A stretch of DNA of 59,818 nucleotides from a virus: positions 1 through 59,818 of the IMG/VR virus record IMGVR_UViG_3300020400_000007; one strand, 5' to 3'. The position numbers and the translations under genes were made by a program. The notes beneath the pieces are model-generated. The model made no database searches. It was not told the origin of the DNA and was given only the letters and a program-made list of their open reading frames with translations. Shown one piece after another: positions 1 to 59,818 of the stretch (positions are counted from its first letter, which is position 1; the number at the start of each line of letters is the position of its first letter).

Positions 1-102
1 CATTAGTGCTTCTCTTTTACGTGCGAACCACGGGTGTACATGACGCATTATTACAAAGCCTTCATTTAACACCATTACCATAAAACCTATCCAAAAAATC
101 AT
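1..102 (-). CDS. Partial small protein, N-terminal 34 residues only
   Basis: An open frame starts with ATG at 102 and runs off the left edge after 34 codons, so the C-terminus is missing. The visible part begins with a hydrophobic stretch (MIFWIGFMVMVLNEGFV) that could be a membrane segment or signal anchor, followed by a basic, aromatic stretch with HPWF and RKRE. It follows the stop codon of the radical SAM gene at 104-106 by one base, which suggests the same minus-strand operon. I do not recognise the family. The reading frame is certain only as far as it can be seen. Confidence 0.5.
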   Translation of the reverse strand, partial: MIFWIGFMVMVLNEGFVIMRHVHPWFARKREALM

Positions 103-103
103 C

Positions 104-1096
104 TTAGGTCCTTTCTACAAATTGTTCGTTTAACTTATCAAAAGTGCCACATTGTCTGGAACATTCTCTTAGTCCTCCAGAATCCCAACAACCTGCTATG
201 CGATCAAAATAACCACTAGCAAAAATATCTTTTAAACCTGTATGGTTTAAGTTTGGCCATATTTTAATTTTTGTCAAATAGTCTATGCGACTTTCATGAC
301 TTGGTGGATAAAACTGTTGATCCAACCAACAACAAGGCGTAACTGTACCTAACGCACTTACATACATCATACTATCCTTAACTGCTTTGCAATTAATTTT
401 AGGAAGATGTTCTTCCTGCGATTGTTTTACTTTGCCCATCATTTCTCTGCTTTTGTCTGTGGGAAACAAAGTGTCTATTTGTTGTCCTTGTTCATTTAGA
501 ACTCTAAACTTACCATCTCTAAAACGTGTGGTATGTTTAACACTAAAATTTGTCATGCCTAAACGTTGGGACAATTCTCTGCAACTTTCTACTTGATGTT
601 CATTGTGTTCAAATACTAACATATCCCATCTAGCACTTCCGCCTGCGTCTACAAAAGTCATAACGTTGTGTATAATTTTGTTCCAATCAGTATTAATTCT
701 ATATCGTGAATGGGTATCTGCTAATCCGTCTATTGCAAATACAACATTTACATTTAATTTTGCAAGTTCCTTCCACCATTTATCTGTGCGTCCACTTCCG
801 TTTGTGTGCATTTGTAATCCCATGACAGGATTTGTTTCACGCAAGTATTGTAAAATTGGTACCGTATCTTTTGCTACAATAGGATCTCCTAAATTACCAC
901 ACATTCCTAAATGGTTAAGTTGTTTTATAAAATCTATATCAAACCATTCCATAAATTTGTCTACTGTAATCTCGTCCAAGCCCATGTAAGGATTTAATGG
1001 ACCTCCATTCTCTCTTCTAGCACACATAGGACATTTGGCCTGACATCTACTGGTCACTTCTAAATGTATTGCTCTTATGTCTGCTAACTTGTACAT
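104..1096 (-). CDS. Radical SAM protein with SPASM-like C-terminus
   Basis: This 330-residue protein has the radical SAM cluster motif CxxxCxxC at C18, C22 and C25 (TSRCQAKCPMC), which in this superfamily binds the 4Fe-4S cluster that cleaves S-adenosylmethionine. Further cysteines follow in the second half: one in INCKAV, a pair in TPCCW, and CWDS/ECSRQCG near the C-terminus, as expected for extra iron-sulphur clusters of the SPASM type. SPASM enzymes often modify peptides or sugars, but the substrate here is unknown. Its start overlaps by one base the stop of the oxygenase gene at 1096, so the two are probably co-translated. It is one of three radical SAM genes within 9 kb. Confidence 0.85.
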   Translation of the reverse strand: MYKLADIRAIHLEVTSRCQAKCPMCARRENGGPLNPYMGLDEITVDKFMEWFDIDFIKQLNHLGMCGNLGDPIVAKDTVPILQYLRETNPVMGLQMHTNGSGRTDKWWKELAKLNVNVVFAIDGLADTHSRYRINTDWNKIIHNVMTFVDAGGSARWDMLVFEHNEHQVESCRELSQRLGMTNFSVKHTTRFRDGKFRVLNEQGQQIDTLFPTDKSREMMGKVKQSQEEHLPKINCKAVKDSMMYVSALGTVTPCCWLDQQFYPPSHESRIDYLTKIKIWPNLNHTGLKDIFASGYFDRIAGCWDSGGLRECSRQCGTFDKLNEQFVERT

Positions 1097-1713
1097 TACT
1101 TTTGATTAAACTTTCTCATTGTTGCTTCTATTGTTTGACTATTGACTGCAACATTAACAACAAGCCAATAGCTTGGTGTAAAACTAGTGTTGAACAAATA
1201 GTGCATTTTTAAAGTATCTAAGAAATACATTCTACCTATGTCCCAATGTAATTGTTGTCCGTCAAGTATAAAATTAAACTGTGGAGGATTTACATTACGC
1301 AAAGGCATTATTAATCTAAAAGTATCTATAAGCTCTCCGCTATAATCCCAATCTCTGTGTGGTGGGAAAAATCCGCCAGGTCCAAATTTTAAAAAGTGTG
1401 TTCTATAATAATATCCTTCCCAAGGTTCTAAAATTTTGCTTATTTGATCATTGAACACTGGAGTAGGCACATTGAAATCTTTTTCACTCCATGTTGTACC
1501 ATGCTCCTTGTTGTATTCATACAAACTGTCTAAGTCAATGCCGTTAAATGTACCGTCTGAAGTTGTTACACTTAATCCATAACGATTTACATCTTTACGT
1601 GGATTATATTTTTGCCATTCAAAGGTATCGATCCAACTAATCAGCTTGTGAGCGTCTGTTGTAACTTCTAATTCTACTTGATTACCGTATTGGCTTAAAT
1701 CTCTATAGTCCAT
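1096..1713 (-). CDS. 2-oxoglutarate/Fe(II) oxygenase-like protein
   Basis: The 205-residue protein contains the HxD facial-triad start in PPHRDWD (H119, D121) and a distal histidine in TLKMHYLF (H171), with Arg133 between them (TFRLIMPL). This pattern fits the double-stranded beta-helix dioxygenases, nearest in style to aspartyl/asparaginyl beta-hydroxylase-like proteins. Such enzymes hydroxylate proteins, small molecules or bases using 2-oxoglutarate and O2. The target cannot be read from the sequence. It lies between two radical SAM genes, one base apart from the upstream stop and overlapping the downstream start, so a joint role in a modification pathway is likely. A second oxygenase of a similar kind is at 54021-54584. 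Confidence 0.7.
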   Translation of the reverse strand: MDYRDLSQYGNQVELEVTTDAHKLISWIDTFEWQKYNPRKDVNRYGLSVTTSDGTFNGIDLDSLYEYNKEHGTTWSEKDFNVPTPVFNDQISKILEPWEGYYYRTHFLKFGPGGFFPPHRDWDYSGELIDTFRLIMPLRNVNPPQFNFILDGQQLHWDIGRMYFLDTLKMHYLFNTSFTPSYWLVVNVAVNSQTIEATMRKFNQK

Positions 1714-1714
1714 G

Positions 1715-2680
1715 CTAATTACTTATCGTCCTTTCTTTTGGTATTTTGCTGTCTGCACTACTAACACAGGTTGGTGTAACGCACGGCATTGGTGCTTTAA
1801 ACAGCTCAAATCCGTCTTGTAACGTGCCTAACGGTTCGTCATGGCAACTATAACTGCGTTTTACTTCTCCACCTGGTTCTCGTATAATACAGCTCTGGTA
1901 TCCTGACCAACAATTCCAACCTTTGAACTTGTTGAATCCAAAAGCATTTAATCTTTCAGCTTGGTCCAACCAGTAAGTTACTCCATCATCATCTTGTAAT
2001 TGTATTTGCGGATCTGGTTGTTGGTTTTGTTGCTGTAACATTTCAACCTGCTTCTCCGTGTAACCATGTACAACAAAAGAGGCAGTAGGATCAGACTGAG
2101 GCTTAAGAGTAACATGAAGTCCCATGTCCATAAATCGTTTACTTCTATCATAATATTCATCCCAATGTTGCGGTACCATAACTTGATTAATAGTTATTAG
2201 TACTCCTTCTTCTTGTAAAAACAATAATTTTTTTGCAAAATCCTTTTCATTGGCAAATTCAGCATGATAACTTGCAGTGATGCTTCTTCTATCCATCACC
2301 AACGTTGCATTAAGCCAACGATGCCACCACTTCATGCCTGGACTGCAATTACTTGTCATATGTATGCTTAGATATTCGCTTTCATAATCTTCAACGTGTG
2401 CTACAAGATCTAAAAACTTTTTATAAGCTGTTGGTTCTCCTCCACTAAAACTAAAATGAAATTTGTCAAAGCCATTTTCTCGCGACTGACGTTTTATTTC
2501 ATCTACTGCTTTTGTATAAACTTCGAATGGTCTGTGATCTACTGTACTGCTTCTTGCATAAGGCCAACAGTAACTACAATTATAATTACAGAAACGCCCA
2601 AGGATCCAGGACACGGAAAACAATTTGTTATCCAACATATTTTTATGTCCAACCTTAGTTATTTTATCAAATGGTATCAT
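1715..2680 (-). CDS. Radical SAM protein
   Basis: The motif RFCNYNCSYC (C31, C35, C38 when counted from the start chosen here) is a canonical radical SAM CxxxCxxC, and SFSGGEPT is the matching SAM-binding GGE motif. Later cysteines (WNCW, SCHDEP, PCVTPTC) could hold a second cluster. I chose ATG at 2680 because the longer start at 2719 would overlap the preceding gene by 53 bases and its extra residues lie inside that gene; the ATG at 2689 is also possible. The start at 2680 still overlaps the end of the upstream glycosyltransferase-like gene by 14 bases, consistent with coupled translation. The substrate is unknown. Confidence 0.8.
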   Translation of the reverse strand: MIPFDKITKVGHKNMLDNKLFSVSWILGRFCNYNCSYCWPYARSSTVDHRPFEVYTKAVDEIKRQSRENGFDKFHFSFSGGEPTAYKKFLDLVAHVEDYESEYLSIHMTSNCSPGMKWWHRWLNATLVMDRRSITASYHAEFANEKDFAKKLLFLQEEGVLITINQVMVPQHWDEYYDRSKRFMDMGLHVTLKPQSDPTASFVVHGYTEKQVEMLQQQNQQPDPQIQLQDDDGVTYWLDQAERLNAFGFNKFKGWNCWSGYQSCIIREPGGEVKRSYSCHDEPLGTLQDGFELFKAPMPCVTPTCVSSADSKIPKERTISN

Positions 2681-3362
2681 ACATCTCATCCATATGGAAA
2701 CGTTCCTGTAACCAATCAAAGTCGTTTATTTTTGCTAGTAAGCTAGGCTCAGTCCTATTACTAGTACCGTAGTCACGCCCACTCCTAGCGCCAAGGATAC
2801 AAAATCTACCGAACTGTCTTTCAGCACCCTTTGTACACCATGTTTCAAGTCTGCTATTAGTTTCCTCATTGATTTGTCCTTTTATTAATTTACTTGATAG
2901 TTTTACACATTCTCTAAACGCACTTTTCCAAGTGCTAAACTCATCTGTGTTAAAGTTTGTTATGTTACTCACGTCTGGCATAGCCTTAAACCTATCGGAT
3001 ATAGATGTTGTCATATCACTGCTGGATACATTTACGTTCATGGTAAGTCTTCTTGGTAGGAGTTTCACACCACCATAACCGTATACTAGATCATTGATAG
3101 GATTTCGGCTACGCCAAACATGGACACAATCTAAATCGTAATCGCTTACTTTGTGATCTAGATTGAATTCTGGTAACAAGTCAGCATCACCATCTATGAC
3201 CCAAAACATTTTTGTTGAACATTTTTTGGCCGCAGTGATGTGAGCTTGATGAATGCCTTTGACACCGTGTACTCTTTTGGCACGTGGAAATCTTTCCACT
3301 AATTTGCTGTACCTTTGATCGGCGTCTGGCTCATTATAACTTATAAAACATATATCATACAT
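2667..3362 (-). CDS. Glycosyltransferase-like protein, GT-A type, paralogue 1
   Basis: This 231-residue protein opens with a strand-like ICFISYNEP and carries a DxD-type motif, DGD, at D57-D59 (WVIDGDADL), which in GT-A glycosyltransferases binds the metal and nucleotide sugar. It is clearly related to the 297-residue protein at 8975-9868: both have SY(N/D)EP, RVHGV(K/E)G, an AH-containing helix, xVxDGD, a W(K/R)(S/A)xFRExVK(L/M)S block and ILGAR(S/E)G near the end. The donor and acceptor sugars are unknown. It overlaps the SGNH hydrolase gene upstream by 8 bases and a radical SAM gene downstream, so it belongs to the same operon. Confidence 0.6.
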   Translation of the reverse strand: MYDICFISYNEPDADQRYSKLVERFPRAKRVHGVKGIHQAHITAAKKCSTKMFWVIDGDADLLPEFNLDHKVSDYDLDCVHVWRSRNPINDLVYGYGGVKLLPRRLTMNVNVSSSDMTTSISDRFKAMPDVSNITNFNTDEFSTWKSAFRECVKLSSKLIKGQINEETNSRLETWCTKGAERQFGRFCILGARSGRDYGTSNRTEPSLLAKINDFDWLQERFHMDEMYDTI

Positions 3363-4248
3363 AACGTTCTATTTCTTCTGCTAATAATTTGTGAATATGT
3401 CTATTAGGGTGACAGTTATCAGGAAAGTCCTTGTGTGCCTGCATAGTTTCTATTGTCTTTTCATATTCATCAACTATTTTTTTAAATTCTGTTTCTTTGA
3501 CATCAATTGGTAAATTCTTTTGTAAAAATTTTGTAGCACTTGAATCTGCAAGATCTGGTCTTGCTCTACGCAATAAATTAATAGTTGGCCAACTGCTCAT
3601 TAAAGGAATATCGTGACCTAACAATTTAGACATCCAATCCTTGTGTATGTGTTTGATAAATGTGTAGTTTGATACATCAGGACACTTGCCCCAACCCTCT
3701 ATAATTATCCATGGTATTTTAGTTTCATCGTAGATTTTTTGAGCACCGTCAAACACAATTTTAAGCAACCTGTCATTAAGATCTTTTATGCCTGTTGCTT
3801 GTTGTACTGCTTCATCTCTTTGTATATAATATTTTTCTAAATCCTTGAGTCCTGCTTCTGCTGGCCAACGTGGTGGACCTAAATCACGCACAGGTTCAGT
3901 GAGCATGAAAATTATTACGTCTGGATTATAAAATACAGGACTTGTAAAAGGAGGTGCAAGTCCAAGTGCTTCTTCAACTTTGAATATTGCTTCTGTGTTA
4001 GTGCCACCACCTATACTGTAATTAACAGTACAGTGACCTTTCAAATCTAAATAATATCCAAAGCCAGGCCATACAACATTAAAAGGTTTTGCATGAGGCT
4101 CATGTGTGTATTGTTCTTTGTTGTAAGGTCTAAATATTTCAGGATCGTCATTATTTGCACAGGCAGGTCCAGGTACCACAGTACCCCATTCTCCTAAACT
4201 GTTGCTGTCACCACAAATTAAAACTTTTTTCTTATCTTGTGTTTCCAT
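3355..4248 (-). CDS. SGNH/GDSL-type hydrolase
   Basis: The N-terminus has GDSNS with the presumptive nucleophile Ser15 (LICGDSNSLG), followed by SIGGGTN, the glycine-containing block II, and the C-terminal DNCHPN with Asp277 and His280 resembling block V of SGNH hydrolases. These enzymes are usually esterases or deacylases acting on acetylated sugars or lipids. At 297 residues the length is normal for the superfamily. It is placed between the dehydrogenase gene upstream (17-base overlap) and the glycosyltransferase-like gene downstream (8-base overlap), so removal or transfer of acyl groups on a glycan is a reasonable but unproven role. A second SGNH-like protein is at 6729-7604. Confidence 0.75.
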   Translation of the reverse strand: METQDKKKVLICGDSNSLGEWGTVVPGPACANNDDPEIFRPYNKEQYTHEPHAKPFNVVWPGFGYYLDLKGHCTVNYSIGGGTNTEAIFKVEEALGLAPPFTSPVFYNPDVIIFMLTEPVRDLGPPRWPAEAGLKDLEKYYIQRDEAVQQATGIKDLNDRLLKIVFDGAQKIYDETKIPWIIIEGWGKCPDVSNYTFIKHIHKDWMSKLLGHDIPLMSSWPTINLLRRARPDLADSSATKFLQKNLPIDVKETEFKKIVDEYEKTIETMQAHKDFPDNCHPNRHIHKLLAEEIERYV

Positions 4249-5404
4249 AATGTATAACTTTGTATTTGTCAGATTTAAATTTACGCCAAGGATCTACAAC
4301 AATACTTTCTTCATTCAAGTAGCAATAAAGTTCAGGGTGTGCTAATAAAACTACTGCACTAAAAGGACCACGTTGCGGACTTGCTAACGGGTCTACTTCA
4401 ATACAATGATAACCTAACTCTTTACAATAGTGTCCTACTAACAAACTGTAACTTCCGTCTTTGTATGGAACTTCTGGTTTGTATGCAATACCATTTAGCA
4501 AAATAGGTAAATTATTTTCTTCAGCTAATTTGACTAGATACTTTGCTAAATTTTTTGCCTGTACTTCACGTGCATTCATTATTGCATCAAATATATCATA
4601 TTGTAGATTCAGCTTTTGTGCCATCCAACGCAAAGCTATATTATCTCTTGGGTGACAGGCTCCGCCATCGCCCATTCCTGCTGTCATATATTTTTTACTG
4701 ATAATTCTTTGTTTGCTATCGGCTAATGCTTTTGTTACTACATCTACATTTATGTTGCCTTGTTTTTCTGCAACGTCTTGTATCATATTAACAAAACCTA
4801 TTTTCATACTAATGAACGTGTTGTAAAATATTTTAATACATTCACACTCGTCCCAAGTACCTACTTCATACCTTGGATTGTTTTCCATGACTGACTTGTA
4901 AAATTCAATCAATTGTTTTGCATCTCCGGTAGTAGAGCCGTCTTCAGTACCAACCATAATCATTTCAGGATTAACCATATCCCATGCTACTGTTCCCATT
5001 GCTATTAAGTATGGATTATAAACAAATCTACTGTTGTGTATTAAAGGAACAAATTCACGTCTTGTTGTTCCAGGCAATACAGTTGATATTAAAACCAACA
5101 ACTGGTCTTTGTTCATGTGTTTGTCTGCTTCACGCAAAACACTAATCACAGTATCATAAGAAAAATCTTTTGGTTCAAGATGAGCAGTAGGACTAGCACC
5201 GTCATAGTCAGGGTGATGTGGTGTTGGCACAGCAACAAAAACAATGTCTCTGTTTTCTACAGATTCTTTAATTGTTTGTTTAACTTGAATTAAATCGCTG
5301 TGAACATCCACAACATCATATCCAGTGACGTCGTGTCCTTTTTTCGCAACTGCTTCGGCACATGGCAAACCTAGTTTACCAAGGCCAATAAAACTTATCT
5401 TCAC
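4232..5404 (-). CDS. UDP-glucose/GDP-mannose dehydrogenase family protein
   Basis: This 390-residue enzyme begins with a Rossmann nucleotide-binding motif, FIGLGKLGLP (G7, G9, G12). The family's catalytic residues are visible: Lys191 and Asn195 in CIKIFYNTF, the thiohemiacetal-forming Cys250 in GGACHPRD and Asp254. The C-terminal domain (NGIAYKPEVPYKDGSYSLLVG, then a DP-containing strand) is also typical. Family members oxidise a nucleotide sugar to its uronic acid with two NAD+. The usual CFPKD reads CHPRD here, so substrate preference may differ. It is the first gene of the minus-strand accessory operon, downstream of a divergent promoter region at 5405-5464. Confidence 0.88.
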   Translation of the reverse strand: MKISFIGLGKLGLPCAEAVAKKGHDVTGYDVVDVHSDLIQVKQTIKESVENRDIVFVAVPTPHHPDYDGASPTAHLEPKDFSYDTVISVLREADKHMNKDQLLVLISTVLPGTTRREFVPLIHNSRFVYNPYLIAMGTVAWDMVNPEMIMVGTEDGSTTGDAKQLIEFYKSVMENNPRYEVGTWDECECIKIFYNTFISMKIGFVNMIQDVAEKQGNINVDVVTKALADSKQRIISKKYMTAGMGDGGACHPRDNIALRWMAQKLNLQYDIFDAIMNAREVQAKNLAKYLVKLAEENNLPILLNGIAYKPEVPYKDGSYSLLVGHYCKELGYHCIEVDPLASPQRGPFSAVVLLAHPELYCYLNEESIVVDPWRKFKSDKYKVIHYGNTR

Positions 5405-5430
5405 ACTAATCTCCTACCATCAAATGCGTC

Positions 5431-5438
5431 TATAAATA
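5431..5438 (+). promoter_or_regulatory. Late promoter TATAAATA
   Basis: A perfect match to the T4 late promoter -10 element, TATAAATA, lies 27 bases upstream of the ATG at 5465. Such promoters are recognised by RNA polymerase carrying gp55, which is encoded in this window at 44745. Confidence 0.7.
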
Positions 5439-5444
5439 TAGTAG

Positions 5445-5452
5445 TATTTATT
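5445..5452 (-). promoter_or_regulatory. Candidate late promoter AATAAATA for the accessory operon
   Basis: Read on the minus strand the bases are AATAAATA, matching the NATAAATA late-promoter form, about 41 bases upstream of the dehydrogenase ATG at 5404. It sits 6 bases from the plus-strand element at 5431-5438, making a compact divergent pair. Confidence 0.5.
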
Positions 5453-5464
5453 GGAAATAATCTT

Positions 5465-6760
5465 ATGAAACGTATTCGCGGCTTTTTGAAATTTAACCCC
5501 TATCTGCAGGACCCTACATATACGCAGACTACGGTGCAATTACAAGAGGCATTTCGCCAAAATAATATAAAAGAAGACGATATCACTATAATGAGTGGAT
5601 TGATAAAATATCCACGCAGTTGGAGTGGCTGTGATCTATGGGGTTATGTTGATGACCATTACCAAAAACAATTCATGGAAGACAAAAACATTTTCTTTTT
5701 GTTTGACGCAAGTACAGAAGGATTTAGCACAATATATGATCAACCTTGGTTTGAAGTGCTGTACAAAATGGCAGACAAGTACGACATAGATCCACAAAGG
5801 ATATTGTTTGTGTCTAGCAATATGAAAGATAATGAAAACATCATAAGATACAACATGAATCAAAAACGTGATAGATCAATAAATGTTTTTACATATCTAA
5901 ATTTTGAACAACAGATACTAGGAGTGTCTGGACAGAATGAAGTATTTTTACACGACAGTTTGCCATTGAAAAAGAAAATAAATCGCAGATTAAAAAATGC
6001 AAAAAGAAGCACGGCAGAAAAATACAAGGATAAACAGTACGGCAAGATAGGTTTAAGTTTAAGTAGGATCAATAGACCACACAGAACTTTCAGCACCATG
6101 GATATATTCAACAGCAAATATTTCAAGGACATGATGGTTAGTCATGCTAAACTAAAAGATGATGTCAATCTTAGTTTTTATATGTCACATCAACCTTTTG
6201 CAAATGCAGGCACAACAATAGAAGAACTTAAAATGTTTAAAAATCAATTGCCTTTAATTGTTGACACAGAAGATTTTAATACAAATCATGCACTTGCATT
6301 ACACAATGATCTAAATGATTCAACACTATTCCAAATAGTAAACGAAACACACGCCAATGATTGGCAAGGTACAAGTTTGTTTTACAGCGAAAAAACATTT
6401 AGAAGTGTTTACAATATGCAACCTTTTGTGATATGGGGACAGACAGGAGTAAACAAGAAACTTGCAGACTACGGATACAAAACATATGAAGATTGGTTTG
6501 ATCTAAGTTTTGACGAAATAAAAGATCCAGCCAAAAGATGGAGAGCTTTGTGGAGTGAATGTTGTAAACAAATAGATCACATTAGGAACATGGATACAGT
6601 TGAACAACAAATACAATGGAAATTTAAAAATGAAGCAGTTCTAAAACACAACTTTACAACACTATGTAATGGTAAGTATACTAAAGATACGTTCAAACAA
6701 ATGGCATTGACCATGAGAAATATAGCAGATGAAAAAACAATTAATACACCACACACCTAA
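5465..6760 (+). CDS. Conserved unknown, glycosyltransferase-like C-terminal motif
   Basis: I do not firmly recognise this 431-residue protein. The C-terminal third contains FYSEKTFRSVYNMQPFVIWG followed by a Leu-x-x-x-Gly-Tyr-Lys-Thr stretch. From memory, this resembles a block seen in uncharacterised glycosyltransferase-like proteins of large marine viruses (SEKT...QPF..xG). The centre is basic (about residues 170-200). It is transcribed rightward from the TATAAATA at 5431 and overlaps the next gene, an SGNH-type hydrolase, by 32 bases, so the two form a small late operon inserted between minus-strand blocks. A role in glycan handling is inferred from context only. Confidence 0.5.
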   Translation: MKRIRGFLKFNPYLQDPTYTQTTVQLQEAFRQNNIKEDDITIMSGLIKYPRSWSGCDLWGYVDDHYQKQFMEDKNIFFLFDASTEGFSTIYDQPWFEVLYKMADKYDIDPQRILFVSSNMKDNENIIRYNMNQKRDRSINVFTYLNFEQQILGVSGQNEVFLHDSLPLKKKINRRLKNAKRSTAEKYKDKQYGKIGLSLSRINRPHRTFSTMDIFNSKYFKDMMVSHAKLKDDVNLSFYMSHQPFANAGTTIEELKMFKNQLPLIVDTEDFNTNHALALHNDLNDSTLFQIVNETHANDWQGTSLFYSEKTFRSVYNMQPFVIWGQTGVNKKLADYGYKTYEDWFDLSFDEIKDPAKRWRALWSECCKQIDHIRNMDTVEQQIQWKFKNEAVLKHNFTTLCNGKYTKDTFKQMALTMRNIADEKTINTPHT

Positions 6761-7604
6761 AAGACTTTTTACGTTTGGTTGTAGTTTTACAGGATATAAC
6801 TGGGGTACATGGGCTAATGTACTTGCAAAAGAATTATCACCAATTGAATTTTATAACTGTGGTAGATCAGGTGCAGGTAATCATTATATTTTCAATACAC
6901 TGATGCAGGCAGACGAACTGTATGACTTTACTCATGAAGATTTAGTAATTGTACAATGGACCAATGTCAGCAGAGAAGATAGATACACTGATAGATGGGT
7001 AGTGCCTGGAAACATATATTCACAAAAAGAATATGATGTAGATTTTATACAAAAGTATTTTACAGAGTTTGGAGCATACTTACGTGATTATGCTTTTATA
7101 AAAGCGGCAAGACAAATGCTAAAACATAAAACACAATGGCATTTTATACAAATGCTAGATATAACTGCATACGCAGACCAATGGAGCATGGCTGACAAAA
7201 GAGGTGATGTTGAACTTGCTAAATTACATGGATTGTATGAAGAAACACTTGACACTTTATTGCCTAGTTTTTATGATGTGTTATACAGCAATAACTTAAA
7301 GAAAAAATTTAAACAAGACCAAAAAACTATTAATAGATATTTTAATGATGGACATCCTAATCCATTTGAACATTACGCATATTTAAAAGAAGTATTCAAG
7401 CACGATTGGAAAGATACAACTGATGCCGCAGTAAGTGATTGTTTTGCTAGTTGGAAAAAATTACTACAAGATGCATCAAGACCTTATCAAATTAGAAGAG
7501 AAAAATTTAATGTAAATTACATGAACGATCGTTGGATGAAAATGTTTTTCCACGAAACAATGATGTATCGTCCAATGCCTAAAGATCCAAGATTAATTTT
7601 GTAA
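6729..7604 (+). CDS. SGNH-type hydrolase-like protein
   Basis: The N-terminus FTFGCSFTGYNWG resembles block I of SGNH hydrolases, with Ser19 as possible nucleophile. NCGRSGAGNHYIF resembles the block with the oxyanion-hole glycine and asparagine, and NDGHPNP supplies Asp207 and His209 of the C-terminal block. The family includes esterases and acyltransferases for carbohydrate decoration. It shares little beyond these motifs with the SGNH protein at 3355-4248, so they are separate lineages. The gene overlaps the upstream gene by 32 bases and its end overlaps the convergent radical SAM gene by 12 bases, leaving no room for a terminator hairpin. Confidence 0.65.
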   Translation: MKKQLIHHTPKRLFTFGCSFTGYNWGTWANVLAKELSPIEFYNCGRSGAGNHYIFNTLMQADELYDFTHEDLVIVQWTNVSREDRYTDRWVVPGNIYSQKEYDVDFIQKYFTEFGAYLRDYAFIKAARQMLKHKTQWHFIQMLDITAYADQWSMADKRGDVELAKLHGLYEETLDTLLPSFYDVLYSNNLKKKFKQDQKTINRYFNDGHPNPFEHYAYLKEVFKHDWKDTTDAAVSDCFASWKKLLQDASRPYQIRREKFNVNYMNDRWMKMFFHETMMYRPMPKDPRLIL

Positions 7605-8975
7605 TACTGCACAATCGTTGTAAAATTTTTCCAGCTCAGGAAAAGTTTCAGGCAAACTACAATTTCTACGTTTATCAAATTCAGTAAACCAATTATAAAA
7701 ATCTTTATGGGCTTGTTTTAATTTAAATGGCTCATAGTGTGTTTTTGCCATATAGTCTACAACCCGTCTAAATTTTTCAACTTCTAAAGAACTAAACTTT
7801 GTTCTATCATTATTGTCCATGTTGCTTTCCATAAATTCTAAATGCTTATACATGAATGGCATAAACTTCTCTTTAGGCAATATGTTCATGTCGTATATAG
7901 TTGGTTCTTTAAGGTGTGGTGTATCAAATCGTATACGTTGCCATTGTGTAGCATTGGCATCGCTATTGTACTTCCTTCTCCATTCTAATATTTTCTCTAG
8001 CAATAAATGAAAACTAGTTACACTAAAAATATTAAATGTAATCATAAATGTTACAGGCCAGCCTGTGTTTGTTAGATAATAATCAAGATTCTTTTCCCAT
8101 AGATCTATATCTAATCCTGTCCTAGCATATTCGGCCTTTGGTCCCCAAGTGTCTATGCTTGTATACAATTTAAAACTACGAATCTTACCTTCAGACTTTA
8201 ATTTCTTAACAGTATCAGTTAATTTTTGTACCAACTTGGGCTTAACACCCATGTTGCTGTTAACTTCAATTTGTATTTGTGGTTTAGGATCCTTGTCTAA
8301 CTTTTCAAAAAGATCCCATAAACTTTTGTGCATTAGAGGTTCGCCTCCAGTGATACGCAATATGTTAAGTGTTTTGCTTACTTCTGGCCACCATTCCCAC
8401 CAAGCATCTATGTATGGATTGTCTTCTTCTCTTTTGTAAACCTTAAACCAATCAATGTCCTGTCTATGAACACTTGATTGTGCATATGGTCCATGTTGTT
8501 TTATTTCATTCCAAAATCTACTTGATGCTTTAGGGTGACAGTATCCGCACTTAAAATTACATTCATTACTAAAACTTATTTCTATGTATTCCGGATTGAC
8601 GTTAAAGTCTGCGGCCTTTGTTTTTATTTCTTCTAATCTTTCTTCTGTGTAAATGCTTGTAGTTTTAATATGTCTATCACTGACATAGTCTTTACCCATT
8701 GACTCAATGTTCCAACAGTAACTACAACCGTCTGGCTTATGACCGTCAAGCATCATTTTACGTTGTGCTTTCTTTTCTAATGTATTGTGCAAAGCACTTG
8801 GATTATTTTTTAATTCTTCTAACGGTATTTTATGTGGAGCAGGGTGATAACAACTATGTGTTTCACCTGTTGCTAGATAAATTGTTGTATGGTGCCATTT
8901 AGCCAAACAGAATGTTGGCGAGGTTTTATCCTCGATAAACGGCATCAACTGTTTTATTTTATCTAGTTCACTCAT
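7593..8975 (-). CDS. Radical SAM protein with extra N-terminal cysteine cluster
   Basis: The core motif ECNFKCGYC (C139, C143, C146) and ITGGEPL show a radical SAM enzyme. Unlike the other two radical SAM proteins here it has cysteines before the core: C23, C42 (SCYHP) and C84/C87 (CSYCWN). A C-rich stretch at the N-terminus could bind an auxiliary iron-sulphur cluster. At 460 residues it is longer than the other two. Its start codon overlaps the stop of the glycosyltransferase-like gene upstream (TAATG), so they are likely co-translated. Similar proteins are common in marine T4-like phages as far as I recall, with no known substrate. Confidence 0.82.
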   Translation of the reverse strand: MSELDKIKQLMPFIEDKTSPTFCLAKWHHTTIYLATGETHSCYHPAPHKIPLEELKNNPSALHNTLEKKAQRKMMLDGHKPDGCSYCWNIESMGKDYVSDRHIKTTSIYTEERLEEIKTKAADFNVNPEYIEISFSNECNFKCGYCHPKASSRFWNEIKQHGPYAQSSVHRQDIDWFKVYKREEDNPYIDAWWEWWPEVSKTLNILRITGGEPLMHKSLWDLFEKLDKDPKPQIQIEVNSNMGVKPKLVQKLTDTVKKLKSEGKIRSFKLYTSIDTWGPKAEYARTGLDIDLWEKNLDYYLTNTGWPVTFMITFNIFSVTSFHLLLEKILEWRRKYNSDANATQWQRIRFDTPHLKEPTIYDMNILPKEKFMPFMYKHLEFMESNMDNNDRTKFSSLEVEKFRRVVDYMAKTHYEPFKLKQAHKDFYNWFTEFDKRRNCSLPETFPELEKFYNDCAVLQN

Positions 8976-9868
8976 TAAACCTTTCTGCCAAGAACCCTTT
9001 CTGTGTTTATGTAAACTGTTTTGAAAAATTCACTTTGCTTTTCATCTAACGGTTCTTTACTTATAGGCAATTCAAGTTCTTGTAATTGTTGTCCAAGATG
9101 ACGTATGCGTTCAATAGCAGGTGACTCTTTAAAACATTTTTCTTCCCACAACTTGTTAAGTATTGTAAAATCTCTAGTTTGATTATGATCCCAATCTGTG
9201 CCTAAAACTTTATGACAACCTTCTCTTGCACCAAGAATAGCATATTCTCCATTCTTAACGTCCATTCCTACGTTCATCCATATCAATAATCTATGATAAT
9301 TTTGCCACCAAGTTTCGTTTGCAACGTCTTGTACTTTGGCTCCTCTGTTTAAGCTCATCTTTACGCCTTCTCTAAATCCAGCTCTCCAGGCTTGATGTGG
9401 TGTGCTATTGATGATGCTTTCACTAAAGTTTTCATTCATTTGGTAATAATTATCAAAATAACAAAATTCTATTTGTGTATCGTCATTGCCATCTGTGTTT
9501 TCATGTGTTTTCATATTTTTTACAAAGTCTTTAGTCCACATCTTTAAACTACCATTGCCATACTTTAATCCGTTGATGTTAATTTTGCCACACCAACTAA
9601 ACTGATAATCATCATCAACTCCTAGATCGTCCAAGTCTAAAACAACATTTAAGAATCTTGGATCAATAATAGTATCACCGTCAACTGTAACAAAGTGTTT
9701 TGTTTCTGATAAATCTGCACAGGCTTTGTGTGCCGCATCTGATCCTTCTACTCCATGTACACGTTTTGCCCATGGACATTTAGACACTAGATCTACATAG
9801 TTCTTTTCACAGTTAGGTTCATCATAACTTAAAAATATTATATCTTGTTCTGCAATATTAATCTTCAT
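8975..9868 (-). CDS. Glycosyltransferase-like protein, GT-A type, paralogue 2
   Basis: This 297-residue protein is a longer relative of the one at 2667-3362. Shared blocks in order are FLSYDEP, RVHGVEG, AAHKA, TVDGDT (D63, D65 as the metal-binding DxD), AWRAGFREGVKMS and AILGAREG. The extra length lies in a C-terminal extension (after about residue 240) and a mid-region insertion. Both copies lie directly upstream of a radical SAM gene in the same transcriptional direction. That repeated pairing suggests the two enzyme types act on a common product. The sugar and acceptor are unknown. Confidence 0.6.
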   Translation of the reverse strand: MKINIAEQDIIFLSYDEPNCEKNYVDLVSKCPWAKRVHGVEGSDAAHKACADLSETKHFVTVDGDTIIDPRFLNVVLDLDDLGVDDDYQFSWCGKININGLKYGNGSLKMWTKDFVKNMKTHENTDGNDDTQIEFCYFDNYYQMNENFSESIINSTPHQAWRAGFREGVKMSLNRGAKVQDVANETWWQNYHRLLIWMNVGMDVKNGEYAILGAREGCHKVLGTDWDHNQTRDFTILNKLWEEKCFKESPAIERIRHLGQQLQELELPISKEPLDEKQSEFFKTVYINTERVLGRKV

Positions 9869-10500
9869 ATTTCTATCCTTAATTTTACTCTACGTAAATC
9901 GCTTTCCGGATTACATACTGGAATACGTCCATAGTGTCTATAATAATTAATTAGCATCTGCATCTCTGCATTCTTTACTAAACTATTATGCATAGGCAAA
10001 TATGCTTGATATACGTAATCTATGTATTCCTTGCCTATCTTTTCTTTAAATGCAGTACCACAACCGTATGGTGATAAACGATCATTACGCACAGTTCCCT
10101 TGAAATCTGTACGTCTACCTAACATACAGTTTCTAGTGGTAGCTCTGCTTTCGCCTATGTAGATAACACCACTATGAACAATGTCTACTTCTTGCGGTGG
10201 TCCGTCTTTGAACATACCATACAAATAACAACCTGCATCTTTTTTATCAAAGCCCCAACTTGGATCATATTTTTCATCTATGTGATGCCATTTTGTAAAT
10301 TTATCAAAAGCAGGAGCGGCCAACATATATTTTTGCGTTGTAAGATAATTCTTACCACCATGCTCATATACTTTTTTAAGTGTGTATGCAAAGTCTTCTA
10401 GATTAGGAATATTATCAAAGATCTTTACAAGTTGATCTTCTTTAAGCCCGTGTCCTCCAGAACCTTTAACAATATTTTCTGCTAACACTTTTGATTTCAT
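9865..10500 (-). CDS. GIY-YIG-like nuclease domain protein
   Basis: The central part has GCYLY (residues 90-94) and VIYIGES (112-118), spaced as the two strands of the GIY-YIG nuclease fold, followed by arginines in GRRTDF and a glutamate-containing helix (KNAEMQML) that could supply the metal-binding acid. The first 80 residues do not resemble a known domain to me. GIY-YIG proteins in T4-like phages include homing endonucleases and repair-type nucleases. No interrupted gene or intron is seen beside it, so an ordinary resident gene is as likely as a mobile one. It overlaps both neighbours by four bases. Confidence 0.6.
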   Translation of the reverse strand: MKSKVLAENIVKGSGGHGLKEDQLVKIFDNIPNLEDFAYTLKKVYEHGGKNYLTTQKYMLAAPAFDKFTKWHHIDEKYDPSWGFDKKDAGCYLYGMFKDGPPQEVDIVHSGVIYIGESRATTRNCMLGRRTDFKGTVRNDRLSPYGCGTAFKEKIGKEYIDYVYQAYLPMHNSLVKNAEMQMLINYYRHYGRIPVCNPESDLRRVKLRIEI

Positions 10501-11087
10501 TTTATAACCTCATACATATATTTTTCAAATCGTTTGATAGTATACACTCCAATTGGTTCATTGTCAAACTCAAATTTATCACTAAACGGCACAACAATAT
10601 ACTTGCCATCTACCAATTTGTCAAATGTAAATTTAATTGTTTTGTACAAAATGTTTGGATCGTCTTTCTTTGTACAACTAAAACTAAACCTGCTATTGCC
10701 CAAACTTATTTTTTGTGCTAGTATGTTTTCATACAATTCACCGCCAATGGTAACTTTCCAACAAGTATCTTTTACATTTTTTGTAATTGTTATATCTGCA
10801 TTTTTAATCTGTTTGTTTGGCACTTCATATATCAAGTCATCTACATAATAACTATCAATATCATGGTTAGCTCTTTGTCTAAGTTCATATGTTTTTGATC
10901 TTTTTAAATAATGCACATAATAAAATTGCATACTGTCTCTGCCCTCTAAAATAGGTTTTACATCTTCTTCAGCAACTGGTATGTAAGAACCTTGGGTTGG
11001 TTTTTCATTGGGCAGAGACAATAGCTCCCCTGTGTCTGGATTGAACACAGCGAATCTCTCATGTTTTACTGTTATTGACAGTTTCAT
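10497..11087 (-). CDS. Hypothetical protein, 196 residues
   Basis: I do not recognise this protein. The composition is beta-rich with many aromatic residues, without cysteine clusters, signal peptide or membrane segments. It overlaps its neighbours by four bases on each side (nuclease-like gene downstream, glycosyltransferase upstream), so it is part of the same tightly packed minus-strand operon and is very likely expressed. A binding or structural role cannot be tested from sequence alone. Confidence 0.6.
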   Translation of the reverse strand: MKLSITVKHERFAVFNPDTGELLSLPNEKPTQGSYIPVAEEDVKPILEGRDSMQFYYVHYLKRSKTYELRQRANHDIDSYYVDDLIYEVPNKQIKNADITITKNVKDTCWKVTIGGELYENILAQKISLGNSRFSFSCTKKDDPNILYKTIKFTFDKLVDGKYIVVPFSDKFEFDNEPIGVYTIKRFEKYMYEVIK

Positions 11088-11917
11088 ATTTTTAAATATC
11101 TTTCGTATTTTTTAATTTTATTTTCGTCAAGGAATTCTTTTTCTGTGTAATGAAATATTCCCGACTGCAAATGATTGCCTATTTTTAATTGCAAATCATC
11201 TGTAAGATAAGAACCTATTCTGCTACGCCATGTAGCACTAGGATTCTTCCAACCTTGGATATGTGTTTTCATATGTGTGAATGTTGGAAACATTACACGT
11301 TTGTTTGTAATCTTGTCTTCACAATCTAATATCTTTGTCACAATGGCTGTGCTTGTATCAACACTTAAAAACTTTTGATACTGTTCTTTGGCATACTTGC
11401 CATAAAATAGTTCCCAGTTATTCATTACAAGTTCAAGCATTGTGTAAAAGTCTTTGGCAAAGTCACATTTTTTAAAATAATGAAAGCCGGCATATATGTT
11501 GGGCAGATCGTTTGCTTGGTATGTTTTGCGATAATAGTTGTCTACAACTGTATCTCCACGATAAGTTTGTACGTTGCTTACATAAAACACTTCGTAATTT
11601 TCTAAAAACTTCCACCAGCTGTCTAAATTTTGCAACACCAACATATCAGTATCCAACACAATGGTTTGATCATAAGGACTTGCATGATACAATTTCCATC
11701 TGTTGTCTACTTTCCAATCTTTGCTCTCTGCATCATCAGACCATGGTATAGGTTTGATAACATCAAACAATTCTGTGTACCTAGATGGCACTTTATCGTT
11801 GGTTATCAAACAAATGTTTGCTTCATTAGTAGCTTTAATACTCATAGCTAACGCACACGCCTGTTGTACGTAATCGTATTCGCTGTTTTGTGCTATTAAT
11901 ACAAATCCTTTAGTCAT
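11084..11917 (-). CDS. GT-A glycosyltransferase (GT8-like)
   Basis: This 277-residue protein has the pattern of a GT8-like nucleotide-sugar transferase: an N-terminal strand and helix (GFVLIAQNSEYDYVQQACAL), SPYDQTIVLDTDML with the DxD metal site D89-D91, then NIYAGFHYF and a C-terminal histidine-rich part. It is paralogous to 12258-13118: each has DY(V/I)(Q/K)QA, an SPYD(Q/E)TI(V/L)LD(T/S)D block and a similar order of elements. Glycosyltransferases of this type in phages can alter host polysaccharide, phage DNA or virion protein. The gene lies between a CHCC zinc-finger gene (8-base overlap) and an unknown gene. Confidence 0.75.
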   Translation of the reverse strand: MTKGFVLIAQNSEYDYVQQACALAMSIKATNEANICLITNDKVPSRYTELFDVIKPIPWSDDAESKDWKVDNRWKLYHASPYDQTIVLDTDMLVLQNLDSWWKFLENYEVFYVSNVQTYRGDTVVDNYYRKTYQANDLPNIYAGFHYFKKCDFAKDFYTMLELVMNNWELFYGKYAKEQYQKFLSVDTSTAIVTKILDCEDKITNKRVMFPTFTHMKTHIQGWKNPSATWRSRIGSYLTDDLQLKIGNHLQSGIFHYTEKEFLDENKIKKYERYLKI

Positions 11918-12104
11918 CTTTTTTCAAAATATATTTAATATTGCAATATCCACATATTGCTTCACCGTTCTTGAGTGTGTAATACACTTTAGGATGATCT
12001 CCATCTTCACCCATACAAGATATTTGTTCTTCTGTTACGTAAACAATTTTAAAACCGTTGTTATCTTGCTCAGACACTTTTGCTCCCAACTGGTTTACAT
12101 ACAT
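11910..12104 (-). CDS. Small CHCC zinc-finger protein
   Basis: The 64-residue protein has C30, H37, C51 and C54 in the arrangement Cys-x6-His-x13-Cys-x2-Cys, with HPKVYY and ICGYC. This fits the zf-CHCC family (ISCxGxxxxHPxVYL...CxYC), known from mitochondrial complex I subunit NDUFS6 and small alphaproteobacterial proteins. It probably binds one zinc ion; a function in a phage is not known. It overlaps the glycosyltransferase gene downstream by 8 bases and the small secreted-type protein upstream by 35 bases. The family link to alphaproteobacteria is a mild hint about the host range, not proof. Confidence 0.7.
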   Translation of the reverse strand: MYVNQLGAKVSEQDNNGFKIVYVTEEQISCMGEDGDHPKVYYTLKNGEAICGYCNIKYILKKDD

Positions 12105-12258
12105 ATTCTATTGTGTCCCACTTACCGTCTGGTGGTATTTCCTTGTAGTATGTAAGCATGATGTTACATTCACGTTCGTTCTTGAACCATTGTACATCTT
12201 GCGTAAGACAATTACTACCTAAACATACAGTAAGTAATATATGCCACAAAAATTCCAT
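12070..12258 (-). CDS. Small protein with N-terminal signal-like segment
   Basis: The 62-residue protein begins MEFLWHILLTVCLGSNC, a short hydrophobic stretch that may be a signal peptide, followed by a polar domain with two more cysteines (ERECN, YVCKP) and PPDGKWD. That layout suggests export and a disulphide in the periplasm or membrane. Its start abuts the glycosyltransferase stop at 12258 and its end overlaps the zinc-finger gene by 35 bases. Comparable small proteins occur in marine T4-like phages as I recall, without known function. I kept it because the cysteines and signal-like start are coherent. Confidence 0.55.
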   Translation of the reverse strand: MEFLWHILLTVCLGSNCLTQDVQWFKNERECNIMLTYYKEIPPDGKWDTIEYVCKPVGSKSV

Positions 12259-13118
12259 TATAATTCTCCTCTATCAATAATCCTATTAAGACTAAACTTG
12301 TTCATTACGTGTACACTACTGCCTTTTATACGTAATGGTGTGTATTCCCCCAAATGATTTTGCTTTTCTAATAAAAAGAAAAAATTATCATCTTTCAAAT
12401 CCCATAATATATCTCTGTCTGCTGTATAATATTTTTTGCCAGGCAGTTTGTTGGCAAAGTTTCCTTTTTGATATCCATTCATTATGTGTATGGCAATACT
12501 AAACACATGGTCGTTTCTAAATATGCCTTTGTTTACTTGAAATATGCTGTTGTAGTGATCCCAGTTTTCCTGTATGTGTTGTGTAAGGTCAAAGTATATT
12601 TTGTTTTGTTCACATTTTGTAAAATATATAACAGTGGCCCAATAAAAATCTACACTTGTATCACTTATTTTTTGAAACTCATCTGTTTCCCTGTAATTTG
12701 TTAAATCCTTTGCGTCTTTGTAAATTAAAAAGTCATGGTCTGATGTAAAACAATGCTTAAACAGATCATTTGCAATGATATAATCACTGTCAAGCAAAAT
12801 TGTTTCGTCATATGGGCTTAGATCATATGCTTTTGTGCGTAGATCATTTTTAAATTGCAAGTGTTTGAATACTCCACTACCGTCAAAATACTTTTTAGTT
12901 GTAAATTGTGTCTGGTATGGTACTTCTATTACTTGGTCAAAAACTTCCTTGTAGTCTGTGTAAGTTTCTTCCAAATACTTTACACTATCAGTGACTATGC
13001 TTGTAGGTATATCTAAATAACGTCTAATTCTTTTTGCTGAAAAGTGTGCTTGTTTTATATAATCAATCTGAGCATTGTTTCTTGCAAAGATTAAAGCACC
13101 TTTATTTGTCTTCTTCAT
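12258..13118 (-). CDS. GT-A glycosyltransferase (GT8-like), second copy
   Basis: This 286-residue protein has DLSPYDETILLDSDYI with the DxD site D110-D112 and an N-terminus (GALIFARNNAQIDYIKQAHF) that parallels the protein at 11084-11917. The two are probably an old duplication, since the identity outside the DxD block is low. It overlaps the conserved gene upstream (13102-13464) by 17 bases, linking the accessory region to the fibre block. This is the last accessory gene before the tail structural genes, so fibre glycosylation is an attractive but unproven role. Confidence 0.72.
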   Translation of the reverse strand: MKKTNKGALIFARNNAQIDYIKQAHFSAKRIRRYLDIPTSIVTDSVKYLEETYTDYKEVFDQVIEVPYQTQFTTKKYFDGSGVFKHLQFKNDLRTKAYDLSPYDETILLDSDYIIANDLFKHCFTSDHDFLIYKDAKDLTNYRETDEFQKISDTSVDFYWATVIYFTKCEQNKIYFDLTQHIQENWDHYNSIFQVNKGIFRNDHVFSIAIHIMNGYQKGNFANKLPGKKYYTADRDILWDLKDDNFFFLLEKQNHLGEYTPLRIKGSSVHVMNKFSLNRIIDRGEL

Positions 13119-13464
13119 AATCTACCAACCCAGGAACTTTTCTCTTAGTCCTAATTTTTTCAAATTCGGCATGATATTCATTTGAAGATTGAAAGTAGAC
13201 ATCCATAATGTCATCAAAGAACTCATTTAGATCAGGTATTTTAACAGGTATATCATTATCATCAATGATAGGGATATTTGTTGTGTCACCTTTTTCACAT
13301 AGCATACCTACAAAAGACAACAATTCACTTGTTACGGAAAATTGTCCACCATTGTAGTAGTGTATCCTGTTTTCAAAATACTGTTCTTTGAGTACTCTTT
13401 TTTGGTTATTAAGAGTAACCATGTAATTTGAAAATTCTAATGCTTTTTGTAATCTTTCATCCAT
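13102..13464 (-). CDS. Conserved phage protein of unknown function, 120 residues
   Basis: The protein is acidic and probably mostly helical: MDERLQKALEFSNYMVTL at the start, a YYNGGQFSV turn in the middle and an acidic C-terminus. I recall similar short proteins next to fibre genes in marine T4-like phages, none with a known role. A late-type promoter element (TCTAAATA at 13487-13494) lies 23 bases upstream of its ATG, so it starts a late transcript that would continue into the accessory operon. A chaperone or fibre-assembly role is only a guess from position. Confidence 0.7.
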   Translation of the reverse strand: MDERLQKALEFSNYMVTLNNQKRVLKEQYFENRIHYYNGGQFSVTSELLSFVGMLCEKGDTTNIPIIDDNDIPVKIPDLNEFFDDIMDVYFQSSNEYHAEFEKIRTKRKVPGLVDYEEDK

Positions 13465-13486
13465 AGTAATATCCAGTTGCTACTAC

Positions 13487-13494
13487 TATTTAGA
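13487..13494 (-). promoter_or_regulatory. Late promoter variant TCTAAATA
   Basis: On the minus strand the bases read TCTAAATA, at 23 bases from the ATG at 13464. The spacing equals that of perfect late promoters in this window, which supports CTAAATA as a working variant. Confidence 0.5.
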
Positions 13495-13509
13495 TAAAAA
13501 AGGTAGGTG

Positions 13510-14400
13510 TTAGGTTAAGTTTGAACCTGCGTTTGTTTGGTAAGTTGGTGTTGGAACAGCAACATATGAACCTGTTGCTCTAAATTGAGTAACTGTACTT
13601 GTCAATACACCTTCAACGTCCTCATCGTAGTTAGGATTTCCTGTGTTTGCATCGTTGAATTCTGCTCTCATTTGTATTTGATTGTTGCCAACAAGTCTTG
13701 CTTGTAACGTATAGTTGTTGGCCGCATACAAACCAGTACCATTTTTAGTAAACACGTCTTGGAAAGATGTTGTTAGATCATGAAATCCAACAGTTGTACC
13801 TGATCCAGAACCAGTAGCACTTGTTGAAGTGTAACCCATTTTAACTGTACCCATGTTTGACAACATGGTCATCCAGTCTAATGTTTTTGCTGGTGGACTA
13901 TTTTTAGCAATATTTGCCGCTGTACGTATTTCTCCACCTGCATTGAAAAAATGTCTTCTGTGATTTGCGTCAACGAATGTAACATCAAACAAGTGTACCA
14001 ATGTACCGTTCCAGTTAATTGAATATGTTGCTGAAATGGCCGCTTCTGCTGTACCTTGTGATGAGTGTATTTGAAACTTTTCGTTCTCTAATGTAGTTGT
14101 AAGATTTTCAAATTGTGCAACACCCTTTTTATTAATTGTGTCGCTGTCTAAAATGATGTCTGTGTTTCCGATGATTGCTATCTCTGTTGGTGTTGTACCT
14201 GTTTGGTGTACTCTACCATTTGCAATATCATCATACAAGGTAGACATATCAGTTGCGTTTACTGTTGCACTTGCGGCAACCTGAGCGGAATTTAATGTTT
14301 GACCATAACCGTCATCACCTGAACCGACTCCCATTACCGTAGCTACTCTTGATTGCAAGTTGTTGTACCTTGCCGCTGTAATAATATCACCAATTGCCAT
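13510..14400 (-). CDS. Virion structural / tail fibre-associated protein
   Basis: This 296-residue protein begins MAIGDIITAARYNNLQSRV and is rich in Ser, Thr, Ala, Asn and Gly with few cysteines, as expected for a beta-rich particle protein. I recall a similar start in structural proteins of cyanophage-like T4 relatives. It is the last gene of the fibre block and sits three bases after the fibre gene at 14404-15894, with no promoter of its own, so it is made from the transcript starting at 15914-15921. The C-terminus VPTPTYQTNAGSNLT shows no known domain. Confidence 0.65.
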   Translation of the reverse strand: MAIGDIITAARYNNLQSRVATVMGVGSGDDGYGQTLNSAQVAASATVNATDMSTLYDDIANGRVHQTGTTPTEIAIIGNTDIILDSDTINKKGVAQFENLTTTLENEKFQIHSSQGTAEAAISATYSINWNGTLVHLFDVTFVDANHRRHFFNAGGEIRTAANIAKNSPPAKTLDWMTMLSNMGTVKMGYTSTSATGSGSGTTVGFHDLTTSFQDVFTKNGTGLYAANNYTLQARLVGNNQIQMRAEFNDANTGNPNYDEDVEGVLTSTVTQFRATGSYVAVPTPTYQTNAGSNLT

Positions 14401-14403
14401 TGA

Positions 14404-15894
14404 TTAAACCTTTAATAATACTTCAACTAATTTTTCTTCTTCGTCTTCTTTAGTTTCTAATGCAATACCAATCACTTGTCCGTCATCATGTATCTGTGTT
14501 CCTATACCATCAACGTTTGCATAGATTGGCTTACCTTTAAAAATTGGTCCTGTTGTTCTTACAGGCACTCTTCCTTTAAGTGCAACTGCTTGTCCTTCTG
14601 CTTCAGCGTTCATTAAGAAAGCTGGTTTCTCAGAAATAACACCTACTGGAACATCGTCCATCTCACATGGTTTTAATTCTGCATCTATTTCAGCATCTTC
14701 TAATCCATCTGCAACTGCAACAATAGTTCCTATTGCTAGATCACCTGTTGAAGTTGTGTATTTCTCTGCCAAGTCAGCGTATTGTGCCTGAGTCGCTGTA
14801 CCTGTAAACAAGTTTGCTACCAAGTTTCCTGATCCATCTCTTACTGCAACTGTGTTGTTTGTTGCCGCAGTTGATCCTGAACGGAAGTTTGCACCTACTT
14901 GTAGTGTTGCCGCCTGTGTTGCAGTTCCACTAAATGAAGTTGCGTGTACTGTACTAAATGGTGCAGTATTTTTTCCTAAATTAAAAGTGTTTCCTAATGA
15001 AGGATGTAAACCTGTTGATTCTAATCTTACAGGCTCATGTACTGCGCCTTGTGAATCGTCTACCTTAAATTTAATCATTGTACCAACTTGGTTTTGTATT
15101 ACACCTTCGTTGTCATTTTCAATGAAAATCTTAAGATCGTTTGAGTCACCTATTGAAACACCTGCGTCTGCAAAGTTAACAAGTGAAGTAAATGAACCAG
15201 AACCTGCTAAAGCAAAATCTGATGCACTAAATCCGCCAAGTTTTAATGAGTTACTTGCTGTTCCCCAGTAGTAATCAGTAGTGCTTGTCACACCACCTGT
15301 TGCATTCATTGTGTTTCTTAATGTAATTCCTTTTTTAACAACGTCAAATCCTGTTACTGCGTTGCTTGGGTCTGTGCTATCAATAGTAAATGATACAGCA
15401 CTAATCATGAATATTACTTCGTCATTAACAATGGCTTGAATGACTAATCTGTTTGTGTTTGTAACATCTCTGATTGTAACTGATTTCATCTGTGTTACAG
15501 TTGTACCAGAACCTTGTGGGCCAATTAAAACAAATCCTGATCCGCTGTAAGCATATAATTGTTGGTTAGTTGAATCCCACCATAAATCACCTGAGGCTAA
15601 TCCAGCTGGTTGTGTAGCACTTACTTCAGCACCACCTGTTGTTCTAAATCTAGAACCGTCATAAAACTTTAATTTACTTGCAGTTGCATCAAACCAAATT
15701 TGCCCTGAAATTGCTTTTGGTGGTTGACTTGTTCCGCTAAAATTCTCTAATAAATGTAAAAAATTCTCATTTTGTATTTCACCATATCCAGCATAATTCT
15801 TACCAACAAGTTTGATATCAGTAGTTTGATCTACTGTACCATCTTCAACTGTTGTTAAAGTTACTCCGCTGTATCTGTCTATAGTATATGCCAT
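14404..15894 (-). CDS. Tail fibre-like protein A
   Basis: The first ~110 residues (MAYTIDRYSG, LVGKNYAGYGE, ENFLHLLENF, GQIWFD, LKFYDG) match the N-termini of the proteins at 15924-17735 and 17745-19778, showing a shared particle-attachment domain. The middle is Ser/Thr/Gly-rich and probably forms beta-structure. The C-terminus (QAQYADLAEKY, VGVISEKPAFLMN, VALKGRVPVR, VEVLLKV) resembles C-terminal domains of phage fibres and neck-type proteins that end in such a beta-fold, possibly an intramolecular chaperone. The length is 496 residues. It has its own late promoter at 15914-15921 and a GGGG-containing ribosome site. Confidence 0.78.
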   Translation of the reverse strand: MAYTIDRYSGVTLTTVEDGTVDQTTDIKLVGKNYAGYGEIQNENFLHLLENFSGTSQPPKAISGQIWFDATASKLKFYDGSRFRTTGGAEVSATQPAGLASGDLWWDSTNQQLYAYSGSGFVLIGPQGSGTTVTQMKSVTIRDVTNTNRLVIQAIVNDEVIFMISAVSFTIDSTDPSNAVTGFDVVKKGITLRNTMNATGGVTSTTDYYWGTASNSLKLGGFSASDFALAGSGSFTSLVNFADAGVSIGDSNDLKIFIENDNEGVIQNQVGTMIKFKVDDSQGAVHEPVRLESTGLHPSLGNTFNLGKNTAPFSTVHATSFSGTATQAATLQVGANFRSGSTAATNNTVAVRDGSGNLVANLFTGTATQAQYADLAEKYTTSTGDLAIGTIVAVADGLEDAEIDAELKPCEMDDVPVGVISEKPAFLMNAEAEGQAVALKGRVPVRTTGPIFKGKPIYANVDGIGTQIHDDGQVIGIALETKEDEEEKLVEVLLKV

Positions 15895-15913
15895 TGTTTA
15901 ACCCCTATGTAAC

Positions 15914-15921
15914 TATTTATC
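15914..15921 (-). promoter_or_regulatory. Late promoter GATAAATA
   Basis: On the minus strand the bases read GATAAATA, 20 bases upstream of the ATG at 15894, followed by an AGGGG ribosome-binding sequence. It lies in the 29-base gap between two fibre genes. Confidence 0.6.
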
Positions 15922-15923
15922 TT

Positions 15924-17735
15924 TTACCACAGTCCGCCGCTACTACCCAGATCCGTGTCAAATACCCATGTTCCTGCTTGTACTTTATACCTTTTTAGCC
16001 CTCTTGCAACTGAGGAACTTACAGTACCAGAGGCATTATTGAACGCAATATCCTGCAATACACTCTCATTTTGCACACCATTGGCATCAACAGCAATAAA
16101 AGATTTGTTTGCAACGGAGTTAATGTTAATACCACTTACTGTTGCACCAGTTAATGTTGATGTTGGCACATAAGCATACGATCCTGTTTTCTTATTTGCC
16201 GCTGGATAAATGTCTTCAATAATTGTAGCAATATTGGCATTTGTTAATCCTGTAATATCTAATGGCACAATTACTGGTTCGTCATCAAGACTGTCATCTA
16301 CATAAAATTTAGTTGCCGCATCTTGATTGCTTGTAGGATTTGCCATTCCTGATATTTTTTGATTATTGGTAATTGTGATTGCACCATCACTTGTAATTTG
16401 CAATCCACCACCTGATGTTGAAATAGCATAATCATTTAACGTAATATTGTCTACACTCAAAGTTGTGAGTGTACCTATTTGTGTTAAACCTAATGCACTT
16501 GAAACCTGTGAACCTAAAGCAGTTTCATTTAAAACTTCATTGCCATTAACCTTGTAACCTTTTGTTGGTGCCAAGTCAATGTTTTCACTTGATGTCCAAG
16601 ATGCTGTGTTATTTCTCCAAAGAAATTCTTTGTCTAAATCTGAAGATTTTAATATAATACCACCGCCATCTACTGCGGCATTATTACCTGTTGTACTATC
16701 TGATTGAATTGCAAGTTCAATATTTTTATCTTCAATTCTTAAATTTTGTGTATCAATGCTTGTGGTTGTACCTTGTACAATTAATTGTCCGTCAATTTTT
16801 GCATCACCGCCTACGTGTAAAGTATACAATGGTTGTGATTTAAATATACCAACGTGACTTACATCTGTGTCAACAACTACTGCATCAACGTAACCTGTTG
16901 TTTTTCTAACTCTTACTTTCCAATCATGATTTGATAACTGATTTTCTGTTACGTATGAAGTACCAACAATTTTTTGTATGTTGTTTTGTGCTGTACCAAT
17001 TGTTAATCCGCCGGAGTTACTTACTGTTAATGTACCTATTGTAGTTCCATTTGAATCTGCTGGTAAAAGCTGTGCAGGTGTTCTTCTATTTCCTTGGCTG
17101 TCTGTTAGTGATAATGCAGAGTCTGACGTGCCTCTGTATTGAAAATTAGCACCGTCAATTAAATTAAAACCTTTTTTGATGTTACCAGTGATACCTGGAA
17201 CTGTGTAGCCAACTGCTGGAGTAAATTCTTCATTTGCAAATACTCCAATTAGATTGCCACCTATAAAAAATCTTATTGTTGTTTTACTGTTGTTTTGTGT
17301 ATCTAATGCTGTTACTGTTTCAAATCCTGACTTACCTTGTTGTGCAGTATAAACTGGACCTGCAAGTGTTAAGTCTGTACCATCATAAAAGTAAAGTTGA
17401 TTTGTTAAACTGTTAAGCCATAAATCTCCTGATACCATGTTAGCTGGTTCTGATTGTGATACAATAGGTCCACCACTTTCTTTAAATGATGTTCCGTCAT
17501 AAACTTTGATTCTAGCTGATGCTGTGTCATACCATAATTGTCCTTTAAGTGGTACTGACGGTGCAGAAGTGTTGGCAAAGTTTTCCAACATCTTAATTAA
17601 GTTTTCGTTTAAGGTTTCACCAAAGCCTGTATAATTTTTTCCAATCAGACCGATGGAAGTAGTTGTAGTATCTAATTGTCCGTCAACTAAATCTACTAAT
17701 AATGTTCCGTCTGTTTTGTTTAATTTATATCCCAT
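15924..17735 (-). CDS. Tail fibre-like protein B
   Basis: This 603-residue protein shares the N-terminal domain of fibre proteins A and C (MGYKLNKTDG, LIGKNYTGFGE, ENLIKMLENF, GQLWYD, IKVYDG) and then diverges. The middle has IDTQNLRIEDKNIELAI, a motif familiar from marine T4-like phage fibre shafts. The C-terminus ends GLKRYKVQAGTWVFDTDL and then GSSGGLW. Divergent distal parts on a common base fit receptor-binding variation. It is nine bases downstream of fibre C and likely co-transcribed with it from the promoter near 20415. No catalytic domain is visible. Confidence 0.75.
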   Translation of the reverse strand: MGYKLNKTDGTLLVDLVDGQLDTTTTSIGLIGKNYTGFGETLNENLIKMLENFANTSAPSVPLKGQLWYDTASARIKVYDGTSFKESGGPIVSQSEPANMVSGDLWLNSLTNQLYFYDGTDLTLAGPVYTAQQGKSGFETVTALDTQNNSKTTIRFFIGGNLIGVFANEEFTPAVGYTVPGITGNIKKGFNLIDGANFQYRGTSDSALSLTDSQGNRRTPAQLLPADSNGTTIGTLTVSNSGGLTIGTAQNNIQKIVGTSYVTENQLSNHDWKVRVRKTTGYVDAVVVDTDVSHVGIFKSQPLYTLHVGGDAKIDGQLIVQGTTTSIDTQNLRIEDKNIELAIQSDSTTGNNAAVDGGGIILKSSDLDKEFLWRNNTASWTSSENIDLAPTKGYKVNGNEVLNETALGSQVSSALGLTQIGTLTTLSVDNITLNDYAISTSGGGLQITSDGAITITNNQKISGMANPTSNQDAATKFYVDDSLDDEPVIVPLDITGLTNANIATIIEDIYPAANKKTGSYAYVPTSTLTGATVSGININSVANKSFIAVDANGVQNESVLQDIAFNNASGTVSSSVARGLKRYKVQAGTWVFDTDLGSSGGLW

Positions 17736-17744
17736 AGTCTATCC

Positions 17745-19778
17745 TTAACTTGCTAGAAATGTGTTTTCTCCTGCGTATATAATATAGTTTACAGTCATGT
17801 AAGGATTCATTATATTAAATGAATTACCTAAACTACTGTTTGTCAACACACCACCTGAAGTAGGATATGCCTGGCCTGCACCTGTGCCTGTTGGAGCATC
17901 ATAAGTTATACCCTGTGGATCGTTTGGAGTACCTGTTACATCTCTAATTGTGTAATATTGATCTCCACTTGGTCCTCTTAAATCGTGTTCGTGTTCTGGT
18001 AGATTGCCTGTTGATAAAGTTTGTGTTTGCTGTCCTGATACACTACCTAGTGTGTCTGCCGCTGAATCTGTAACAACATTTGCACTTCCACCGCCCATGT
18101 TATCTTTACCTAATGCAACTCTACCTCTTAAATCAGGTAAAGCAAATTTTCCTGCACTAACCAAAGATTGATCTTTAAATCCGTATTCTATTACATTAAA
18201 CAAATTTTGATAGTCTGCAATAAACACTTCTTGTCCATAACACAATAACCAATTAGCCGGAGCAACTGTGCCTCCATATGGAGTAATCATTCCTACTGGT
18301 AAAGTTGGTATTGCTTTGAACAGGTTTGTTCTTGATATTTTATAAACGCCTGTATCACCAGCTGTTCTGTTTATTAATAGTTCATCTGTTGATACTGAAT
18401 CTGAAACTTCTGTTTTATTACTAATGAAAGCATTTGAAATACTTGTTGTAAATGTTTTTGTTGAGGCATCCTGTCCATCAAAAGTAAATGAATTAGCAGT
18501 AACATCTCCTGTCATTTGGAATGTTGTAGAACTTGCTAATTTATCTGTTGAACCTGATCTACCTGATACTGTACCTGTTACGTTTCCTGTTAGGTTTCCT
18601 ACAAAATTTTGTGCATAAACATTTAACCATTGTTCGTTTGTTGTACCAAGATTTCTTGTTGTTGAAGCATTAGGTACAATGTTACCTGTTGTAAGTAAAC
18701 CAGCAACATTTGTGTCACTGCCTACAAAAAGTTTTTTAGCAATCCCAACACCACCTTTTGTAATAATACTTCCTGTGTTGATTGTTGTTGCGTCTGTTGT
18801 ACCGTCTACTAATAATGAATTAGAAACTTGTATGTTTCCTGTTACATCTAATGCTTGGTCTGGTGATAAATTATTAATTCCAACTTTTGCAGTTGAATCA
18901 ATTCTCATCACTGTTTCTGTTGTTCCGTTGTTGTTAACTCTTATGTCAATATTTGATCCTGAAGTTTGGTGACTAATTACACCAGCTTGTCCTTCAACAC
19001 CTACTGTCATAAAACTTGAAGCACCTACTGTGATACCACCGTTGTTTTTTACAGTGATAGGAAATAAACTTTGTGATAAAGCATCGTTACGTATAAAGTT
19101 ACTTGCAGGAATAGTTTCATTTCCAATTACAAGTGCTTCTGCTTTTTCCGCCACACCATAATATTTTCCTGCACCTGCTCCAGTAATATCTGCTGTGCTT
19201 AAATTAAATCCTGGCTTGATGGTTGTAAATCCTTGAATAGTTGTCTTTGGTGTAAATGCCGCTGTGGCATATATAGCCAATGTCTTTGCACTTACTTCTA
19301 CAATCAAACAAGTGTATGAAACATTGTTAGTTCCAACAATAGCTGTTGCTCTAACACCTGTTGAAAGTCCATCACTAAACGTTGGACCTACTAACACCCA
19401 ACCTGATCCTGTGTACAAGTAAAGTTGTTGATTGTCTGTGTCTACCCAAAGGTCACCTGTCACTGATTGTGCGGCACCTGGGGCATTGGTTGCTTTCTTT
19501 AATCCTGATGCACTTATCCAAGTTGTACCATCATAAAGTTTTAATTGATCAACACCTGGTGTATTATCATACCAAAGTTGTCCTTCAACTGGATTGCCTG
19601 GTGCTGAACTATTTGTAAAATTCTCTAATAGATGTAAAAAGTTTTCAGCAATGGCTGTACCATATGCCGTTGTATTTCTACCTGGTATTGACAAAGACGT
19701 TTGTTGGTTGATAGTATTGTCTTCAACACTAATACTACCTTTATTAGCAACGTCTGTGTAATTTACAGTATAAGCCAT
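17745..19778 (-). CDS. Tail fibre-like protein C with phage tail collar domain
   Basis: The 677-residue protein has the same N-terminal domain as A and B (SIPGRNTTAYGTAIAENF, GQLWYDN, LKLYDGTTW). Its C-terminal ~180 residues contain a tail-collar-type domain: LPVGMITPYGG, NWLLCYGQEV, FALPDLRGRV, a GNLPEHEHD histidine cluster and NPYMTVNYIIYAGE. In T4 short fibres (gp12) and related proteins this domain folds as a trimer and may hold metal through the histidines at the receptor-binding tip. It is preceded by a GAGG ribosome site three bases after the gene at 19782-20396. Confidence 0.82.
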   Translation of the reverse strand: MAYTVNYTDVANKGSISVEDNTINQQTSLSIPGRNTTAYGTAIAENFLHLLENFTNSSAPGNPVEGQLWYDNTPGVDQLKLYDGTTWISASGLKKATNAPGAAQSVTGDLWVDTDNQQLYLYTGSGWVLVGPTFSDGLSTGVRATAIVGTNNVSYTCLIVEVSAKTLAIYATAAFTPKTTIQGFTTIKPGFNLSTADITGAGAGKYYGVAEKAEALVIGNETIPASNFIRNDALSQSLFPITVKNNGGITVGASSFMTVGVEGQAGVISHQTSGSNIDIRVNNNGTTETVMRIDSTAKVGINNLSPDQALDVTGNIQVSNSLLVDGTTDATTINTGSIITKGGVGIAKKLFVGSDTNVAGLLTTGNIVPNASTTRNLGTTNEQWLNVYAQNFVGNLTGNVTGTVSGRSGSTDKLASSTTFQMTGDVTANSFTFDGQDASTKTFTTSISNAFISNKTEVSDSVSTDELLINRTAGDTGVYKISRTNLFKAIPTLPVGMITPYGGTVAPANWLLCYGQEVFIADYQNLFNVIEYGFKDQSLVSAGKFALPDLRGRVALGKDNMGGGSANVVTDSAADTLGSVSGQQTQTLSTGNLPEHEHDLRGPSGDQYYTIRDVTGTPNDPQGITYDAPTGTGAGQAYPTSGGVLTNSSLGNSFNIMNPYMTVNYIIYAGENTFLAS

Positions 19779-19781
19779 TTA

Positions 19782-20396
19782 TTACGCCTCGTTAAAACCA
19801 GTTAAACTTTGTACTCTAACTGTGTAGTCTATCTGTATTAATCTGTTTAAACTTTTTTGCACAGGATGGAATATTACGTGTGTTAGTAATCTACCTGTTC
19901 CTGATGTTGCAAAACTTACTAATCCTAATTCATCAAACACATACAAGCTGTCTGAACCAGTTGCGTTATCTAATGCATCTTGTCCTGACGGTTCTCCATA
20001 ATCTAACAAACAAGTTGCAATTATGTCTGTGTAGTTTGTACCGCTTACGTGACGTGTTTCTATCTTGTTTCTTGTAGGATCTGTGTTGTTGATAGAATTA
20101 TCGTCAATTACTTTGCTGTATGTTTGGTTGTACAAACTTGCATTTGTTCCTGTTGAATTTGGTGAAAGGTATGTAATTATACCCGTTGGATCGACGGATG
20201 TTCCACCATTACCAAAAGCCATTGAATATACCATTCCTTGCCCTTGGTTTGCTAATGATTCAGCTAATGAAATACTCATGTTTTCATAGTGAATAGCATT
20301 ACGTTTATCAACCAGAACTTCTCCAGATTCTGGATTGTGTATCTTTATGTGTCCTTGCAAAAGAACTCCTGATTTGTCTTTAAAATTGTCTATCAT
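19782..20396 (-). CDS. Conserved virion structural protein, 204 residues
   Basis: This protein contains GHIKIHNPESGEVLVDKRNA, MAFGNGGTSVDPTG and a final beta-rich segment RLIQIDYTVRVQSLTG. I recall similar proteins in the structural block of cyanophage-type T4 relatives, where they precede fibre genes. A role as an adaptor between baseplate and fibres would fit the position between the giant baseplate-linked gene and three fibre genes, but this is inference. It starts a new transcript from the late promoter at 20415-20425 with a short leader holding TAGGAT. Confidence 0.65.
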   Translation of the reverse strand: MIDNFKDKSGVLLQGHIKIHNPESGEVLVDKRNAIHYENMSISLAESLANQGQGMVYSMAFGNGGTSVDPTGIITYLSPNSTGTNASLYNQTYSKVIDDNSINNTDPTRNKIETRHVSGTNYTDIIATCLLDYGEPSGQDALDNATGSDSLYVFDELGLVSFATSGTGRLLTHVIFHPVQKSLNRLIQIDYTVRVQSLTGFNEA

Positions 20397-20414
20397 GTTA
20401 ATATCCTACAAGTG

Positions 20415-20425
20415 TATTTATTTAG
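20415..20425 (-). promoter_or_regulatory. Overlapping late promoters CTAAATA and AATAAATA
   Basis: On the minus strand the bases read CTAAATAAATA, which holds both forms of the late element, 19 to 23 bases upstream of the ATG at 20396. The element overlaps the last codons of the giant gene upstream (stop at 20418). Confidence 0.6.
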
Positions 20426-23400
20426 GTAACGCCACCTCTTTGTTTCTTAAGAACCTGCCAATGTTATTTTCCGCTAATCTTAGTGGAGTTCCTGGATCAG
20501 TCCATCTTTTTCCTATACGTCTAACCACCATTATCTTGGTGTTAATAGGAGGTTGTTCAGTCAATGTTAAGGTAGTACTGCCTGCTGTCATACTAAATTC
20601 TGCTGGTAAAGTAGTATCTGCTTCAGGACTATCCAAATTAGTTGTTGGATCAAAGGAACTTATTGCATTTTTACGCAATCTTCTTCCGCCAACAAACACT
20701 TCAACTAAATCCATTACTGTACCAGATCCTGTTGGATCTTGTGGTACAAAGTCAAGTGTGTATGCTTTTGTTGAGCCATCTGACACAAAATTCAATGTCA
20801 TTGTTTCGTCTTTGTAAGGTACAGTTTGGTCTCTGCTTTGATCTAACACTACACTACCCTGAGAGTGTTTTGTTTTGACTCCTGTTCCTAATGTACCTCT
20901 TCTCAACTGTCTTAAAGCACCATCTTCTTTCAAATAATATTCTATTCGCTCACCACCTATGAACAATACACCTGGCATTTGTTTTGCTTTGTTTGGTATA
21001 GGTAAGCTGTCTACATTGGTTACAAATATCTTAGTATCGTACCAATTTAAATCTTCTGCTAGTGTGTATTCTACATCATCACCCAAACGTTTGAAGTGTG
21101 TTCTGTTCAACATATCTTTGAACTGTCTGTAACCAAATTTTGGAACAATAGTGTTGTTTGAGAAGTGTATCAACTCAACTACATCATTTGCATTGATGTC
21201 TGTAACAACTCTTACAGTTTGTCTATCTTCTTCTAAGTAATAATCAACACTTGGTGTTAATAATGTTCCGTTGACAACAATCCAAACATATTCAGCGTCA
21301 ATGGCAAGTGTGCGTAATTTTATTATTCCATTTGTAAGCTGATGATATTCTGTGTAGTTGCTTGTACCTACTGTTATAGGATTTCTTGTTACAACATCTA
21401 AATTAATTCTTTCTATTTTTCTAACATCATGTTTGCTAAACTGATAAACTGTAACTGCTGAACCGTTAGCAGGAGCATTATCAAAATAAATTTTGTTTGG
21501 TGTTGCGTTCCATAAACCGTTACCATCAAAGAAGCCAAATGAATAATCTCCATCGTTCCTGATGTACACGTTTAGAATATCACCTGCAACTCCTACGTCA
21601 CTGAACAAGTTTACAGTTGCGTTGAAAGTATTCCAGCTCCAACTTTGCGTTATAGTAATTTCTTCTCCATTCAAGAATACTCTTACCTTGTTTGCATCAA
21701 TACCAGCTTTTGGTATTTGATAATCTTTTAATGTATATTCTCTAGTTGCACTTACAACAAATCTTTGATTGTATCCTGCATTTAGAATATTGTTGTCTAC
21801 TTTTACAATTACATTTTGCTCTAATGGCTCTTGCGTAAACGGAGCCTGTGCAAGTGTAAATGAAGTTGTGTTTCCGTCACCTGTAAATGTGTCTGTTGTA
21901 ATTTGTGAGAAACTTGTACTTGCACTATCAAATATTGCATATTGTATTACAGCTCCATTCAAAGGTGCAGTTCCTAGTTTAAACACACTCATTCCTTTTT
22001 GTCCTGAGTAAGTATTGTCTGTTTCTGCAAGTGTTACATTTACAGTTTTACCATCAACAGTTAAGAAGTGACTTAATGTATTTTTGTATTTTACAGGGAC
22101 AACAAATTGTGCTGTTGAACCATCTCCAATGAAAGTATCTATATCAAGTATTTTTTCACCATTGTTACTCATTGTAATAATATGTACTTGTTCATTTAGT
22201 CCTGGTGCATTTGTAAGTTTAATTTTTTTGTTTTGATAATCAACTTCAAACAATGTATCTGCTAAAATATTTCCATTAACTTTTATCCAAACATCACTTT
22301 GGCTCATTGGTACAAAGTTAATGTCAAAGTCTTTGTTGTTTCCGTCGCCCAAGTAATTGTAGCTGTGTAATATACTTGAACCGTCACCTGTTCTGTCATA
22401 AACTTTAATATCTAGTGTGTCAAGCACTTGTCCTGGTACAAGTTCTTCTGGACCTTTTGATGTTAAAGGTGTTACAAAACTGTCACCATCAACAACAATT
22501 TCTTCTGCTGATAATCCACGTGCAGTTTGATATACAAGATCTCCACCTTGTAGTAAAGTATCATATCCATCTGGATCTGGAATAAATGATCCGTCGCTTG
22601 TTGATTTTCTAATTACAATAACATCATTTGCTACTGTTGGAACTTTTGTTTCGTCAAGCTGTATAAATGTTTGACCTGCACCTGTAATACTTTCCATTAC
22701 TGCATTTGGATTATTAGAAACAGTTGATCCGTCATATTGTGGATCATCTATTCTAACACCATTTTTATATACGTTATACACAACACCTGACTCTAAAGGT
22801 TTAGCAAGTGTAAACACATTTGTACTTCCGTCTAGTGTAAACACCTCATCTTCATATGTGTTATCGTAAGTGTCATATGTTGTTGTGTAGTAAGGCTCAC
22901 TTGACCAACCTGTACCTGCACCAAATGTAAAGCTCTTGACTTGAACTCCTCCATAATCAATTCCGTCCATAAGCTGAGATACATCTTTGCCTAACATACC
23001 TGTTGTTGGATCATAGAACATATTAATTCTATCTTGTGCTTGTAACATATCGATAGCTTTGCTGTAATTTACAACTATTGCAGAATTATTTGCAGGTGGT
23101 TCAGTAAATGTTACTCTACCTTTGCTTCTTGCATATGACTTTGTGTTGTCTGCAAGATTAGAAATTGTATATTCACTTTGTAGTGCTTCGATACCTGCCA
23201 CAGTTACAGTGATTGTAGTTGTTCTCAAATCCATTGGAAACTTAAGATCATATTGTGTTTTACTACCTGTGCCTGTGAAGTTTTCTACTTCTGTAAGTGT
23301 TGTGATTAAGAAGTTACCAGTTGTTCTATCAAACTTACTTACTATATGATTTGATCTTACTTTGCTGTTTCCTAGTTGTGCTGATACTACTGCTTTGACT

Positions 23401-26400
23401 CCTGCTGGATCCTGTGTTCCTTCTACAGTTACAGTTGGAGCAGACAAGTATCCTTTACCTGGATTAGTTACTGTGATATATTTAATTGTACCGCCAGCAC
23501 CTAATGTTGCTTTTGCAACTGCACCTGTACCACCGCCACCAACAAATTTGATTAATGGAGTTTCTAAATAAAGTGTACCGCCTGTTTTAATATTAATTTG
23601 TTTTACTTCAAAGCCAACACAGTCAGCCCAATACTTGTTAGGATATGTTGTTATTGAAGCATCTTGTCCTACTATTAAATCGTTTTGTACTTTTAAACTT
23701 GCAGGAACAATTTTACCATCATCTGAACTGTAAGCAGGTGGAATATCAAAGTCTGTGATACCACTTGCAGTTTCATCTGTGTTTGTATAGTTACTGATGT
23801 ACTCTCTAATTTTTGTTTTGTATGGTTTTGTTTCCTTAACAAAATCCTCATAACTTGGTAAACTATCATTTTGGAAAGTAATTTTTTGTTGTAAATCACC
23901 AGCATTGTGTTTTGCTTTTATAAAGCTAGTCTTAAATGCCCAGTCAACATTTGCTTGTTCAGAAAATACATATCTTAAACTTGCAAAGAATAATTTATTG
24001 TATTCAACTGCAAGATCGTTAATAAAAATATCATCTCTTAATGACTGTAATATAATTCTTAATTCTCTTGTAGGTTGATTATCATAGAATGATGTATCAT
24101 AACTTAATCCATCATATCCTATATTGCTGTTTGCACTATCAAACAAGCTGTTAGATAATTGTATGGTTCCATTTTCTCTACCAATAGTTTTGTATTTTGT
24201 TGTGTAATCACTGCCGTCATTACTAATTTTTTCAAGTAACAACCAACCGCCTGATCCTATTGTAGATATTTTTACTATATCTCCTACTGCATCGTCTAAT
24301 GAATCTAATTCATATGAGAAATCAATCAAGAAATCTGTTTCAGTAAATTCACTGTAACCCACATCATACCAATCTTCATACGTCCACCATTGTGTAACAT
24401 CATAAGATGAACTTGTAGTTCTTGCCCAAGTTTTAGAATTTTCTTGGTAAGCATATATAGACCATCTGCTGTTGACACTTTCGTCTACTGTTACCAACAC
24501 ACTATATTTTCTTACTTCAAGTGTTGTTTTTGGTCCATAATCATTACCTGTATTTTTGACCACAGCACTTGTAATTGTACCATGTGCGTCCATTGTAAGT
24601 GTAATCTCAGCACCAGATCCATTTCCTGTATTTCCAAATTCAACAGTTGGTATAGTTTTGTAACCTTTACCACCATTTGTAATATCAACTCTTGCAAGTC
24701 TGCCATTTTCAAACACAGGTGTTAATACTGCTGGAGAAATGTTTGACACTCCTACTGTAGATAATTCTGCATAAGTGTCTATTGCTTTATCAAACTTTCT
24801 ACTTAATAAAGTAGGAGTAGGATCTTTGCTTAAGAACTTGCTTAGATCAAATTCATCTACAATTAAATTTTGTTTTAATGTTCTATTAGCTCTTTCAACA
24901 GTTTGCTTTAATGCTTCAGTTTTGTTTTTAAACATTCCTTGTCTTGGTCTGTCTAAAATACCATATGCTTGTTTAGGACTTAAAATTGTATCTGGAACTG
25001 CTCTTTCATTTACATCAACTCCAATTAAACTGTCATACCATTTGCGTTCTAAGTCTTTGTTTGGTCTGCTAGTATCAAGCCCTTCTGTAAGCAATTGGTA
25101 CTGATTGTGTGCATTTATTTCTTTGTTCTCTATTGTCCAGTATCTAAAGTTAATTGCATTTTCTGGTCCACTTACAAGTGATTCACAGTTGTACAAACCA
25201 AATCTTGAATTGCTGTACATGGCAATAAATCTTTGTCCTTGTCCTGCAGGATCTTGTATCAATTGAGCAACGTCATACGCACTAGTTTTTCTAAACTCAA
25301 AGTGTGGTATAATTTTTTTATTTTTTACCCAGTAGTAATATTTGTTAAAGAAACTTTTTGCAACGTTATCAAATTTTTGTACCTGAACAAAAGTATTAAG
25401 ATCCTTAGGCGTACCACTAATACCTTTTGTTAATCCTTCTTCAGTGTCAGCTTGTTGAGACCATTGTGTTGGAGTAAGTGTTGATTCTACCCACTCATAA
25501 ACATCAATAGATGCACCTGTAAACAATTTGTTCCAATTAGCTGTATTGTAAATTATGTTGCCTTGGTATGGGTTTACAAATTTTGCTGTGCTTAGATCCC
25601 ACCATAGTCTACCTACCCATTTGGTATCCCAATAATTATCTGCGTCAATTACAGTATTTTGTGAAGGAGTTCCATTTGTGTAAACTGCTGGATCATAATG
25701 TGTTTTGAATGTTAATTCTTCTTCCGCCGCACCTGCAATTTTTCCTTGTATTGGATCTATATAATCCACTGCCTGAGCAACAGGATTTTCATTAATTTCA
25801 TAAATGAATATACCTTTGAATTTAGACAAGTCTACTTGATCCATTGGACTATGTAAAGTTGCCCACGGCATAACATCTCTTGTTCTCTTGAAATCTATAA
25901 GTGTTCCAATAAAATTATTATCAGTGATGGACAATTCTGGCATTGGCACATACACATGGTTTTCATTAAACAATAAGAACTCGCCAAATCTTTCTGTTGC
26001 AGGATTTTTGTAATTAAATTTCTCTGCATACAATAATTTGTTTCTTACCTTTTGATACATAAACACTTGTCCACTGTCAGCATTTACTTTTTCAAACTGC
26101 GTTAAGTTGTTGTCAAATGTTGTTGTAATGTTATCAAATGTTGTGCTTGTTACAAGGTCACCACCTTTAGAACTAATAACTAAATCATTGCCATTGAAAT
26201 CTATTGCCGCTCCGAATCTTTCTGCAACATCTTTTTCAGGACTGTATAGTGTTTGCGTTAATTCAAATGTTCCTAAATTGTTTGTGTATACAAAAACCTT
26301 ACCATTGTCATTAGATCTATCATCTGCCAAAGGAGCACCTACAGCCACCATTGATCCATCATCACTTACTGCAACACTTGATCCGAAACCTATTCCGGCA

Positions 26401-29400
26401 ACTGGTGCTGGAATCATTTGTGAAAATCCATAATGTCCTTTGATAAATCTATAAATTATAACCTTAGGATCACTGTTGTTAAAGTCTGCCACTGTTGCAA
26501 TCACTTCACCAAGTTTTGCTACTGCAAAAGGATGTGCGTAATTTGTAAGATTGGCTTTATCAAATGTGCTGTCATCACTTACAACAAGATTTGTATCATT
26601 TGGTAGGTATCCAATGTAATCTATAAATGCATCTATTACTGTCCAGAACGTTGGGTTCCATGCACCTGCTACAAGATTTGTGTTTGCTTGATAAAACTGT
26701 CCATTGTACAACACAATATCATTTGTGTAATAATCTTGTGAGTCACTAAATTCGCCTTTGAAGAAATAGTTTTTACTTCTTGCCCACTCATACGTTGTGC
26801 CATCAGTATCAGTACCATGCGTGACTAAATGTATTCTACCACTGTTGCTTGTTGTATTGTTGCCAGGAGCAGATACAAACAATCTGTACAATTCGCTTTG
26901 AGTTGATTTTGTTAATTTGATTATTGTACCTAAGAATCTATTTGATTCTCTTTGTGGATTTGTGTAACCATGTTGATATGAATACAATCCTGTACCCATT
27001 CTTTCATAAACAAAATATGCACCTTCATTTGTAAATGCACTTGGTGTACCTGTTGTATCTAATTTTAATGCACTAACTTGTTTCCAATCCTTGTTTAAAG
27101 GATTTGGAGTATTAGGCGTTCTTGCAACACCATTGACTGTTCTATTGTTGAACACATAAATTTCTAATTCATCTCTAAATGTTGGAGCAGTTACAGGCAA
27201 CATTGTGCTATCTGTGTTTCTTACCACAACAAGTTTTCCTGCTATACTACCAGACATATTTGCGTTGTCTAATCTACCGGATAATCTATCAACACCTGCA
27301 CTTACACCATCTTTGATTGCAATGGTACTTGTATCACTATGTTGATTACCAAACTTAAATGATCCATTTCTAGCTTTGACATACAATCTACAATCAAGTA
27401 ACTGTTCTTGCAAATACACAACTTCTGCTGTTGCATTTGTAGACTGGTCGATAATTATATCACCTATTTGCGGAATAAAAGGATTACCATTGTTATCAAA
27501 GTTTGTAAATGTTACATCTACAAATCCGTCCCAAATATCATATACACTATGTAAAGTGTCATTCAGATAATCAAATCCTATTCCTAGTGTTGCAGGATCA
27601 AATACTGTTAAAGTGTTACCACCACGTATTTCATTTACACGCATGGTAAATGGAGTACCAGATACCAATGTGTCTGTCCAAGCCTTAGGTGCCCTGAAGA
27701 ACCATAAAGGACTCAAGTCAGGCATACCTTGTTTGTTATAGAAACTTAAATGACCAAGTCTTCCTCCTTTGGTTGGATCTGACACTTGATTCAATGCATA
27801 CACATCGTCCATTGTGTTGTAATAAATTTCTGGACTTTTGCTTTCTGCCTGTGTAATAATATCTTGTATTACAAACTGTGGTTCTGTAATTTCTTTGACT
27901 GTGGTATCAAATGCTGTTGTAACATTTATTCTCCACCAACCCCCGAAAGATGCTTGTGAGTTTGTTGGTTCTACTAATGCATATGAACCCATCGTCACTC
28001 CGCCTAATGTTGCGTTGTCATTAGCAAGGAATTGACCATTCATACCACTGATGTAAATCATTGCTTGGTTTACGTTCTGAACACTTATATGATTTACTGT
28101 TCCTATTGCAGTACTTGTACTAATTAAATCACCTACCTGTGGTGTTCTTAATAAATTATCAAAATATAATACAGCATCTACTTTTGCAACAATAGATTTG
28201 TTGCCTTCAAGTTCACTTAATACAGGCCCTTGTACTCCAAATGGAACAACACCGTTTGGATAGTTTTGTGAATACTGTTTCCAGTTAAATGCTAAAGTGT
28301 CGCCAACTGCTGAACCTTCGTACTGTGCCGTTGGTGCTCTTACAAGTATATGATCTGTAGGAACATTAAATCTGTAATTTCCTCTTATTGCATATACTAT
28401 TTGTGGGTAAGCGGTTCCAGTCCATGATGCTTTTGCAATTTGTGTTGGGTCATAAAAACTATTGAAAGTTAAAGTGCCTTGTGCCGCTGAAATAGGAAAC
28501 TGTGCCTCCCAGAAGTTTTCTTGATATTGAATAATATCTTTTTCTGCGTAACTTACATTACTTGCAAATGCACCTTTGAATTTTGTTTTTGCGTTGCTGG
28601 CATTTGGTGCACCTATTACTAACCACTTGGCATCTGAACTTAAATCTAATCCAGTTCCAAACTTACCATCGCCTGTGTATAAATTTGCAGGAGCATCTAT
28701 TGTTTGTGCATGATTGTATGTGGTGTTGTCATTTGTTCTTTGGAAAATATAAACTTTGTTAGATTCATTTGCACCAACAACCAATGTTGTGTTTCTTTCG
28801 TCTGCTCCTATTACTTTACCAAAGTTTGTGCTACTATCACCAGTTTCAACATTACTGATAACTTGTAATTCACTATGTTGTGGAGTATTTTTAAGAACAA
28901 TCCAACGATTAGCACTATCGTCATCTACCCAAAGCAATTCACCAACTTGGAATTCACCAGCAAACAATCTTGTGTTTGCTTCTTCAAGGTTGGCAACTCT
29001 TGCAGACGTAAATGTTGTAAGAAAGCCATTTGCAGTTTCTACATCTGACGTTTCACCATTGTCTGTACAAAATACAGTATCTAATTCTGATCTAATAACT
29101 TTGAATAACTTTTCAGTGTCTGCAACATCAACAACACCTATGATATCATCTTTGACATAGTTTGCTTGATTGTTAAGTTTTATTTCAACTTCATTTGTTG
29201 TAGTGTTTTTTACGACTGATAAAATTTTATCATTTGTACGTGTATATTTTAAAACGTCCCAATCATCTATTTTGCTTGTACCTGTCCAAATATAATCACC
29301 TACATTTAAAGTTGTTAAAGTTAATCCTAATATGTCATCATATTTTGCAACTGTTTGTTTAACATCTGCACTATTAACATATCCAGCAGTTTGTATATAA

Positions 29401-32400
29401 TCTTTGTCCTTGTATTTTGTAGGGAACGGTGCGTGATTATATCCATCTGGTTTTAAATATGTTTCAAAAGGTCTTTGTCTGTAAATTAAATCAGTTTCGT
29501 TTCCAGTTACAGTTTGTACTAATTCAACTGGTTGTGGACTTAATCTAAACTTTGCCTCATCTAATTTGTATTCTACTTCCTCAAAGGATTGCGATGATCC
29601 TAGTTGTCCTAGTCTTACTGCCCATTCTTCATAAAAGTTTACACTATCAGCATCTGTGTTTGATAACGCATCAAACAATTTAGTCAAACTGTTTTGTGTT
29701 CCTTTGTCTTGAATAAATCCTTGATAAAACTTATACTGACTTACATCATCATTGATAATGTTTTCTAAATATTTTCTTTTTTGATAACCAATTAAGTGTT
29801 GTGCAACTCTTTGTTGATCAATATCAAAATTGTCTGTGTCAAGATCGTAAAAGTCTGCAAATTGTTTTGCTTTGTAGTCTAAGTTTGCTTGTAAGCCCGA
29901 CTTAGGTGCTTCTGATAATCTTTGCCAATCTACATCAACAAATACTTCTTTGCCAGGTAATTTACGTTTTGCAACATAAAAGAACTCTTTGTACTTGACG
30001 GTGTCTCCGATAGCATAATCTTTCCATGCTTCCCACTCTGTGATGTTTACTTCATCATATACAAATCCAGGTATGTTTAATCCGCCAGTCCAATCATCTG
30101 TTCTGTATCCAAGTACTTTAATTCTTTCTTGTCTGTAACCAGGCTCAAGATCATAAATGAAATCACTGAACACAGTTTTGTTATCTAAAAGACAAACGTG
30201 TTCAACTTGTATTAAAGGTATCTTAACAGCATATATTCCATCAGTTGTATTCTTAGTTGTTATACCTAAATTGTTATCATTGTCTCTGAAAACATTTAAA
30301 TTAGCTTGTAATAATTTTTTACCATCTGCTTTGAATAGATTGTAACCATAGAAGCTATCAAACAAGTTGTCAGCTACATGATGTTTTTTATAAAACTGTA
30401 AATTAATTGCACCCGGACTTAAAGTTATAACACTATTGGCTTGCCAATTTTGTGTTGTCCAGAACATAAATTCTTTTGCACTCAAAGACCAATCTTCAAC
30501 TTCATTTATTTCTTTGTTGTAATTTTGAAACACAAAACCTTGTGCTTTTAAATATCTTTCATAGCCAAGTAAAAAGTCAACCACACCTTGTATTGTTTTT
30601 ATTTGTGTACCATATGCAAGTTCTACAGGCTCTTGATTTATTCCTTCATTCCATTCACGTCTAAAGAAAGCAGATCTGCCTCCTTCAACTGGTAGTTCAG
30701 CAAGTCTTACAAATTTTTCTTGTTCAAATTCAGATCCTGCAACGTGCAAGGTTTCTGTCATGTAAAAATCGTTACCAAACTTAACTACAAATCCAGGACT
30801 GTAAGTTTGTCCTTCATTCCATTGTACAAAGTCTGCACTTACGCCACCAACTCTTACTAATGGATCATCTGCAAGTGCAACTGGTGTGTAATATTTAAAA
30901 TATGGATTATCATAATTGTAACCTTTTATAATAAAGCCACTTGCTACTTTTTCTATAATTACACCACTGTATGGTACCAAGTCTACAACACTTGATTTGT
31001 TTAAAAATATTTGATAGTTTTCTTCTGGAACAAAAACATTACCTTCGTTATAAGGAGTTCTACTGTCTAAAATTAATTTAAATTTAGCTTTCTCAGTAAA
31101 TCCACCAATCTTTAATCCTAGTTGGTTAGTGATGTTTGCTATATCATCTTTGTACTGTGAATAAAATTTAACAGTTTTGCTGTTCATGTAGTCTGCTATG
31201 TAGTTTACAAGTCCAGCAGTTTGCACACGAGTTTCATCTTCTATTGTGTTTGGAAACACAATGTCTGCTAATCTTAAACGTTTATTTGTTTCAGTGTAAA
31301 TTAATTCTTTAGCAAGATTTCTTTTTATTCTTGCTCTGTCAAATCCTGCACCTATAATTTTTGTTGGTTGGTTAAGCATCCAAGCAGTTATCAATGAGAA
31401 CGGATATTCAGAACTTCTGCGCCATGCAGTTTCAGTTGGTGCTTGATCGCCAAACACAAATGGTTCTTGTGTTCTGTTGCTTATATAATTTTTAGCATAG
31501 TTACTGTCCAATGGACTTAATAAATTACCGCCATCATCAACTGGAATGTGTTTTGTAATATTTGTTCTTGCATATTTTTCATTATACACCATAGGCACAT
31601 CAGGTATTCTGTAAGCACCCTTTTCAATGTCTTGCCACAATATTTTATTTTCACTTGTATAAGGAGCAGAACCGTACACTGATTGCCACCAAGTTGGTTC
31701 TTCTGAGTATCCTAGCATTTCCCAAGGGTGAGTGTGAGGACGATCAGTATCATATGCTTCTTTGTATACAGCTCTCCAATATCCTGGATTCTGTTTGCCT
31801 GAAGGAGAACTAGTGTTGCTGTAATTGTATGTAAAGCTGTTTGCTCTTGACCAAAAAGTAAAATCAGTATAATCTGGATCGCCTACTGCTCTGTTCCATT
31901 CTACAAAATCAGCCAACATGGCTTTGTCACGTGCATTTCTAGTATAACCTGTGTATCTAGATTCACCACCTATAAAGTCATGTATGTTTAAAATATCAAC
32001 ATCATAATTAATTTTTATATTGTTGTAAATTCTTTTTTCTAATTCAATTAAAAGGTCATCTCTGAAATCATTGTAAGCAACAAATATACTTCCATCATGT
32101 CCTTGTATAACTTTTGTAGGAGTTTGATAAGTGTTGTCTACAAATATTTCTGGTTTAAATTTAGGATACAAACCAAGTTTAGTTGGTGTTGGTGGAATAT
32201 AACTTCCGTCTGTATTGTCGTATTCATATATTTCAATCAAGTCGTTAATGTTTTTAGTTTTTGTTATTGTAACAAATCCTGCAAACTCTGATTCAAATTT
32301 GTAATCAGTGCCATGTATTAACTGTACCCCATTGATATAAACGTTTACTGCCTTGTTAGTTAATTTTGTAAGATCAAAACTTGTAGCAAGTGGAAAATAT

Positions 32401-35138
32401 TGTGTTGATGTGTTTTCAACTAAATGTTCTGACTTTTTAAAAGTTCCCACTCCAAGCATATCACTGAAGTAAAAAGGCATATCATTAGTCTTGTTTTCAT
32501 TTAATTTTTGCATCACCTTGTCAAAATGAATTTTAGTTGCACCATCAAATCCTAAAGTAGTTGCTGTTTGTAAAAACATTTTTCTAAATTTACCATATTG
32601 TGATCTAGCATATCTCATTGCCAATATGATATTTGCTTGTTTGTTTGTGATGTGATAGTTTGCTAAATTAAAAGGTCCACTTGATTGTATAAACTTTGTT
32701 CCATAAGCAGACAAGTTTCCTAAATCACGTAAATTTCCTGTGCCTGGAAAAGTACCCGTAAAGTCTTCACGCATTTCAACAATGCTTGATACATGATCAT
32801 TTACTTCACCAAGTGTAAACGATCCTATATTATTGTTAAGTGGATTTCTTTCTAAGTTACTTGCAATTTCATACACACCGTTTGCATTTTTCTGTGCATC
32901 ACTTTTTGTTTTAATTACAAGTATGTCATCTTTTTTGAGATCTTTTACAAATCTTACAAATGCTGTTCCATTTAATCTATTGATTGTAAAGTCAGTGCCA
33001 CTTTTCTTTGCTTTATTGTTTACATATATTCTAGTAAACAAATCATTTAAGTCACCGCTTCTATTATAAACATCTATGGCAAAATCATTTAGCTGTGTAT
33101 CTACAACATAAATTCTTCGTACCAATTGTTTGCTGTCCTCATAACCTTTGATCCAACCAGATGCGTATGTGAATGTAGTTCTGTCTGTGTATCTTTTTAA
33201 AAGACCTACGTCTGTTTTTCCTGTAAGTGTAGCATTTAAATTTTGATATGTAAATGTGTCGTTGAGCAAATTAAAATCAAACACAATATCACCTGTGTTT
33301 ACAAGAGCTCTGTATGTTAAAGGAAATCCTAATACAGCATCATTTGTGCCTGTGCCTTTCTTGTAACTGAATAATTTTGTCCCTGTAAAAGTTGAACTTG
33401 GATAAGTTGTTTTATCAGTAAAAGCATTTCCATTGACATCAAACAAATCAAAGGTTGGGCTTTGGTTTACAGAAGTCTTGTCTTGCCCTGCCAACCACTT
33501 GGTACCGTTGTAGTACCACATTTTTCCTTTGTATTCGTCACCTTGTTTAATTAACACACATTCATTTTCTAAAGGATTTGTGTCTGTTTCTTCAACTAAA
33601 CTAATTTGTCTTACGTTGTTATGCGTAATAAATTTTACTTTAAAAATTTTACCTGCTACTCTAGTGTCTGGGTCTGCTGTAAACAAGATACGCATATTGT
33701 CGCCAACATCAACTCCATCAATGTTGTAACCTATGGAACCTTCTACTATACTAAACACATCATCTGTGAATGTGTCTAAAAGATCAACGTCTTTTTTTGC
33801 TTCGGTTCCAAAGTTAAAAAGTTTAATCTGTGATTCAAATTCTATAATTGGTCTTGCCGCTCTACCTGTTTGATTTATATCTGCAGGTTCGTCAAGTACT
33901 AATGCAACTGTTTCTAAAACAGATTTATGAAACCACTTGTTATATCTTGACCAAGGACTTCTGCTTGTTGCAGATCTGTTCTGTACAATATAATCATGTG
34001 TGTTTGCGTATGCACTTGCAGTACTAAATGGACTTCTATCAAAACCTTCTGAATCAAATGGATTAGCTCTGCTTGTTGAATAGGTTCCAGGGATCATTAC
34101 TTCCTGTTCTGATATTAATTTAATTGCATCTCCTACACCTTCTACATACCAATTGCCTTCTGCATACTTGGCTGGTGTAACTGTGCCTTGGAAATCTACT
34201 TTCATACCATTTGACATTTCATAACCATTTGTCATCTTGTATGTTTTCTTGCCAACAATTTCTGCTTCTACATCTATTTCTGTATTTTCTTGCACATCAT
34301 ATACTTGTATCAATCCACTTGCATTAATGTCATTTCCGTTTACATAATATAATGTGTCTGGGGCAAGTAAATCAACTGTGAATTCAATTACGCCTACATC
34401 TGTTGTATGTGAACTATCACTTAATCCTTCGCTGTACAAATAATCATTGTCAAGTGTACGAGCAGTTCTAATTGACAAAGGCATACCCGGAGTGTTTACT
34501 TCAAACTTGTATGTCTGTCCTCTATATAATTTTAATGTTGGATTGTTTGTTTTTCCATCAGGTGTAAACACGTATGCTTTGTTATCCAAGTTGTCTATGC
34601 TTGTAACTTTGTATGTGCTTGTAATTCCTTTTGCTTGTCCTACCACAGGAATTGCTAATGGACCATTTGGTAACCAATAGTAATCTCTAAAATTGGTAAA
34701 CTTATCCCAGTCTATATGAGGATTCCAAGAATAGTATTCTTGTTTAAAAGTTTTGCTGTCATCATCAACAGTACCATTGAATGCTTTTATTTGATTTTTT
34801 AAATCGTTGTAATCTTTATAAAAAGTTACATTGTTTAAATTATCTTTGATAACTGTTGCTGGTTCAAATTGATATTCTTCTCTTTCTGGACTTACATCAG
34901 GTACATAATTATCAGACGCCTTTCTTGCTGTTGCAATTCTTCTACCGTAGTAGGAACTGATTTTTTCAGCTACGCCTGGATTTAGTAATTGATCAAGTGT
35001 TGCACTTAAAAACTTTTTATTGTGTGCTGTGCGAAAATATTTAGGCAGATGTTCTGCACTAGTTCTTCTGTGCTGATCACTATTGCTTTGATCTCCTGCC
35101 GGTAATGGATATTCTTCTTGGTTAGCATTATAGGCCAT
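20418..35138 (-). CDS. Giant baseplate-linked structural protein, 4906 residues
   Basis: A single uninterrupted frame of 14.7 kb lies directly after gp6 (TAATG overlap), where T4 has gene 7 (1032 residues). The N-terminus (SAEHLPKYFRTAHNKKFL, then YYWLPNGP) seems particle-anchoring. Visible modules, roughly: carbohydrate-binding-like GD-V-Y-Y repeats near residues 1434, 1699, 2188 and 2793 (for example YAIGDTVKYKEFFYVAK); FG-GAP beta-propeller-like repeats near 2104, 2914 and 2973 (FGSSVAVSDDGSMVAVGAP); two GKGY-x-PTV modules around 3500 and 3880; and at least six GDGST-type beta-domains from 3951 to 4779. It ends with a short GKRW/FLR/LP motif. It is likely a baseplate wedge and long, host-surface-contacting fibre in one chain. 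The exact T4 counterpart is unsure. Confidence 0.8.
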   Translation of the reverse strand: MAYNANQEEYPLPAGDQSNSDQHRRTSAEHLPKYFRTAHNKKFLSATLDQLLNPGVAEKISSYYGRRIATARKASDNYVPDVSPEREEYQFEPATVIKDNLNNVTFYKDYNDLKNQIKAFNGTVDDDSKTFKQEYYSWNPHIDWDKFTNFRDYYWLPNGPLAIPVVGQAKGITSTYKVTSIDNLDNKAYVFTPDGKTNNPTLKLYRGQTYKFEVNTPGMPLSIRTARTLDNDYLYSEGLSDSSHTTDVGVIEFTVDLLAPDTLYYVNGNDINASGLIQVYDVQENTEIDVEAEIVGKKTYKMTNGYEMSNGMKVDFQGTVTPAKYAEGNWYVEGVGDAIKLISEQEVMIPGTYSTSRANPFDSEGFDRSPFSTASAYANTHDYIVQNRSATSRSPWSRYNKWFHKSVLETVALVLDEPADINQTGRAARPIIEFESQIKLFNFGTEAKKDVDLLDTFTDDVFSIVEGSIGYNIDGVDVGDNMRILFTADPDTRVAGKIFKVKFITHNNVRQISLVEETDTNPLENECVLIKQGDEYKGKMWYYNGTKWLAGQDKTSVNQSPTFDLFDVNGNAFTDKTTYPSSTFTGTKLFSYKKGTGTNDAVLGFPLTYRALVNTGDIVFDFNLLNDTFTYQNLNATLTGKTDVGLLKRYTDRTTFTYASGWIKGYEDSKQLVRRIYVVDTQLNDFAIDVYNRSGDLNDLFTRIYVNNKAKKSGTDFTINRLNGTAFVRFVKDLKKDDILVIKTKSDAQKNANGVYEIASNLERNPLNNNIGSFTLGEVNDHVSSIVEMREDFTGTFPGTGNLRDLGNLSAYGTKFIQSSGPFNLANYHITNKQANIILAMRYARSQYGKFRKMFLQTATTLGFDGATKIHFDKVMQKLNENKTNDMPFYFSDMLGVGTFKKSEHLVENTSTQYFPLATSFDLTKLTNKAVNVYINGVQLIHGTDYKFESEFAGFVTITKTKNINDLIEIYEYDNTDGSYIPPTPTKLGLYPKFKPEIFVDNTYQTPTKVIQGHDGSIFVAYNDFRDDLLIELEKRIYNNIKINYDVDILNIHDFIGGESRYTGYTRNARDKAMLADFVEWNRAVGDPDYTDFTFWSRANSFTYNYSNTSSPSGKQNPGYWRAVYKEAYDTDRPHTHPWEMLGYSEEPTWWQSVYGSAPYTSENKILWQDIEKGAYRIPDVPMVYNEKYARTNITKHIPVDDGGNLLSPLDSNYAKNYISNRTQEPFVFGDQAPTETAWRRSSEYPFSLITAWMLNQPTKIIGAGFDRARIKRNLAKELIYTETNKRLRLADIVFPNTIEDETRVQTAGLVNYIADYMNSKTVKFYSQYKDDIANITNQLGLKIGGFTEKAKFKLILDSRTPYNEGNVFVPEENYQIFLNKSSVVDLVPYSGVIIEKVASGFIIKGYNYDNPYFKYYTPVALADDPLVRVGGVSADFVQWNEGQTYSPGFVVKFGNDFYMTETLHVAGSEFEQEKFVRLAELPVEGGRSAFFRREWNEGINQEPVELAYGTQIKTIQGVVDFLLGYERYLKAQGFVFQNYNKEINEVEDWSLSAKEFMFWTTQNWQANSVITLSPGAINLQFYKKHHVADNLFDSFYGYNLFKADGKKLLQANLNVFRDNDNNLGITTKNTTDGIYAVKIPLIQVEHVCLLDNKTVFSDFIYDLEPGYRQERIKVLGYRTDDWTGGLNIPGFVYDEVNITEWEAWKDYAIGDTVKYKEFFYVAKRKLPGKEVFVDVDWQRLSEAPKSGLQANLDYKAKQFADFYDLDTDNFDIDQQRVAQHLIGYQKRKYLENIINDDVSQYKFYQGFIQDKGTQNSLTKLFDALSNTDADSVNFYEEWAVRLGQLGSSQSFEEVEYKLDEAKFRLSPQPVELVQTVTGNETDLIYRQRPFETYLKPDGYNHAPFPTKYKDKDYIQTAGYVNSADVKQTVAKYDDILGLTLTTLNVGDYIWTGTSKIDDWDVLKYTRTNDKILSVVKNTTTNEVEIKLNNQANYVKDDIIGVVDVADTEKLFKVIRSELDTVFCTDNGETSDVETANGFLTTFTSARVANLEEANTRLFAGEFQVGELLWVDDDSANRWIVLKNTPQHSELQVISNVETGDSSTNFGKVIGADERNTTLVVGANESNKVYIFQRTNDNTTYNHAQTIDAPANLYTGDGKFGTGLDLSSDAKWLVIGAPNASNAKTKFKGAFASNVSYAEKDIIQYQENFWEAQFPISAAQGTLTFNSFYDPTQIAKASWTGTAYPQIVYAIRGNYRFNVPTDHILVRAPTAQYEGSAVGDTLAFNWKQYSQNYPNGVVPFGVQGPVLSELEGNKSIVAKVDAVLYFDNLLRTPQVGDLISTSTAIGTVNHISVQNVNQAMIYISGMNGQFLANDNATLGGVTMGSYALVEPTNSQASFGGWWRINVTTAFDTTVKEITEPQFVIQDIITQAESKSPEIYYNTMDDVYALNQVSDPTKGGRLGHLSFYNKQGMPDLSPLWFFRAPKAWTDTLVSGTPFTMRVNEIRGGNTLTVFDPATLGIGFDYLNDTLHSVYDIWDGFVDVTFTNFDNNGNPFIPQIGDIIIDQSTNATAEVVYLQEQLLDCRLYVKARNGSFKFGNQHSDTSTIAIKDGVSAGVDRLSGRLDNANMSGSIAGKLVVVRNTDSTMLPVTAPTFRDELEIYVFNNRTVNGVARTPNTPNPLNKDWKQVSALKLDTTGTPSAFTNEGAYFVYERMGTGLYSYQHGYTNPQRESNRFLGTIIKLTKSTQSELYRLFVSAPGNNTTSNSGRIHLVTHGTDTDGTTYEWARSKNYFFKGEFSDSQDYYTNDIVLYNGQFYQANTNLVAGAWNPTFWTVIDAFIDYIGYLPNDTNLVVSDDSTFDKANLTNYAHPFAVAKLGEVIATVADFNNSDPKVIIYRFIKGHYGFSQMIPAPVAGIGFGSSVAVSDDGSMVAVGAPLADDRSNDNGKVFVYTNNLGTFELTQTLYSPEKDVAERFGAAIDFNGNDLVISSKGGDLVTSTTFDNITTTFDNNLTQFEKVNADSGQVFMYQKVRNKLLYAEKFNYKNPATERFGEFLLFNENHVYVPMPELSITDNNFIGTLIDFKRTRDVMPWATLHSPMDQVDLSKFKGIFIYEINENPVAQAVDYIDPIQGKIAGAAEEELTFKTHYDPAVYTNGTPSQNTVIDADNYWDTKWVGRLWWDLSTAKFVNPYQGNIIYNTANWNKLFTGASIDVYEWVESTLTPTQWSQQADTEEGLTKGISGTPKDLNTFVQVQKFDNVAKSFFNKYYYWVKNKKIIPHFEFRKTSAYDVAQLIQDPAGQGQRFIAMYSNSRFGLYNCESLVSGPENAINFRYWTIENKEINAHNQYQLLTEGLDTSRPNKDLERKWYDSLIGVDVNERAVPDTILSPKQAYGILDRPRQGMFKNKTEALKQTVERANRTLKQNLIVDEFDLSKFLSKDPTPTLLSRKFDKAIDTYAELSTVGVSNISPAVLTPVFENGRLARVDITNGGKGYKTIPTVEFGNTGNGSGAEITLTMDAHGTITSAVVKNTGNDYGPKTTLEVRKYSVLVTVDESVNSRWSIYAYQENSKTWARTTSSSYDVTQWWTYEDWYDVGYSEFTETDFLIDFSYELDSLDDAVGDIVKISTIGSGGWLLLEKISNDGSDYTTKYKTIGRENGTIQLSNSLFDSANSNIGYDGLSYDTSFYDNQPTRELRIILQSLRDDIFINDLAVEYNKLFFASLRYVFSEQANVDWAFKTSFIKAKHNAGDLQQKITFQNDSLPSYEDFVKETKPYKTKIREYISNYTNTDETASGITDFDIPPAYSSDDGKIVPASLKVQNDLIVGQDASITTYPNKYWADCVGFEVKQINIKTGGTLYLETPLIKFVGGGGTGAVAKATLGAGGTIKYITVTNPGKGYLSAPTVTVEGTQDPAGVKAVVSAQLGNSKVRSNHIVSKFDRTTGNFLITTLTEVENFTGTGSKTQYDLKFPMDLRTTTITVTVAGIEALQSEYTISNLADNTKSYARSKGRVTFTEPPANNSAIVVNYSKAIDMLQAQDRINMFYDPTTGMLGKDVSQLMDGIDYGGVQVKSFTFGAGTGWSSEPYYTTTYDTYDNTYEDEVFTLDGSTNVFTLAKPLESGVVYNVYKNGVRIDDPQYDGSTVSNNPNAVMESITGAGQTFIQLDETKVPTVANDVIVIRKSTSDGSFIPDPDGYDTLLQGGDLVYQTARGLSAEEIVVDGDSFVTPLTSKGPEELVPGQVLDTLDIKVYDRTGDGSSILHSYNYLGDGNNKDFDINFVPMSQSDVWIKVNGNILADTLFEVDYQNKKIKLTNAPGLNEQVHIITMSNNGEKILDIDTFIGDGSTAQFVVPVKYKNTLSHFLTVDGKTVNVTLAETDNTYSGQKGMSVFKLGTAPLNGAVIQYAIFDSASTSFSQITTDTFTGDGNTTSFTLAQAPFTQEPLEQNVIVKVDNNILNAGYNQRFVVSATREYTLKDYQIPKAGIDANKVRVFLNGEEITITQSWSWNTFNATVNLFSDVGVAGDILNVYIRNDGDYSFGFFDGNGLWNATPNKIYFDNAPANGSAVTVYQFSKHDVRKIERINLDVVTRNPITVGTSNYTEYHQLTNGIIKLRTLAIDAEYVWIVVNGTLLTPSVDYYLEEDRQTVRVVTDINANDVVELIHFSNNTIVPKFGYRQFKDMLNRTHFKRLGDDVEYTLAEDLNWYDTKIFVTNVDSLPIPNKAKQMPGVLFIGGERIEYYLKEDGALRQLRRGTLGTGVKTKHSQGSVVLDQSRDQTVPYKDETMTLNFVSDGSTKAYTLDFVPQDPTGSGTVMDLVEVFVGGRRLRKNAISSFDPTTNLDSPEADTTLPAEFSMTAGSTTLTLTEQPPINTKIMVVRRIGKRWTDPGTPLRLAENNIGRFLRNKEVALPK

Positions 35139-38100
35139 TAGTATCCACTCCCAGAGCCGCCGCTATATCCACCACCTGAACCTGAACCACCTGATCCTCC
35201 AGAACCGCCAGAGCCACCTGAACCGCTTGATCCGGAGCCTGAACTAGAACTGCTAGAACTTGAAGTTGTTGTTCCTGATGAACCTGAACTATATGAACTT
35301 GCAACTGAACCTGATGAATAAGTTGTACCGCTTGTTACACCGGTTGTTCCACTTGCTGATGTAGTAACAACGTTGCCTGATGCTTTTAATTTACTTGCTG
35401 TAATGGCATCAATAATAGCAACATCATCTACAGTAGCACCACTTATAAAAATTTCATCTGCTTCTGATTTGATCTCATATAAACTTCCAAATGCTTGACT
35501 TTCTTGCTTTGGAACAATTACTAGATTTACAAGATCAGGCGCTGTTTTGTTCATAACGTAAGTAGCCATCTCTGAGAAATGAAAAGTATCACCAAAATCC
35601 CAATTTTCTAAAGCAAAATATTCATTCATTGCAGATACAACTCTTGCTTTTATGTCGTTGTCATTTACAACTTGATCTGGATTTTTAACAATCTTAATAC
35701 TTGCCTGTAATCGAGCATCTGCTTTTGCTCCAAATAATACTTTGTACTTGACTGGATGATATATTACATCATCACTAATAGATTTAATTTTGCTTATTGC
35801 TGATCCATAGTTGTTAAACAAATTATCACTGCTAGGTGGTAAAGGCAAACTATCCAATGTACCGTCAAGGTATTTTCTAAAGTTTGTGTCATAAGTTCTT
35901 GTTAACAAGTACGTGTCAACAATGTTACTTGAACTTGGATCTATTCTGCTGTCATCGTCTGCAGAATGTATGTAATGAAATTTAAGTCCTGCTCTACCTA
36001 CGTATGCTTTGTAGTCAGTTGTTAAAGCCAATGATGCACTAGTTTTACTGTAGATTTTAAATACTGCTTCTGTTACAAGATAAAACACTTGTCCGTCATC
36101 GTATTGACTTAACGCACCAACAAAACTTTCATTTTGTTTTACAAGAACTGTGCTTGTGGCGTTGTCCATGTATTTGTAATCTTCAATACCATCACTTGTT
36201 GTGTATTTTTTAAGAAATACATATTTTGTTAATGGATTAGTTGTTTCATCAACTAGTGTTACAAAAGTTTCTGGATCATCAACTACACCATCATCATCTG
36301 AATCAAAAAATGTTATTTCAACTTTTTTACTGTCTATGTATCCGTCACCGTCTCTATATTCTGCAGAAACTTCCCAAGGATAATCTACATTGAAAGGTGA
36401 TGTTGAATCTGGTTGCGTGTTTATGTTTAACACTTTAATTTTATCTTTTATAATTTGTCCTGTTCTATTATCATAAATTTTTTGTGTGCTATCATAATAG
36501 AATCTTATTTCTTCATTACTTTCAAAAATATATCTTTGTCCTCTGGTTGTGATAGTATATTTTTCTCCGTCTGTTTCAAATAATAGTAACCAACTTGCAT
36601 CTAATTGCTGATCTGTAACATCACCTGTTTTACCTGTGCTAAATGCACTTGATATATCTAGGTTGTTTTCAGTAATCATTCTCCACTGTCTTAAGTTACT
36701 GTCATATCTTAATCCAAAAGTTTTGTAAGCAAATATTTGATCCGTCATTTGTGATTGTACATCTGCTAATAAATTTTTACTGAATTTTGGTTTAAGTTCT
36801 GACAAAATAGCATTAGAATCTACTAGATCATTTAACACAATAGGTCCTGATCCATCTGCATTGTCAGTTCTGCCGTCACCAGTGACACTTACAACTTTTA
36901 CCCATTTATAAGTAATTGCATTTTTATGGTTAGGCAATCCTTGCATTAGTTTGTGTGAATTATCTGCCATAAAGTGAAAACCTGTTGGAGCAGTAAATTT
37001 TAACAATGTTCCTGCTTCAATAAATTTTAATGCACTTGCAGTAAAACTTCCTACTTGTAAAGCTGTGCTGTTAGAGTCAACAAATTTACCTGTTGACATA
37101 TTTGTTTTAGTTGTTGATCCTGACCATTTAGCACCCAAGTCTGCAACAAGTGTTTTTGCAAAATTTGTAAGATAATAATTTACCATTGACTTTTTACTCA
37201 ACAATGGTGTTACAGTATTTGCAATAGTGCCTTGGATATCTGTTTTAGTTACAAAAGTAAAACTAGTTTTTTCTGTGAAACTGTCTTTGTACAATACACC
37301 GTCATCACCATACAAGTTTGTGCTTGAATATTTTCCTGTTGCATCTAATAAATCATAATATCTTGATATACCAGAACTTGTTCTGTTTACACTTTTTACT
37401 TTAATAATTTCTTGACTTATGCTTAATGGACTTACTTGATAATCCTCACCAGTAACCATTCTGTTTTGTGTGTAATAAGTTGCAGGTGCATTTTCTCTAA
37501 TACTTGCATTACTTTCAGATATTGTTGCGTTGTCTACTGTGTATTTTAATTCTAGTGATAAACTTAATGACTCACTGTTTCCTGCTTTAGATGTGTAAGG
37601 AATGTTAATACTAATTGCAACTAGATCTGATGGATTAATATTGTATTGATCATTTAGTGATGTTCTGTAATAAGTTCTAAAAGATCCTTGTGGTAAGTTA
37701 CCAAATGTTCCGTCACTAAAAATTAAATCAACTGCATCTTGTGTTTTACTTAATACGCCATAAATGTTTCTAACACTTTTACGCAAACTATTGTAAACAA
37801 TATTGTTACCTTCAATAGCATCAACCTTTGTCCACAGTTGATCCTCAGCACCAATTGAATTTAATTTGTAAAGCCAAATGTCTGTGTTATTAATATTTGT
37901 TGCTTCTAAACCTACAGTTTGATTTGTGCTTGGATTATCAATAGTAAATGTTCCTGTGTCAAGTACACCTTGTCTGAAATGTGCAAAATATCCTGAGTTA
38001 GAACTGCCAGGTCCTCTGCCGTCATCTCTGTACAAGAATCCTAAACTGTTTCCTGGCAATGGTGCTTCTTCAGAAATAACACCATCGTTAACATCTGTTG

Positions 38101-38746
38101 ACACAACTTGAAACTGCATATTCTTTCCATCAACATTTTTACTAAATGTGTAAACTGGCACATCTGAATTACTTGCATCAAATCTATATTGGAATGTGGG
38201 TACACCTTCAACATTGTCTTTCTTGATAGGTTTACCTACTATACTGTTTGTTGGTAAAGCCGCATTCAGTACTTTTTCAAATTGTTCACGCCAGTTTGTG
38301 TTTGCAGGATCGTTCCATAAAACTGTTTGGTTTGCTAGATTAGTTCCATTGCTGTCAACAATATCTTCTGTTGTTGCAATAGATTCAAACTTTAGCAATC
38401 CGTTTGCTGTTTGATTTCTCTTTGGATTGTAAGAAAGAAGTCTAGCTAAACGCAGTATTGATTCTCTACGTTCAGCTAACTCTAAAAAGTTTTCTCTTGC
38501 ATTTAAGTCAATTCTAAATGAAATGTTTTGACCGAGGAAAGCAATAAGATCAATTAATGCTAGATACTCACTTGATTCGATGTAATCGTTAAAATCTTCT
38601 GGATAATTTTGTCGCAAATAGTTGATCATTGTTCTACGCAGATTGTCAAAATCATATGACTTGAAGTCTGCGTTTCTAAATGACTGATAGACCTTTTTCC
38701 AGTCTTCAGCTAACAATAATCTGTTTTGTCTATTTGTCGATGACAT
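35138..38746 (-). CDS. 6: Baseplate wedge protein gp6
   Basis: The N-terminus (LLAEDWKKVYQSFRNADF, YDFDNLRRTMINYL, YLALIDLIAFLGQNISFRID, ENFLELAERRESILRLARLL) is the conserved start of T4 gp6, the wedge protein that forms the continuous ring around the baseplate hub. At 1202 residues it is nearly twice T4 gp6 (about 660), with extra beta-rich insertions in the middle. The last ~70 residues are almost only Ser, Gly and Thr (nucleotides 35141-35353), an unusual flexible tail. It has a late promoter at 38766-38773 and an AAGGA ribosome site. The giant gene follows with overlapping stop and start. Confidence 0.88.
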   Translation of the reverse strand: MSSTNRQNRLLLAEDWKKVYQSFRNADFKSYDFDNLRRTMINYLRQNYPEDFNDYIESSEYLALIDLIAFLGQNISFRIDLNARENFLELAERRESILRLARLLSYNPKRNQTANGLLKFESIATTEDIVDSNGTNLANQTVLWNDPANTNWREQFEKVLNAALPTNSIVGKPIKKDNVEGVPTFQYRFDASNSDVPVYTFSKNVDGKNMQFQVVSTDVNDGVISEEAPLPGNSLGFLYRDDGRGPGSSNSGYFAHFRQGVLDTGTFTIDNPSTNQTVGLEATNINNTDIWLYKLNSIGAEDQLWTKVDAIEGNNIVYNSLRKSVRNIYGVLSKTQDAVDLIFSDGTFGNLPQGSFRTYYRTSLNDQYNINPSDLVAISINIPYTSKAGNSESLSLSLELKYTVDNATISESNASIRENAPATYYTQNRMVTGEDYQVSPLSISQEIIKVKSVNRTSSGISRYYDLLDATGKYSSTNLYGDDGVLYKDSFTEKTSFTFVTKTDIQGTIANTVTPLLSKKSMVNYYLTNFAKTLVADLGAKWSGSTTKTNMSTGKFVDSNSTALQVGSFTASALKFIEAGTLLKFTAPTGFHFMADNSHKLMQGLPNHKNAITYKWVKVVSVTGDGRTDNADGSGPIVLNDLVDSNAILSELKPKFSKNLLADVQSQMTDQIFAYKTFGLRYDSNLRQWRMITENNLDISSAFSTGKTGDVTDQQLDASWLLLFETDGEKYTITTRGQRYIFESNEEIRFYYDSTQKIYDNRTGQIIKDKIKVLNINTQPDSTSPFNVDYPWEVSAEYRDGDGYIDSKKVEITFFDSDDDGVVDDPETFVTLVDETTNPLTKYVFLKKYTTSDGIEDYKYMDNATSTVLVKQNESFVGALSQYDDGQVFYLVTEAVFKIYSKTSASLALTTDYKAYVGRAGLKFHYIHSADDDSRIDPSSSNIVDTYLLTRTYDTNFRKYLDGTLDSLPLPPSSDNLFNNYGSAISKIKSISDDVIYHPVKYKVLFGAKADARLQASIKIVKNPDQVVNDNDIKARVVSAMNEYFALENWDFGDTFHFSEMATYVMNKTAPDLVNLVIVPKQESQAFGSLYEIKSEADEIFISGATVDDVAIIDAITASKLKASGNVVTTSASGTTGVTSGTTYSSGSVASSYSSGSSGTTTSSSSSSSSGSGSSGSGGSGGSGGSGGSGSGGGYSGGSGSGY
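35141..35353 (-). repeat. Ser/Gly low-complexity coding repeat at the end of gp6
   Basis: On the plus strand this reads as imperfect repeats of CC(N)GAACC and CCACCTGA units and is locally more GC-rich than its surroundings. It encodes about 70 residues of Ser-Gly-Thr tail. Confidence 0.75.
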
Positions 38747-38765
38747 TTGCTTTCCTTATTATAAC

Positions 38766-38773
38766 TATTTATT
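38766..38773 (-). promoter_or_regulatory. Late promoter AATAAATA for gp6
   Basis: On the minus strand the bases are AATAAATA, 20 bases upstream of the gp6 ATG at 38746, with AAGGA between. It lies in the 47-base gap after gp25. Confidence 0.65.
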
Positions 38774-38793
38774 TTAATCCATTAAGTGTGTAC

Positions 38794-39225
38794 TTAATAC
38801 TGTCCCGACTCTTCATCGAATTTAAGCCTCAAACGTTCGGAAATATTGTATGGTAGATATGTCAAATCCACGTCTACTAATATTCCACTTTCGTAACTAT
38901 CACACTCTATGGAGTTTACAACAACACGTGGGTCGCTGTTTACTATATCACTTACATTTTTGGCTATTGCTTCTTTCATATCTTCTGTAAGTGGCTCATA
39001 TATGGCGTCCCAAATAATTGTTCCAAATTCTGGATTCATCAGCTTTTCACCTTGTTTTATGTGAAAACTGTTGATAATATCTTGTTTGATCAACGAAATA
39101 TCAAATAATGACTTGCTGTTGTTATCAGGGTTGACTGTGCTTATACCTTTGTATGCACGATTGGTTGTGCTAGGTTGCTTGTTCTTACCTGATGGAACTG
39201 TAATTTTTTTGTATAACTCTGCCAT
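38794..39225 (-). CDS. 25: Baseplate wedge protein gp25
   Basis: This 143-residue protein has the GPW/gp25 family pattern: an N-terminal linker, SLIKQDIINSF, GEKLMNPEFGTIIWD, YEPL, a helix, RVVVNSIE and paired C-terminal strands (ILVDVDLTYLPYN, ERLRLKFDEE). The gp25 protein has a lysozyme-like fold without proven lytic activity and is part of the sheath-initiating inner baseplate of contractile tails and type VI secretion systems. Its place between gp5 and gp6 is the usual order in cyanophage-like T4 relatives. Its length is close to T4 gp25 (132 residues). Confidence 0.9.
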   Translation of the reverse strand: MAELYKKITVPSGKNKQPSTTNRAYKGISTVNPDNNSKSLFDISLIKQDIINSFHIKQGEKLMNPEFGTIIWDAIYEPLTEDMKEAIAKNVSDIVNSDPRVVVNSIECDSYESGILVDVDLTYLPYNISERLRLKFDEESGQY

Positions 39226-39237
39226 ATCAATATTTAC

Positions 39238-40803
39238 CTATGCGGAAAACTCCTTTTTAAACACATCTGGAGTCGTTGGTGTTGGCAACGGATTTGTTAC
39301 AGTTGTTACTAAATCTCTATCAGTAACAGCAATCTTAAATGCCAACGGATTTAAATTTTCATGATGGTTCCAAGGTTCAGCTTGTGGCGACCTTTGTGAA
39401 AGAATACCAAGGGTCGTATGACCCGGTACGCGGTGCGTAGACAGAGCGGACGCGACAGCGGCCGTAGCCGCCTGCGGTCCATTCATATGGATTTCGGAAG
39501 CGGTTTCTGTATGGTTGCCTCCGCTGAGTATATCAGTTGTGGATCCAGCAGTGAGTTTGTTTGCTCCGCCTGTGTTAACATCAAAGTCTGAGGTTGTTGT
39601 GATCTTTGTGCTACCGCCTACCAATATGTTCGTGTTCTTGCTTGATTCTATCTGCACCCTGCCCTTGTTGATCTTGTCGCCAACATAATTGCCTGATGCT
39701 TTGATGCTGAGATTGGCACCTGCTTCTATTGTGATGTTTCTGTCTGCGGTAAAATTAAAATCATTTTTTGTGTGCATACTGATTGAATCTTCTGCAAATA
39801 TATCAATCTTGCCATCTGAAGTTAATTCTATCCAAGCAGTTCCTCTGCTGTTGCCAATGTATATTAGGTCTTCTGTGTTGTGCAACAGTATTTGGTGTCC
39901 TGTACGTGTACGCAAACGCACCAACTCGTTGTGTGGTCTTGTGACATCACCATCTGTTTCTCCCAGGTTAACATTTGCATAATCTGGTGATTCTTCACTT
40001 GGAGATTTTTTTCTTAAAAATTTATCGTTACCATCATCAAAGACCAAACTGGTTCCGCCCAATCTTGCTTTGAATATGTTGTTGAAGTTTTCATTTGTTC
40101 CTACTCTGACCTTGGGTGATCCTGATGTTTTGTCAATAGGTCCTGGAGTTGATAATCCAAACACAGCACTAGGAACTTCACGCCTTGCACTTGAACTGGT
40201 AATACCACGTGTTTCATCTTCCAACAATCCTTGTGATTGCAACATTTCTGTGATTAATTTTTGATAAGGCTTTTTAAATTTTGTTGGATCAATGCCAGTG
40301 CCTGTTTCAATTTGTTTGTTGTATTCAGTGACTGGTAGCTTTTTGCCCTTGAGATCGTCTGGTGTGCCGTCAGTGGTAAACGTTGATGCCGCATGATCCG
40401 GAACTGAATGGTTCATGAACTTGTCGTTCACACAACCTAACCAGTAACACAGATTAGGATTTCCTTCTGCAAAAATTACCAACACCTTGGTGCCCACATC
40501 AGGTGGCACAAACCACATACCATAACTTTGTTGACCGTCCTTGTATGTGTCATTCTTGGTGCTACCAAATGATGGAGTCTGTCCAGCAAAAGGTGATAGG
40601 TATCTTGCGATGTAAACCTGTCCTTCAGCAAACGCAACGTTACCGCTGGTATTTGTTTTAAGCAGTTGTACTGTCAATGCACCTTGATACTCTGGATCAA
40701 GATTGTTTATTACCCTTGCTTCATACGGTCCAGGTTTTGCAACAGGATTGGTAAACTTGGAATTCCTATCTATGTTGGTATTCTTTTGTGGTAAATCAGA
40801 CAT
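39238..40803 (-). CDS. 5: Baseplate hub/spike protein gp5 without lysozyme domain
   Basis: The N-terminal ~140 residues hold the gp5-type OB-fold domain (YEARVINNLDPEYQGALTV, then VPPDVGTKVLVIFAEGNPN and CYWLGCV). The second half is a repetitive beta region (LIYIGNSRGTAWIEL, NITIEAGANLSIKASG, TNILVGGSTKITTT) like the beta-helix needle of gp5 and VgrG spikes. The glycohydrolase domain between these parts in T4 gp5 (about 160 residues with a catalytic Glu) is not visible: the linker is short and Pro/Gly-rich. So this spike probably pierces without peptidoglycan cutting. A GC-rich stretch at 39415-39490 encodes an Ala-rich segment near the end. Confidence 0.82.
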   Translation of the reverse strand: MSDLPQKNTNIDRNSKFTNPVAKPGPYEARVINNLDPEYQGALTVQLLKTNTSGNVAFAEGQVYIARYLSPFAGQTPSFGSTKNDTYKDGQQSYGMWFVPPDVGTKVLVIFAEGNPNLCYWLGCVNDKFMNHSVPDHAASTFTTDGTPDDLKGKKLPVTEYNKQIETGTGIDPTKFKKPYQKLITEMLQSQGLLEDETRGITSSSARREVPSAVFGLSTPGPIDKTSGSPKVRVGTNENFNNIFKARLGGTSLVFDDGNDKFLRKKSPSEESPDYANVNLGETDGDVTRPHNELVRLRTRTGHQILLHNTEDLIYIGNSRGTAWIELTSDGKIDIFAEDSISMHTKNDFNFTADRNITIEAGANLSIKASGNYVGDKINKGRVQIESSKNTNILVGGSTKITTTSDFDVNTGGANKLTAGSTTDILSGGNHTETASEIHMNGPQAATAAVASALSTHRVPGHTTLGILSQRSPQAEPWNHHENLNPLAFKIAVTDRDLVTTVTNPLPTPTTPDVFKKEFSA

Positions 40804-43358
40804 TACGTTATAGTTCCCCCTGATAGAAATACAGGTTTGGTGCTGGAACCACCTTCGTTGACGTCACCTGGTTTGTTGTTTTCCTTTGTAGAATCCTTTT
40901 GCTCCAAGCCACCTTGGTTGTCTGCTGAGTCAGGTTGATCATTGCGGTCTTCACCTGTTTGATTGATCTGTCTAAGTATCTCAAGTGTCTGCGTAAACTG
41001 TCCTTCACTAAAATCATGTTCTACTTTAGTTACCCTATACAAGCCACTGAATTGGGGAACTTTGGCTGATGCTTCTCCTACCATACCACCCTCCAACAAT
41101 CCTCTGTTGCTGTAATCATAAGGTGTTCTAAAGTTCAACTGTATGTAAACAAAACTTCGCACGTAATCCATTGTGCCGTCCTTGTCATTGAACATTATTG
41201 CACTGGCTTCTGATTGGTAGTTGCCCATGCCACTGTCAGAAAGGAACCAAGGATCTCCCATTATCTTAAGTCTACATCTAACCAAATCTACATTTGAATT
41301 GATCAATGCTTGATGAAATTCCCTAGCAATGATGTCCTTGGTTGATGCATCAGTGCCACGCATACCAGTTGTGATCATAGGTATGTCACTGTCCTGTACA
41401 CTCTTGATAGGAAATACTCTTTCTTCTGCTGTTTCTTCCTTACCGTCTTTTTGTGCCAACGTGGTTGACTCTGCATTTTGATTGTTGGTTGCACTATTAC
41501 CATCACCTTCCTGTTGGTCTGGAGTATCCTTACCTTTGGTTAATGGCACGTTTGTTAAAAATCTTGTGTTGTATCTTATATCAAATTCTAAAACGTCTTT
41601 GTTTCTTCCTGTGTACAAATAATTGTAAACCTTGGACAGCTCTCTGCGTATTTTTGTTGTTCCTTTTGATGTTGTTGTCGGTGATTGCCAAATACTGCTA
41701 TGCACCTTGAAAGGTATTACTTGGAACACATATATTCTAGGCTGTCTACCTTTTTTATTTGCAGTTGATTCAATTGGCACCATGTACATCTTTGTTTGTA
41801 TGGTAAACCAATCTCTAAATCCTGCATCATCGGTTGGTCTATTTGTTACACCTTTGCCCCATTCACTGGACACAACCATTTCTTCAATGATTTGATTTAC
41901 CTTTGTACCTTTTTCAAACTTGAATGCTCTCTTATCTTGTGGTATTGTAATTGCACCTTGTTCAAATACATTTTTTTCAGCATCGTAACTTGCAAAGTAG
42001 TTGCCTGGACGCACTCCGCCTTTGCCTAATTTGTCTGAAAGCAATAATCCTTTGCCTATTTCATTTATGTTTTCTTGTTTAAGTGTGTTTGCCTTTAGGG
42101 CATCTGATGTTTTAGATCTTTTAACAGCAAAACCTGTTACGTTTTTGACCCATGTTTCATAGTCTACTTCTCTGACACTTGTTGTTTCGCCATATCGTGA
42201 TGCATATTCTTTTTCAGGATCATAAGTTGCTTGTCCTTCTGCTTCTCCTGAAATGTCACCCCTAAATTTTTTACTTGCAAGATCTTTTGCTTTAGGAAAT
42301 AATATAATGTATTCGTCTGAAAATGTTCCTTCTTCTTTTGATTCTCTTGCCAACAATGCACTATTAATAACTCTTGTCAAACTTTGTGATCCACTTTGTA
42401 ACGCTTCTTCAACAGTACCGCCAATAATCGTAATATCTTGTTTGATAGTTTGTACTGAGTCAGCATTGGTTCCCATTGATGTTGATATTGCAGGACATTC
42501 GTAAACTGTACCACCTTGGTCAACTGTCATGTTTGATTGACTCAACAATATAGGAAAGAATCTTTTGCCAGCTCTTTCAATTCTGTCATCATCTGTGTGT
42601 CCTATAAATTCACACATCAAACAGAAAGGTGCTCCAATGTAACTTGGATATCCTGCCTGCATGGCCGCTATTTGGATCAGTTCTAAAAACTGCCCCATAC
42701 TGTAAGGCTCTTTGACTGTAAAATTAAAATTATGTACAGGTGGCATTCTAGTAGGTCCACTTGATCCTATAACGGATTTAATGTTTACATCTTCAATATA
42801 ATATTCTACTTTTCCGCCTTGCCTTTCTAATCTTGTTTTAGGACGTCTTTCACTTTGATAATTTTGTATTCCACCAGCACCTCTGATAACAACTGTTTGT
42901 GGTTCACTTGTCATGTAGGTGTTGTCTGGATCTTCCATTTCTTTGTGATTCAATACAAACATTGACCATACCGTGTTGAAAGATCTGTATTTGTGCAACA
43001 CGTTTGGTTGCAAATTAACATTGTCAGGTTTGTAATCTCTGTTTTTAAAATAACTGTTTTCGTAGTCTATAGGATCTAGTTCTATGTCTTGATCGGCTCC
43101 AGTCTTGACAGTTTTCTTTTGTATGAAATCAGAATTGGGTTTTGACTCTCCTGCAAAATTTGTAGCACTATTGTTAATGACATCAACATTAACAGTTGCT
43201 GATCCGCCTAATTCTTCTGTTTGAAATATTTCGTTTTTGGTTACGTCTAGTGCCTCGTTCATGACACTACCAATTGACTGTCCAGAATTTAGTTTACGTT
43301 CTATTTCGCTTTCTAACTTACCGGCTCTATCTAGGTCAACTATAATTCTAGTACTCAT
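40803..43358 (-). CDS. Large baseplate hub-type protein
   Basis: The 851-residue protein lies between gp53 and gp5, where marine T4 relatives have a large hub gene. I read no catalytic motif. Notable segments are an acidic N-terminal third, VWSMFVLNHKEME, FNFTVKEPYSMGQFLELIQI, and near the end LSDSGMGNYQSEASAI and YRVTKVEHDFSEGQFTQTLE, the last two typical of hub proteins with gp27-like tube domains (xVTKVxHxFxxGxFxTxLxxxR). I infer it is the functional gp27 counterpart onto which the gp5 spike docks. It may also hold extra domains, being twice the length of T4 gp27 (391 residues). It ends overlapping the gp5 start by one base. Confidence 0.65.
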   Translation of the reverse strand: MSTRIIVDLDRAGKLESEIERKLNSGQSIGSVMNEALDVTKNEIFQTEELGGSATVNVDVINNSATNFAGESKPNSDFIQKKTVKTGADQDIELDPIDYENSYFKNRDYKPDNVNLQPNVLHKYRSFNTVWSMFVLNHKEMEDPDNTYMTSEPQTVVIRGAGGIQNYQSERRPKTRLERQGGKVEYYIEDVNIKSVIGSSGPTRMPPVHNFNFTVKEPYSMGQFLELIQIAAMQAGYPSYIGAPFCLMCEFIGHTDDDRIERAGKRFFPILLSQSNMTVDQGGTVYECPAISTSMGTNADSVQTIKQDITIIGGTVEEALQSGSQSLTRVINSALLARESKEEGTFSDEYIILFPKAKDLASKKFRGDISGEAEGQATYDPEKEYASRYGETTSVREVDYETWVKNVTGFAVKRSKTSDALKANTLKQENINEIGKGLLLSDKLGKGGVRPGNYFASYDAEKNVFEQGAITIPQDKRAFKFEKGTKVNQIIEEMVVSSEWGKGVTNRPTDDAGFRDWFTIQTKMYMVPIESTANKKGRQPRIYVFQVIPFKVHSSIWQSPTTTSKGTTKIRRELSKVYNYLYTGRNKDVLEFDIRYNTRFLTNVPLTKGKDTPDQQEGDGNSATNNQNAESTTLAQKDGKEETAEERVFPIKSVQDSDIPMITTGMRGTDASTKDIIAREFHQALINSNVDLVRCRLKIMGDPWFLSDSGMGNYQSEASAIMFNDKDGTMDYVRSFVYIQLNFRTPYDYSNRGLLEGGMVGEASAKVPQFSGLYRVTKVEHDFSEGQFTQTLEILRQINQTGEDRNDQPDSADNQGGLEQKDSTKENNKPGDVNEGGSSTKPVFLSGGTIT

Positions 43359-43361
43359 AGT

Positions 43362-43667
43362 CTATACTCCTAGTATATCTTTTAATGTAGCCCCTTTTGG
43401 AACATAAATTTTAGATCCTGATTTAAAATCATATATTGGATCTTCCATTGTGTCCATGTTACGTTGACAGAAAACCCACCATAGGTTTGGATTGCCATAG
43501 ATGTCATAAGCAAACAAGTCTGGACGTTGATGATACTGAGGTTCTATTTGATACACCACATCATCACTTCCGGCAGGTACCGGTCTAATTCTAAAATTGC
43601 TTAGATATTCCTTTGTATCGTTGTAGGGTGTTCTGAAGTAAGGACTTGATTGACTGTAAGTAGGCAT
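43362..43667 (-). CDS. 53: Baseplate wedge protein gp53
   Basis: This 101-residue protein has the conserved signature RPDLFAYDIYGNPNLWWVF and DFKSGSKIYVP of gp53, a LysM-like baseplate wedge component that clamps adjacent wedges. It is about half the length of T4 gp53 (196 residues), keeping the core only, as usual in marine relatives. Its start overlaps by one base the stop of gp48 (position 43667), and the hub-type gene follows after three bases, so the order gp48-gp53-hub-gp5-gp25-gp6 is one transcription unit. Confidence 0.88.
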   Translation of the reverse strand: MPTYSQSSPYFRTPYNDTKEYLSNFRIRPVPAGSDDVVYQIEPQYHQRPDLFAYDIYGNPNLWWVFCQRNMDTMEDPIYDFKSGSKIYVPKGATLKDILGV

Positions 43668-44632
43668 TAAATAAATCCTCCACCTTCAGATATGTATCCA
43701 CCGTTCACATATTTGTTTAAGCTGAACTGTGCAATTTCGTTTCTTGAGTAAACTGGTTGTACAGTTACAGTAATCAAAGATTGTGTAGGTGCCCAACCTG
43801 TCATTAGTTTTCCACCTGTTGCATAAGTTTCTGTGTATCTTCCTTGTGGCCCAACTGGTCTTGTTTGATTCTGTCCTGTTTGAAATCCTGTTGCTATGTA
43901 ATCAACATCTTGTGGTAAGTCTGTTGTAAACTGTGTTACTATTACAGGCACATTGTTGAATATGTGATCACCATATCCATTTAGTTTTGCCACAGGCGGT
44001 GGAGCACCAATTGTAGTTGCTTCGCCACCAAAGTACATTTTTGACATACTTCTTAAGTAATGAAGTGCCGCCACCCAATATTGTGCTTCTAATCCATTCT
44101 GTACAAAAAAGTCACCTGTTATAACCAACTGATCCACTTGTGAGTTTTGATAAGCATAATAAGGATAATTAGTATGTGTAGGTGCAATAGCATTGTAGTT
44201 CGCACTATGCGACACAATTATTGAAGGTGTATATGGAAAACACAAACCGCCAGTCTGTCTTAAAGGTTGTAACAAGGCAGATGACTTAAATGGCTCAACA
44301 TCAGGAATACTTAATTTGACTCTCCAATCTTGTTCAGTTGATTTTTTGAAACCTGCTGGTGCGGATTCTTTAACACGTTTAACACCGCTTATTCCATCTA
44401 CAGGAGCATTTTTACTTCGTATGCTTTTTGCTAAATTTTTAGGATCCATAAAGTCCCTAACACCTTGTGGGACTTTAAACTTACTGCCAAAAAAACTACT
44501 GCCTGTAGGATCAGAACCGTCAACTGGATTTGACTTTGATATATCAAATTCATTGGCACGTTCCGCATCTGTGAAACCATCAGCTCGAACAATATTTCTG
44601 TTTGATATGATTCCGTTTCTAAATGTAGTCAT
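43667..44632 (-). CDS. 48: Baseplate tail-tube cap protein gp48-like
   Basis: The C-terminal half has GLCFPYTPSIIVSHSANY, YQNSQVDQLVITGDFFVQN, YWVAALHYLRSMSKMYFG, PPPVAKLNGYG, then LITVTVQPVYSRNEIAQFSL and NGGYISEGGGFI. This is the pattern I know from gp48-type baseplate tube-initiator proteins of cyanophage-like T4 relatives. gp48/gp54 form the platform on which the tail tube polymerises. At 321 residues it equals gp54 and gp48 in size (320 and 364), so the exact T4 orthologue could be either. It is the first gene of the leftward baseplate operon, with AAGGAG as ribosome site. Confidence 0.75.
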   Translation of the reverse strand: MTTFRNGIISNRNIVRADGFTDAERANEFDISKSNPVDGSDPTGSSFFGSKFKVPQGVRDFMDPKNLAKSIRSKNAPVDGISGVKRVKESAPAGFKKSTEQDWRVKLSIPDVEPFKSSALLQPLRQTGGLCFPYTPSIIVSHSANYNAIAPTHTNYPYYAYQNSQVDQLVITGDFFVQNGLEAQYWVAALHYLRSMSKMYFGGEATTIGAPPPVAKLNGYGDHIFNNVPVIVTQFTTDLPQDVDYIATGFQTGQNQTRPVGPQGRYTETYATGGKLMTGWAPTQSLITVTVQPVYSRNEIAQFSLNKYVNGGYISEGGGFI

Positions 44633-44652
44633 TTTGGCTAACTCCTTACATA

Positions 44653-44660
44653 TATTTAGT
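44653..44660 (-). promoter_or_regulatory. Late promoter variant ACTAAATA for baseplate operon
   Basis: Minus-strand bases ACTAAATA are 21 bases from the gp48 ATG at 44632, with AAGGAG in the leader. A second element, AATAAATA at 44691-44698, lies 59 bases upstream and could be an alternative. Confidence 0.55.
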
Positions 44661-44688
44661 TGACAAAGTTAAGTACGTAGTTTATAAT
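44660..44688 (+). promoter_or_regulatory. Consensus sigma-70 promoter (early)
   Basis: TTGACA at 44660-44665 and TATAAT at 44683-44688 are both perfect consensus hexamers, separated by 17 bases, the ideal spacing. It points at gp55, gp47 and gp46. Transcription would begin about 44695. The -35 box touches the divergent late element at 44653-44660. Confidence 0.85.
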
Positions 44689-44744
44689 AATATTTATTTG
44701 CTTAAGACATCCCCGTCTATAACTCGGAAAGTTTGGAGAATAAC

Positions 44745-45575
44745 ATGAAGAGAATTAATTATCTCAATAATAGAGATATACTGGCGGAGATACATAAGTC
44801 AAAAAACACGTTTTGTAGTTATACAGACGATGATTTCGCCCAATATGATATAATTTTACCTAGTATTGAAAAGGTTAACATAAGAACCATAGCAGATGCC
44901 AAAAGAAGCCGTGCAAAACGCATGAGTTTGGCGGATTATGAGAAAAGAAAAGCAGATGGTGAACGTGTCAAGCAGGCAGATTGCGCCGTAGACTACAGAA
45001 AAATAGCAAAAACTGACGTTGTTTTCCGAATTATGACCTATGATCATATTCCAGAAGAAAAAGGTAGAAAGAAAAATCCTAAAAACGTAGCAGACACAAA
45101 GACAAAATTAAACTTTCCCCCATTCCAACATTACAAGTTTGATGACAACGACAAGTTGGTGTGTGTAGGCAAAAGCCATTGGGAAGGCGGAATGGAGAAC
45201 GGCAGTTTCAACAAGGCTCACGGCATGGCAACCAACAAACTTGCTATGATGTGGATGAAACTATGTGAACGATATGCAACAAGAGGTAATGTAAGAGGTT
45301 ATACTTACAACGATGAAATGAAAGGACAAGCTATTCTACAACTTACACAGATTGGTTTGCAATTTGATGAATCAAAGTCAAACAATCCTTTTGCATATTA
45401 CACAGCCGCAGTGACTAATTCGTTTGTAAGAATTATTAATATTGAAAAACGTAACCAGAACATACGTGATGACATATTAGAAATGAATCACATGAATCCA
45501 TCTTTTACAAGACAGAACCAAGGTGTTTGGGAACGTCAAGCAAAAGAGGCATACAACGAGGACAAAAAAGATTAA
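44745..45575 (+). CDS. 55: RNA polymerase late sigma factor gp55
   Basis: The C-terminal half (MWMKLCERYATRGNVRGYTY, NDEMKGQAILQL, QFDESKSNNPFAYYTAAVTN, SFVRIINIEKRNQNIRDDIL) is the conserved sigma-like core of gp55, which recruits RNA polymerase to TATAAATA late promoters. The N-terminal ~130 residues include a basic region (AKRSRAKRMSLADYEKRKAD) absent from T4 gp55 (185 residues against 276 here). I chose ATG at 44745 because GGAG lies six bases before it; the upstream TTG at 44733 overlaps that site. It is first in an operon driven by a sigma-70 promoter at 44660-44688. Confidence 0.88.
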   Translation: MKRINYLNNRDILAEIHKSKNTFCSYTDDDFAQYDIILPSIEKVNIRTIADAKRSRAKRMSLADYEKRKADGERVKQADCAVDYRKIAKTDVVFRIMTYDHIPEEKGRKKNPKNVADTKTKLNFPPFQHYKFDDNDKLVCVGKSHWEGGMENGSFNKAHGMATNKLAMMWMKLCERYATRGNVRGYTYNDEMKGQAILQLTQIGLQFDESKSNNPFAYYTAAVTNSFVRIINIEKRNQNIRDDILEMNHMNPSFTRQNQGVWERQAKEAYNEDKKD

Positions 45576-46591
45576 TGTTTAAGAAAGCGGCAGTATTTAC
45601 AGACATTCACTTTGGACTGAAGTCTAATTCTAAGGTCCATAATGATGACTGTGAAGAATTTGTTGATTGGTATATAGAACAAGCAAAAGAAAACGGTTGC
45701 GAAACTGGTATCTTCTGTGGTGACTGGCATCACAATAGAAACAGTTTAAATATGCTCACCATGGACGCAACCATAAGAAGTCTTGAAAAACTTGGAAAAG
45801 CATTTGAAAAGTTTTACTTCTTTCCTGGCAACCACGACTTGTATTACAAAGACAAGAGAGATATCAACTCAATTGACTTTGCAAGGCATATCCCAGGCAT
45901 CACTATGGTCAATGAGATGATGACCGAAGGCGATGTTACTTTAATCCCATGGCTAGTTGGCGATGAATGGAAGAAAATTCCTAAAATAAAAAGCAAATAC
46001 ATATTTGGACACTTCGAACTTCCAAACTTTTATATGAATGCTATGGTTCAGATGCCTGACACAGGCGAACTACAAGCTGATCATTTTAAAAATCAAGAAT
46101 ACGTGTTCAGTGGACACTTCCATAAACGCCAAGTCAAGGGACCTATTCATTACATTGGTAACGCATTGCCACACAATTACGCTGATGCCTGGGATGATGA
46201 ACGTGGTATGATGGTGTTGGAACATGGTGGAGAACCACAATACATCAACTGGTGGAACTGTCCTAAGTATAGAACTGTGAAACTATCAAGACTGCTTGAT
46301 GAAAAAGAAACATTGTTAAAAAGCAAGATGTATTTGAGAGTAACACTTGACTTGCCTATTAGTTATGAAGAAGCAAACTTTATAAAAGAAACATTTATCA
46401 ATCAATACAAGTGTAGAGAGATATCACTAATACCAAATACACAGGAAGAAGAAATTAATTCAGACATAGACATTACAAAATTTGAAAGTGTTGATGAAAT
46501 AGTGGCAAAAGAAATAGAAGCAATAGAGTCAGAACAGTTTAACAAAAGCAAACTGCTACAGATATACAGAGATTTGAACAAAGATGATTAG
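45575..46591 (+). CDS. 47: Recombination endonuclease subunit gp47 (Mre11-like)
   Basis: The metallophosphoesterase motifs are all present in order: TDIHFG (D10, H12), GDWHHNR, GNHDLYY and SGHFHKR. gp47 is the nuclease partner of gp46 in the T4 equivalent of Mre11-Rad50, which processes DNA ends for recombination-dependent replication. The start at 45575 overlaps the gp55 stop (TAATG); a start 48 bases earlier is possible in frame but would lie in the gp55 gene and remove this coupling. The length of 338 residues matches T4 gp47 (339). It overlaps gp46 by eight bases. Confidence 0.92.
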   Translation: MFKKAAVFTDIHFGLKSNSKVHNDDCEEFVDWYIEQAKENGCETGIFCGDWHHNRNSLNMLTMDATIRSLEKLGKAFEKFYFFPGNHDLYYKDKRDINSIDFARHIPGITMVNEMMTEGDVTLIPWLVGDEWKKIPKIKSKYIFGHFELPNFYMNAMVQMPDTGELQADHFKNQEYVFSGHFHKRQVKGPIHYIGNALPHNYADAWDDERGMMVLEHGGEPQYINWWNCPKYRTVKLSRLLDEKETLLKSKMYLRVTLDLPISYEEANFIKETFINQYKCREISLIPNTQEEEINSDIDITKFESVDEIVAKEIEAIESEQFNKSKLLQIYRDLNKDD

Positions 46592-48356
46592 AATACAGGA
46601 CTTAACAGTTAAGAATTTTATGAGTGTAGGTAACACTACACAGGCAGTCGACTTCAACAAGCAACAACTTACATTGGTGTTAGGTGAGAACTTGGACCAA
46701 GGTGGTGATGACAGTGGGTCAAGAAACGGTACAGGTAAGACCACAATCATCAATGCACTGAGTTATGCGTTATATGGACAGGCACTAACCAACATAAGAC
46801 GTGATAACTTGGTCAATAAAACAAACAACAAAGGTATGTTGGTGACACTTGCCTTTCAAAAAGGTGGTAAAGAATACAGAATAGAAAGAGGACGTAAACC
46901 TAACACACTTAAATTTTACATAGATCAGAAAGAACAAGAACTTACAGATGAAAGTCAAGGTGATTCACGTAAAACGCAAGAGGATATTAATGACTTGTTA
47001 GGTATGAGTCATGATATGTTCAAGCATATTGTGGCACTTAACACTTACACAGAGCCTTTCTTAGCACTAAAGCCCAATGATCAACGTGCTATAATAGAAC
47101 AACTACTTGGTATTACAATACTTTCTGAAAAAGCTGACTTGTTAAGAGAAGCAACAAAGATTACCAGAGATAGACTCACTGAAGAAAACGCAAAAATACA
47201 AGCAATCACAAACAGCAACGATAAGATCAAAGAAAACATTGACAGATTGCACAGCAGGAAGAAGGCTTGGATTGCACAAAACAAACAAGACAGAGATAAA
47301 CTAGACAAAGCCATACGTGAACTTGAACAACTTGACATTGACAGTGAACTTGAAGATCATGAAAAACTAAAAACATGGACTGAAGATAGCAAACATCTTG
47401 CAAACTTAACAAAAGAACGTGCTACTGTTGAACGTGCATTAGAACAAGCAGATAATAACGTAAACAAACTAGGTAAAGAGCTTGATGAACTTGAAACTGC
47501 CAAGTGTTATGCTTGTGGACAAGAACTGCACGATGACAAACTTGAAGAAATGAAGGACAAGTTACAAAAGGATTATGGTGATGCAACTGTCTATCAATTA
47601 AGCATGGCAGAAAAAATGCAAAAAGTTGAAAAACTAATTGAGGAAATTGGCACATTAGATTCTAAGCCAAACACATTTTATGAAACTGCCAAAGAAGCAT
47701 ATCAACACAGAAGTAATGTTGACAGTTTGAAACAAAGTCTCAAAGATAAAACAGATGAACTGGATCCATACTCCGAACAAATTGATGATTTAGAAAAAAC
47801 TGCAATACAAGAAATCAATTGGGACACAGTTAACGAACTTACTGATACAAAAGAACATCAAGACTTCTTGTATAAACTATTAACCAACAAAGATTCGTTT
47901 ATTAGAAAGAAAATTATTGATCAAAATCTTGCATACTTGAATAATAGACTTACACATTATTTGGATAGGCTACAACTGCCACACTCTGTTGTGTTTAAAA
48001 ATGACTTATCTGTAGAAATTACACAGCTAGGACAGGATTTAGACTTTGACAACTTATCAAGAGGTGAAAGAAACAGACTTATACTAGGATTAAGTTGGGC
48101 ATTTAGAGATGTATGGGAAAGTTTATATCAAAACATCAATTTACTGTTTATTGATGAGCTTGTTGATAGTGGTATGGATGCAAATGGTGTAGAAAATGCC
48201 ATTGGTGTATTGAAGAAAATGGGTAGAGAACGACAGAAGAACATTTATCTGATATCGCACAAAGAAGAATTAGCAAGTCGTGTTACAAACGTGTTGAAAG
48301 TAATCAAAGAAAATGGATTTACTTCATATGATAATGATGTAGAGGTAATGACATAA
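46584..48356 (+). CDS. 46: Recombination endonuclease subunit gp46 (Rad50-like)
   Basis: The protein has a Walker A motif GTGKTT with Lys52, a long coiled coil on each side of a zinc hook CYAC (C308, C311), an ABC signature LSRGERNRL near residue 491, a Walker B LLFIDEL near 523 and a SHKEEL switch near the C-terminus. This order is diagnostic for Rad50/SbcC-type ATPases. With gp47 it resects double-strand ends during recombination. At 590 residues it is close to T4 gp46 (560). The next gene starts at the last base of its stop codon (TAATG). Confidence 0.93.
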   Translation: MIRIQDLTVKNFMSVGNTTQAVDFNKQQLTLVLGENLDQGGDDSGSRNGTGKTTIINALSYALYGQALTNIRRDNLVNKTNNKGMLVTLAFQKGGKEYRIERGRKPNTLKFYIDQKEQELTDESQGDSRKTQEDINDLLGMSHDMFKHIVALNTYTEPFLALKPNDQRAIIEQLLGITILSEKADLLREATKITRDRLTEENAKIQAITNSNDKIKENIDRLHSRKKAWIAQNKQDRDKLDKAIRELEQLDIDSELEDHEKLKTWTEDSKHLANLTKERATVERALEQADNNVNKLGKELDELETAKCYACGQELHDDKLEEMKDKLQKDYGDATVYQLSMAEKMQKVEKLIEEIGTLDSKPNTFYETAKEAYQHRSNVDSLKQSLKDKTDELDPYSEQIDDLEKTAIQEINWDTVNELTDTKEHQDFLYKLLTNKDSFIRKKIIDQNLAYLNNRLTHYLDRLQLPHSVVFKNDLSVEITQLGQDLDFDNLSRGERNRLILGLSWAFRDVWESLYQNINLLFIDELVDSGMDANGVENAIGVLKKMGRERQKNIYLISHKEELASRVTNVLKVIKENGFTSYDNDVEVMT

Positions 48357-48556
48357 TGGATGATACACACGACAAACTAACAAAAGCATATCTTGAGTAT
48401 TACAAAGCCAACGAAGCATGGGAAATACGCAAGAGTGAACGCACAAAACGTTCAGCAAGAAAATGGTTGAGTGAAATACGTAGCTTGGCCACAAACCGCA
48501 GAAAAGAAATAATAGAAGAATACAAAGCCAAAAAAGACGATCCAGAAAAAGATTAA
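48356..48556 (+). CDS. Small charged protein, 66 residues
   Basis: A short, highly charged protein predicted to be mostly helical (KLTKAYLEYYKANEAWEIRK, RRKEIIEEYKAKK). It starts by TAATG overlap on gp46, so it is made from the same message. No motif identifies it. The pattern fits a small DNA- or protein-binding factor, but that is only a guess. The next gene starts 17 bases later. Confidence 0.6.
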   Translation: MDDTHDKLTKAYLEYYKANEAWEIRKSERTKRSARKWLSEIRSLATNRRKEIIEEYKAKKDDPEKD

Positions 48557-48573
48557 GAGTAAGTATCTTAATA

Positions 48574-48996
48574 ATGCACTGGACATATCAAGACAAAATC
48601 GTAGAATCATTACCTGAAGACTGTGAAGCATTTGTGTATCTTATCACAAATACAACCAATGGTATGAAATATGTCGGTAAAAAACTAGCAAAATTCAGAA
48701 AGACAAGGCCACCTCTTAAAGGCAAGATAAACAAACGTAGAAGCAAAGTTGAAAGTGACTGGAGAGACTACTGGGGATCATCAGATCACTTGCAATCAGA
48801 CGTAGAAAAATTAGGCACAGATAAATTTACCAGAGAAATATTACATTATTGTCCAAGCAGAGGCGTAGCAAGTTATCTAGAGGCTAGGGAACAGTTTGAA
48901 CGCAGAGTGTTAGAAACAGATGAATACTACAATGGCATTATAAACGTGAGAGTAGGCGGATCTAAATTACTTAAAGAAGCACTCAAAGGCAAATAA
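48574..48996 (+). CDS. GIY-YIG-like nuclease domain protein
   Basis: This 140-residue protein has FVYLITN and KYVGKK, the two strand motifs of the GIY-YIG fold, with a basic segment between and after (KFRKTRPPLKGKINKRRSK), WRDYWGSS and a helix containing EAREQFERRVL that may hold the catalytic glutamate. Related short proteins in T4-like phages are usually called GIY-YIG endonucleases. It lies last in the gp55-gp47-gp46 operon and immediately before the structured noncoding region at 48997, which raises the question of a mobile RNA-nuclease pair. A resident role in DNA processing is equally possible. Confidence 0.65.
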   Translation: MHWTYQDKIVESLPEDCEAFVYLITNTTNGMKYVGKKLAKFRKTRPPLKGKINKRRSKVESDWRDYWGSSDHLQSDVEKLGTDKFTREILHYCPSRGVASYLEAREQFERRVLETDEYYNGIINVRVGGSKLLKEALKGK

Positions 48997-49291
48997 CAAA
49001 TTCTATATAGCAACATTGTTTGGTCGGGATAGCTCGACTCACCTTGAGGTCATACGGATCTTATGACTAGAACTGGTGCGTTGCAAGGTTAATACTAACT
49101 TAGGTATTAAAAGATCGTGGCTCTGAGAAAAAGCAACCACAACGTTAACACATTTTGCTTAACTAGGGTGTGTTAGTGTTCCGTAACTTATGCGAAGGCT
49201 GAAGTAGGGGGTTGACGGGTTACCGCCTCCACGCAGAAATGCAATCTTCTTAGTTAAGATGGTAAGCTCATCTTACATGATGGCAACATAT

Positions 49292-49313
49292 CTTTGCCCG
49301 GAGACGGGCGAAG
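49292..49313 (+). other. Hairpin with GAGA tetraloop
   Basis: CTTTGCCCG pairs with CGGGCGAAG around the loop GAGA (a GNRA loop), with one G-T wobble. The stem is stable for this AT-rich genome and has no following T run, so it is not a typical terminator. Confidence 0.75.
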
Positions 49314-49317
49314 TATG

Positions 49318-49381
49318 GCTCAACTATCTACATGATAGCAGTTGCTTCGCAACTTATCATATACAATATAATGTGTTGAGC
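49318..49381 (+). other. Nested long stem with bulged hairpin
   Basis: GCTCAAC at 49318-49324 pairs with GTTGAGC at 49375-49381. Inside, ATGATA and AGTTGC (two-base bulge GC between them) pair with GCAACT and TATCAT around the triloop TTC. Nested pairing of this kind is unlikely by chance. Confidence 0.7.
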
Positions 49382-49396
49382 GACAGCGATAACACA

Positions 49397-49414
49397 GATG
49401 AGCTTTAGCTCATC
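49397..49414 (+). other. Terminal hairpin GATGAGC-TTTA-GCTCATC
   Basis: A seven-pair perfect hairpin at the 3' end of the noncoding stretch. The arm GATGAGC could instead pair with an identical GCTCATC copy at 49266-49272, so the region has two exclusive foldings. Confidence 0.65.
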
Positions 49415-49416
49415 TA

Positions 49417-49611
49417 CTAATGCAATTCGGGATTACGTCCAAGTCGAAATGCATCTTTATCATAAACAACAATCTCCTTGACTTCGTAACTTTTGCCAGG
49501 ATTACAATCGATCAGTGTTTGTATGACGGAAAACGCTTCTCCATCAGAATCACACTGAATAACGATCTTGTCGTCGCCGCACTCTACGATATTATATTTC
49601 GTCGATGGCAT
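49417..49611 (-). CDS. Small protein, 64 residues, opposite strand
   Basis: I take ATG at 49611 as the start: the frame stays open further upstream, but that part is antisense to the late promoter and the gene at 49676. The protein MPSTKYNIVECGDDKIVIQC continues with a predicted helix (EAFSVIQTLIDC) and a strand (YEVKEIVVYD). No family is recognised. A CTAAATA sequence at 49617-49623 lies only six bases before the ATG, too close for the usual leader, so the expression signal is doubtful. It ends at the edge of the structured RNA region. Confidence 0.45.
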   Translation of the reverse strand: MPSTKYNIVECGDDKIVIQCDSDGEAFSVIQTLIDCNPGKSYEVKEIVVYDKDAFRLGRNPELH

Positions 49612-49645
49612 AAGAGTATTTAGAGTATATAGATGATCAATTATG

Positions 49646-49653
49646 TATAAATA
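49646..49653 (+). promoter_or_regulatory. Late promoter TATAAATA
   Basis: A perfect T4-type late promoter 23 bases upstream of the ATG at 49676, followed by AGGAGAG as ribosome-binding site. It would drive the two Ala/Gly-rich genes at 49676 and 50267. Confidence 0.8.
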
Positions 49654-49675
49654 TAAAGTAACAGGAGAGTAAACC

Positions 49676-50257
49676 ATGAAAATAACGCAAATAACAAGCA
49701 CAGATGCAGTTAACGAAGCTCCTGGTGGTAGTGCATTAGGTAACATAGCACGTAAAGTAGGCGCAAAAGTGGCTGGCGCCGTTGGTGCCAAAGGCACCGC
49801 CGCTGGAATGACTGGAAAAGTTGACGCAAACAAACGTGCCAAAGAAATATTCACACAATATCGTCAGTATATGGGACAAACGGGTGGCAATCCTAAAGCA
49901 CCATCTGTAAACGCCTTACAGGACTTTATGCAAAAGCAAGGTCTTTCTACCACAAGACTTAAAGGAATGCAAGGACAAATAACTCCAAAACAGGTCGATG
50001 ATATTTTACAAAAAACTGCACAGGATACATTCAAAGGTGATCTTGGCAAAGCACAGGCAGGAACTGATGATGAAGCACCGCAAACACTAGGACAAAAATT
50101 TGGTGGTGGCGATAAGCCAGCAGGCGGTACAGCTCAAGCAGATGCTCCAGCAAGTGGCGGAGCTCAAGGTGGTGCAGGAGGGATTCCGGCAAACATACAA
50201 AAGGCAATCGACAGCTTGAATCCAAAACAAAAGCAAGAACTTGTAAAATTATTGTAA
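49676..50257 (+). CDS. Probable virion protein, Ala/Gly-rich, 193 residues
   Basis: The N-terminal third is Ala/Gly/Lys-rich (ALGNIARKVGAKVAGAVGAK), followed by a more ordered segment (KEIFTQYRQYMGQ, NALQDFMQKQGLSTTRL, TPKQVDDILQKTAQDTF) and a Gly/Ala/Pro linker leading to a short C-terminal helix (ANIQKAIDSLNPKQKQELVK). I do not recognise a family. The strong late promoter and pairing with the 865-residue gene nine bases downstream point to a particle component, perhaps head-internal or injected. The helix at the end is similar in style to repeats in the 865-residue neighbour. Confidence 0.55.
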   Translation: MKITQITSTDAVNEAPGGSALGNIARKVGAKVAGAVGAKGTAAGMTGKVDANKRAKEIFTQYRQYMGQTGGNPKAPSVNALQDFMQKQGLSTTRLKGMQGQITPKQVDDILQKTAQDTFKGDLGKAQAGTDDEAPQTLGQKFGGGDKPAGGTAQADAPASGGAQGGAGGIPANIQKAIDSLNPKQKQELVKLL

Positions 50258-50266
50258 GGAAGTGAA

Positions 50267-52864
50267 ATGCAACTAGGCGAAGTTACATCATATAATTTAA
50301 AATCACAAACAATACTTGCAGAAGGTTGGCAAGAGCTTACTGAAGCACAACGCATTTACATTGGTAAATGGGAAAGAGATGTTTGGCCATTAGTTGAAAA
50401 CATTAACACATTATTTGAAGCAGAACTTACTGACAAACAGATTGACGGTATCTTTACCAATGCAGAACAAGTTGCTGTACAAAGCGGTGACAACAAAACT
50501 GCACTAGGTAAAGCCGGAAAAGTTGTTGGCGACCAAGCAAAGAAATTACAAGCACAGATTGATCAATTATTAAAGGCGGCACAGAACAGTGGTCCTGTCA
50601 AAAACTTTGACGCACAGTTTGAAAAACTTAAAGCAGAATTAAAAAATAAACTCCAAGGCAATCCAATGGGTCAAAAGATCCTCAAGGTTGTTGACGGTTA
50701 TGGTGGCTTTGCAAAAGAAAATCCTGCCAAGGCGGCATTCGTAATTGGTGCAATGACTTCAGTACTTGCTTTTGCAAGTGGAGGTATTGTTTCAGGTGCG
50801 GCAATTGGTTTCTTTTTAAAACTTGCAAGTAACACATTGAAAGGTGATCAACTTTCAACAGCAGTTGCTAAATCCGTAAAAGGCGCGGCAATTGGTGCGG
50901 CGGCAGGTGCATTAGGAGATGCTTTAGACAAGTTGTTACCAGCAGAAGTGACAAACACATTTATTAATGACGCATCAGGTGAAATTGATATTTCACAACT
51001 AGACGGTATGGATGCAACAAGCATGGCTGACCTAGATGCTGAATCGGCCAAAGAACTTATACAAACAAGAAGTGCAATGGAAGAATTGGTTGCACGAGGT
51101 AACCTTGATGCTGATGCAGAAGAAATTTTACAAAAACAACTTGATCAGGTAAATGATAAGATACGTGAAATAGGTGACGGTGCATCAATAAATGATACTG
51201 TTGATGCTATGCAAGATGAATTTGGTATCAAAGGTACAGATGTTGACCTACAAAAAACAACCACAACATCAGATCAAGACACCGACGGAGTAACAACCAC
51301 AGAAGTTGTTGCTGAGCTTGATGCAGAACAATTAAATGACGCAGGAATAAATTCAGCAGACTATCCAGACAATCAATGGATTACTGACAACACACAAAAG
51401 TTGTTGGATGCTGGTTTAACGGAAGAACAAGTTGAAGCATTACAAAATGCACAAGGATTTAACAGAGCATTAGACCAAAGAGAATTCTTAGGCTTGAAAA
51501 TATCTGCTTCAGATTCAATTATCACTGGAGACAGCATAGACGTTGAAGGTGTGCCAGATGATATCAGCGTTGGACAAGTATTCAAATCAACAGTCAGTAA
51601 AACATTACCAGACGGAACTGAATACACTGGATTAGTTGACACAATGATTGAAGGTGTTGATGCAGACGGAAATCCTGTGTATCAAATCAAAAGTGTTTTT
51701 GTAAATCCAAGCCCATTCACAGAAGAACTAGATGCGGCTTTAGAAAATTTACCTGAGGATTTAAGAAAAGATTTATACGATCAAGTATTCAAAAGAACAG
51801 TTTCAGGTTCAATGGAAGAAATTGTTGACAACTCAGCGGCCAACATTGTAAAAGCCGCGGCGGCAGTTGCACTAGGTGGTGCATTGGCAGGCATGGAAGT
51901 TAAAAAAGACGATGACAAAAAAGCTGATGCAAAAGAAGAATCCATAGACATAGAAAAATACAACAGCCTAGTTGAAGACTATAATGAATTTTTAGAAGAC
52001 AATCTTGAAGAAGGTCCAGTACTAGACAAAATGAAAGCACTTGCAAAAGCAGGAGCCAACAAGGTCGGTGATGCTATGGACAAAGCAGGAGAAAAAGTTT
52101 CAGGTGCTGTAGGTAAAGCCGCAGGTGCAGTAAAAAGCGGAGCAAAACAATTAGCCAACAAAGTTACAAAAGAAAAATTAATGAAGATGTGGACCAAGAT
52201 GGGCAAACCAACAGACATGGGATCCATTGTAAACATTTTATCAGACGCAGGATTATCAGATGAATCTATTGGCACAGTAGCAACAAACACAAAAATACCT
52301 TTGAAACCACAAGCAAAACCAGACGCAGGTGAAGATGATCCTGAAGCACCAACACCAGGTGGAGCAACAGCTAAACCAGGTGAAGAACCTAAGGCAACTG
52401 ATGCAACTGCCAAACCCGTTGATGCAAACAAGGACGGCAAAGACGACAAGACAGGCAAAGTTATACAAATGCCTGGAACTAAACCAGCAGACGGTGTTGA
52501 CGCTCCTAAGAGTGGCATAGGTAAAGCAATTGGTGATAAACAACCTAAGGTACCAGGCACAGCAGGTAAAACAGCAATAGGTGACAAACAACCTAAAGCA
52601 CCTGGCACAGCTGGACAAAAAGGTTCAGCACCAGCAGTTGATGTTGACATACCAGGACTAGCTGATCAAATCAAGAAAGCCGGCATAGAGGATCAAGTCA
52701 AAAAACAAATTAATCAACCTCCTAAAGCAGGAGCAAGTGCAGGCAGTGGAAAAGATCTGGGAGCTGGAATGCAGGTTGATATTCCTACATTAGCAAGTCA
52801 AATTAGCGATGCTGGATTACAAAAAGCCGTTAAGGCACAACTCACACAAAAACAAGTAGCTTAA
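50267..52864 (+). CDS. Probable virion protein with membrane-like segment, 865 residues
   Basis: No family is certain. Around residues 160-195 an Ala/Gly-rich hydrophobic stretch (AAFVIGAMTSVLAFASGGIV, then SGAAIGFFLKLA) could insert into a membrane, and a second one lies at about 545-555. The middle is acidic. The C-terminal third is Pro/Lys/Ala/Asp-rich and has two kinds of direct repeat: AIGDKQPK-x-PGTAG twice in tandem (nucleotides about 52527-52615), and DIPGLADQIKKAGI / DIPTLASQISDAGL with their following helices. Such a make-up resembles injected or head-internal phage proteins. It is transcribed from the late promoter at 49646 and converges with the gp26 operon at 52861. Confidence 0.55.
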   Translation: MQLGEVTSYNLKSQTILAEGWQELTEAQRIYIGKWERDVWPLVENINTLFEAELTDKQIDGIFTNAEQVAVQSGDNKTALGKAGKVVGDQAKKLQAQIDQLLKAAQNSGPVKNFDAQFEKLKAELKNKLQGNPMGQKILKVVDGYGGFAKENPAKAAFVIGAMTSVLAFASGGIVSGAAIGFFLKLASNTLKGDQLSTAVAKSVKGAAIGAAAGALGDALDKLLPAEVTNTFINDASGEIDISQLDGMDATSMADLDAESAKELIQTRSAMEELVARGNLDADAEEILQKQLDQVNDKIREIGDGASINDTVDAMQDEFGIKGTDVDLQKTTTTSDQDTDGVTTTEVVAELDAEQLNDAGINSADYPDNQWITDNTQKLLDAGLTEEQVEALQNAQGFNRALDQREFLGLKISASDSIITGDSIDVEGVPDDISVGQVFKSTVSKTLPDGTEYTGLVDTMIEGVDADGNPVYQIKSVFVNPSPFTEELDAALENLPEDLRKDLYDQVFKRTVSGSMEEIVDNSAANIVKAAAAVALGGALAGMEVKKDDDKKADAKEESIDIEKYNSLVEDYNEFLEDNLEEGPVLDKMKALAKAGANKVGDAMDKAGEKVSGAVGKAAGAVKSGAKQLANKVTKEKLMKMWTKMGKPTDMGSIVNILSDAGLSDESIGTVATNTKIPLKPQAKPDAGEDDPEAPTPGGATAKPGEEPKATDATAKPVDANKDGKDDKTGKVIQMPGTKPADGVDAPKSGIGKAIGDKQPKVPGTAGKTAIGDKQPKAPGTAGQKGSAPAVDVDIPGLADQIKKAGIEDQVKKQINQPPKAGASAGSGKDLGAGMQVDIPTLASQISDAGLQKAVKAQLTQKQVA

Positions 52865-53094
52865 AAGAAAGGCATACTTGTCTTTTTAGCAACCTCAAGG
52901 TTTGCTTTGACAAGTTTTGCAAATATTTCTCTATCTTCAGGACCACACGCATACATTTCGTCAAGAGTCACTCCACCCCTCATATACCATACTAATTGTG
53001 CAAGGTCATACTTGAAGTTTTTTGTCTCTTTATCTAGTGCGTCAACTTCTTTTAGGATCTCTTCGAGAGACTTACTTAAGATCCTTATGCGAAA
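52861..53094 (-). CDS. gp26 -1 frame extension, no start codon
   Basis: A 77-codon open frame follows gp26 in the -1 frame. It has no ATG, GTG or TTG until codon 38, and that codon lies inside a well-formed motif (LAQLVWYMRGGVTLDEM), so independent initiation is unlikely. The C-terminus (REIFAKLVKANLEVAKKTSM, then PFF) looks like the small chaperone-type ORFs found after gp26 in T4-like phages, as I recall. The best explanation is a -1 ribosomal frameshift at 53091-53100, giving a gp26-extension fusion similar in plan to the G/GT tail assembly chaperones of lambda-like phages. Its end overlaps by three bases the convergent plus-strand gene. Confidence 0.72.
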   Translation of the reverse strand, partial: FRIRILSKSLEEILKEVDALDKETKNFKYDLAQLVWYMRGGVTLDEMYACGPEDREIFAKLVKANLEVAKKTSMPFF

Positions 53095-53100
53095 AAATTT
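53055..53100 (-). promoter_or_regulatory. Candidate -1 frameshift signal in gp26
   Basis: In the gp26 frame the bases TCA AAT TTT TTC GCA TAA contain two overlapping heptamers of X XXY YYZ form, A AAT TTT and T TTT TTC. After a six-base spacer (GCATAA, including the stop), GGATCT (53079-53084) can pair with AGATCC (53055-53060), with a smaller TCTC/GAGA stem as alternative. Slip site, spacer and stem are all as expected for programmed -1 frameshifting. Confidence 0.68.
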
Positions 53101-53948
53101 GACTGATCAAAAGTAATTGGAACTTCGAACGTTTCAGGAGCACCTGCTTCACGTTCTTCTTCAGTTGTTTCTATCTTGAAAGGTTTAGTATCAAACTTTT
53201 GTTTCTGTGCTGACAAATGATCAACAACAGAAGTAAAGAAAGTTTTATCACCTTTGGCAATAAATTCAGCAATATGATCTTTATCCGCAACCACTGTATC
53301 ACCAACTTGTATTTGTGTGATAGAATTAGTTACCATATCAATAGTAATGTTTGTAAGTTTATTAAACGACTGTGCAAACATTTCAAGTTTTTCTGTATCT
53401 GATATTGTTTGATCATTTACAACTGTATTGATTCTTTGTTCTTCAAAAGTCTTGATAGCTGTTCTTGTAAACTCTCTGTATGTTTGAGGTCTTACTGTGA
53501 TAGACATCTCGTCAACTTTTAACAATGAGTCATAAGTTACATTTTGATATTTGTCTAACAGCATTCTTAAATCAAGATCAAATGCTCTATCTGTACCAGC
53601 ACCTGGTACCTTAGTTTTGATTTCTAGTTTTTCACCATATGTTGCTATTCTGATTGCGATTAACAAAGCATCTACATCAATCGTTGGCATATTCCAAGCA
53701 TCTTTGATATTTGGAAAACAGCTCTGTACAACTGTCACAACAGATTGTCCGTTTAACAAAGCATCTGGTGTTTTAAATGCAAGTTCATCTTTGGCCGTCA
53801 TAGCAAACACTGGATACTCACCGTTCTCAGTTTTCTCAATAGCGCCTTCAGGATACCAGTTACCATTGCTTGGTAAATTGATATAAATTTTAGGCTGTCT
53901 AAAATATTTCTGTAACGGGTTTGGTCCTGTCTGTTTTATATTAGGCAT
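53085..53948 (-). CDS. 26: Baseplate hub protein gp26-like
   Basis: This 287-residue protein has the signature of the T4 baseplate gp26 family: YINLPSNGNWYPEGAIE, FAMTAKDELAFKTPDALLNG, VVQSCFPNIKDAWNMPTIDV, DALLIAIRIATYGE and, near the end, VVDHLSAQKQKF. In T4, gp26 is needed for hub formation. The gene is expressed from a late promoter at 53986-53993 with GGAGAA before the ATG. Its 3' end carries a probable -1 frameshift cassette joined to a start-less ORF, so part of the product may be longer. Marine relatives of T4 have the same order beside hub genes, but here it stands apart from the main baseplate operon. Confidence 0.83.
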   Translation of the reverse strand: MPNIKQTGPNPLQKYFRQPKIYINLPSNGNWYPEGAIEKTENGEYPVFAMTAKDELAFKTPDALLNGQSVVTVVQSCFPNIKDAWNMPTIDVDALLIAIRIATYGEKLEIKTKVPGAGTDRAFDLDLRMLLDKYQNVTYDSLLKVDEMSITVRPQTYREFTRTAIKTFEEQRINTVVNDQTISDTEKLEMFAQSFNKLTNITIDMVTNSITQIQVGDTVVADKDHIAEFIAKGDKTFFTSVVDHLSAQKQKFDTKPFKIETTEEEREAGAPETFEVPITFDQSNFFA

Positions 53949-53985
53949 GATTTTCTCCGCATAAGTATTTTGTGTTCATATTACA

Positions 53986-53993
53986 TATTTATG
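53986..53993 (-). promoter_or_regulatory. Late promoter CATAAATA for gp26
   Basis: Minus-strand bases CATAAATA fit NATAAATA, 38 bases from the gp26 ATG at 53948. Confidence 0.55.
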
Positions 53994-54020
53994 GTATGAA
54001 GTTAAGTGCGTACATAATTA

Positions 54021-54584
54021 ATGGCTGATTTATTTTACGATATAAAGAATTACACAGATTTTGAAAAATTGGACAAGGCAAGAGTCATGATCAAGCAAGA
54101 ACTTGACGCTTTTATCAAAGATTATGCAGTTGTCCAAGAAATTGGAATGGATTTTGACAGCTATTATAACACGGGTATCAAGGATAATTGGCGTACTATT
54201 GCTGTAAAATTAGGAGATAATCAAGATCCTGTTGAACACGCAGATAAGTTTCCTAACACATTAGAAATATTAAGTGAATGCAAAGGAGTTGAAAACTTCG
54301 GCATGAACTTTGTAAAGCCCTATGGCCGTATAATGCCACACACTGATCCCGAAGTAATAGTTGATGGCAAAGAAGTGCCATTCATAAATTGTTTGGCTGG
54401 AGTTGTGATTCCTTCACCTAATGTACATAAATGTGGTATGATGTTTGACAACAAAGAAGTATATGTAGCAGAGGGAGAATGGGTTACGTTTTTGCCTAGC
54501 ACAAAACATTCTGCCTGGAACTATACTGATCATTATAGATTAACTTGTATGTCAACTATTAATTTAGAATATTTCTCTTCTTAA
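54021..54584 (+). CDS. Aspartyl/asparaginyl beta-hydroxylase-like oxygenase
   Basis: The 187-residue protein has PHTDPE with the HxD pair H107 and D109, a glycine-rich strand (CLAGVVIPSPNVHKCGMMF), the distal histidine candidate H163 in STKHSAWN and an arginine after H171 (DHYRL) that may bind 2-oxoglutarate. This is the fold order of aspartyl/asparaginyl beta-hydroxylase-like Fe(II) enzymes. Such enzymes hydroxylate protein side chains. It runs opposite to its neighbours, divergent from gp26 and ending in a 21-base overlap with the amidinotransferase gene. The promoter is not clear. Compare with the oxygenase at 1096-1713, which lacks close similarity outside the motif. Confidence 0.7.
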   Translation: MADLFYDIKNYTDFEKLDKARVMIKQELDAFIKDYAVVQEIGMDFDSYYNTGIKDNWRTIAVKLGDNQDPVEHADKFPNTLEILSECKGVENFGMNFVKPYGRIMPHTDPEVIVDGKEVPFINCLAGVVIPSPNVHKCGMMFDNKEVYVAEGEWVTFLPSTKHSAWNYTDHYRLTCMSTINLEYFSS

Positions 54585-55634
54585 TCCTGCTCTACCTACA
54601 TCAAGTGTTAAACAATGTATGCCGGCTTCCCAATATGTGCCGTGCCTGATAGGAACATAATCACAATCAATGTTGTGTTGTTTTAAGTATTGAAACAGTT
54701 CTGGAATATCTCTGCTAAACAAAATACAATCGTGATCTAAAACTAAAACATTTGTGTCAAAGGATATTTCTTGGTCGTATCCTCTCCACTTATCTAAGTA
54801 TGTGTCCAACCATTGTTCGCTGTGCATTCCGCCTGTTGCGTTTAGATCTTTTTTGTAATCTTCCAACATGGTCATATGATCTTTGAGATATTGACCTATC
54901 TCAATTATTTTTTTATCTTGTAGATAGCTTGGTATCCATGCCTTGTGATCACAGATAATAGTTTCATCGTTAACAAAAAAGAATCCATGATCTATGTGTC
55001 CCCAACCGTTCATTACGGTGCTATCATTTGCAACTATTTCAACTTCTGTAATATTTTTTTTGCACCACTCTAATCCTTTTTGTGTGCCTGGACCTTGTGT
55101 GTTTGTAATTAGCTTGTCGCCTGTTTTATACATTGTAGCAGTATGCCATAACACTTTGTCTTTTAACTTGTTGTGATAAATGTCCTTGCCACCGTTCCAC
55201 CATTTGGTTGTTGGATCTAAACTTATAAGTTGAGGACTTGGTTGTGCTATCCAGTTGTAACCTAAGTCGTTAAAACATTTATAAAAACTATGTCCATCAA
55301 AGTATCTGTCTGTCAAACTTGTATACGTTTGATATATTGTTTCGTTTATTACAATATATTGATCTCTTGGCACCATAGGACTGTTAGGAAACCTGATATC
55401 AAAACTTGGTAATGTTGTGCGTACTGGATCGATAGTCTCAGGACGTCTAATATGACAACCATAATCTTTGAGTTTGTTTGTAAGTGCTAGTAAGTCTTCT
55501 TTTGTTTCTTCTAGAATTAAGTTAAAATTATCTGTTGTTTTTCCAGGAGGTAATAAATGATCAAAACTGCCAGGACTATGACAGTCACCAACAATAACAT
55601 CTGTAAGTTTATCCCACTCTGTCCAAATCGCCAT
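54564..55634 (-). CDS. Amidinotransferase (glycine/inosamine type)
   Basis: The 356-residue protein has the pentein-fold catalytic residues: GWGHIDHGF (H213, D215), NSPMVPRDQYIVI and the C-terminal GIHCLTLDVGR with nucleophile Cys341. The GxHCxTxDxxR form is nearest to L-arginine:glycine or inosamine-phosphate amidinotransferases, not arginine deiminase. The reaction moves an amidino group from arginine through a cysteine adduct to an amine, giving ornithine and a guanidino compound. In a phage this is unusual; the acceptor is unknown. It overlaps the small gene upstream by 26 bases and the convergent oxygenase gene by 21 bases. Confidence 0.85.
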   Translation of the reverse strand: MAIWTEWDKLTDVIVGDCHSPGSFDHLLPPGKTTDNFNLILEETKEDLLALTNKLKDYGCHIRRPETIDPVRTTLPSFDIRFPNSPMVPRDQYIVINETIYQTYTSLTDRYFDGHSFYKCFNDLGYNWIAQPSPQLISLDPTTKWWNGGKDIYHNKLKDKVLWHTATMYKTGDKLITNTQGPGTQKGLEWCKKNITEVEIVANDSTVMNGWGHIDHGFFFVNDETIICDHKAWIPSYLQDKKIIEIGQYLKDHMTMLEDYKKDLNATGGMHSEQWLDTYLDKWRGYDQEISFDTNVLVLDHDCILFSRDIPELFQYLKQHNIDCDYVPIRHGTYWEAGIHCLTLDVGRAGLRREIF

Positions 55635-56070
55635 AATTAAATATTTCTTGTAAGTATTCTTTGTCCCAATAAGAATAGTATTCAGTCTTACTTAACCGTT
55701 CTCTAGCTGACAAAAGTTCTGTCTTGGTTTGTGCTATAATCAAAGGTACGTGTCCGTTGCCAGTTTTTACTCCTTTGATGTATGTGGGCCTATCTGGATG
55801 ATCAGGCAAGAATATGTGTGTGCTGTGTTTTTGTTGTAACGCATGGCACAGTTCATTTATTTGATCAAATGTTGAATTTACACTTGCTTCACAGTATATT
55901 GTGATTTCATCTGACAGATTATCAAACAATTTTTCAGTTAATTTTTCTGCTATTTTCACCTTGGGCAGTTCTTTAGCAAAAGGACAAATGCTGTAATTTC
56001 CTATTTCAGAACGTGGTTTCGTGATTCGTTCAAGCCAGAGTCCTAGATGTTTTTCAATATTTTCTGGCAT
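55609..56070 (-). CDS. Small protein of unknown function (SICPFAK motif)
   Basis: The 153-residue protein contains GNYSICPFAKELPKV, which is reminiscent of the LCPFA motif of the DUF1415 family, followed by a helical segment (SVNSTFDQINELCHALQQKH) and a strand (HIFLPDHPDRPTYIKG). I do not know its function. It is the first gene of a two-gene leftward operon with the amidinotransferase (26-base overlap) and is driven by a late promoter at 56109-56116 with an AAGGAAAA ribosome site. The tight coupling suggests it helps the amidinotransferase or acts on the same substrate. Confidence 0.6.
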   Translation of the reverse strand: MPENIEKHLGLWLERITKPRSEIGNYSICPFAKELPKVKIAEKLTEKLFDNLSDEITIYCEASVNSTFDQINELCHALQQKHSTHIFLPDHPDRPTYIKGVKTGNGHVPLIIAQTKTELLSARERLSKTEYYSYWDKEYLQEIFNYGDLDRVG

Positions 56071-56081
56071 GATTTTCCTTG

Positions 56082-56089
56082 GCTAAATA
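56082..56089 (+). promoter_or_regulatory. Possible late promoter variant GCTAAATA
   Basis: GCTAAATA on the plus strand, 54 bases before the tape measure ATG at 56143. The distance is longer than usual, so it is a weak call; a TATAAT at 56104-56109 with a poor -35 is an alternative. Confidence 0.3.
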
Positions 56090-56108
56090 ATAAAGTATTC
56101 ACATATAA

Positions 56109-56116
56109 TATTTATG
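56109..56116 (-). promoter_or_regulatory. Late promoter CATAAATA
   Basis: Minus-strand CATAAATA 39 bases from the ATG at 56070. Sequence and distance are nearly the same as those at gp26 (53986-53993). Confidence 0.55.
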
Positions 56117-56142
56117 GGTGCAGTATATAGGTTATAATACAT

Positions 56143-58749
56143 ATGGTTCAAGTTACATATCAAGGCGGAGGAATGGATGGAGTTACATCTAATGCCGCTT
56201 CGGAAGCCACATTACAGCTACTTTTAAAGGCCATTAGTGGTCAGGGTGGCAATACGGGTGGGGCTCAAGGAGCTTTTGATGGAGCTAATGCCAAGGGCTT
56301 GATAGGTGCTCAGAAACAACAAACTAAGGCAACAAAAGGGGCAACATCTGCCACACAAGATTATACTAAAAGCACAAACTTTGCCAAAGACGCAGTCAAA
56401 AAAATGGGTCAAATGGCATCACGTGTTGGGGGTATGCTTGTTGGTGGACTTACAAACGTAGGAGCAACAGTAGGCAGTTTAGGTAAAGAACTGTTGATGG
56501 GCGGTAATAGGCTCAGCGATTTTTCACAACACGTCACAGGACTTATAAGCACAGTTCCGTTGTTAGGACCAGTGCTTGGAGGTGCAATTCAATCATTAGT
56601 AAACTTTATTGATATGAGCATTGACTCGTTTAGACAAGTTAGTGATGCTGGTATTGACTTTGGCGGAGGATTGTTTGAAATACAGAAACAAGCGACACAA
56701 ACTTCTTTTAACTTAGAAACATTCGCAGGTGCATTGGCAGATGGATCAAACAACCTTGCGGCTTTGTTTGGAGGAGCAAGTGCTGGTGCTAGAGCATTTA
56801 CAGATTTACAAAAAGAACTTAAACCAAGTATTAAAAATTTAAATGCACTTGGTGTAAGTAATGAACAGGTTGCAGAATTTACCAACGATTATTTAGAACT
56901 ACAAAAGATGAGAGGTGGTGTTGAAGGAAGAACTTCAAGACAACTTGCTCAAGGAACCACCGATTACATTCAACAACTTGATAGACTTTCTAAAATAACT
57001 GGTATGACAAGAAAGCAGGCGGCTGAAGCATTACGTGAACAAATGGCTGATAAAAGAATACAGGCTTTGATGGCGGCAGTTGATCCAAAGGTGCGTGAAA
57101 ACATGGAAGGAACTTTTGTTGCATTAGGTAACGTAGGACCTGCGTTCAAAGATGGTATCATGGAGTTGGTTGCAACAGGTGGTGTACCTATGAGTGAGAT
57201 GGGTGAAAGTATTGCGGCAATGATGCCGGAAGTTGTACAAGCAACAAAAGATTTAAAATCAGGTGCAATTGATCAAGATGAATTTACAAGAATTTTACAG
57301 GCTAGTCAGAAAAAAGCACAAGAAAGATTAAAAGAAGAAGGTGTAAACATAGCGACACAAAAACAAATGGGTGTTACACTTTTTGATTCAGTTTTAGATT
57401 TAGCAAAAGCTGGTAAGATAGCAGGACAAGACTCTGAGGCAAGACAACAACAACTTGAAGCACAACAAAATATACAAAGAGCTTTGCTAAACTTTGAACA
57501 AGTAATACAAGATATAAGAAATAAAATTTACAATAGATTAATTGAAAGCGGATTGTTTGATAAGTTCTCAGAACTTATGGGTAAGTTACAAACCAAGTTT
57601 ACACAATTCATGGATAGCAAAGGACTTGACTTAATTGAAACGTATGTTGATAAACTTGTAGATTATATAGGTAGGTTTATAGATGATCTCGGCAAACTTA
57701 ACTTCAATGAAATGCTTACAAAATATTTAATAGATCCTATCAAAGGATTATTTGGCTTTAAGAAAAGTGGAGGAGATTCAAGTGCAGGAATAGACGGCCC
57801 AGGTGGCGAAGCACAAGGCGATGTCAAAGCTGGATTCTTACAACCAATAGTAGATGCGTTCAAAGATTTTGCAAAATATCTTGTAATAGGTGGAGTTGGC
57901 CTTGCAGTTATACTTGGCGGAATAGGTGTAGCTTTAGGATTATTGGCGGCACCGGCCGCGGCGGCATCACCTGGATTATTAGCAATAGGAGCCGCGTTTG
58001 CAGGAATAGGTGTAGCGGCAGGTGGTATTGCTATGCTTATAGAAGCTATCACAAGTTCAGTAGGAAACTTGGCCGATGGTGCTAAAAAGTTTGAAGAACT
58101 TGATGCTGATCAATTAAAATTAGTAGGTGGCGGACTTAAAGAACTTACAGGTCCAATCATGGATCTTGCCAAAGGTGGTATTGTTGCAAACTTTGTTGGT
58201 TCAGGTGCGTTTGAAAATCTTGCAAATGGTATTAGAGAATTTGAAAATGTGGATCCAACCAAACTACACGCAGTTGGACCTGCATTAGTAAGTTTACACA
58301 AAGGAATGAGTGCGTTCACAGGCGACGGTGTGCTTGACAGTATTGGTAAAGCATTAGGAAGTTTATTTGGAGGCAGTTCGGGTAGCATATCAGATCTTGC
58401 AGACGATGTAAAAGAATTTGCTGACGTTGATGCACAAGGTTTGAAAGCAATTGGAGAAGGTTTACAAGGTATTGCAAACTTTATTGAGTCGATGGACGGA
58501 GCCAATTTAAGAAACGTTTCTAAATCACTCACAGAACTTACAAAACAACTAGGTGACTATCAAGCTCAGTACAGTAAATTGGATTCTGAAGCAAAAGCAA
58601 ATCTCGTTAGCAACTTTTCTTCTTTTGGTGAAGGCCAGAAGGGTGCCGCAGATAAGTTAGATCAGTTAAATACTAGTGTTAACCAAATGTTAGCAGAATT
58701 AAGAAAAATAGCAAGTACGTCAAGAGATACTGCTGACAATTTGGTATAG
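56143..58749 (+). CDS. Tail tape measure protein
   Basis: This 868-residue protein has the composition of a tape measure: Ala/Gly/Gln-rich helical N-terminus, long coiled stretches (about residues 245-330 and 380-520), and a strongly hydrophobic glycine-rich block near 585-650 (YLVIGGVGLAVILGGIGVAL, then LAIGAAFAGIGVAAGGIAML) that could enter the host membrane at ejection. The C-terminus is again helical (NQMLAELRKIASTSRDTADN). By the rule of about 1.5 angstrom per residue it would predict a tail near 130 nm, longer than T4, whose gp29 has 590 residues. The portal gene follows after eight bases. A head-internal or ejection function is the main alternative. Confidence 0.72.
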   Translation: MVQVTYQGGGMDGVTSNAASEATLQLLLKAISGQGGNTGGAQGAFDGANAKGLIGAQKQQTKATKGATSATQDYTKSTNFAKDAVKKMGQMASRVGGMLVGGLTNVGATVGSLGKELLMGGNRLSDFSQHVTGLISTVPLLGPVLGGAIQSLVNFIDMSIDSFRQVSDAGIDFGGGLFEIQKQATQTSFNLETFAGALADGSNNLAALFGGASAGARAFTDLQKELKPSIKNLNALGVSNEQVAEFTNDYLELQKMRGGVEGRTSRQLAQGTTDYIQQLDRLSKITGMTRKQAAEALREQMADKRIQALMAAVDPKVRENMEGTFVALGNVGPAFKDGIMELVATGGVPMSEMGESIAAMMPEVVQATKDLKSGAIDQDEFTRILQASQKKAQERLKEEGVNIATQKQMGVTLFDSVLDLAKAGKIAGQDSEARQQQLEAQQNIQRALLNFEQVIQDIRNKIYNRLIESGLFDKFSELMGKLQTKFTQFMDSKGLDLIETYVDKLVDYIGRFIDDLGKLNFNEMLTKYLIDPIKGLFGFKKSGGDSSAGIDGPGGEAQGDVKAGFLQPIVDAFKDFAKYLVIGGVGLAVILGGIGVALGLLAAPAAAASPGLLAIGAAFAGIGVAAGGIAMLIEAITSSVGNLADGAKKFEELDADQLKLVGGGLKELTGPIMDLAKGGIVANFVGSGAFENLANGIREFENVDPTKLHAVGPALVSLHKGMSAFTGDGVLDSIGKALGSLFGGSSGSISDLADDVKEFADVDAQGLKAIGEGLQGIANFIESMDGANLRNVSKSLTELTKQLGDYQAQYSKLDSEAKANLVSNFSSFGEGQKGAADKLDQLNTSVNQMLAELRKIASTSRDTADNLV

Positions 58750-58757
58750 GAAAATAA

Positions 58758-59818
58758 ATGAGTTGGAAAAGATATTTCAATCCGGTTAAAGCAGAACAAG
58801 GTGGTTCCGGAAATTATAGTCCGTTGGGTGGTACTGGTAATTCCGGTATGGGTCCGGCTCAAGCAAATTATTCTTCATATCTTCCAGATGTATATGTAGG
58901 TTCACCTAATCGTGTTGAACGTTATGGACAATACAACACAATGGATTTGGATTCAGAAGTAAATGCCGCTCTTGACATATTAGCAGAATTTTGTACACAA
59001 AAAAACAAAGCAAACAACTCACCTTTTATAATTGACTTCAAACAAAAAGCAACAAATTCAGAAGTACAAACACTTAAATTGTATATGCAACAATGGTGCA
59101 AGATACAAAACTTTGAAACAAAAATGTTTCGTGTTATGCGTAACGTATTCAAATATGGTGATGCATTTTTTATTAGAGATCCTGAAACTAAAAAATGGTT
59201 TTATTGTGATCCAGCAAACGTTTCACGTATAATTGTAAACGAATCACGCGGTAAAGAACCAGAACAATACATCATAAGAAATGTAAATTTAAATTTTAAA
59301 GATGCAGTAGCAACAACGCCACATCAAACATCAGGTAACGTTACAGGTGGTGGCAGTGGTTATCAGCAAGGCGGTGTGCGTGGTTATGTTGGTGCACCTA
59401 ATCAAGGTTTATCAGGAGGTAGATTCCAAAAAGACGTACAAGAAATTGCTATCGCGGCAGAGAACGTTGTACACTTGAGTTTATCAGAAGGGCTTGATAA
59501 CAACTTTCCATTTGGTAACAGTTTATTAGAAGGTATATTTAAAGTATACAAACAAAAAGAATTACTTGAAGATGCAATTATAATTTATAGGGTACAAAGA
59601 GCACCAGAACGTAGAGTTTTTTACGTTGACGTGGGTAATATGCCATCACACTTGGCAATGCAATTTGTAGAACGTGTAAAAACAGACATACACCAAAGAA
59701 GAATACCAAGTTCAACAGGAGGTGGTAACAATGTTATTGATAGTGCATACAATCCATTGTCAATCAATGAAGATTACTTCTTCCCACAAACAGCAGAAGG
59801 TAGAGGATCTAAAGTAGA
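58758..59818 (+). CDS. 20: Portal vertex protein gp20, partial
   Basis: The frame starts at ATG 58758 and continues to the window end (353 complete codons). NYSSYLPDVYVGSPNRVERY, TMDLDSEVNAALDILAEF, EGLDNNFPFGNSLLEGIFKV, YRVQRAPERRVFYVDVGNMP and AYNPLSINEDYFFP are hallmark sequences of T4-type gp20, which forms the dodecameric DNA channel of the head. The part after residue 190 holds a Gly-rich insertion (NVTGGGSGYQQGGVRGY) not in T4, common in marine relatives. The C-terminal third lies beyond the window. It is preceded by a short AGG-containing gap and is likely co-transcribed with the tape measure gene. Confidence 0.93.
   Translation, partial: MSWKRYFNPVKAEQGGSGNYSPLGGTGNSGMGPAQANYSSYLPDVYVGSPNRVERYGQYNTMDLDSEVNAALDILAEFCTQKNKANNSPFIIDFKQKATNSEVQTLKLYMQQWCKIQNFETKMFRVMRNVFKYGDAFFIRDPETKKWFYCDPANVSRIIVNESRGKEPEQYIIRNVNLNFKDAVATTPHQTSGNVTGGGSGYQQGGVRGYVGAPNQGLSGGRFQKDVQEIAIAAENVVHLSLSEGLDNNFPFGNSLLEGIFKVYKQKELLEDAIIIYRVQRAPERRVFYVDVGNMPSHLAMQFVERVKTDIHQRRIPSSTGGGNNVIDSAYNPLSINEDYFFPQTAEGRGSKV

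Follow-up and report, generated by a model that had tools for sequence, protein, structure and literature searches.

In phage T4, the gene that follows gp6 encodes the baseplate wedge protein gp7 (1032 aa), whose hallmark is the (gp6)2-gp7 heterotrimer. A protein of the gp7 type from phage XM1, gp17 (242 aa), joins two gp6-type chains and uses its C-terminus and an internal loop to bear tail spikes (PMC10457771). Oversized proteins encoded after gp6 are a recurrent feature of two phage groups. The first group is that of the PHROG 10938 giants of cultured Rak2-like jumbo phages: PBECO4 gp538 (3333 aa), CBB_236 (3340 aa), the Ettore/PA5oct protein (3857 aa), Atu_ph07 gp180 (4449 aa), AP-J-162 gp58 (4455 aa), which follows wedge proteins of 131 and 1198 aa (PMC11242549), and the homologues in RaK2 and GAP32. 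CBB_236 was found in virions by mass spectrometry, with 21 unique peptides and 7.72% coverage (PMC5259590), and so was the 382 kDa gp245 of phAPEC6 (17 peptides, 7.6%; PMC7247149), the homology of which is inferred from its size and its position after a baseplate wedge gene.

The second group comprises cyanophages, in which the genes straight after gp6 encode proteins of 7124 (P-SSM7), 6405 (S-RIM50), 6198 (S-ShM2), 5195 (P-SSM2), 4225 (ACG-2014f) and 3895 aa (S-SRM01), with the lengths derived from coordinates and with the two genes upstream of the P-SSM2 giant annotated as predicted proteins only. The annotations of these giants are inconsistent: structural protein, predicted protein, or baseplate wedge initiator, as in S-RIM50, ACG-2014f and S-SRM01. 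In S-ShM2, the giant is encoded at L219:9319-27915, and the gene annotated as gp7 is a different one, located downstream.

The gene, its neighbours and its relatives

The window analysed, meaning the whole stretch of 59,818 bases (36% G+C), is an entire virus record. Its baseplate locus contains the following genes:

20418..35138, (-): giant baseplate-linked virion protein, 4906 aa, 551 kDa predicted; ORF with homologues
35138..38746, (-): gp6-like baseplate wedge protein, 1202 aa; PHROG baseplate wedge, E 3e-290; 1-base overlap with the start of the giant gene
38794..39225, (-): gp25-like sheath initiator; PF04965; before the gp6-like gene
39238..40803, (-): baseplate hub/tail lysozyme-like protein
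43362..43667, (-): baseplate wedge subunit; its syntenic counterpart carries the annotation gp53 in both CBB and Vibrio phage 2.275.O

The genes for the gp6-like, gp25-like and hub/lysozyme-like proteins, a virion protein and the wedge subunit are located upstream of the giant gene and in the same direction. By comparison with the T4 record, the giant gene, directly after gp6, occupies the position of the T4 gp7 gene. At the junction, TACTAATG, the gp6 stop codon and the ATG of the giant gene overlap by a single base, the last of that stop codon, and GGGAG is present upstream. The preliminary description had claimed one frame of 4906 residues after gp6, and this is borne out by the ATG, the single terminal stop and the PHROG match of gp6. 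There are zero N across the window, and the chance of 4906 stop-free codons, computed from base composition, is about 10^-163.

The link to the baseplate claimed in the same description is upheld by gene order. The gp25 and gp6 genes lie upstream of the giant in all 69 of the metagenomic loci that extend far enough in that direction, and also in Ettore, Atu_ph07, PBECO4 and CBB; the exception among the cultured jumbo phages examined is SCTP-2 (MF360958), in which the giant occupies 128-139 kb and the gp6 homologue 231-235 kb. As these two are about 90 kb apart, the gp6-giant adjacency is not universal. The SCTP-2 giant adjoins another very long gene (positions 139271-148561 of that record).

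A tblastn search with the first 1000 residues retrieved 57 phage records, mostly of Rak2-like jumbo phages, plus those of the PA5oct and Atu_ph07 types. The phrog_10938 family matched the giant in 4 stretches with 1053 bits, and full-length alignment with the proteins of cultured phages gave 26-29% identity; megablast against phages gave no match. Querying IMG/VR by alignment yielded at least 591 stretches coding for relatives, whereas few or no new ones came from DNA-pattern scans based on segments of Atu_ph07, Ettore and PBECO4. This is a marine virus related to the Rak2-like jumbo phages, and the homology supports the assignment of the giant to the kind of virion protein present in CBB and phAPEC6. 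The cultured PHROG 10938 giants compared have 3333-4455 aa, versus 4906 here. The idea of an exceptional size did not hold, as relatives and cyanophages have equally large or larger genes at the same place. With cyanophage giants straight after gp6, neither the size nor the place is new; the size of this intact baseplate gene is real, and cultured jumbo phages and marine cyanophages precede it. What can be added is that a widespread and almost undescribed marine giant belongs to the baseplate wedge locus, and that its domain borders are now available to structural studies.

Conserved scaffold and mosaic of modules

The giant is a mosaic of a scaffold, a cupredoxin fold, carbohydrate-module-like segments, an FG-GAP/CBM module and about ten T7-fibre-like units. 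Its features, ordered along the protein, are listed below:

29439..35138, (-): conserved scaffold part 1, residues 1-1900; conservation blocks; contains the phrog_10938 matches
34914..35066, (-): N-terminal 'LPxYFR' helical segment, residues 25-75; pLDDT about 50-70
34269..34631, (-): cupredoxin-fold domain, residues 170-290; Foldseek E about 3e-5 to laccases/rusticyanin; PHROG 677
32895..33131, (-): T7-fibre-like beta unit, residues 670-748; unit profiles cross-match
32208..32414, (-): T7-fibre-like beta unit, residues 909-977; unit profiles cross-match
30693..30830, (-): CBM5/12-like module, residues 1437-1482; PDB profile match at 1437-1474
29913..30041, (-): CBM5/12-like module, residues 1700-1742
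29553..29906, (-): helical segment, residues 1745-1862; invariant K1812-G1813 within FYQGFIQDKGTQNSLTKLF
25809..29438, (-): variable module, residues 1901-3110; mostly unalignable in PBECO4 and Ettore
28593..28838, (-): two FG-GAP-like blade motifs, residues 2101-2182; motifs in sequence
26643..26762, (-): CBM5/12 module, residues 2793-2832; above Pfam cut-off
26139..26438, (-): FG-GAP repeat, residues 2901-3000; above Pfam cut-off; integrin-alpha match
23709..25808, (-): conserved scaffold part 2, residues 3111-3810; conservation blocks
24504..24683, (-): Gly-rich beta module, residues 3486-3545; common with the cyanophage S-ShM2 giant
23304..23621, (-): Gly-rich beta module, residues 3840-3945; common with the S-ShM2 giant; PHROG 460 match
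20505..23291, (-): eight divergent T7-fibre-like beta units, residues 3950-4878 (3950-4028, 4094-4185, 4258-4330, 4331-4405, 4412-4465, 4466-4533, 4598-4666, 4775-4878); PF03906, weak DUF2460

According to the conservation blocks, the scaffold (residues 1-1900 and 3110-3800) is common to the cultured phages. Structure prediction in pieces, recommended in the preliminary description, covered residues 1-1900 in two pieces and yielded AlphaFold2 models of residues 1-720 (pLDDT 83, pTM 0.73; the first 120 residues mostly poor) and 721-1900 (pLDDT 85, pTM 0.75), but gp7 was absent among the best 50 PDB fold matches listed for these models. The 721-1900 model had zero Foldseek matches in the PDB at E<=0.001 and matched 34 predicted viral proteins, including that of Atu_ph07; thus, most of this region has no solved counterpart visible to Foldseek. 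PDB sequence-profile searches with six segments detected small modules only.

By inspection, the copper-ligand residues are missing from the cupredoxin domain. This domain had tblastn matches in 126 cyanophage-type records, some of them annotated gp9, so that a cupredoxin fold is common to the giant baseplate protein and to the gp9-type tail-fibre connectors of cyanophages. A CBM5/12 match within residues 1301-1900 was present in 16 of 18 relatives, and the CBM-like modules are putative sugar binders. In the variable module, FG-GAP blades, with motifs at 2106, 2160 and 2918 and weaker ones at 2975 and 3051, flank an insert that holds a CBM5/12 module, as if they were parts of a beta-propeller into which some 700 residues had been inserted. 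FG-GAP repeats occurred in this stretch in 15 of 16 members scanned; the module is a feature of the marine clade, whereas Pfam detects none in PBECO4, Ettore and Atu_ph07. The modular change of residues 1900-3100 fits a putative role in contact with the host or with glycans.

The repeated beta-domains that had been noticed at the end of the protein are real, as the profiles of ten units match one another (best E 2e-8), and nothing below 1e-3 was obtained with these profiles against the reversed and 20 shuffled sequences. However, the units are divergent, and not confined to the end, since two of them are at residues 670-748 and 909-977. The Gly-rich modules occur repeatedly in the S-ShM2 giant, which is encoded, as are the other cyanophage giants, at the same locus after gp25-gp6 and is similar or greater in size, but no scaffold homology with it was detected. 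The PHROG 460 label 'head closure Hc2' stems from this repeated Gly-rich module and was not adopted as a function; the PHROG label 'head and packaging' was rejected as a function of the giant as well.

Proposed role and possible relation to T4 gp7

The giant is probably a virion protein that occupies the wedge position of gp7 (gp25-gp6-X) and has been enlarged into a peripheral platform for fibres/host contact. The scaffold, residues 1-1900 and 3110-3800, would bind the gp6 wedge, and the inserted and appended modules (cupredoxin, CBM5/12-like, FG-GAP, about ten T7-fibre-like and Gly-rich ones) would form the periphery of the baseplate, where they would carry fibres and touch the host surface. 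We propose this arrangement by analogy to XM1 gp17, in which a wedge core is combined with spike attachment by an insert and the C-terminus; the two proteins, of 242 and 4906 aa, are likened by their proposed role. What speaks against a place in the wedge is the lack of a gp7 profile match and of a PDB match for residues 721-1900, as well as the separation of the two genes in SCTP-2.

A stronger claim, compatible with the wedge-platform reading, is that the giant is genuinely orthologous to T4 gp7 but has diverged strongly, and we regard the chances for and against it as about equal. The gp6-binding core would then be split into a hairpin (residues 25-75) and a second part (about 1745-1862), with about 1700 residues of other domains between the two halves. 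The L31-P32 and K1812-G1813 pairs are invariant or nearly so throughout the family (L31 and P32 in 18 homologues, P32 in 65), and gp7 proteins of the T4 type likewise have an invariant KG site. T4 gp7 and the cyanophage giants have the motif FYxxKG[T/I]xxSxxxLFxxLY in common, KG[T/I/S] being present in the six cyanophage giants read, and the distance from LP to the KG[T/I]xxSxxxLF motif varies in cyanophages from about 180 to about 690 residues. Residues 1804-1822 of the giant, FYQGFIQDKGTQNSLTKLF, resemble the KG[T/I]xxSxxxLF of gp7 below significance, and residues 25-75 may correspond to the helical hairpin that comes first in the wedge core. Similarly, domain I of XM1 gp17 is interrupted by an insertion (PMC10457771).

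The LP...KG[T/I] motif pair, possibly common to both proteins, hints at orthology to T4 gp7 and, apart from the gene position, is the only pointer to it. A motif PSSM ranked the KG site best of all positions in the giant, but its score of 6.4 is within the shuffled maxima (95% at 6.7), the site was chosen after the motif had been seen, and it is not the top one in several relatives, including cultured ones. The comparison of the N-terminal region with T4 gp7, which the preliminary description had suggested, gave no significant profile match: none was obtained with the T4-type gp7 family profile (seven proteins) against four segments of the giant, the N-terminal one included. Neither the single T4 gp7 sequence nor a focused sub-block hhalign of the giant against gp7 provided support. 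Homology of domain I to gp6, reported for the gp7-type protein of XM1 (PMC10457771), was looked for between the giant and gp6 and found no support. T4 gp7 is also five times shorter. The cyanophage giants are closer to it in their N-terminus and KGT segment than the giant described here, and a profile comparison of one segment of the latter with the N-terminal part of a cyanophage giant gave no significant match. Because the motif score lies within the shuffled maxima and the profiles were negative, the giant was not filed as gp7. More tentatively, one may imagine that in Rak2-like and marine T4-like phages insertions nested in gp7 and additions at its C-terminus made it into an arm of 3-7 kilo-residues, with its gp6-binding core split by a large insertion, doing the connector and receptor-contact work of several T4 proteins.

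The great length and modularity of the giant would also suit a polyprotein-like chain cut during assembly into several tail proteins, and the authors of the RaK2 work suggest that the major capsid protein of RaK2 is cleaved. We consider such processing unlikely: no cleavage signal was identified, and divergent phages retain the frame, with the scaffold segments in the same order. The published peptide coverage of the homologues in virions is low, under 8%.

There is a similarly small chance that the giant is a part of long tail appendages (whiskers or long fibres) rather than of the wedge, and that its adjacency to gp6 is mere genomic linkage. The T7-fibre-like units, the CBB whiskers, to which no gene is assigned (PMC5259590), and the SCTP-2 giant, which is not adjacent to gp6, would agree with that. 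However, GAP32 has the protein even though the CBB paper treats this phage as possibly without whiskers (PMC5259590), and the gp25-gp6 synteny is otherwise near universal.

Intactness of the giant frame and other genes of the window

The C-terminal 999 residues of the giant were found in 18 of 20 IMG/VR contigs searched, in each case within an uninterrupted frame of 4458-5624 residues; taken from ATG, these homologous frames correspond to proteins of 4451-5622 aa. The 18 contigs are not all independent, since two of them (L117 and L118) apparently carry the same protein and come from the same virus. Across eight blocks of the giant, dN/dS was about 0.07-0.10 in one close pair and 0.13-0.19 in the other; therefore, every tested part is maintained as protein. 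An assembly error joining separate genes, named in the preliminary description as a refuter, has nothing but the unusual length in its favour and is excluded by the homologous frames intact in 18 other contigs and in isolates, with purifying selection uniform along the giant.

Several other genes of the window deserve mention. Three consecutive tail-fibre-like genes on the (-) strand (14404-15894, 15924-17735 and 17745-19778; 496, 603 and 677 aa) are paralogues, with the N-terminal 190-335 or so residues in common at 32-39% identity and with different C-terminal parts. Two large genes on the (+) strand, 50267-52864 and 56143-58749, encode proteins of 865 and 868 aa, without a PHROG or Pfam match, respectively. 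Between positions 104 and 9000, three radical-SAM-type genes are clustered with an Asp/Asn hydroxylase-like gene and a UDP-glucose/GDP-mannose dehydrogenase-like gene, which suggests a pathway modifying a small molecule or a surface.

Follow-up and report, generated by a model that had tools for sequence, protein, structure and literature searches.

A structured, pseudoknotted noncoding RNA behind the gp47-gp46-nuclease genes of metagenomic T4-like phages and its kinship with Polynucleobacter-1 (RF01718)

A structured noncoding RNA of about 410 nt is encoded on the plus strand of a 59.8-kb virus record with T4-like genes, from a phage known from metagenomes only (IMG/VR record IMGVR_UViG_3300020400_000007; positions refer to the whole analysed stretch of 59,818 nucleotides, here termed the window). 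The existence, strand, core structure and kinship of this RNA are well supported. Its reading as one architecture, itself unassigned, of a larger RNA that is catalogued in part, inferred from sequence comparison, is supported as well; the catalogued part is the Rfam family Polynucleobacter-1 (RF01718). A first-pass annotation of the DNA had interpreted the stretch as structured noncoding RNA, possibly of a new or unassigned class. The former interpretation is supported; of the latter, the unassigned architecture stands, whereas the 3' core and the genomic slot turn out to be common to RNAs bearing RF01718. As to function, we favour, at a rough probability of 0.4 and as an inference without transcript data, a free-standing RNA that acts in trans via a partner reading two identical heptamers, R1 and R2.

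Locus and noncoding character

The RNA has a SegE-type GIY-YIG nuclease gene on its upstream side and, downstream, a small convergent gene. Its ends are inferred from conservation, and relatives with longer spacers appear, by eye, to be conserved only from about the RNA 5' end. The labels type A, which includes the window RNA, and type B were coined in this analysis. The features of the locus are:

45527-46591: gp47-like recombination nuclease subunit (Pfam)
46584-48356: gp46-like recombination nuclease subunit (PHROG)
48574-48996, plus strand: SegE-type GIY-YIG nuclease, upstream neighbour, outside the RNA (PF19835, E 8.7e-34)
49007-49417, plus strand: structured RNA of type A, about 410 nt
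49417-49614, minus strand: small convergent gene, without family match
49646-49653, plus strand: TATAAATA, late-promoter-like site (sequence motif) before the next plus-strand genes
53085-53948, minus strand: T4 baseplate protein

The small convergent gene, homologues of which are found in 8 of the 80 listed gp46 loci, separates the RNA from the next plus-strand genes. TATAAATA, which resembles the T4 late promoter, stands in front of the next gene in the same direction as the RNA and behind the RNA itself; the only other plus-strand copy in the window is at 5431. The GC level of the RNA (42.4%) is higher than that of the whole window (35.8%) and of the preceding 1000 bases (35.4%), as had been remarked, but hardly so in comparison with the following 1000 bases (41.0%), against which the remark does not hold. 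A marine habitat of the phage is a guess from its closest named relatives.

Some annotations of the window deserve mention in their own right. The nuclease gene at 48574-48996 is named NAD synthetase by PHROG 447 vs SegE GIY-YIG by Pfam; many related phage records carry the former name, probably as a misannotation that has spread. An aspartyl/asparaginyl beta-hydroxylase gene (54021-54584, plus strand; PF05118, E 2.9e-14) is a possible auxiliary metabolic gene, and the 356-aa protein encoded at 54564-55634 (minus strand) looks amidinotransferase/arginine deiminase-like by eye, without a match in Pfam or NCBIfam.

A hidden protein gene in the RNA stretch is ruled out: stop codons occur in every plus-strand frame of 28 relatives (8.5-9.5 per sequence), 442 of the 491 internal gap runs in their alignment are not multiples of three, and no frame is conserved. 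The claim that the stretch encodes no protein is thus confirmed, and a conserved frame, which would have refuted the interpretation as RNA, is missing from these relatives. The many inverted repeats reported for the stretch are reflected in a plus-strand fold of -132.4 kcal/mol (z -5.16), which none of 100 shuffles equals; the minus strand reaches z -2.96, likewise with 0 of 100 shuffles equally low. Fold energy alone is, however, weak evidence, because one of 40 control windows (18301-18731, within a gene) comes close to the RNA in the same test (z -4.68 vs -4.92). Chance folding is, hence, rejected on covariation and not on fold energy. As an observation apart, the antisense of the 677-aa gene at 18301-18731 folds like the RNA (z -5.15 in a further run). 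The plus strand is favoured because it folds better than the minus strand and because kept G-U pairs, which would be A-C on the other strand, are present: pairs 21-28 and 217-236 of alignment A1 (described below) stay G-U in 18 and 24 of 28 sequences.

The Rfam covariance search that had been proposed as a check returned no family, neither in the whole window at gathering scores nor in 48900-49700 at E up to 10, and ARAGORN found no tRNA or tmRNA in the whole window or in 18 relatives. In agreement with the earlier judgement by eye that the stretch is no tRNA, tmRNA or intron core, there is also no Rfam match to a group I or group II intron. A ribozyme or a decayed self-splicing intron could account for the double-pseudoknot core and for the adjoining homing-type nuclease gene (TIGR01453, 23.1 bits, below the cut-off of 56.05), but without any Rfam family, in a stretch that is intergenic in the surveyed loci with no interrupted gene, and in a fixed slot instead of scattered insertions, such an origin is very unlikely.

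Covarying helices and two pseudoknots

Covariation was assessed in alignment A1 of 28 window-type sequences, that is, 29 representatives drawn from 60 distinct near-complete sequences with the incomplete L123 left out; from alignment A2, L123 as well as L146 and L133, which carry inserts, are left out. The structure written by hand for A1 comprises 95 pairs including two pseudoknots. In A1, 93.0% of its 2587 cells are paired (shuffled 79.6%), double changes occur in 54 of the 95 pairs (36.5 on average in shuffles; 4-16 in slid controls), and double-change cells amount to 361 (shuffled 116.6; slid 16-47). With respect to further pair types, the A1 structure does not rise above shuffles, 121 of 500 of which reach the same. 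RNAalifold, which draws no pseudoknots, arrives at 85 pairs, 38 of them with double changes.

The second lineage matters because the structure was fitted to the A1 sequences, which favours it over the slid controls. Alignment A3 is composed of 29 of the 34 Polynucleobacter-1-pattern loci that have a model match (L284, L289, L290, L292 and L318 are left out), and the same five core helices were transferred to it by eye on two rows. The 29 cores are 95.3% paired, with double changes in 22 of 32 pairs (slid 4-9) and 128 double-change cells (slid 10-18). Both predicted pseudoknots recur in this second, Polynucleobacter-1-type lineage. Compensatory changes across homologues, the absence of which would have spoken against a structured RNA, are therefore strong and extend over two lineages. 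The helices of the window RNA, all on the plus strand, are the following (percentages are paired cells; double changes are given per pair):

49010-49084, plus strand: 5' domain closed by P1 (49010-49014/49080-49084), P1 100% paired
49022-49028/49033-49039, plus strand: P2, 100% paired
49040-49043/49075-49078, plus strand: P3, 100% paired, double changes in 4 of 4
49049-49054/49062-49067, plus strand: P4, its two parts 92.9% and 75.0% paired
49091-49108, plus strand: P5, weak hairpin, 65.4% of cells paired, columns shifting between relatives
49117-49140, plus strand: P6 hairpin, outer four pairs 100% with double changes in 3 of 4, inner two invariant
49146-49152/49169-49175, plus strand: P7 hairpin, in the pseudoknot region 49146-49258, 77.6%; second-lineage hairpin 94.4%
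49158-49166/49250-49258, plus strand: pseudoknot helix La, from the P7 loop, 96.4%, double changes in 6 of 9; second lineage 92.6%
49183-49187/49219-49223, plus strand: helix x of the second pseudoknot (49183-49230), 100%, double changes in 3 of 5; second lineage 99.3%
49201-49204/49246-49249, plus strand: helix y, enclosing z and v, 100%, double changes in 3 of 4; second lineage 93.1%
49207-49211/49226-49230, plus strand: helix z, crossing x, 100%, double changes in 2 of 5; second lineage 100%
49233-49235/49240-49242, plus strand: hairpin v, 97.6% paired
49257-49263/49323-49329, plus strand: possible 7-pair helix enclosing R1 and the GNRA hairpin, pairable in 173 of 196 cells (28 relatives)
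49292-49313, plus strand: GNRA-capped hairpin of nine pairs, located between the heptamers R1 and R2, with 100% of cells paired (28 sequences)
49341-49353, plus strand: hairpin T1, 95.0% paired, double changes in 3 of 5
49373-49395, plus strand: hairpin T2, outer pairs 55.7%, inner two 100%
49396-49415, plus strand: 3'-terminal hairpin T3, 100% paired, double changes in 6 of 8

In the three weak helices P5, P7 and outer T2 (65%, 78% and 56% paired), the arms may be poorly aligned or the helices may be wrong. For the 5' arm of T2, RNAalifold predicts an alternative pairing with GCTCAAC (49318-49324), which is invariant and without double changes; this modelled alternative cannot be excluded.

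The GNRA-capped nine-pair stem of the first-pass annotation is fully borne out, with a GAGA loop in the window and GCAA or GGTA in relatives. The nested stems described around it hold in part: a 7-pair stem encloses the bulge-extended GNRA hairpin in the centroid fold, but the extension is poorly kept, its four pairs beyond the bulge (49287-49290/49314-49317) being present in 23, 5, 4 and 5 of 28 sequences. The 7-pair stem overlaps La by two bases and was excluded from the 95-pair structure; since its 3' strand is invariant, it is neither supported nor refuted by covariation. That the stem is lost in relatives was considered and rejected on the pairable cells given above.

Genomic slot and kinship with Polynucleobacter-1

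The RNA follows a gene order, gp47-gp46-small gene-nuclease, which is found in metagenomic T4-like phages. A search with the GIY-YIG protein yielded at least 80 IMG/VR loci, and nhmmer with the gap alone as single query detects homologous DNA in 64 of the 80 listed (E up to 0.01). A pattern of 23 nt taken from the 3' portion of the RNA matches 109 viral stretches; the GIY-YIG gene ends 310-388 nt upstream of it in 105 of these, and the other four hold only 67-304 nt. In a gp46-based search (at least 80 loci), a GIY-YIG gene, whole or cut, lies behind gp46 in 79 of the 80 listed, and the single locus without it has only 517 bases of tail. The counts are not independent, given that the three locus sets share contigs. 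Most distinct loci with enough DNA have a gap of about 380-580 nt behind the GIY-YIG gene, without a shared frame, and the gene next after the gap varies in kind and direction. The slot, thus, looks vertically inherited rather than mobile. One locus (L044, 3427-3870) is, by eye, an apparent chimera of a window-type 5' domain and a type B rest, which suggests domain exchange by recombination.

When two RNAs of type A, one of type B and two of the Polynucleobacter-1 type were compared with cultured phages by blastn, there was no match or there were matches at E 2-5 only, and one Polynucleobacter-1-type RNA had no match in plasmids; the RNA is found in many metagenomic phages and in no cultured phage record searched. 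A description of the window RNA was not found in a literature search, from which subscription papers were mostly absent.

Kinship with Polynucleobacter-1 became evident from two loci, L057 and L047, in which the 3' half matches the window-type profile and the 5' side is RF01718 (139 and 145 nt; 87.1 and 59.4 bits). A pattern of the RF01718 motif matched at least 120 viral stretches, 78 of the 120 listed containing the window-type 3' core by DNA profile. The Rfam threshold for RF01718 is passed by 20 of 20 loci in one set and by 7 of 8 in another, the sole miss, L302, starting inside the motif. Another 52 matches of the pattern, in genome_contigs, look like chance and were discarded, none having a GIY-YIG gene or the 3' core.

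A covariance model that rests on window-type cores alone (26 of them) matches 52 of the 84 other loci tested (E up to 0.01), in all 52 cases in the expected stretch. These matches comprise all 36 Polynucleobacter-1-type loci and 16 of the 48 remaining ones; the 32 missed are mostly type B. The 84 loci are a subset of 386 viral loci, the tested sets overlap (e.g., L001, L097 and L194 are on the same contig), and the 36 of 36 is no recall rate, as a prior detection of the core by the DNA profile was the reason for choosing most of these loci. The model has no match at E up to 1 in 60 controls (52 genome stretches and eight cultured-phage stretches).

The window itself does not match the RF01718 model (threshold 37 bits), even at E up to 10 in 48900-49700. 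What it has in common with the loci bearing the motif is the 3' core and the slot, both outside the Rfam definition; the model (141 positions) covers the 5' third only, and homology of the type A 5' domain to it is not shown. In the 2010 description, the table row for Polynucleobacter-1 gives Burkholderiales and fresh water/estuary and, as far as this row goes, names no phage, nuclease or 3' core. Nothing beyond that description was found in the literature, again with subscription papers mostly outside coverage.

The neighbouring nuclease invites the interpretation that the RNA is a cofactor or guide partner of the GIY-YIG enzyme, like HEARO/omega RNA or TnpB reRNA, in which a structured RNA adjoins a nuclease gene. 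In addition to the close linkage in the 23-nt pattern loci, a GIY-YIG gene lies within 1 kb in 111 of the 120 listed Polynucleobacter-1-pattern loci (its end within 250 nt upstream in 104, at 857-938 nt in seven more), and Y25, Y36, G38, E106 and N123, which we presume to be the expected active-site residues, are kept in at least 181 of 183 proteins. Among the nine loci without such a gene within 1 kb, L325, L345, L370 and L375 have it 1063-1920 nt upstream, and L302, L332 and L361 offer only 0, 32 and 616 nt of upstream DNA; hence, L279 and L288 remain. Both exceed the RF01718 gathering score, with no GIY-YIG gene in 4.6 and 9.5 kb upstream. In L279, the place of the GIY-YIG gene is taken by another nuclease:

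L279, 3963-4481, plus strand: PDDEXK_15 nuclease (Pfam 2.5e-29; PHROG 244, RusA-like resolvase)

In L288, the protein before the RNA ends, by eye, like this nuclease. The substitution again by a nuclease can be read in favour of a partnership; it hints at a need for a structure-specific nuclease in this slot, e.g., a Holliday junction resolvase. The requirement for an RNA-guided nuclease, that the nuclease always stands beside the RNA, is not met: apart from L279 and L288, genes of 257-324 aa lie between GIY-YIG gene and RNA in seven loci (L277, L293, L298, L305, L370, L375 and L391), and L325 has the same nuclease-RNA spacing as these. Conversely, eight cultured phages have a GIY-YIG homologue without the RNA. 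The RF01718 search was negative in all eight (a run without any positive match), no window-type core occurs in the stretches concerned, and seven of the eight, all but the unannotated V45v66, have annotated gaps of no more than 207 nt after the gene. The RNA differs from HEARO/omega RNA and reRNA in that its neighbour is of the GIY-YIG or PD-(D/E)XK kind and that it occurs without a GIY-YIG gene. A cofactor or guide role is quite unlikely on these grounds. Since the GIY-YIG gene is replaceable and separable, and its homologues occur without the RNA, the RNA is read as a gene of its own.

The marine phage Melnitz, which carries a tmRNA with a glutamine riboswitch according to PMC9004378, likewise combines a structured RNA with a related GIY-YIG protein (71%). 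In contrast to it, the window has neither tmRNA nor riboswitch (ARAGORN, Rfam), and the gap behind the GIY-YIG gene of Melnitz is 148 nt.

Twin heptamers and possible modes of action

The 3' core contains the same seven-base word twice, 55 bases apart:

49275-49281, plus strand: heptamer R1, ACATGAT (site scan of relatives)
49330-49336, plus strand: heptamer R2, ACATGAT (site scan of relatives)

From 368 stretches scanned, 330 match the profile, and both sites could be placed in 305 of these (180 distinct). R1 equals R2 in 176 of the 180 distinct sequences, the other four differing at one position; shuffled R1/R2 pairing gives a mean of 25 and a maximum of 43 identical (1000 shuffles). It has to be considered that the profile was built from sequences chosen for identical heptamers and that the count requires both sites, so that single-copy loci are outside its scope. 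The boundary of identity is sharp, with seven positions at 0.98-1.00, and copying between the sites is unlikely because their flanks differ (CTC vs TCT). With the heptamer columns excluded from a FastTree tree, parsimony yields 38 changes for positions 0, 1, 2 and 4, all of them joint, and 14-17 for position 6; the word changed about 40 times. Errors or poor resolution in a tree of about 120 columns may make the changes appear too numerous but would not make them appear joint.

A complementary partner did not show up nearby: the reverse complement of the word is not enriched in the RNA (1 of 176 vs shuffled 4.2) or in the flanking few kb (67 vs 70.2, sd 8.1), and neither strand of the word is enriched in this flanking DNA. 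In the GIY-YIG protein, no column varies cleanly along with R; the best normalised score, 0.69, falls on a ragged column at the C-terminus. This is a further point against the nuclease as partner. In an alignment conditioned on identity, the 110 highest-ranking column pairs of the core contain R columns only in combination with their twins. A stem presenting R1 in a hairpin loop has weak support (85 of 183 with at least four pairs vs 67.8, sd 5.8).

The simplest reading, which is an inference, is one partner that reads both R1 and R2 and evolves with them; because it would evolve together with them, this partner is probably phage-encoded. A more general rule of like-with-like covariation, by which the heptamers must match, via one co-evolving phage partner or via same-base strand contacts, can be put forward only tentatively and with considerable doubt.

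Seven identical base pairs varying jointly are also the behaviour of a strand-exchange site. Sites of tyrosine recombinases have identical crossover cores that are free to vary if both vary, and R1 and R2 might, thus, be 7-bp crossover cores of a DNA-level element, such as a replication origin or recombination site. The strand-specific G-U pairs and the RNA-type covariation contradict this, leaving it the most improbable of the explanations considered.

Identical sites could, furthermore, serve repeated contacts in a self-assembling RNA scaffold like GOLLD or ROOL, with which the window RNA shares large size, pseudoknots, phage origin and unknown function. According to PMC12286853, Rfam includes both, and GOLLD has a conserved 3' region and a freer 5' region, as is the case here. 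The window RNA is, however, only about 410 nt long, half the size of GOLLD, is in another slot, has no tRNA genes in its window and matches neither the GOLLD nor the ROOL model of Rfam there. Plain R1-R2 kissing is excluded because R1 and R2 are identical rather than complementary and because common words such as AGATAAT and GGATGAA are not self-complementary. A scaffold is, therefore, unlikely.

More weight has to be given to a cis-acting 3' element that ends, stabilises or processes the gp47-gp46-nuclease mRNA at the convergent/late border, a possibility that we rate as rather unlikely without dismissing it. The RNA lies downstream of the gp46 genes wherever it is found in gp46 loci, and T3 at its end covaries. 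In part of the type A loci, the RNA directly adjoins the stop codon of the nuclease gene, which counts against a free-standing RNA because it also fits a cis element of the mRNA. TATAAATA follows the RNA in the window and, by eye, in L205 and L216. Yet no terminator-like site was found at the RNA 3' end, with no U run after T3, unrelated genes precede the RNA in some genomes, and 410 nt with two pseudoknots and twin heptamers exceed, in our judgement, what a terminator or stabiliser needs.

According to the favoured trans-acting mechanism, the RNA would arise either as the 3' portion of the gp47-gp46-nuclease transcript or by transcription from a promoter of its own, although no such promoter is shown, and would fold by itself and work in trans. 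Its 3' core would present the recognition word twice to a single, co-evolving, phage-encoded partner, which may be a dimeric RNA-binding protein or an RNA with the complementary word. By docking or titrating this partner, it might act at the changeover from the expression of replication genes to that of structural genes; the RNA sits at the genomic border of those gene sets.

With these results, an orphan motif of 2010 would become the 5' domain of a phage RNA of about 400-500 nt. For this larger RNA, the genomic slot is defined, there are 5' architectures other than the motif, and the pseudoknotted core can be tested. If the like-with-like rule is true, it would be an RNA recognition rule that complementary-pair covariation misses, in a molecule whose Rfam coverage is the 5' third of one lineage. 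The twin heptamers offer a direct handle on function, and a reader of both is to be expected.
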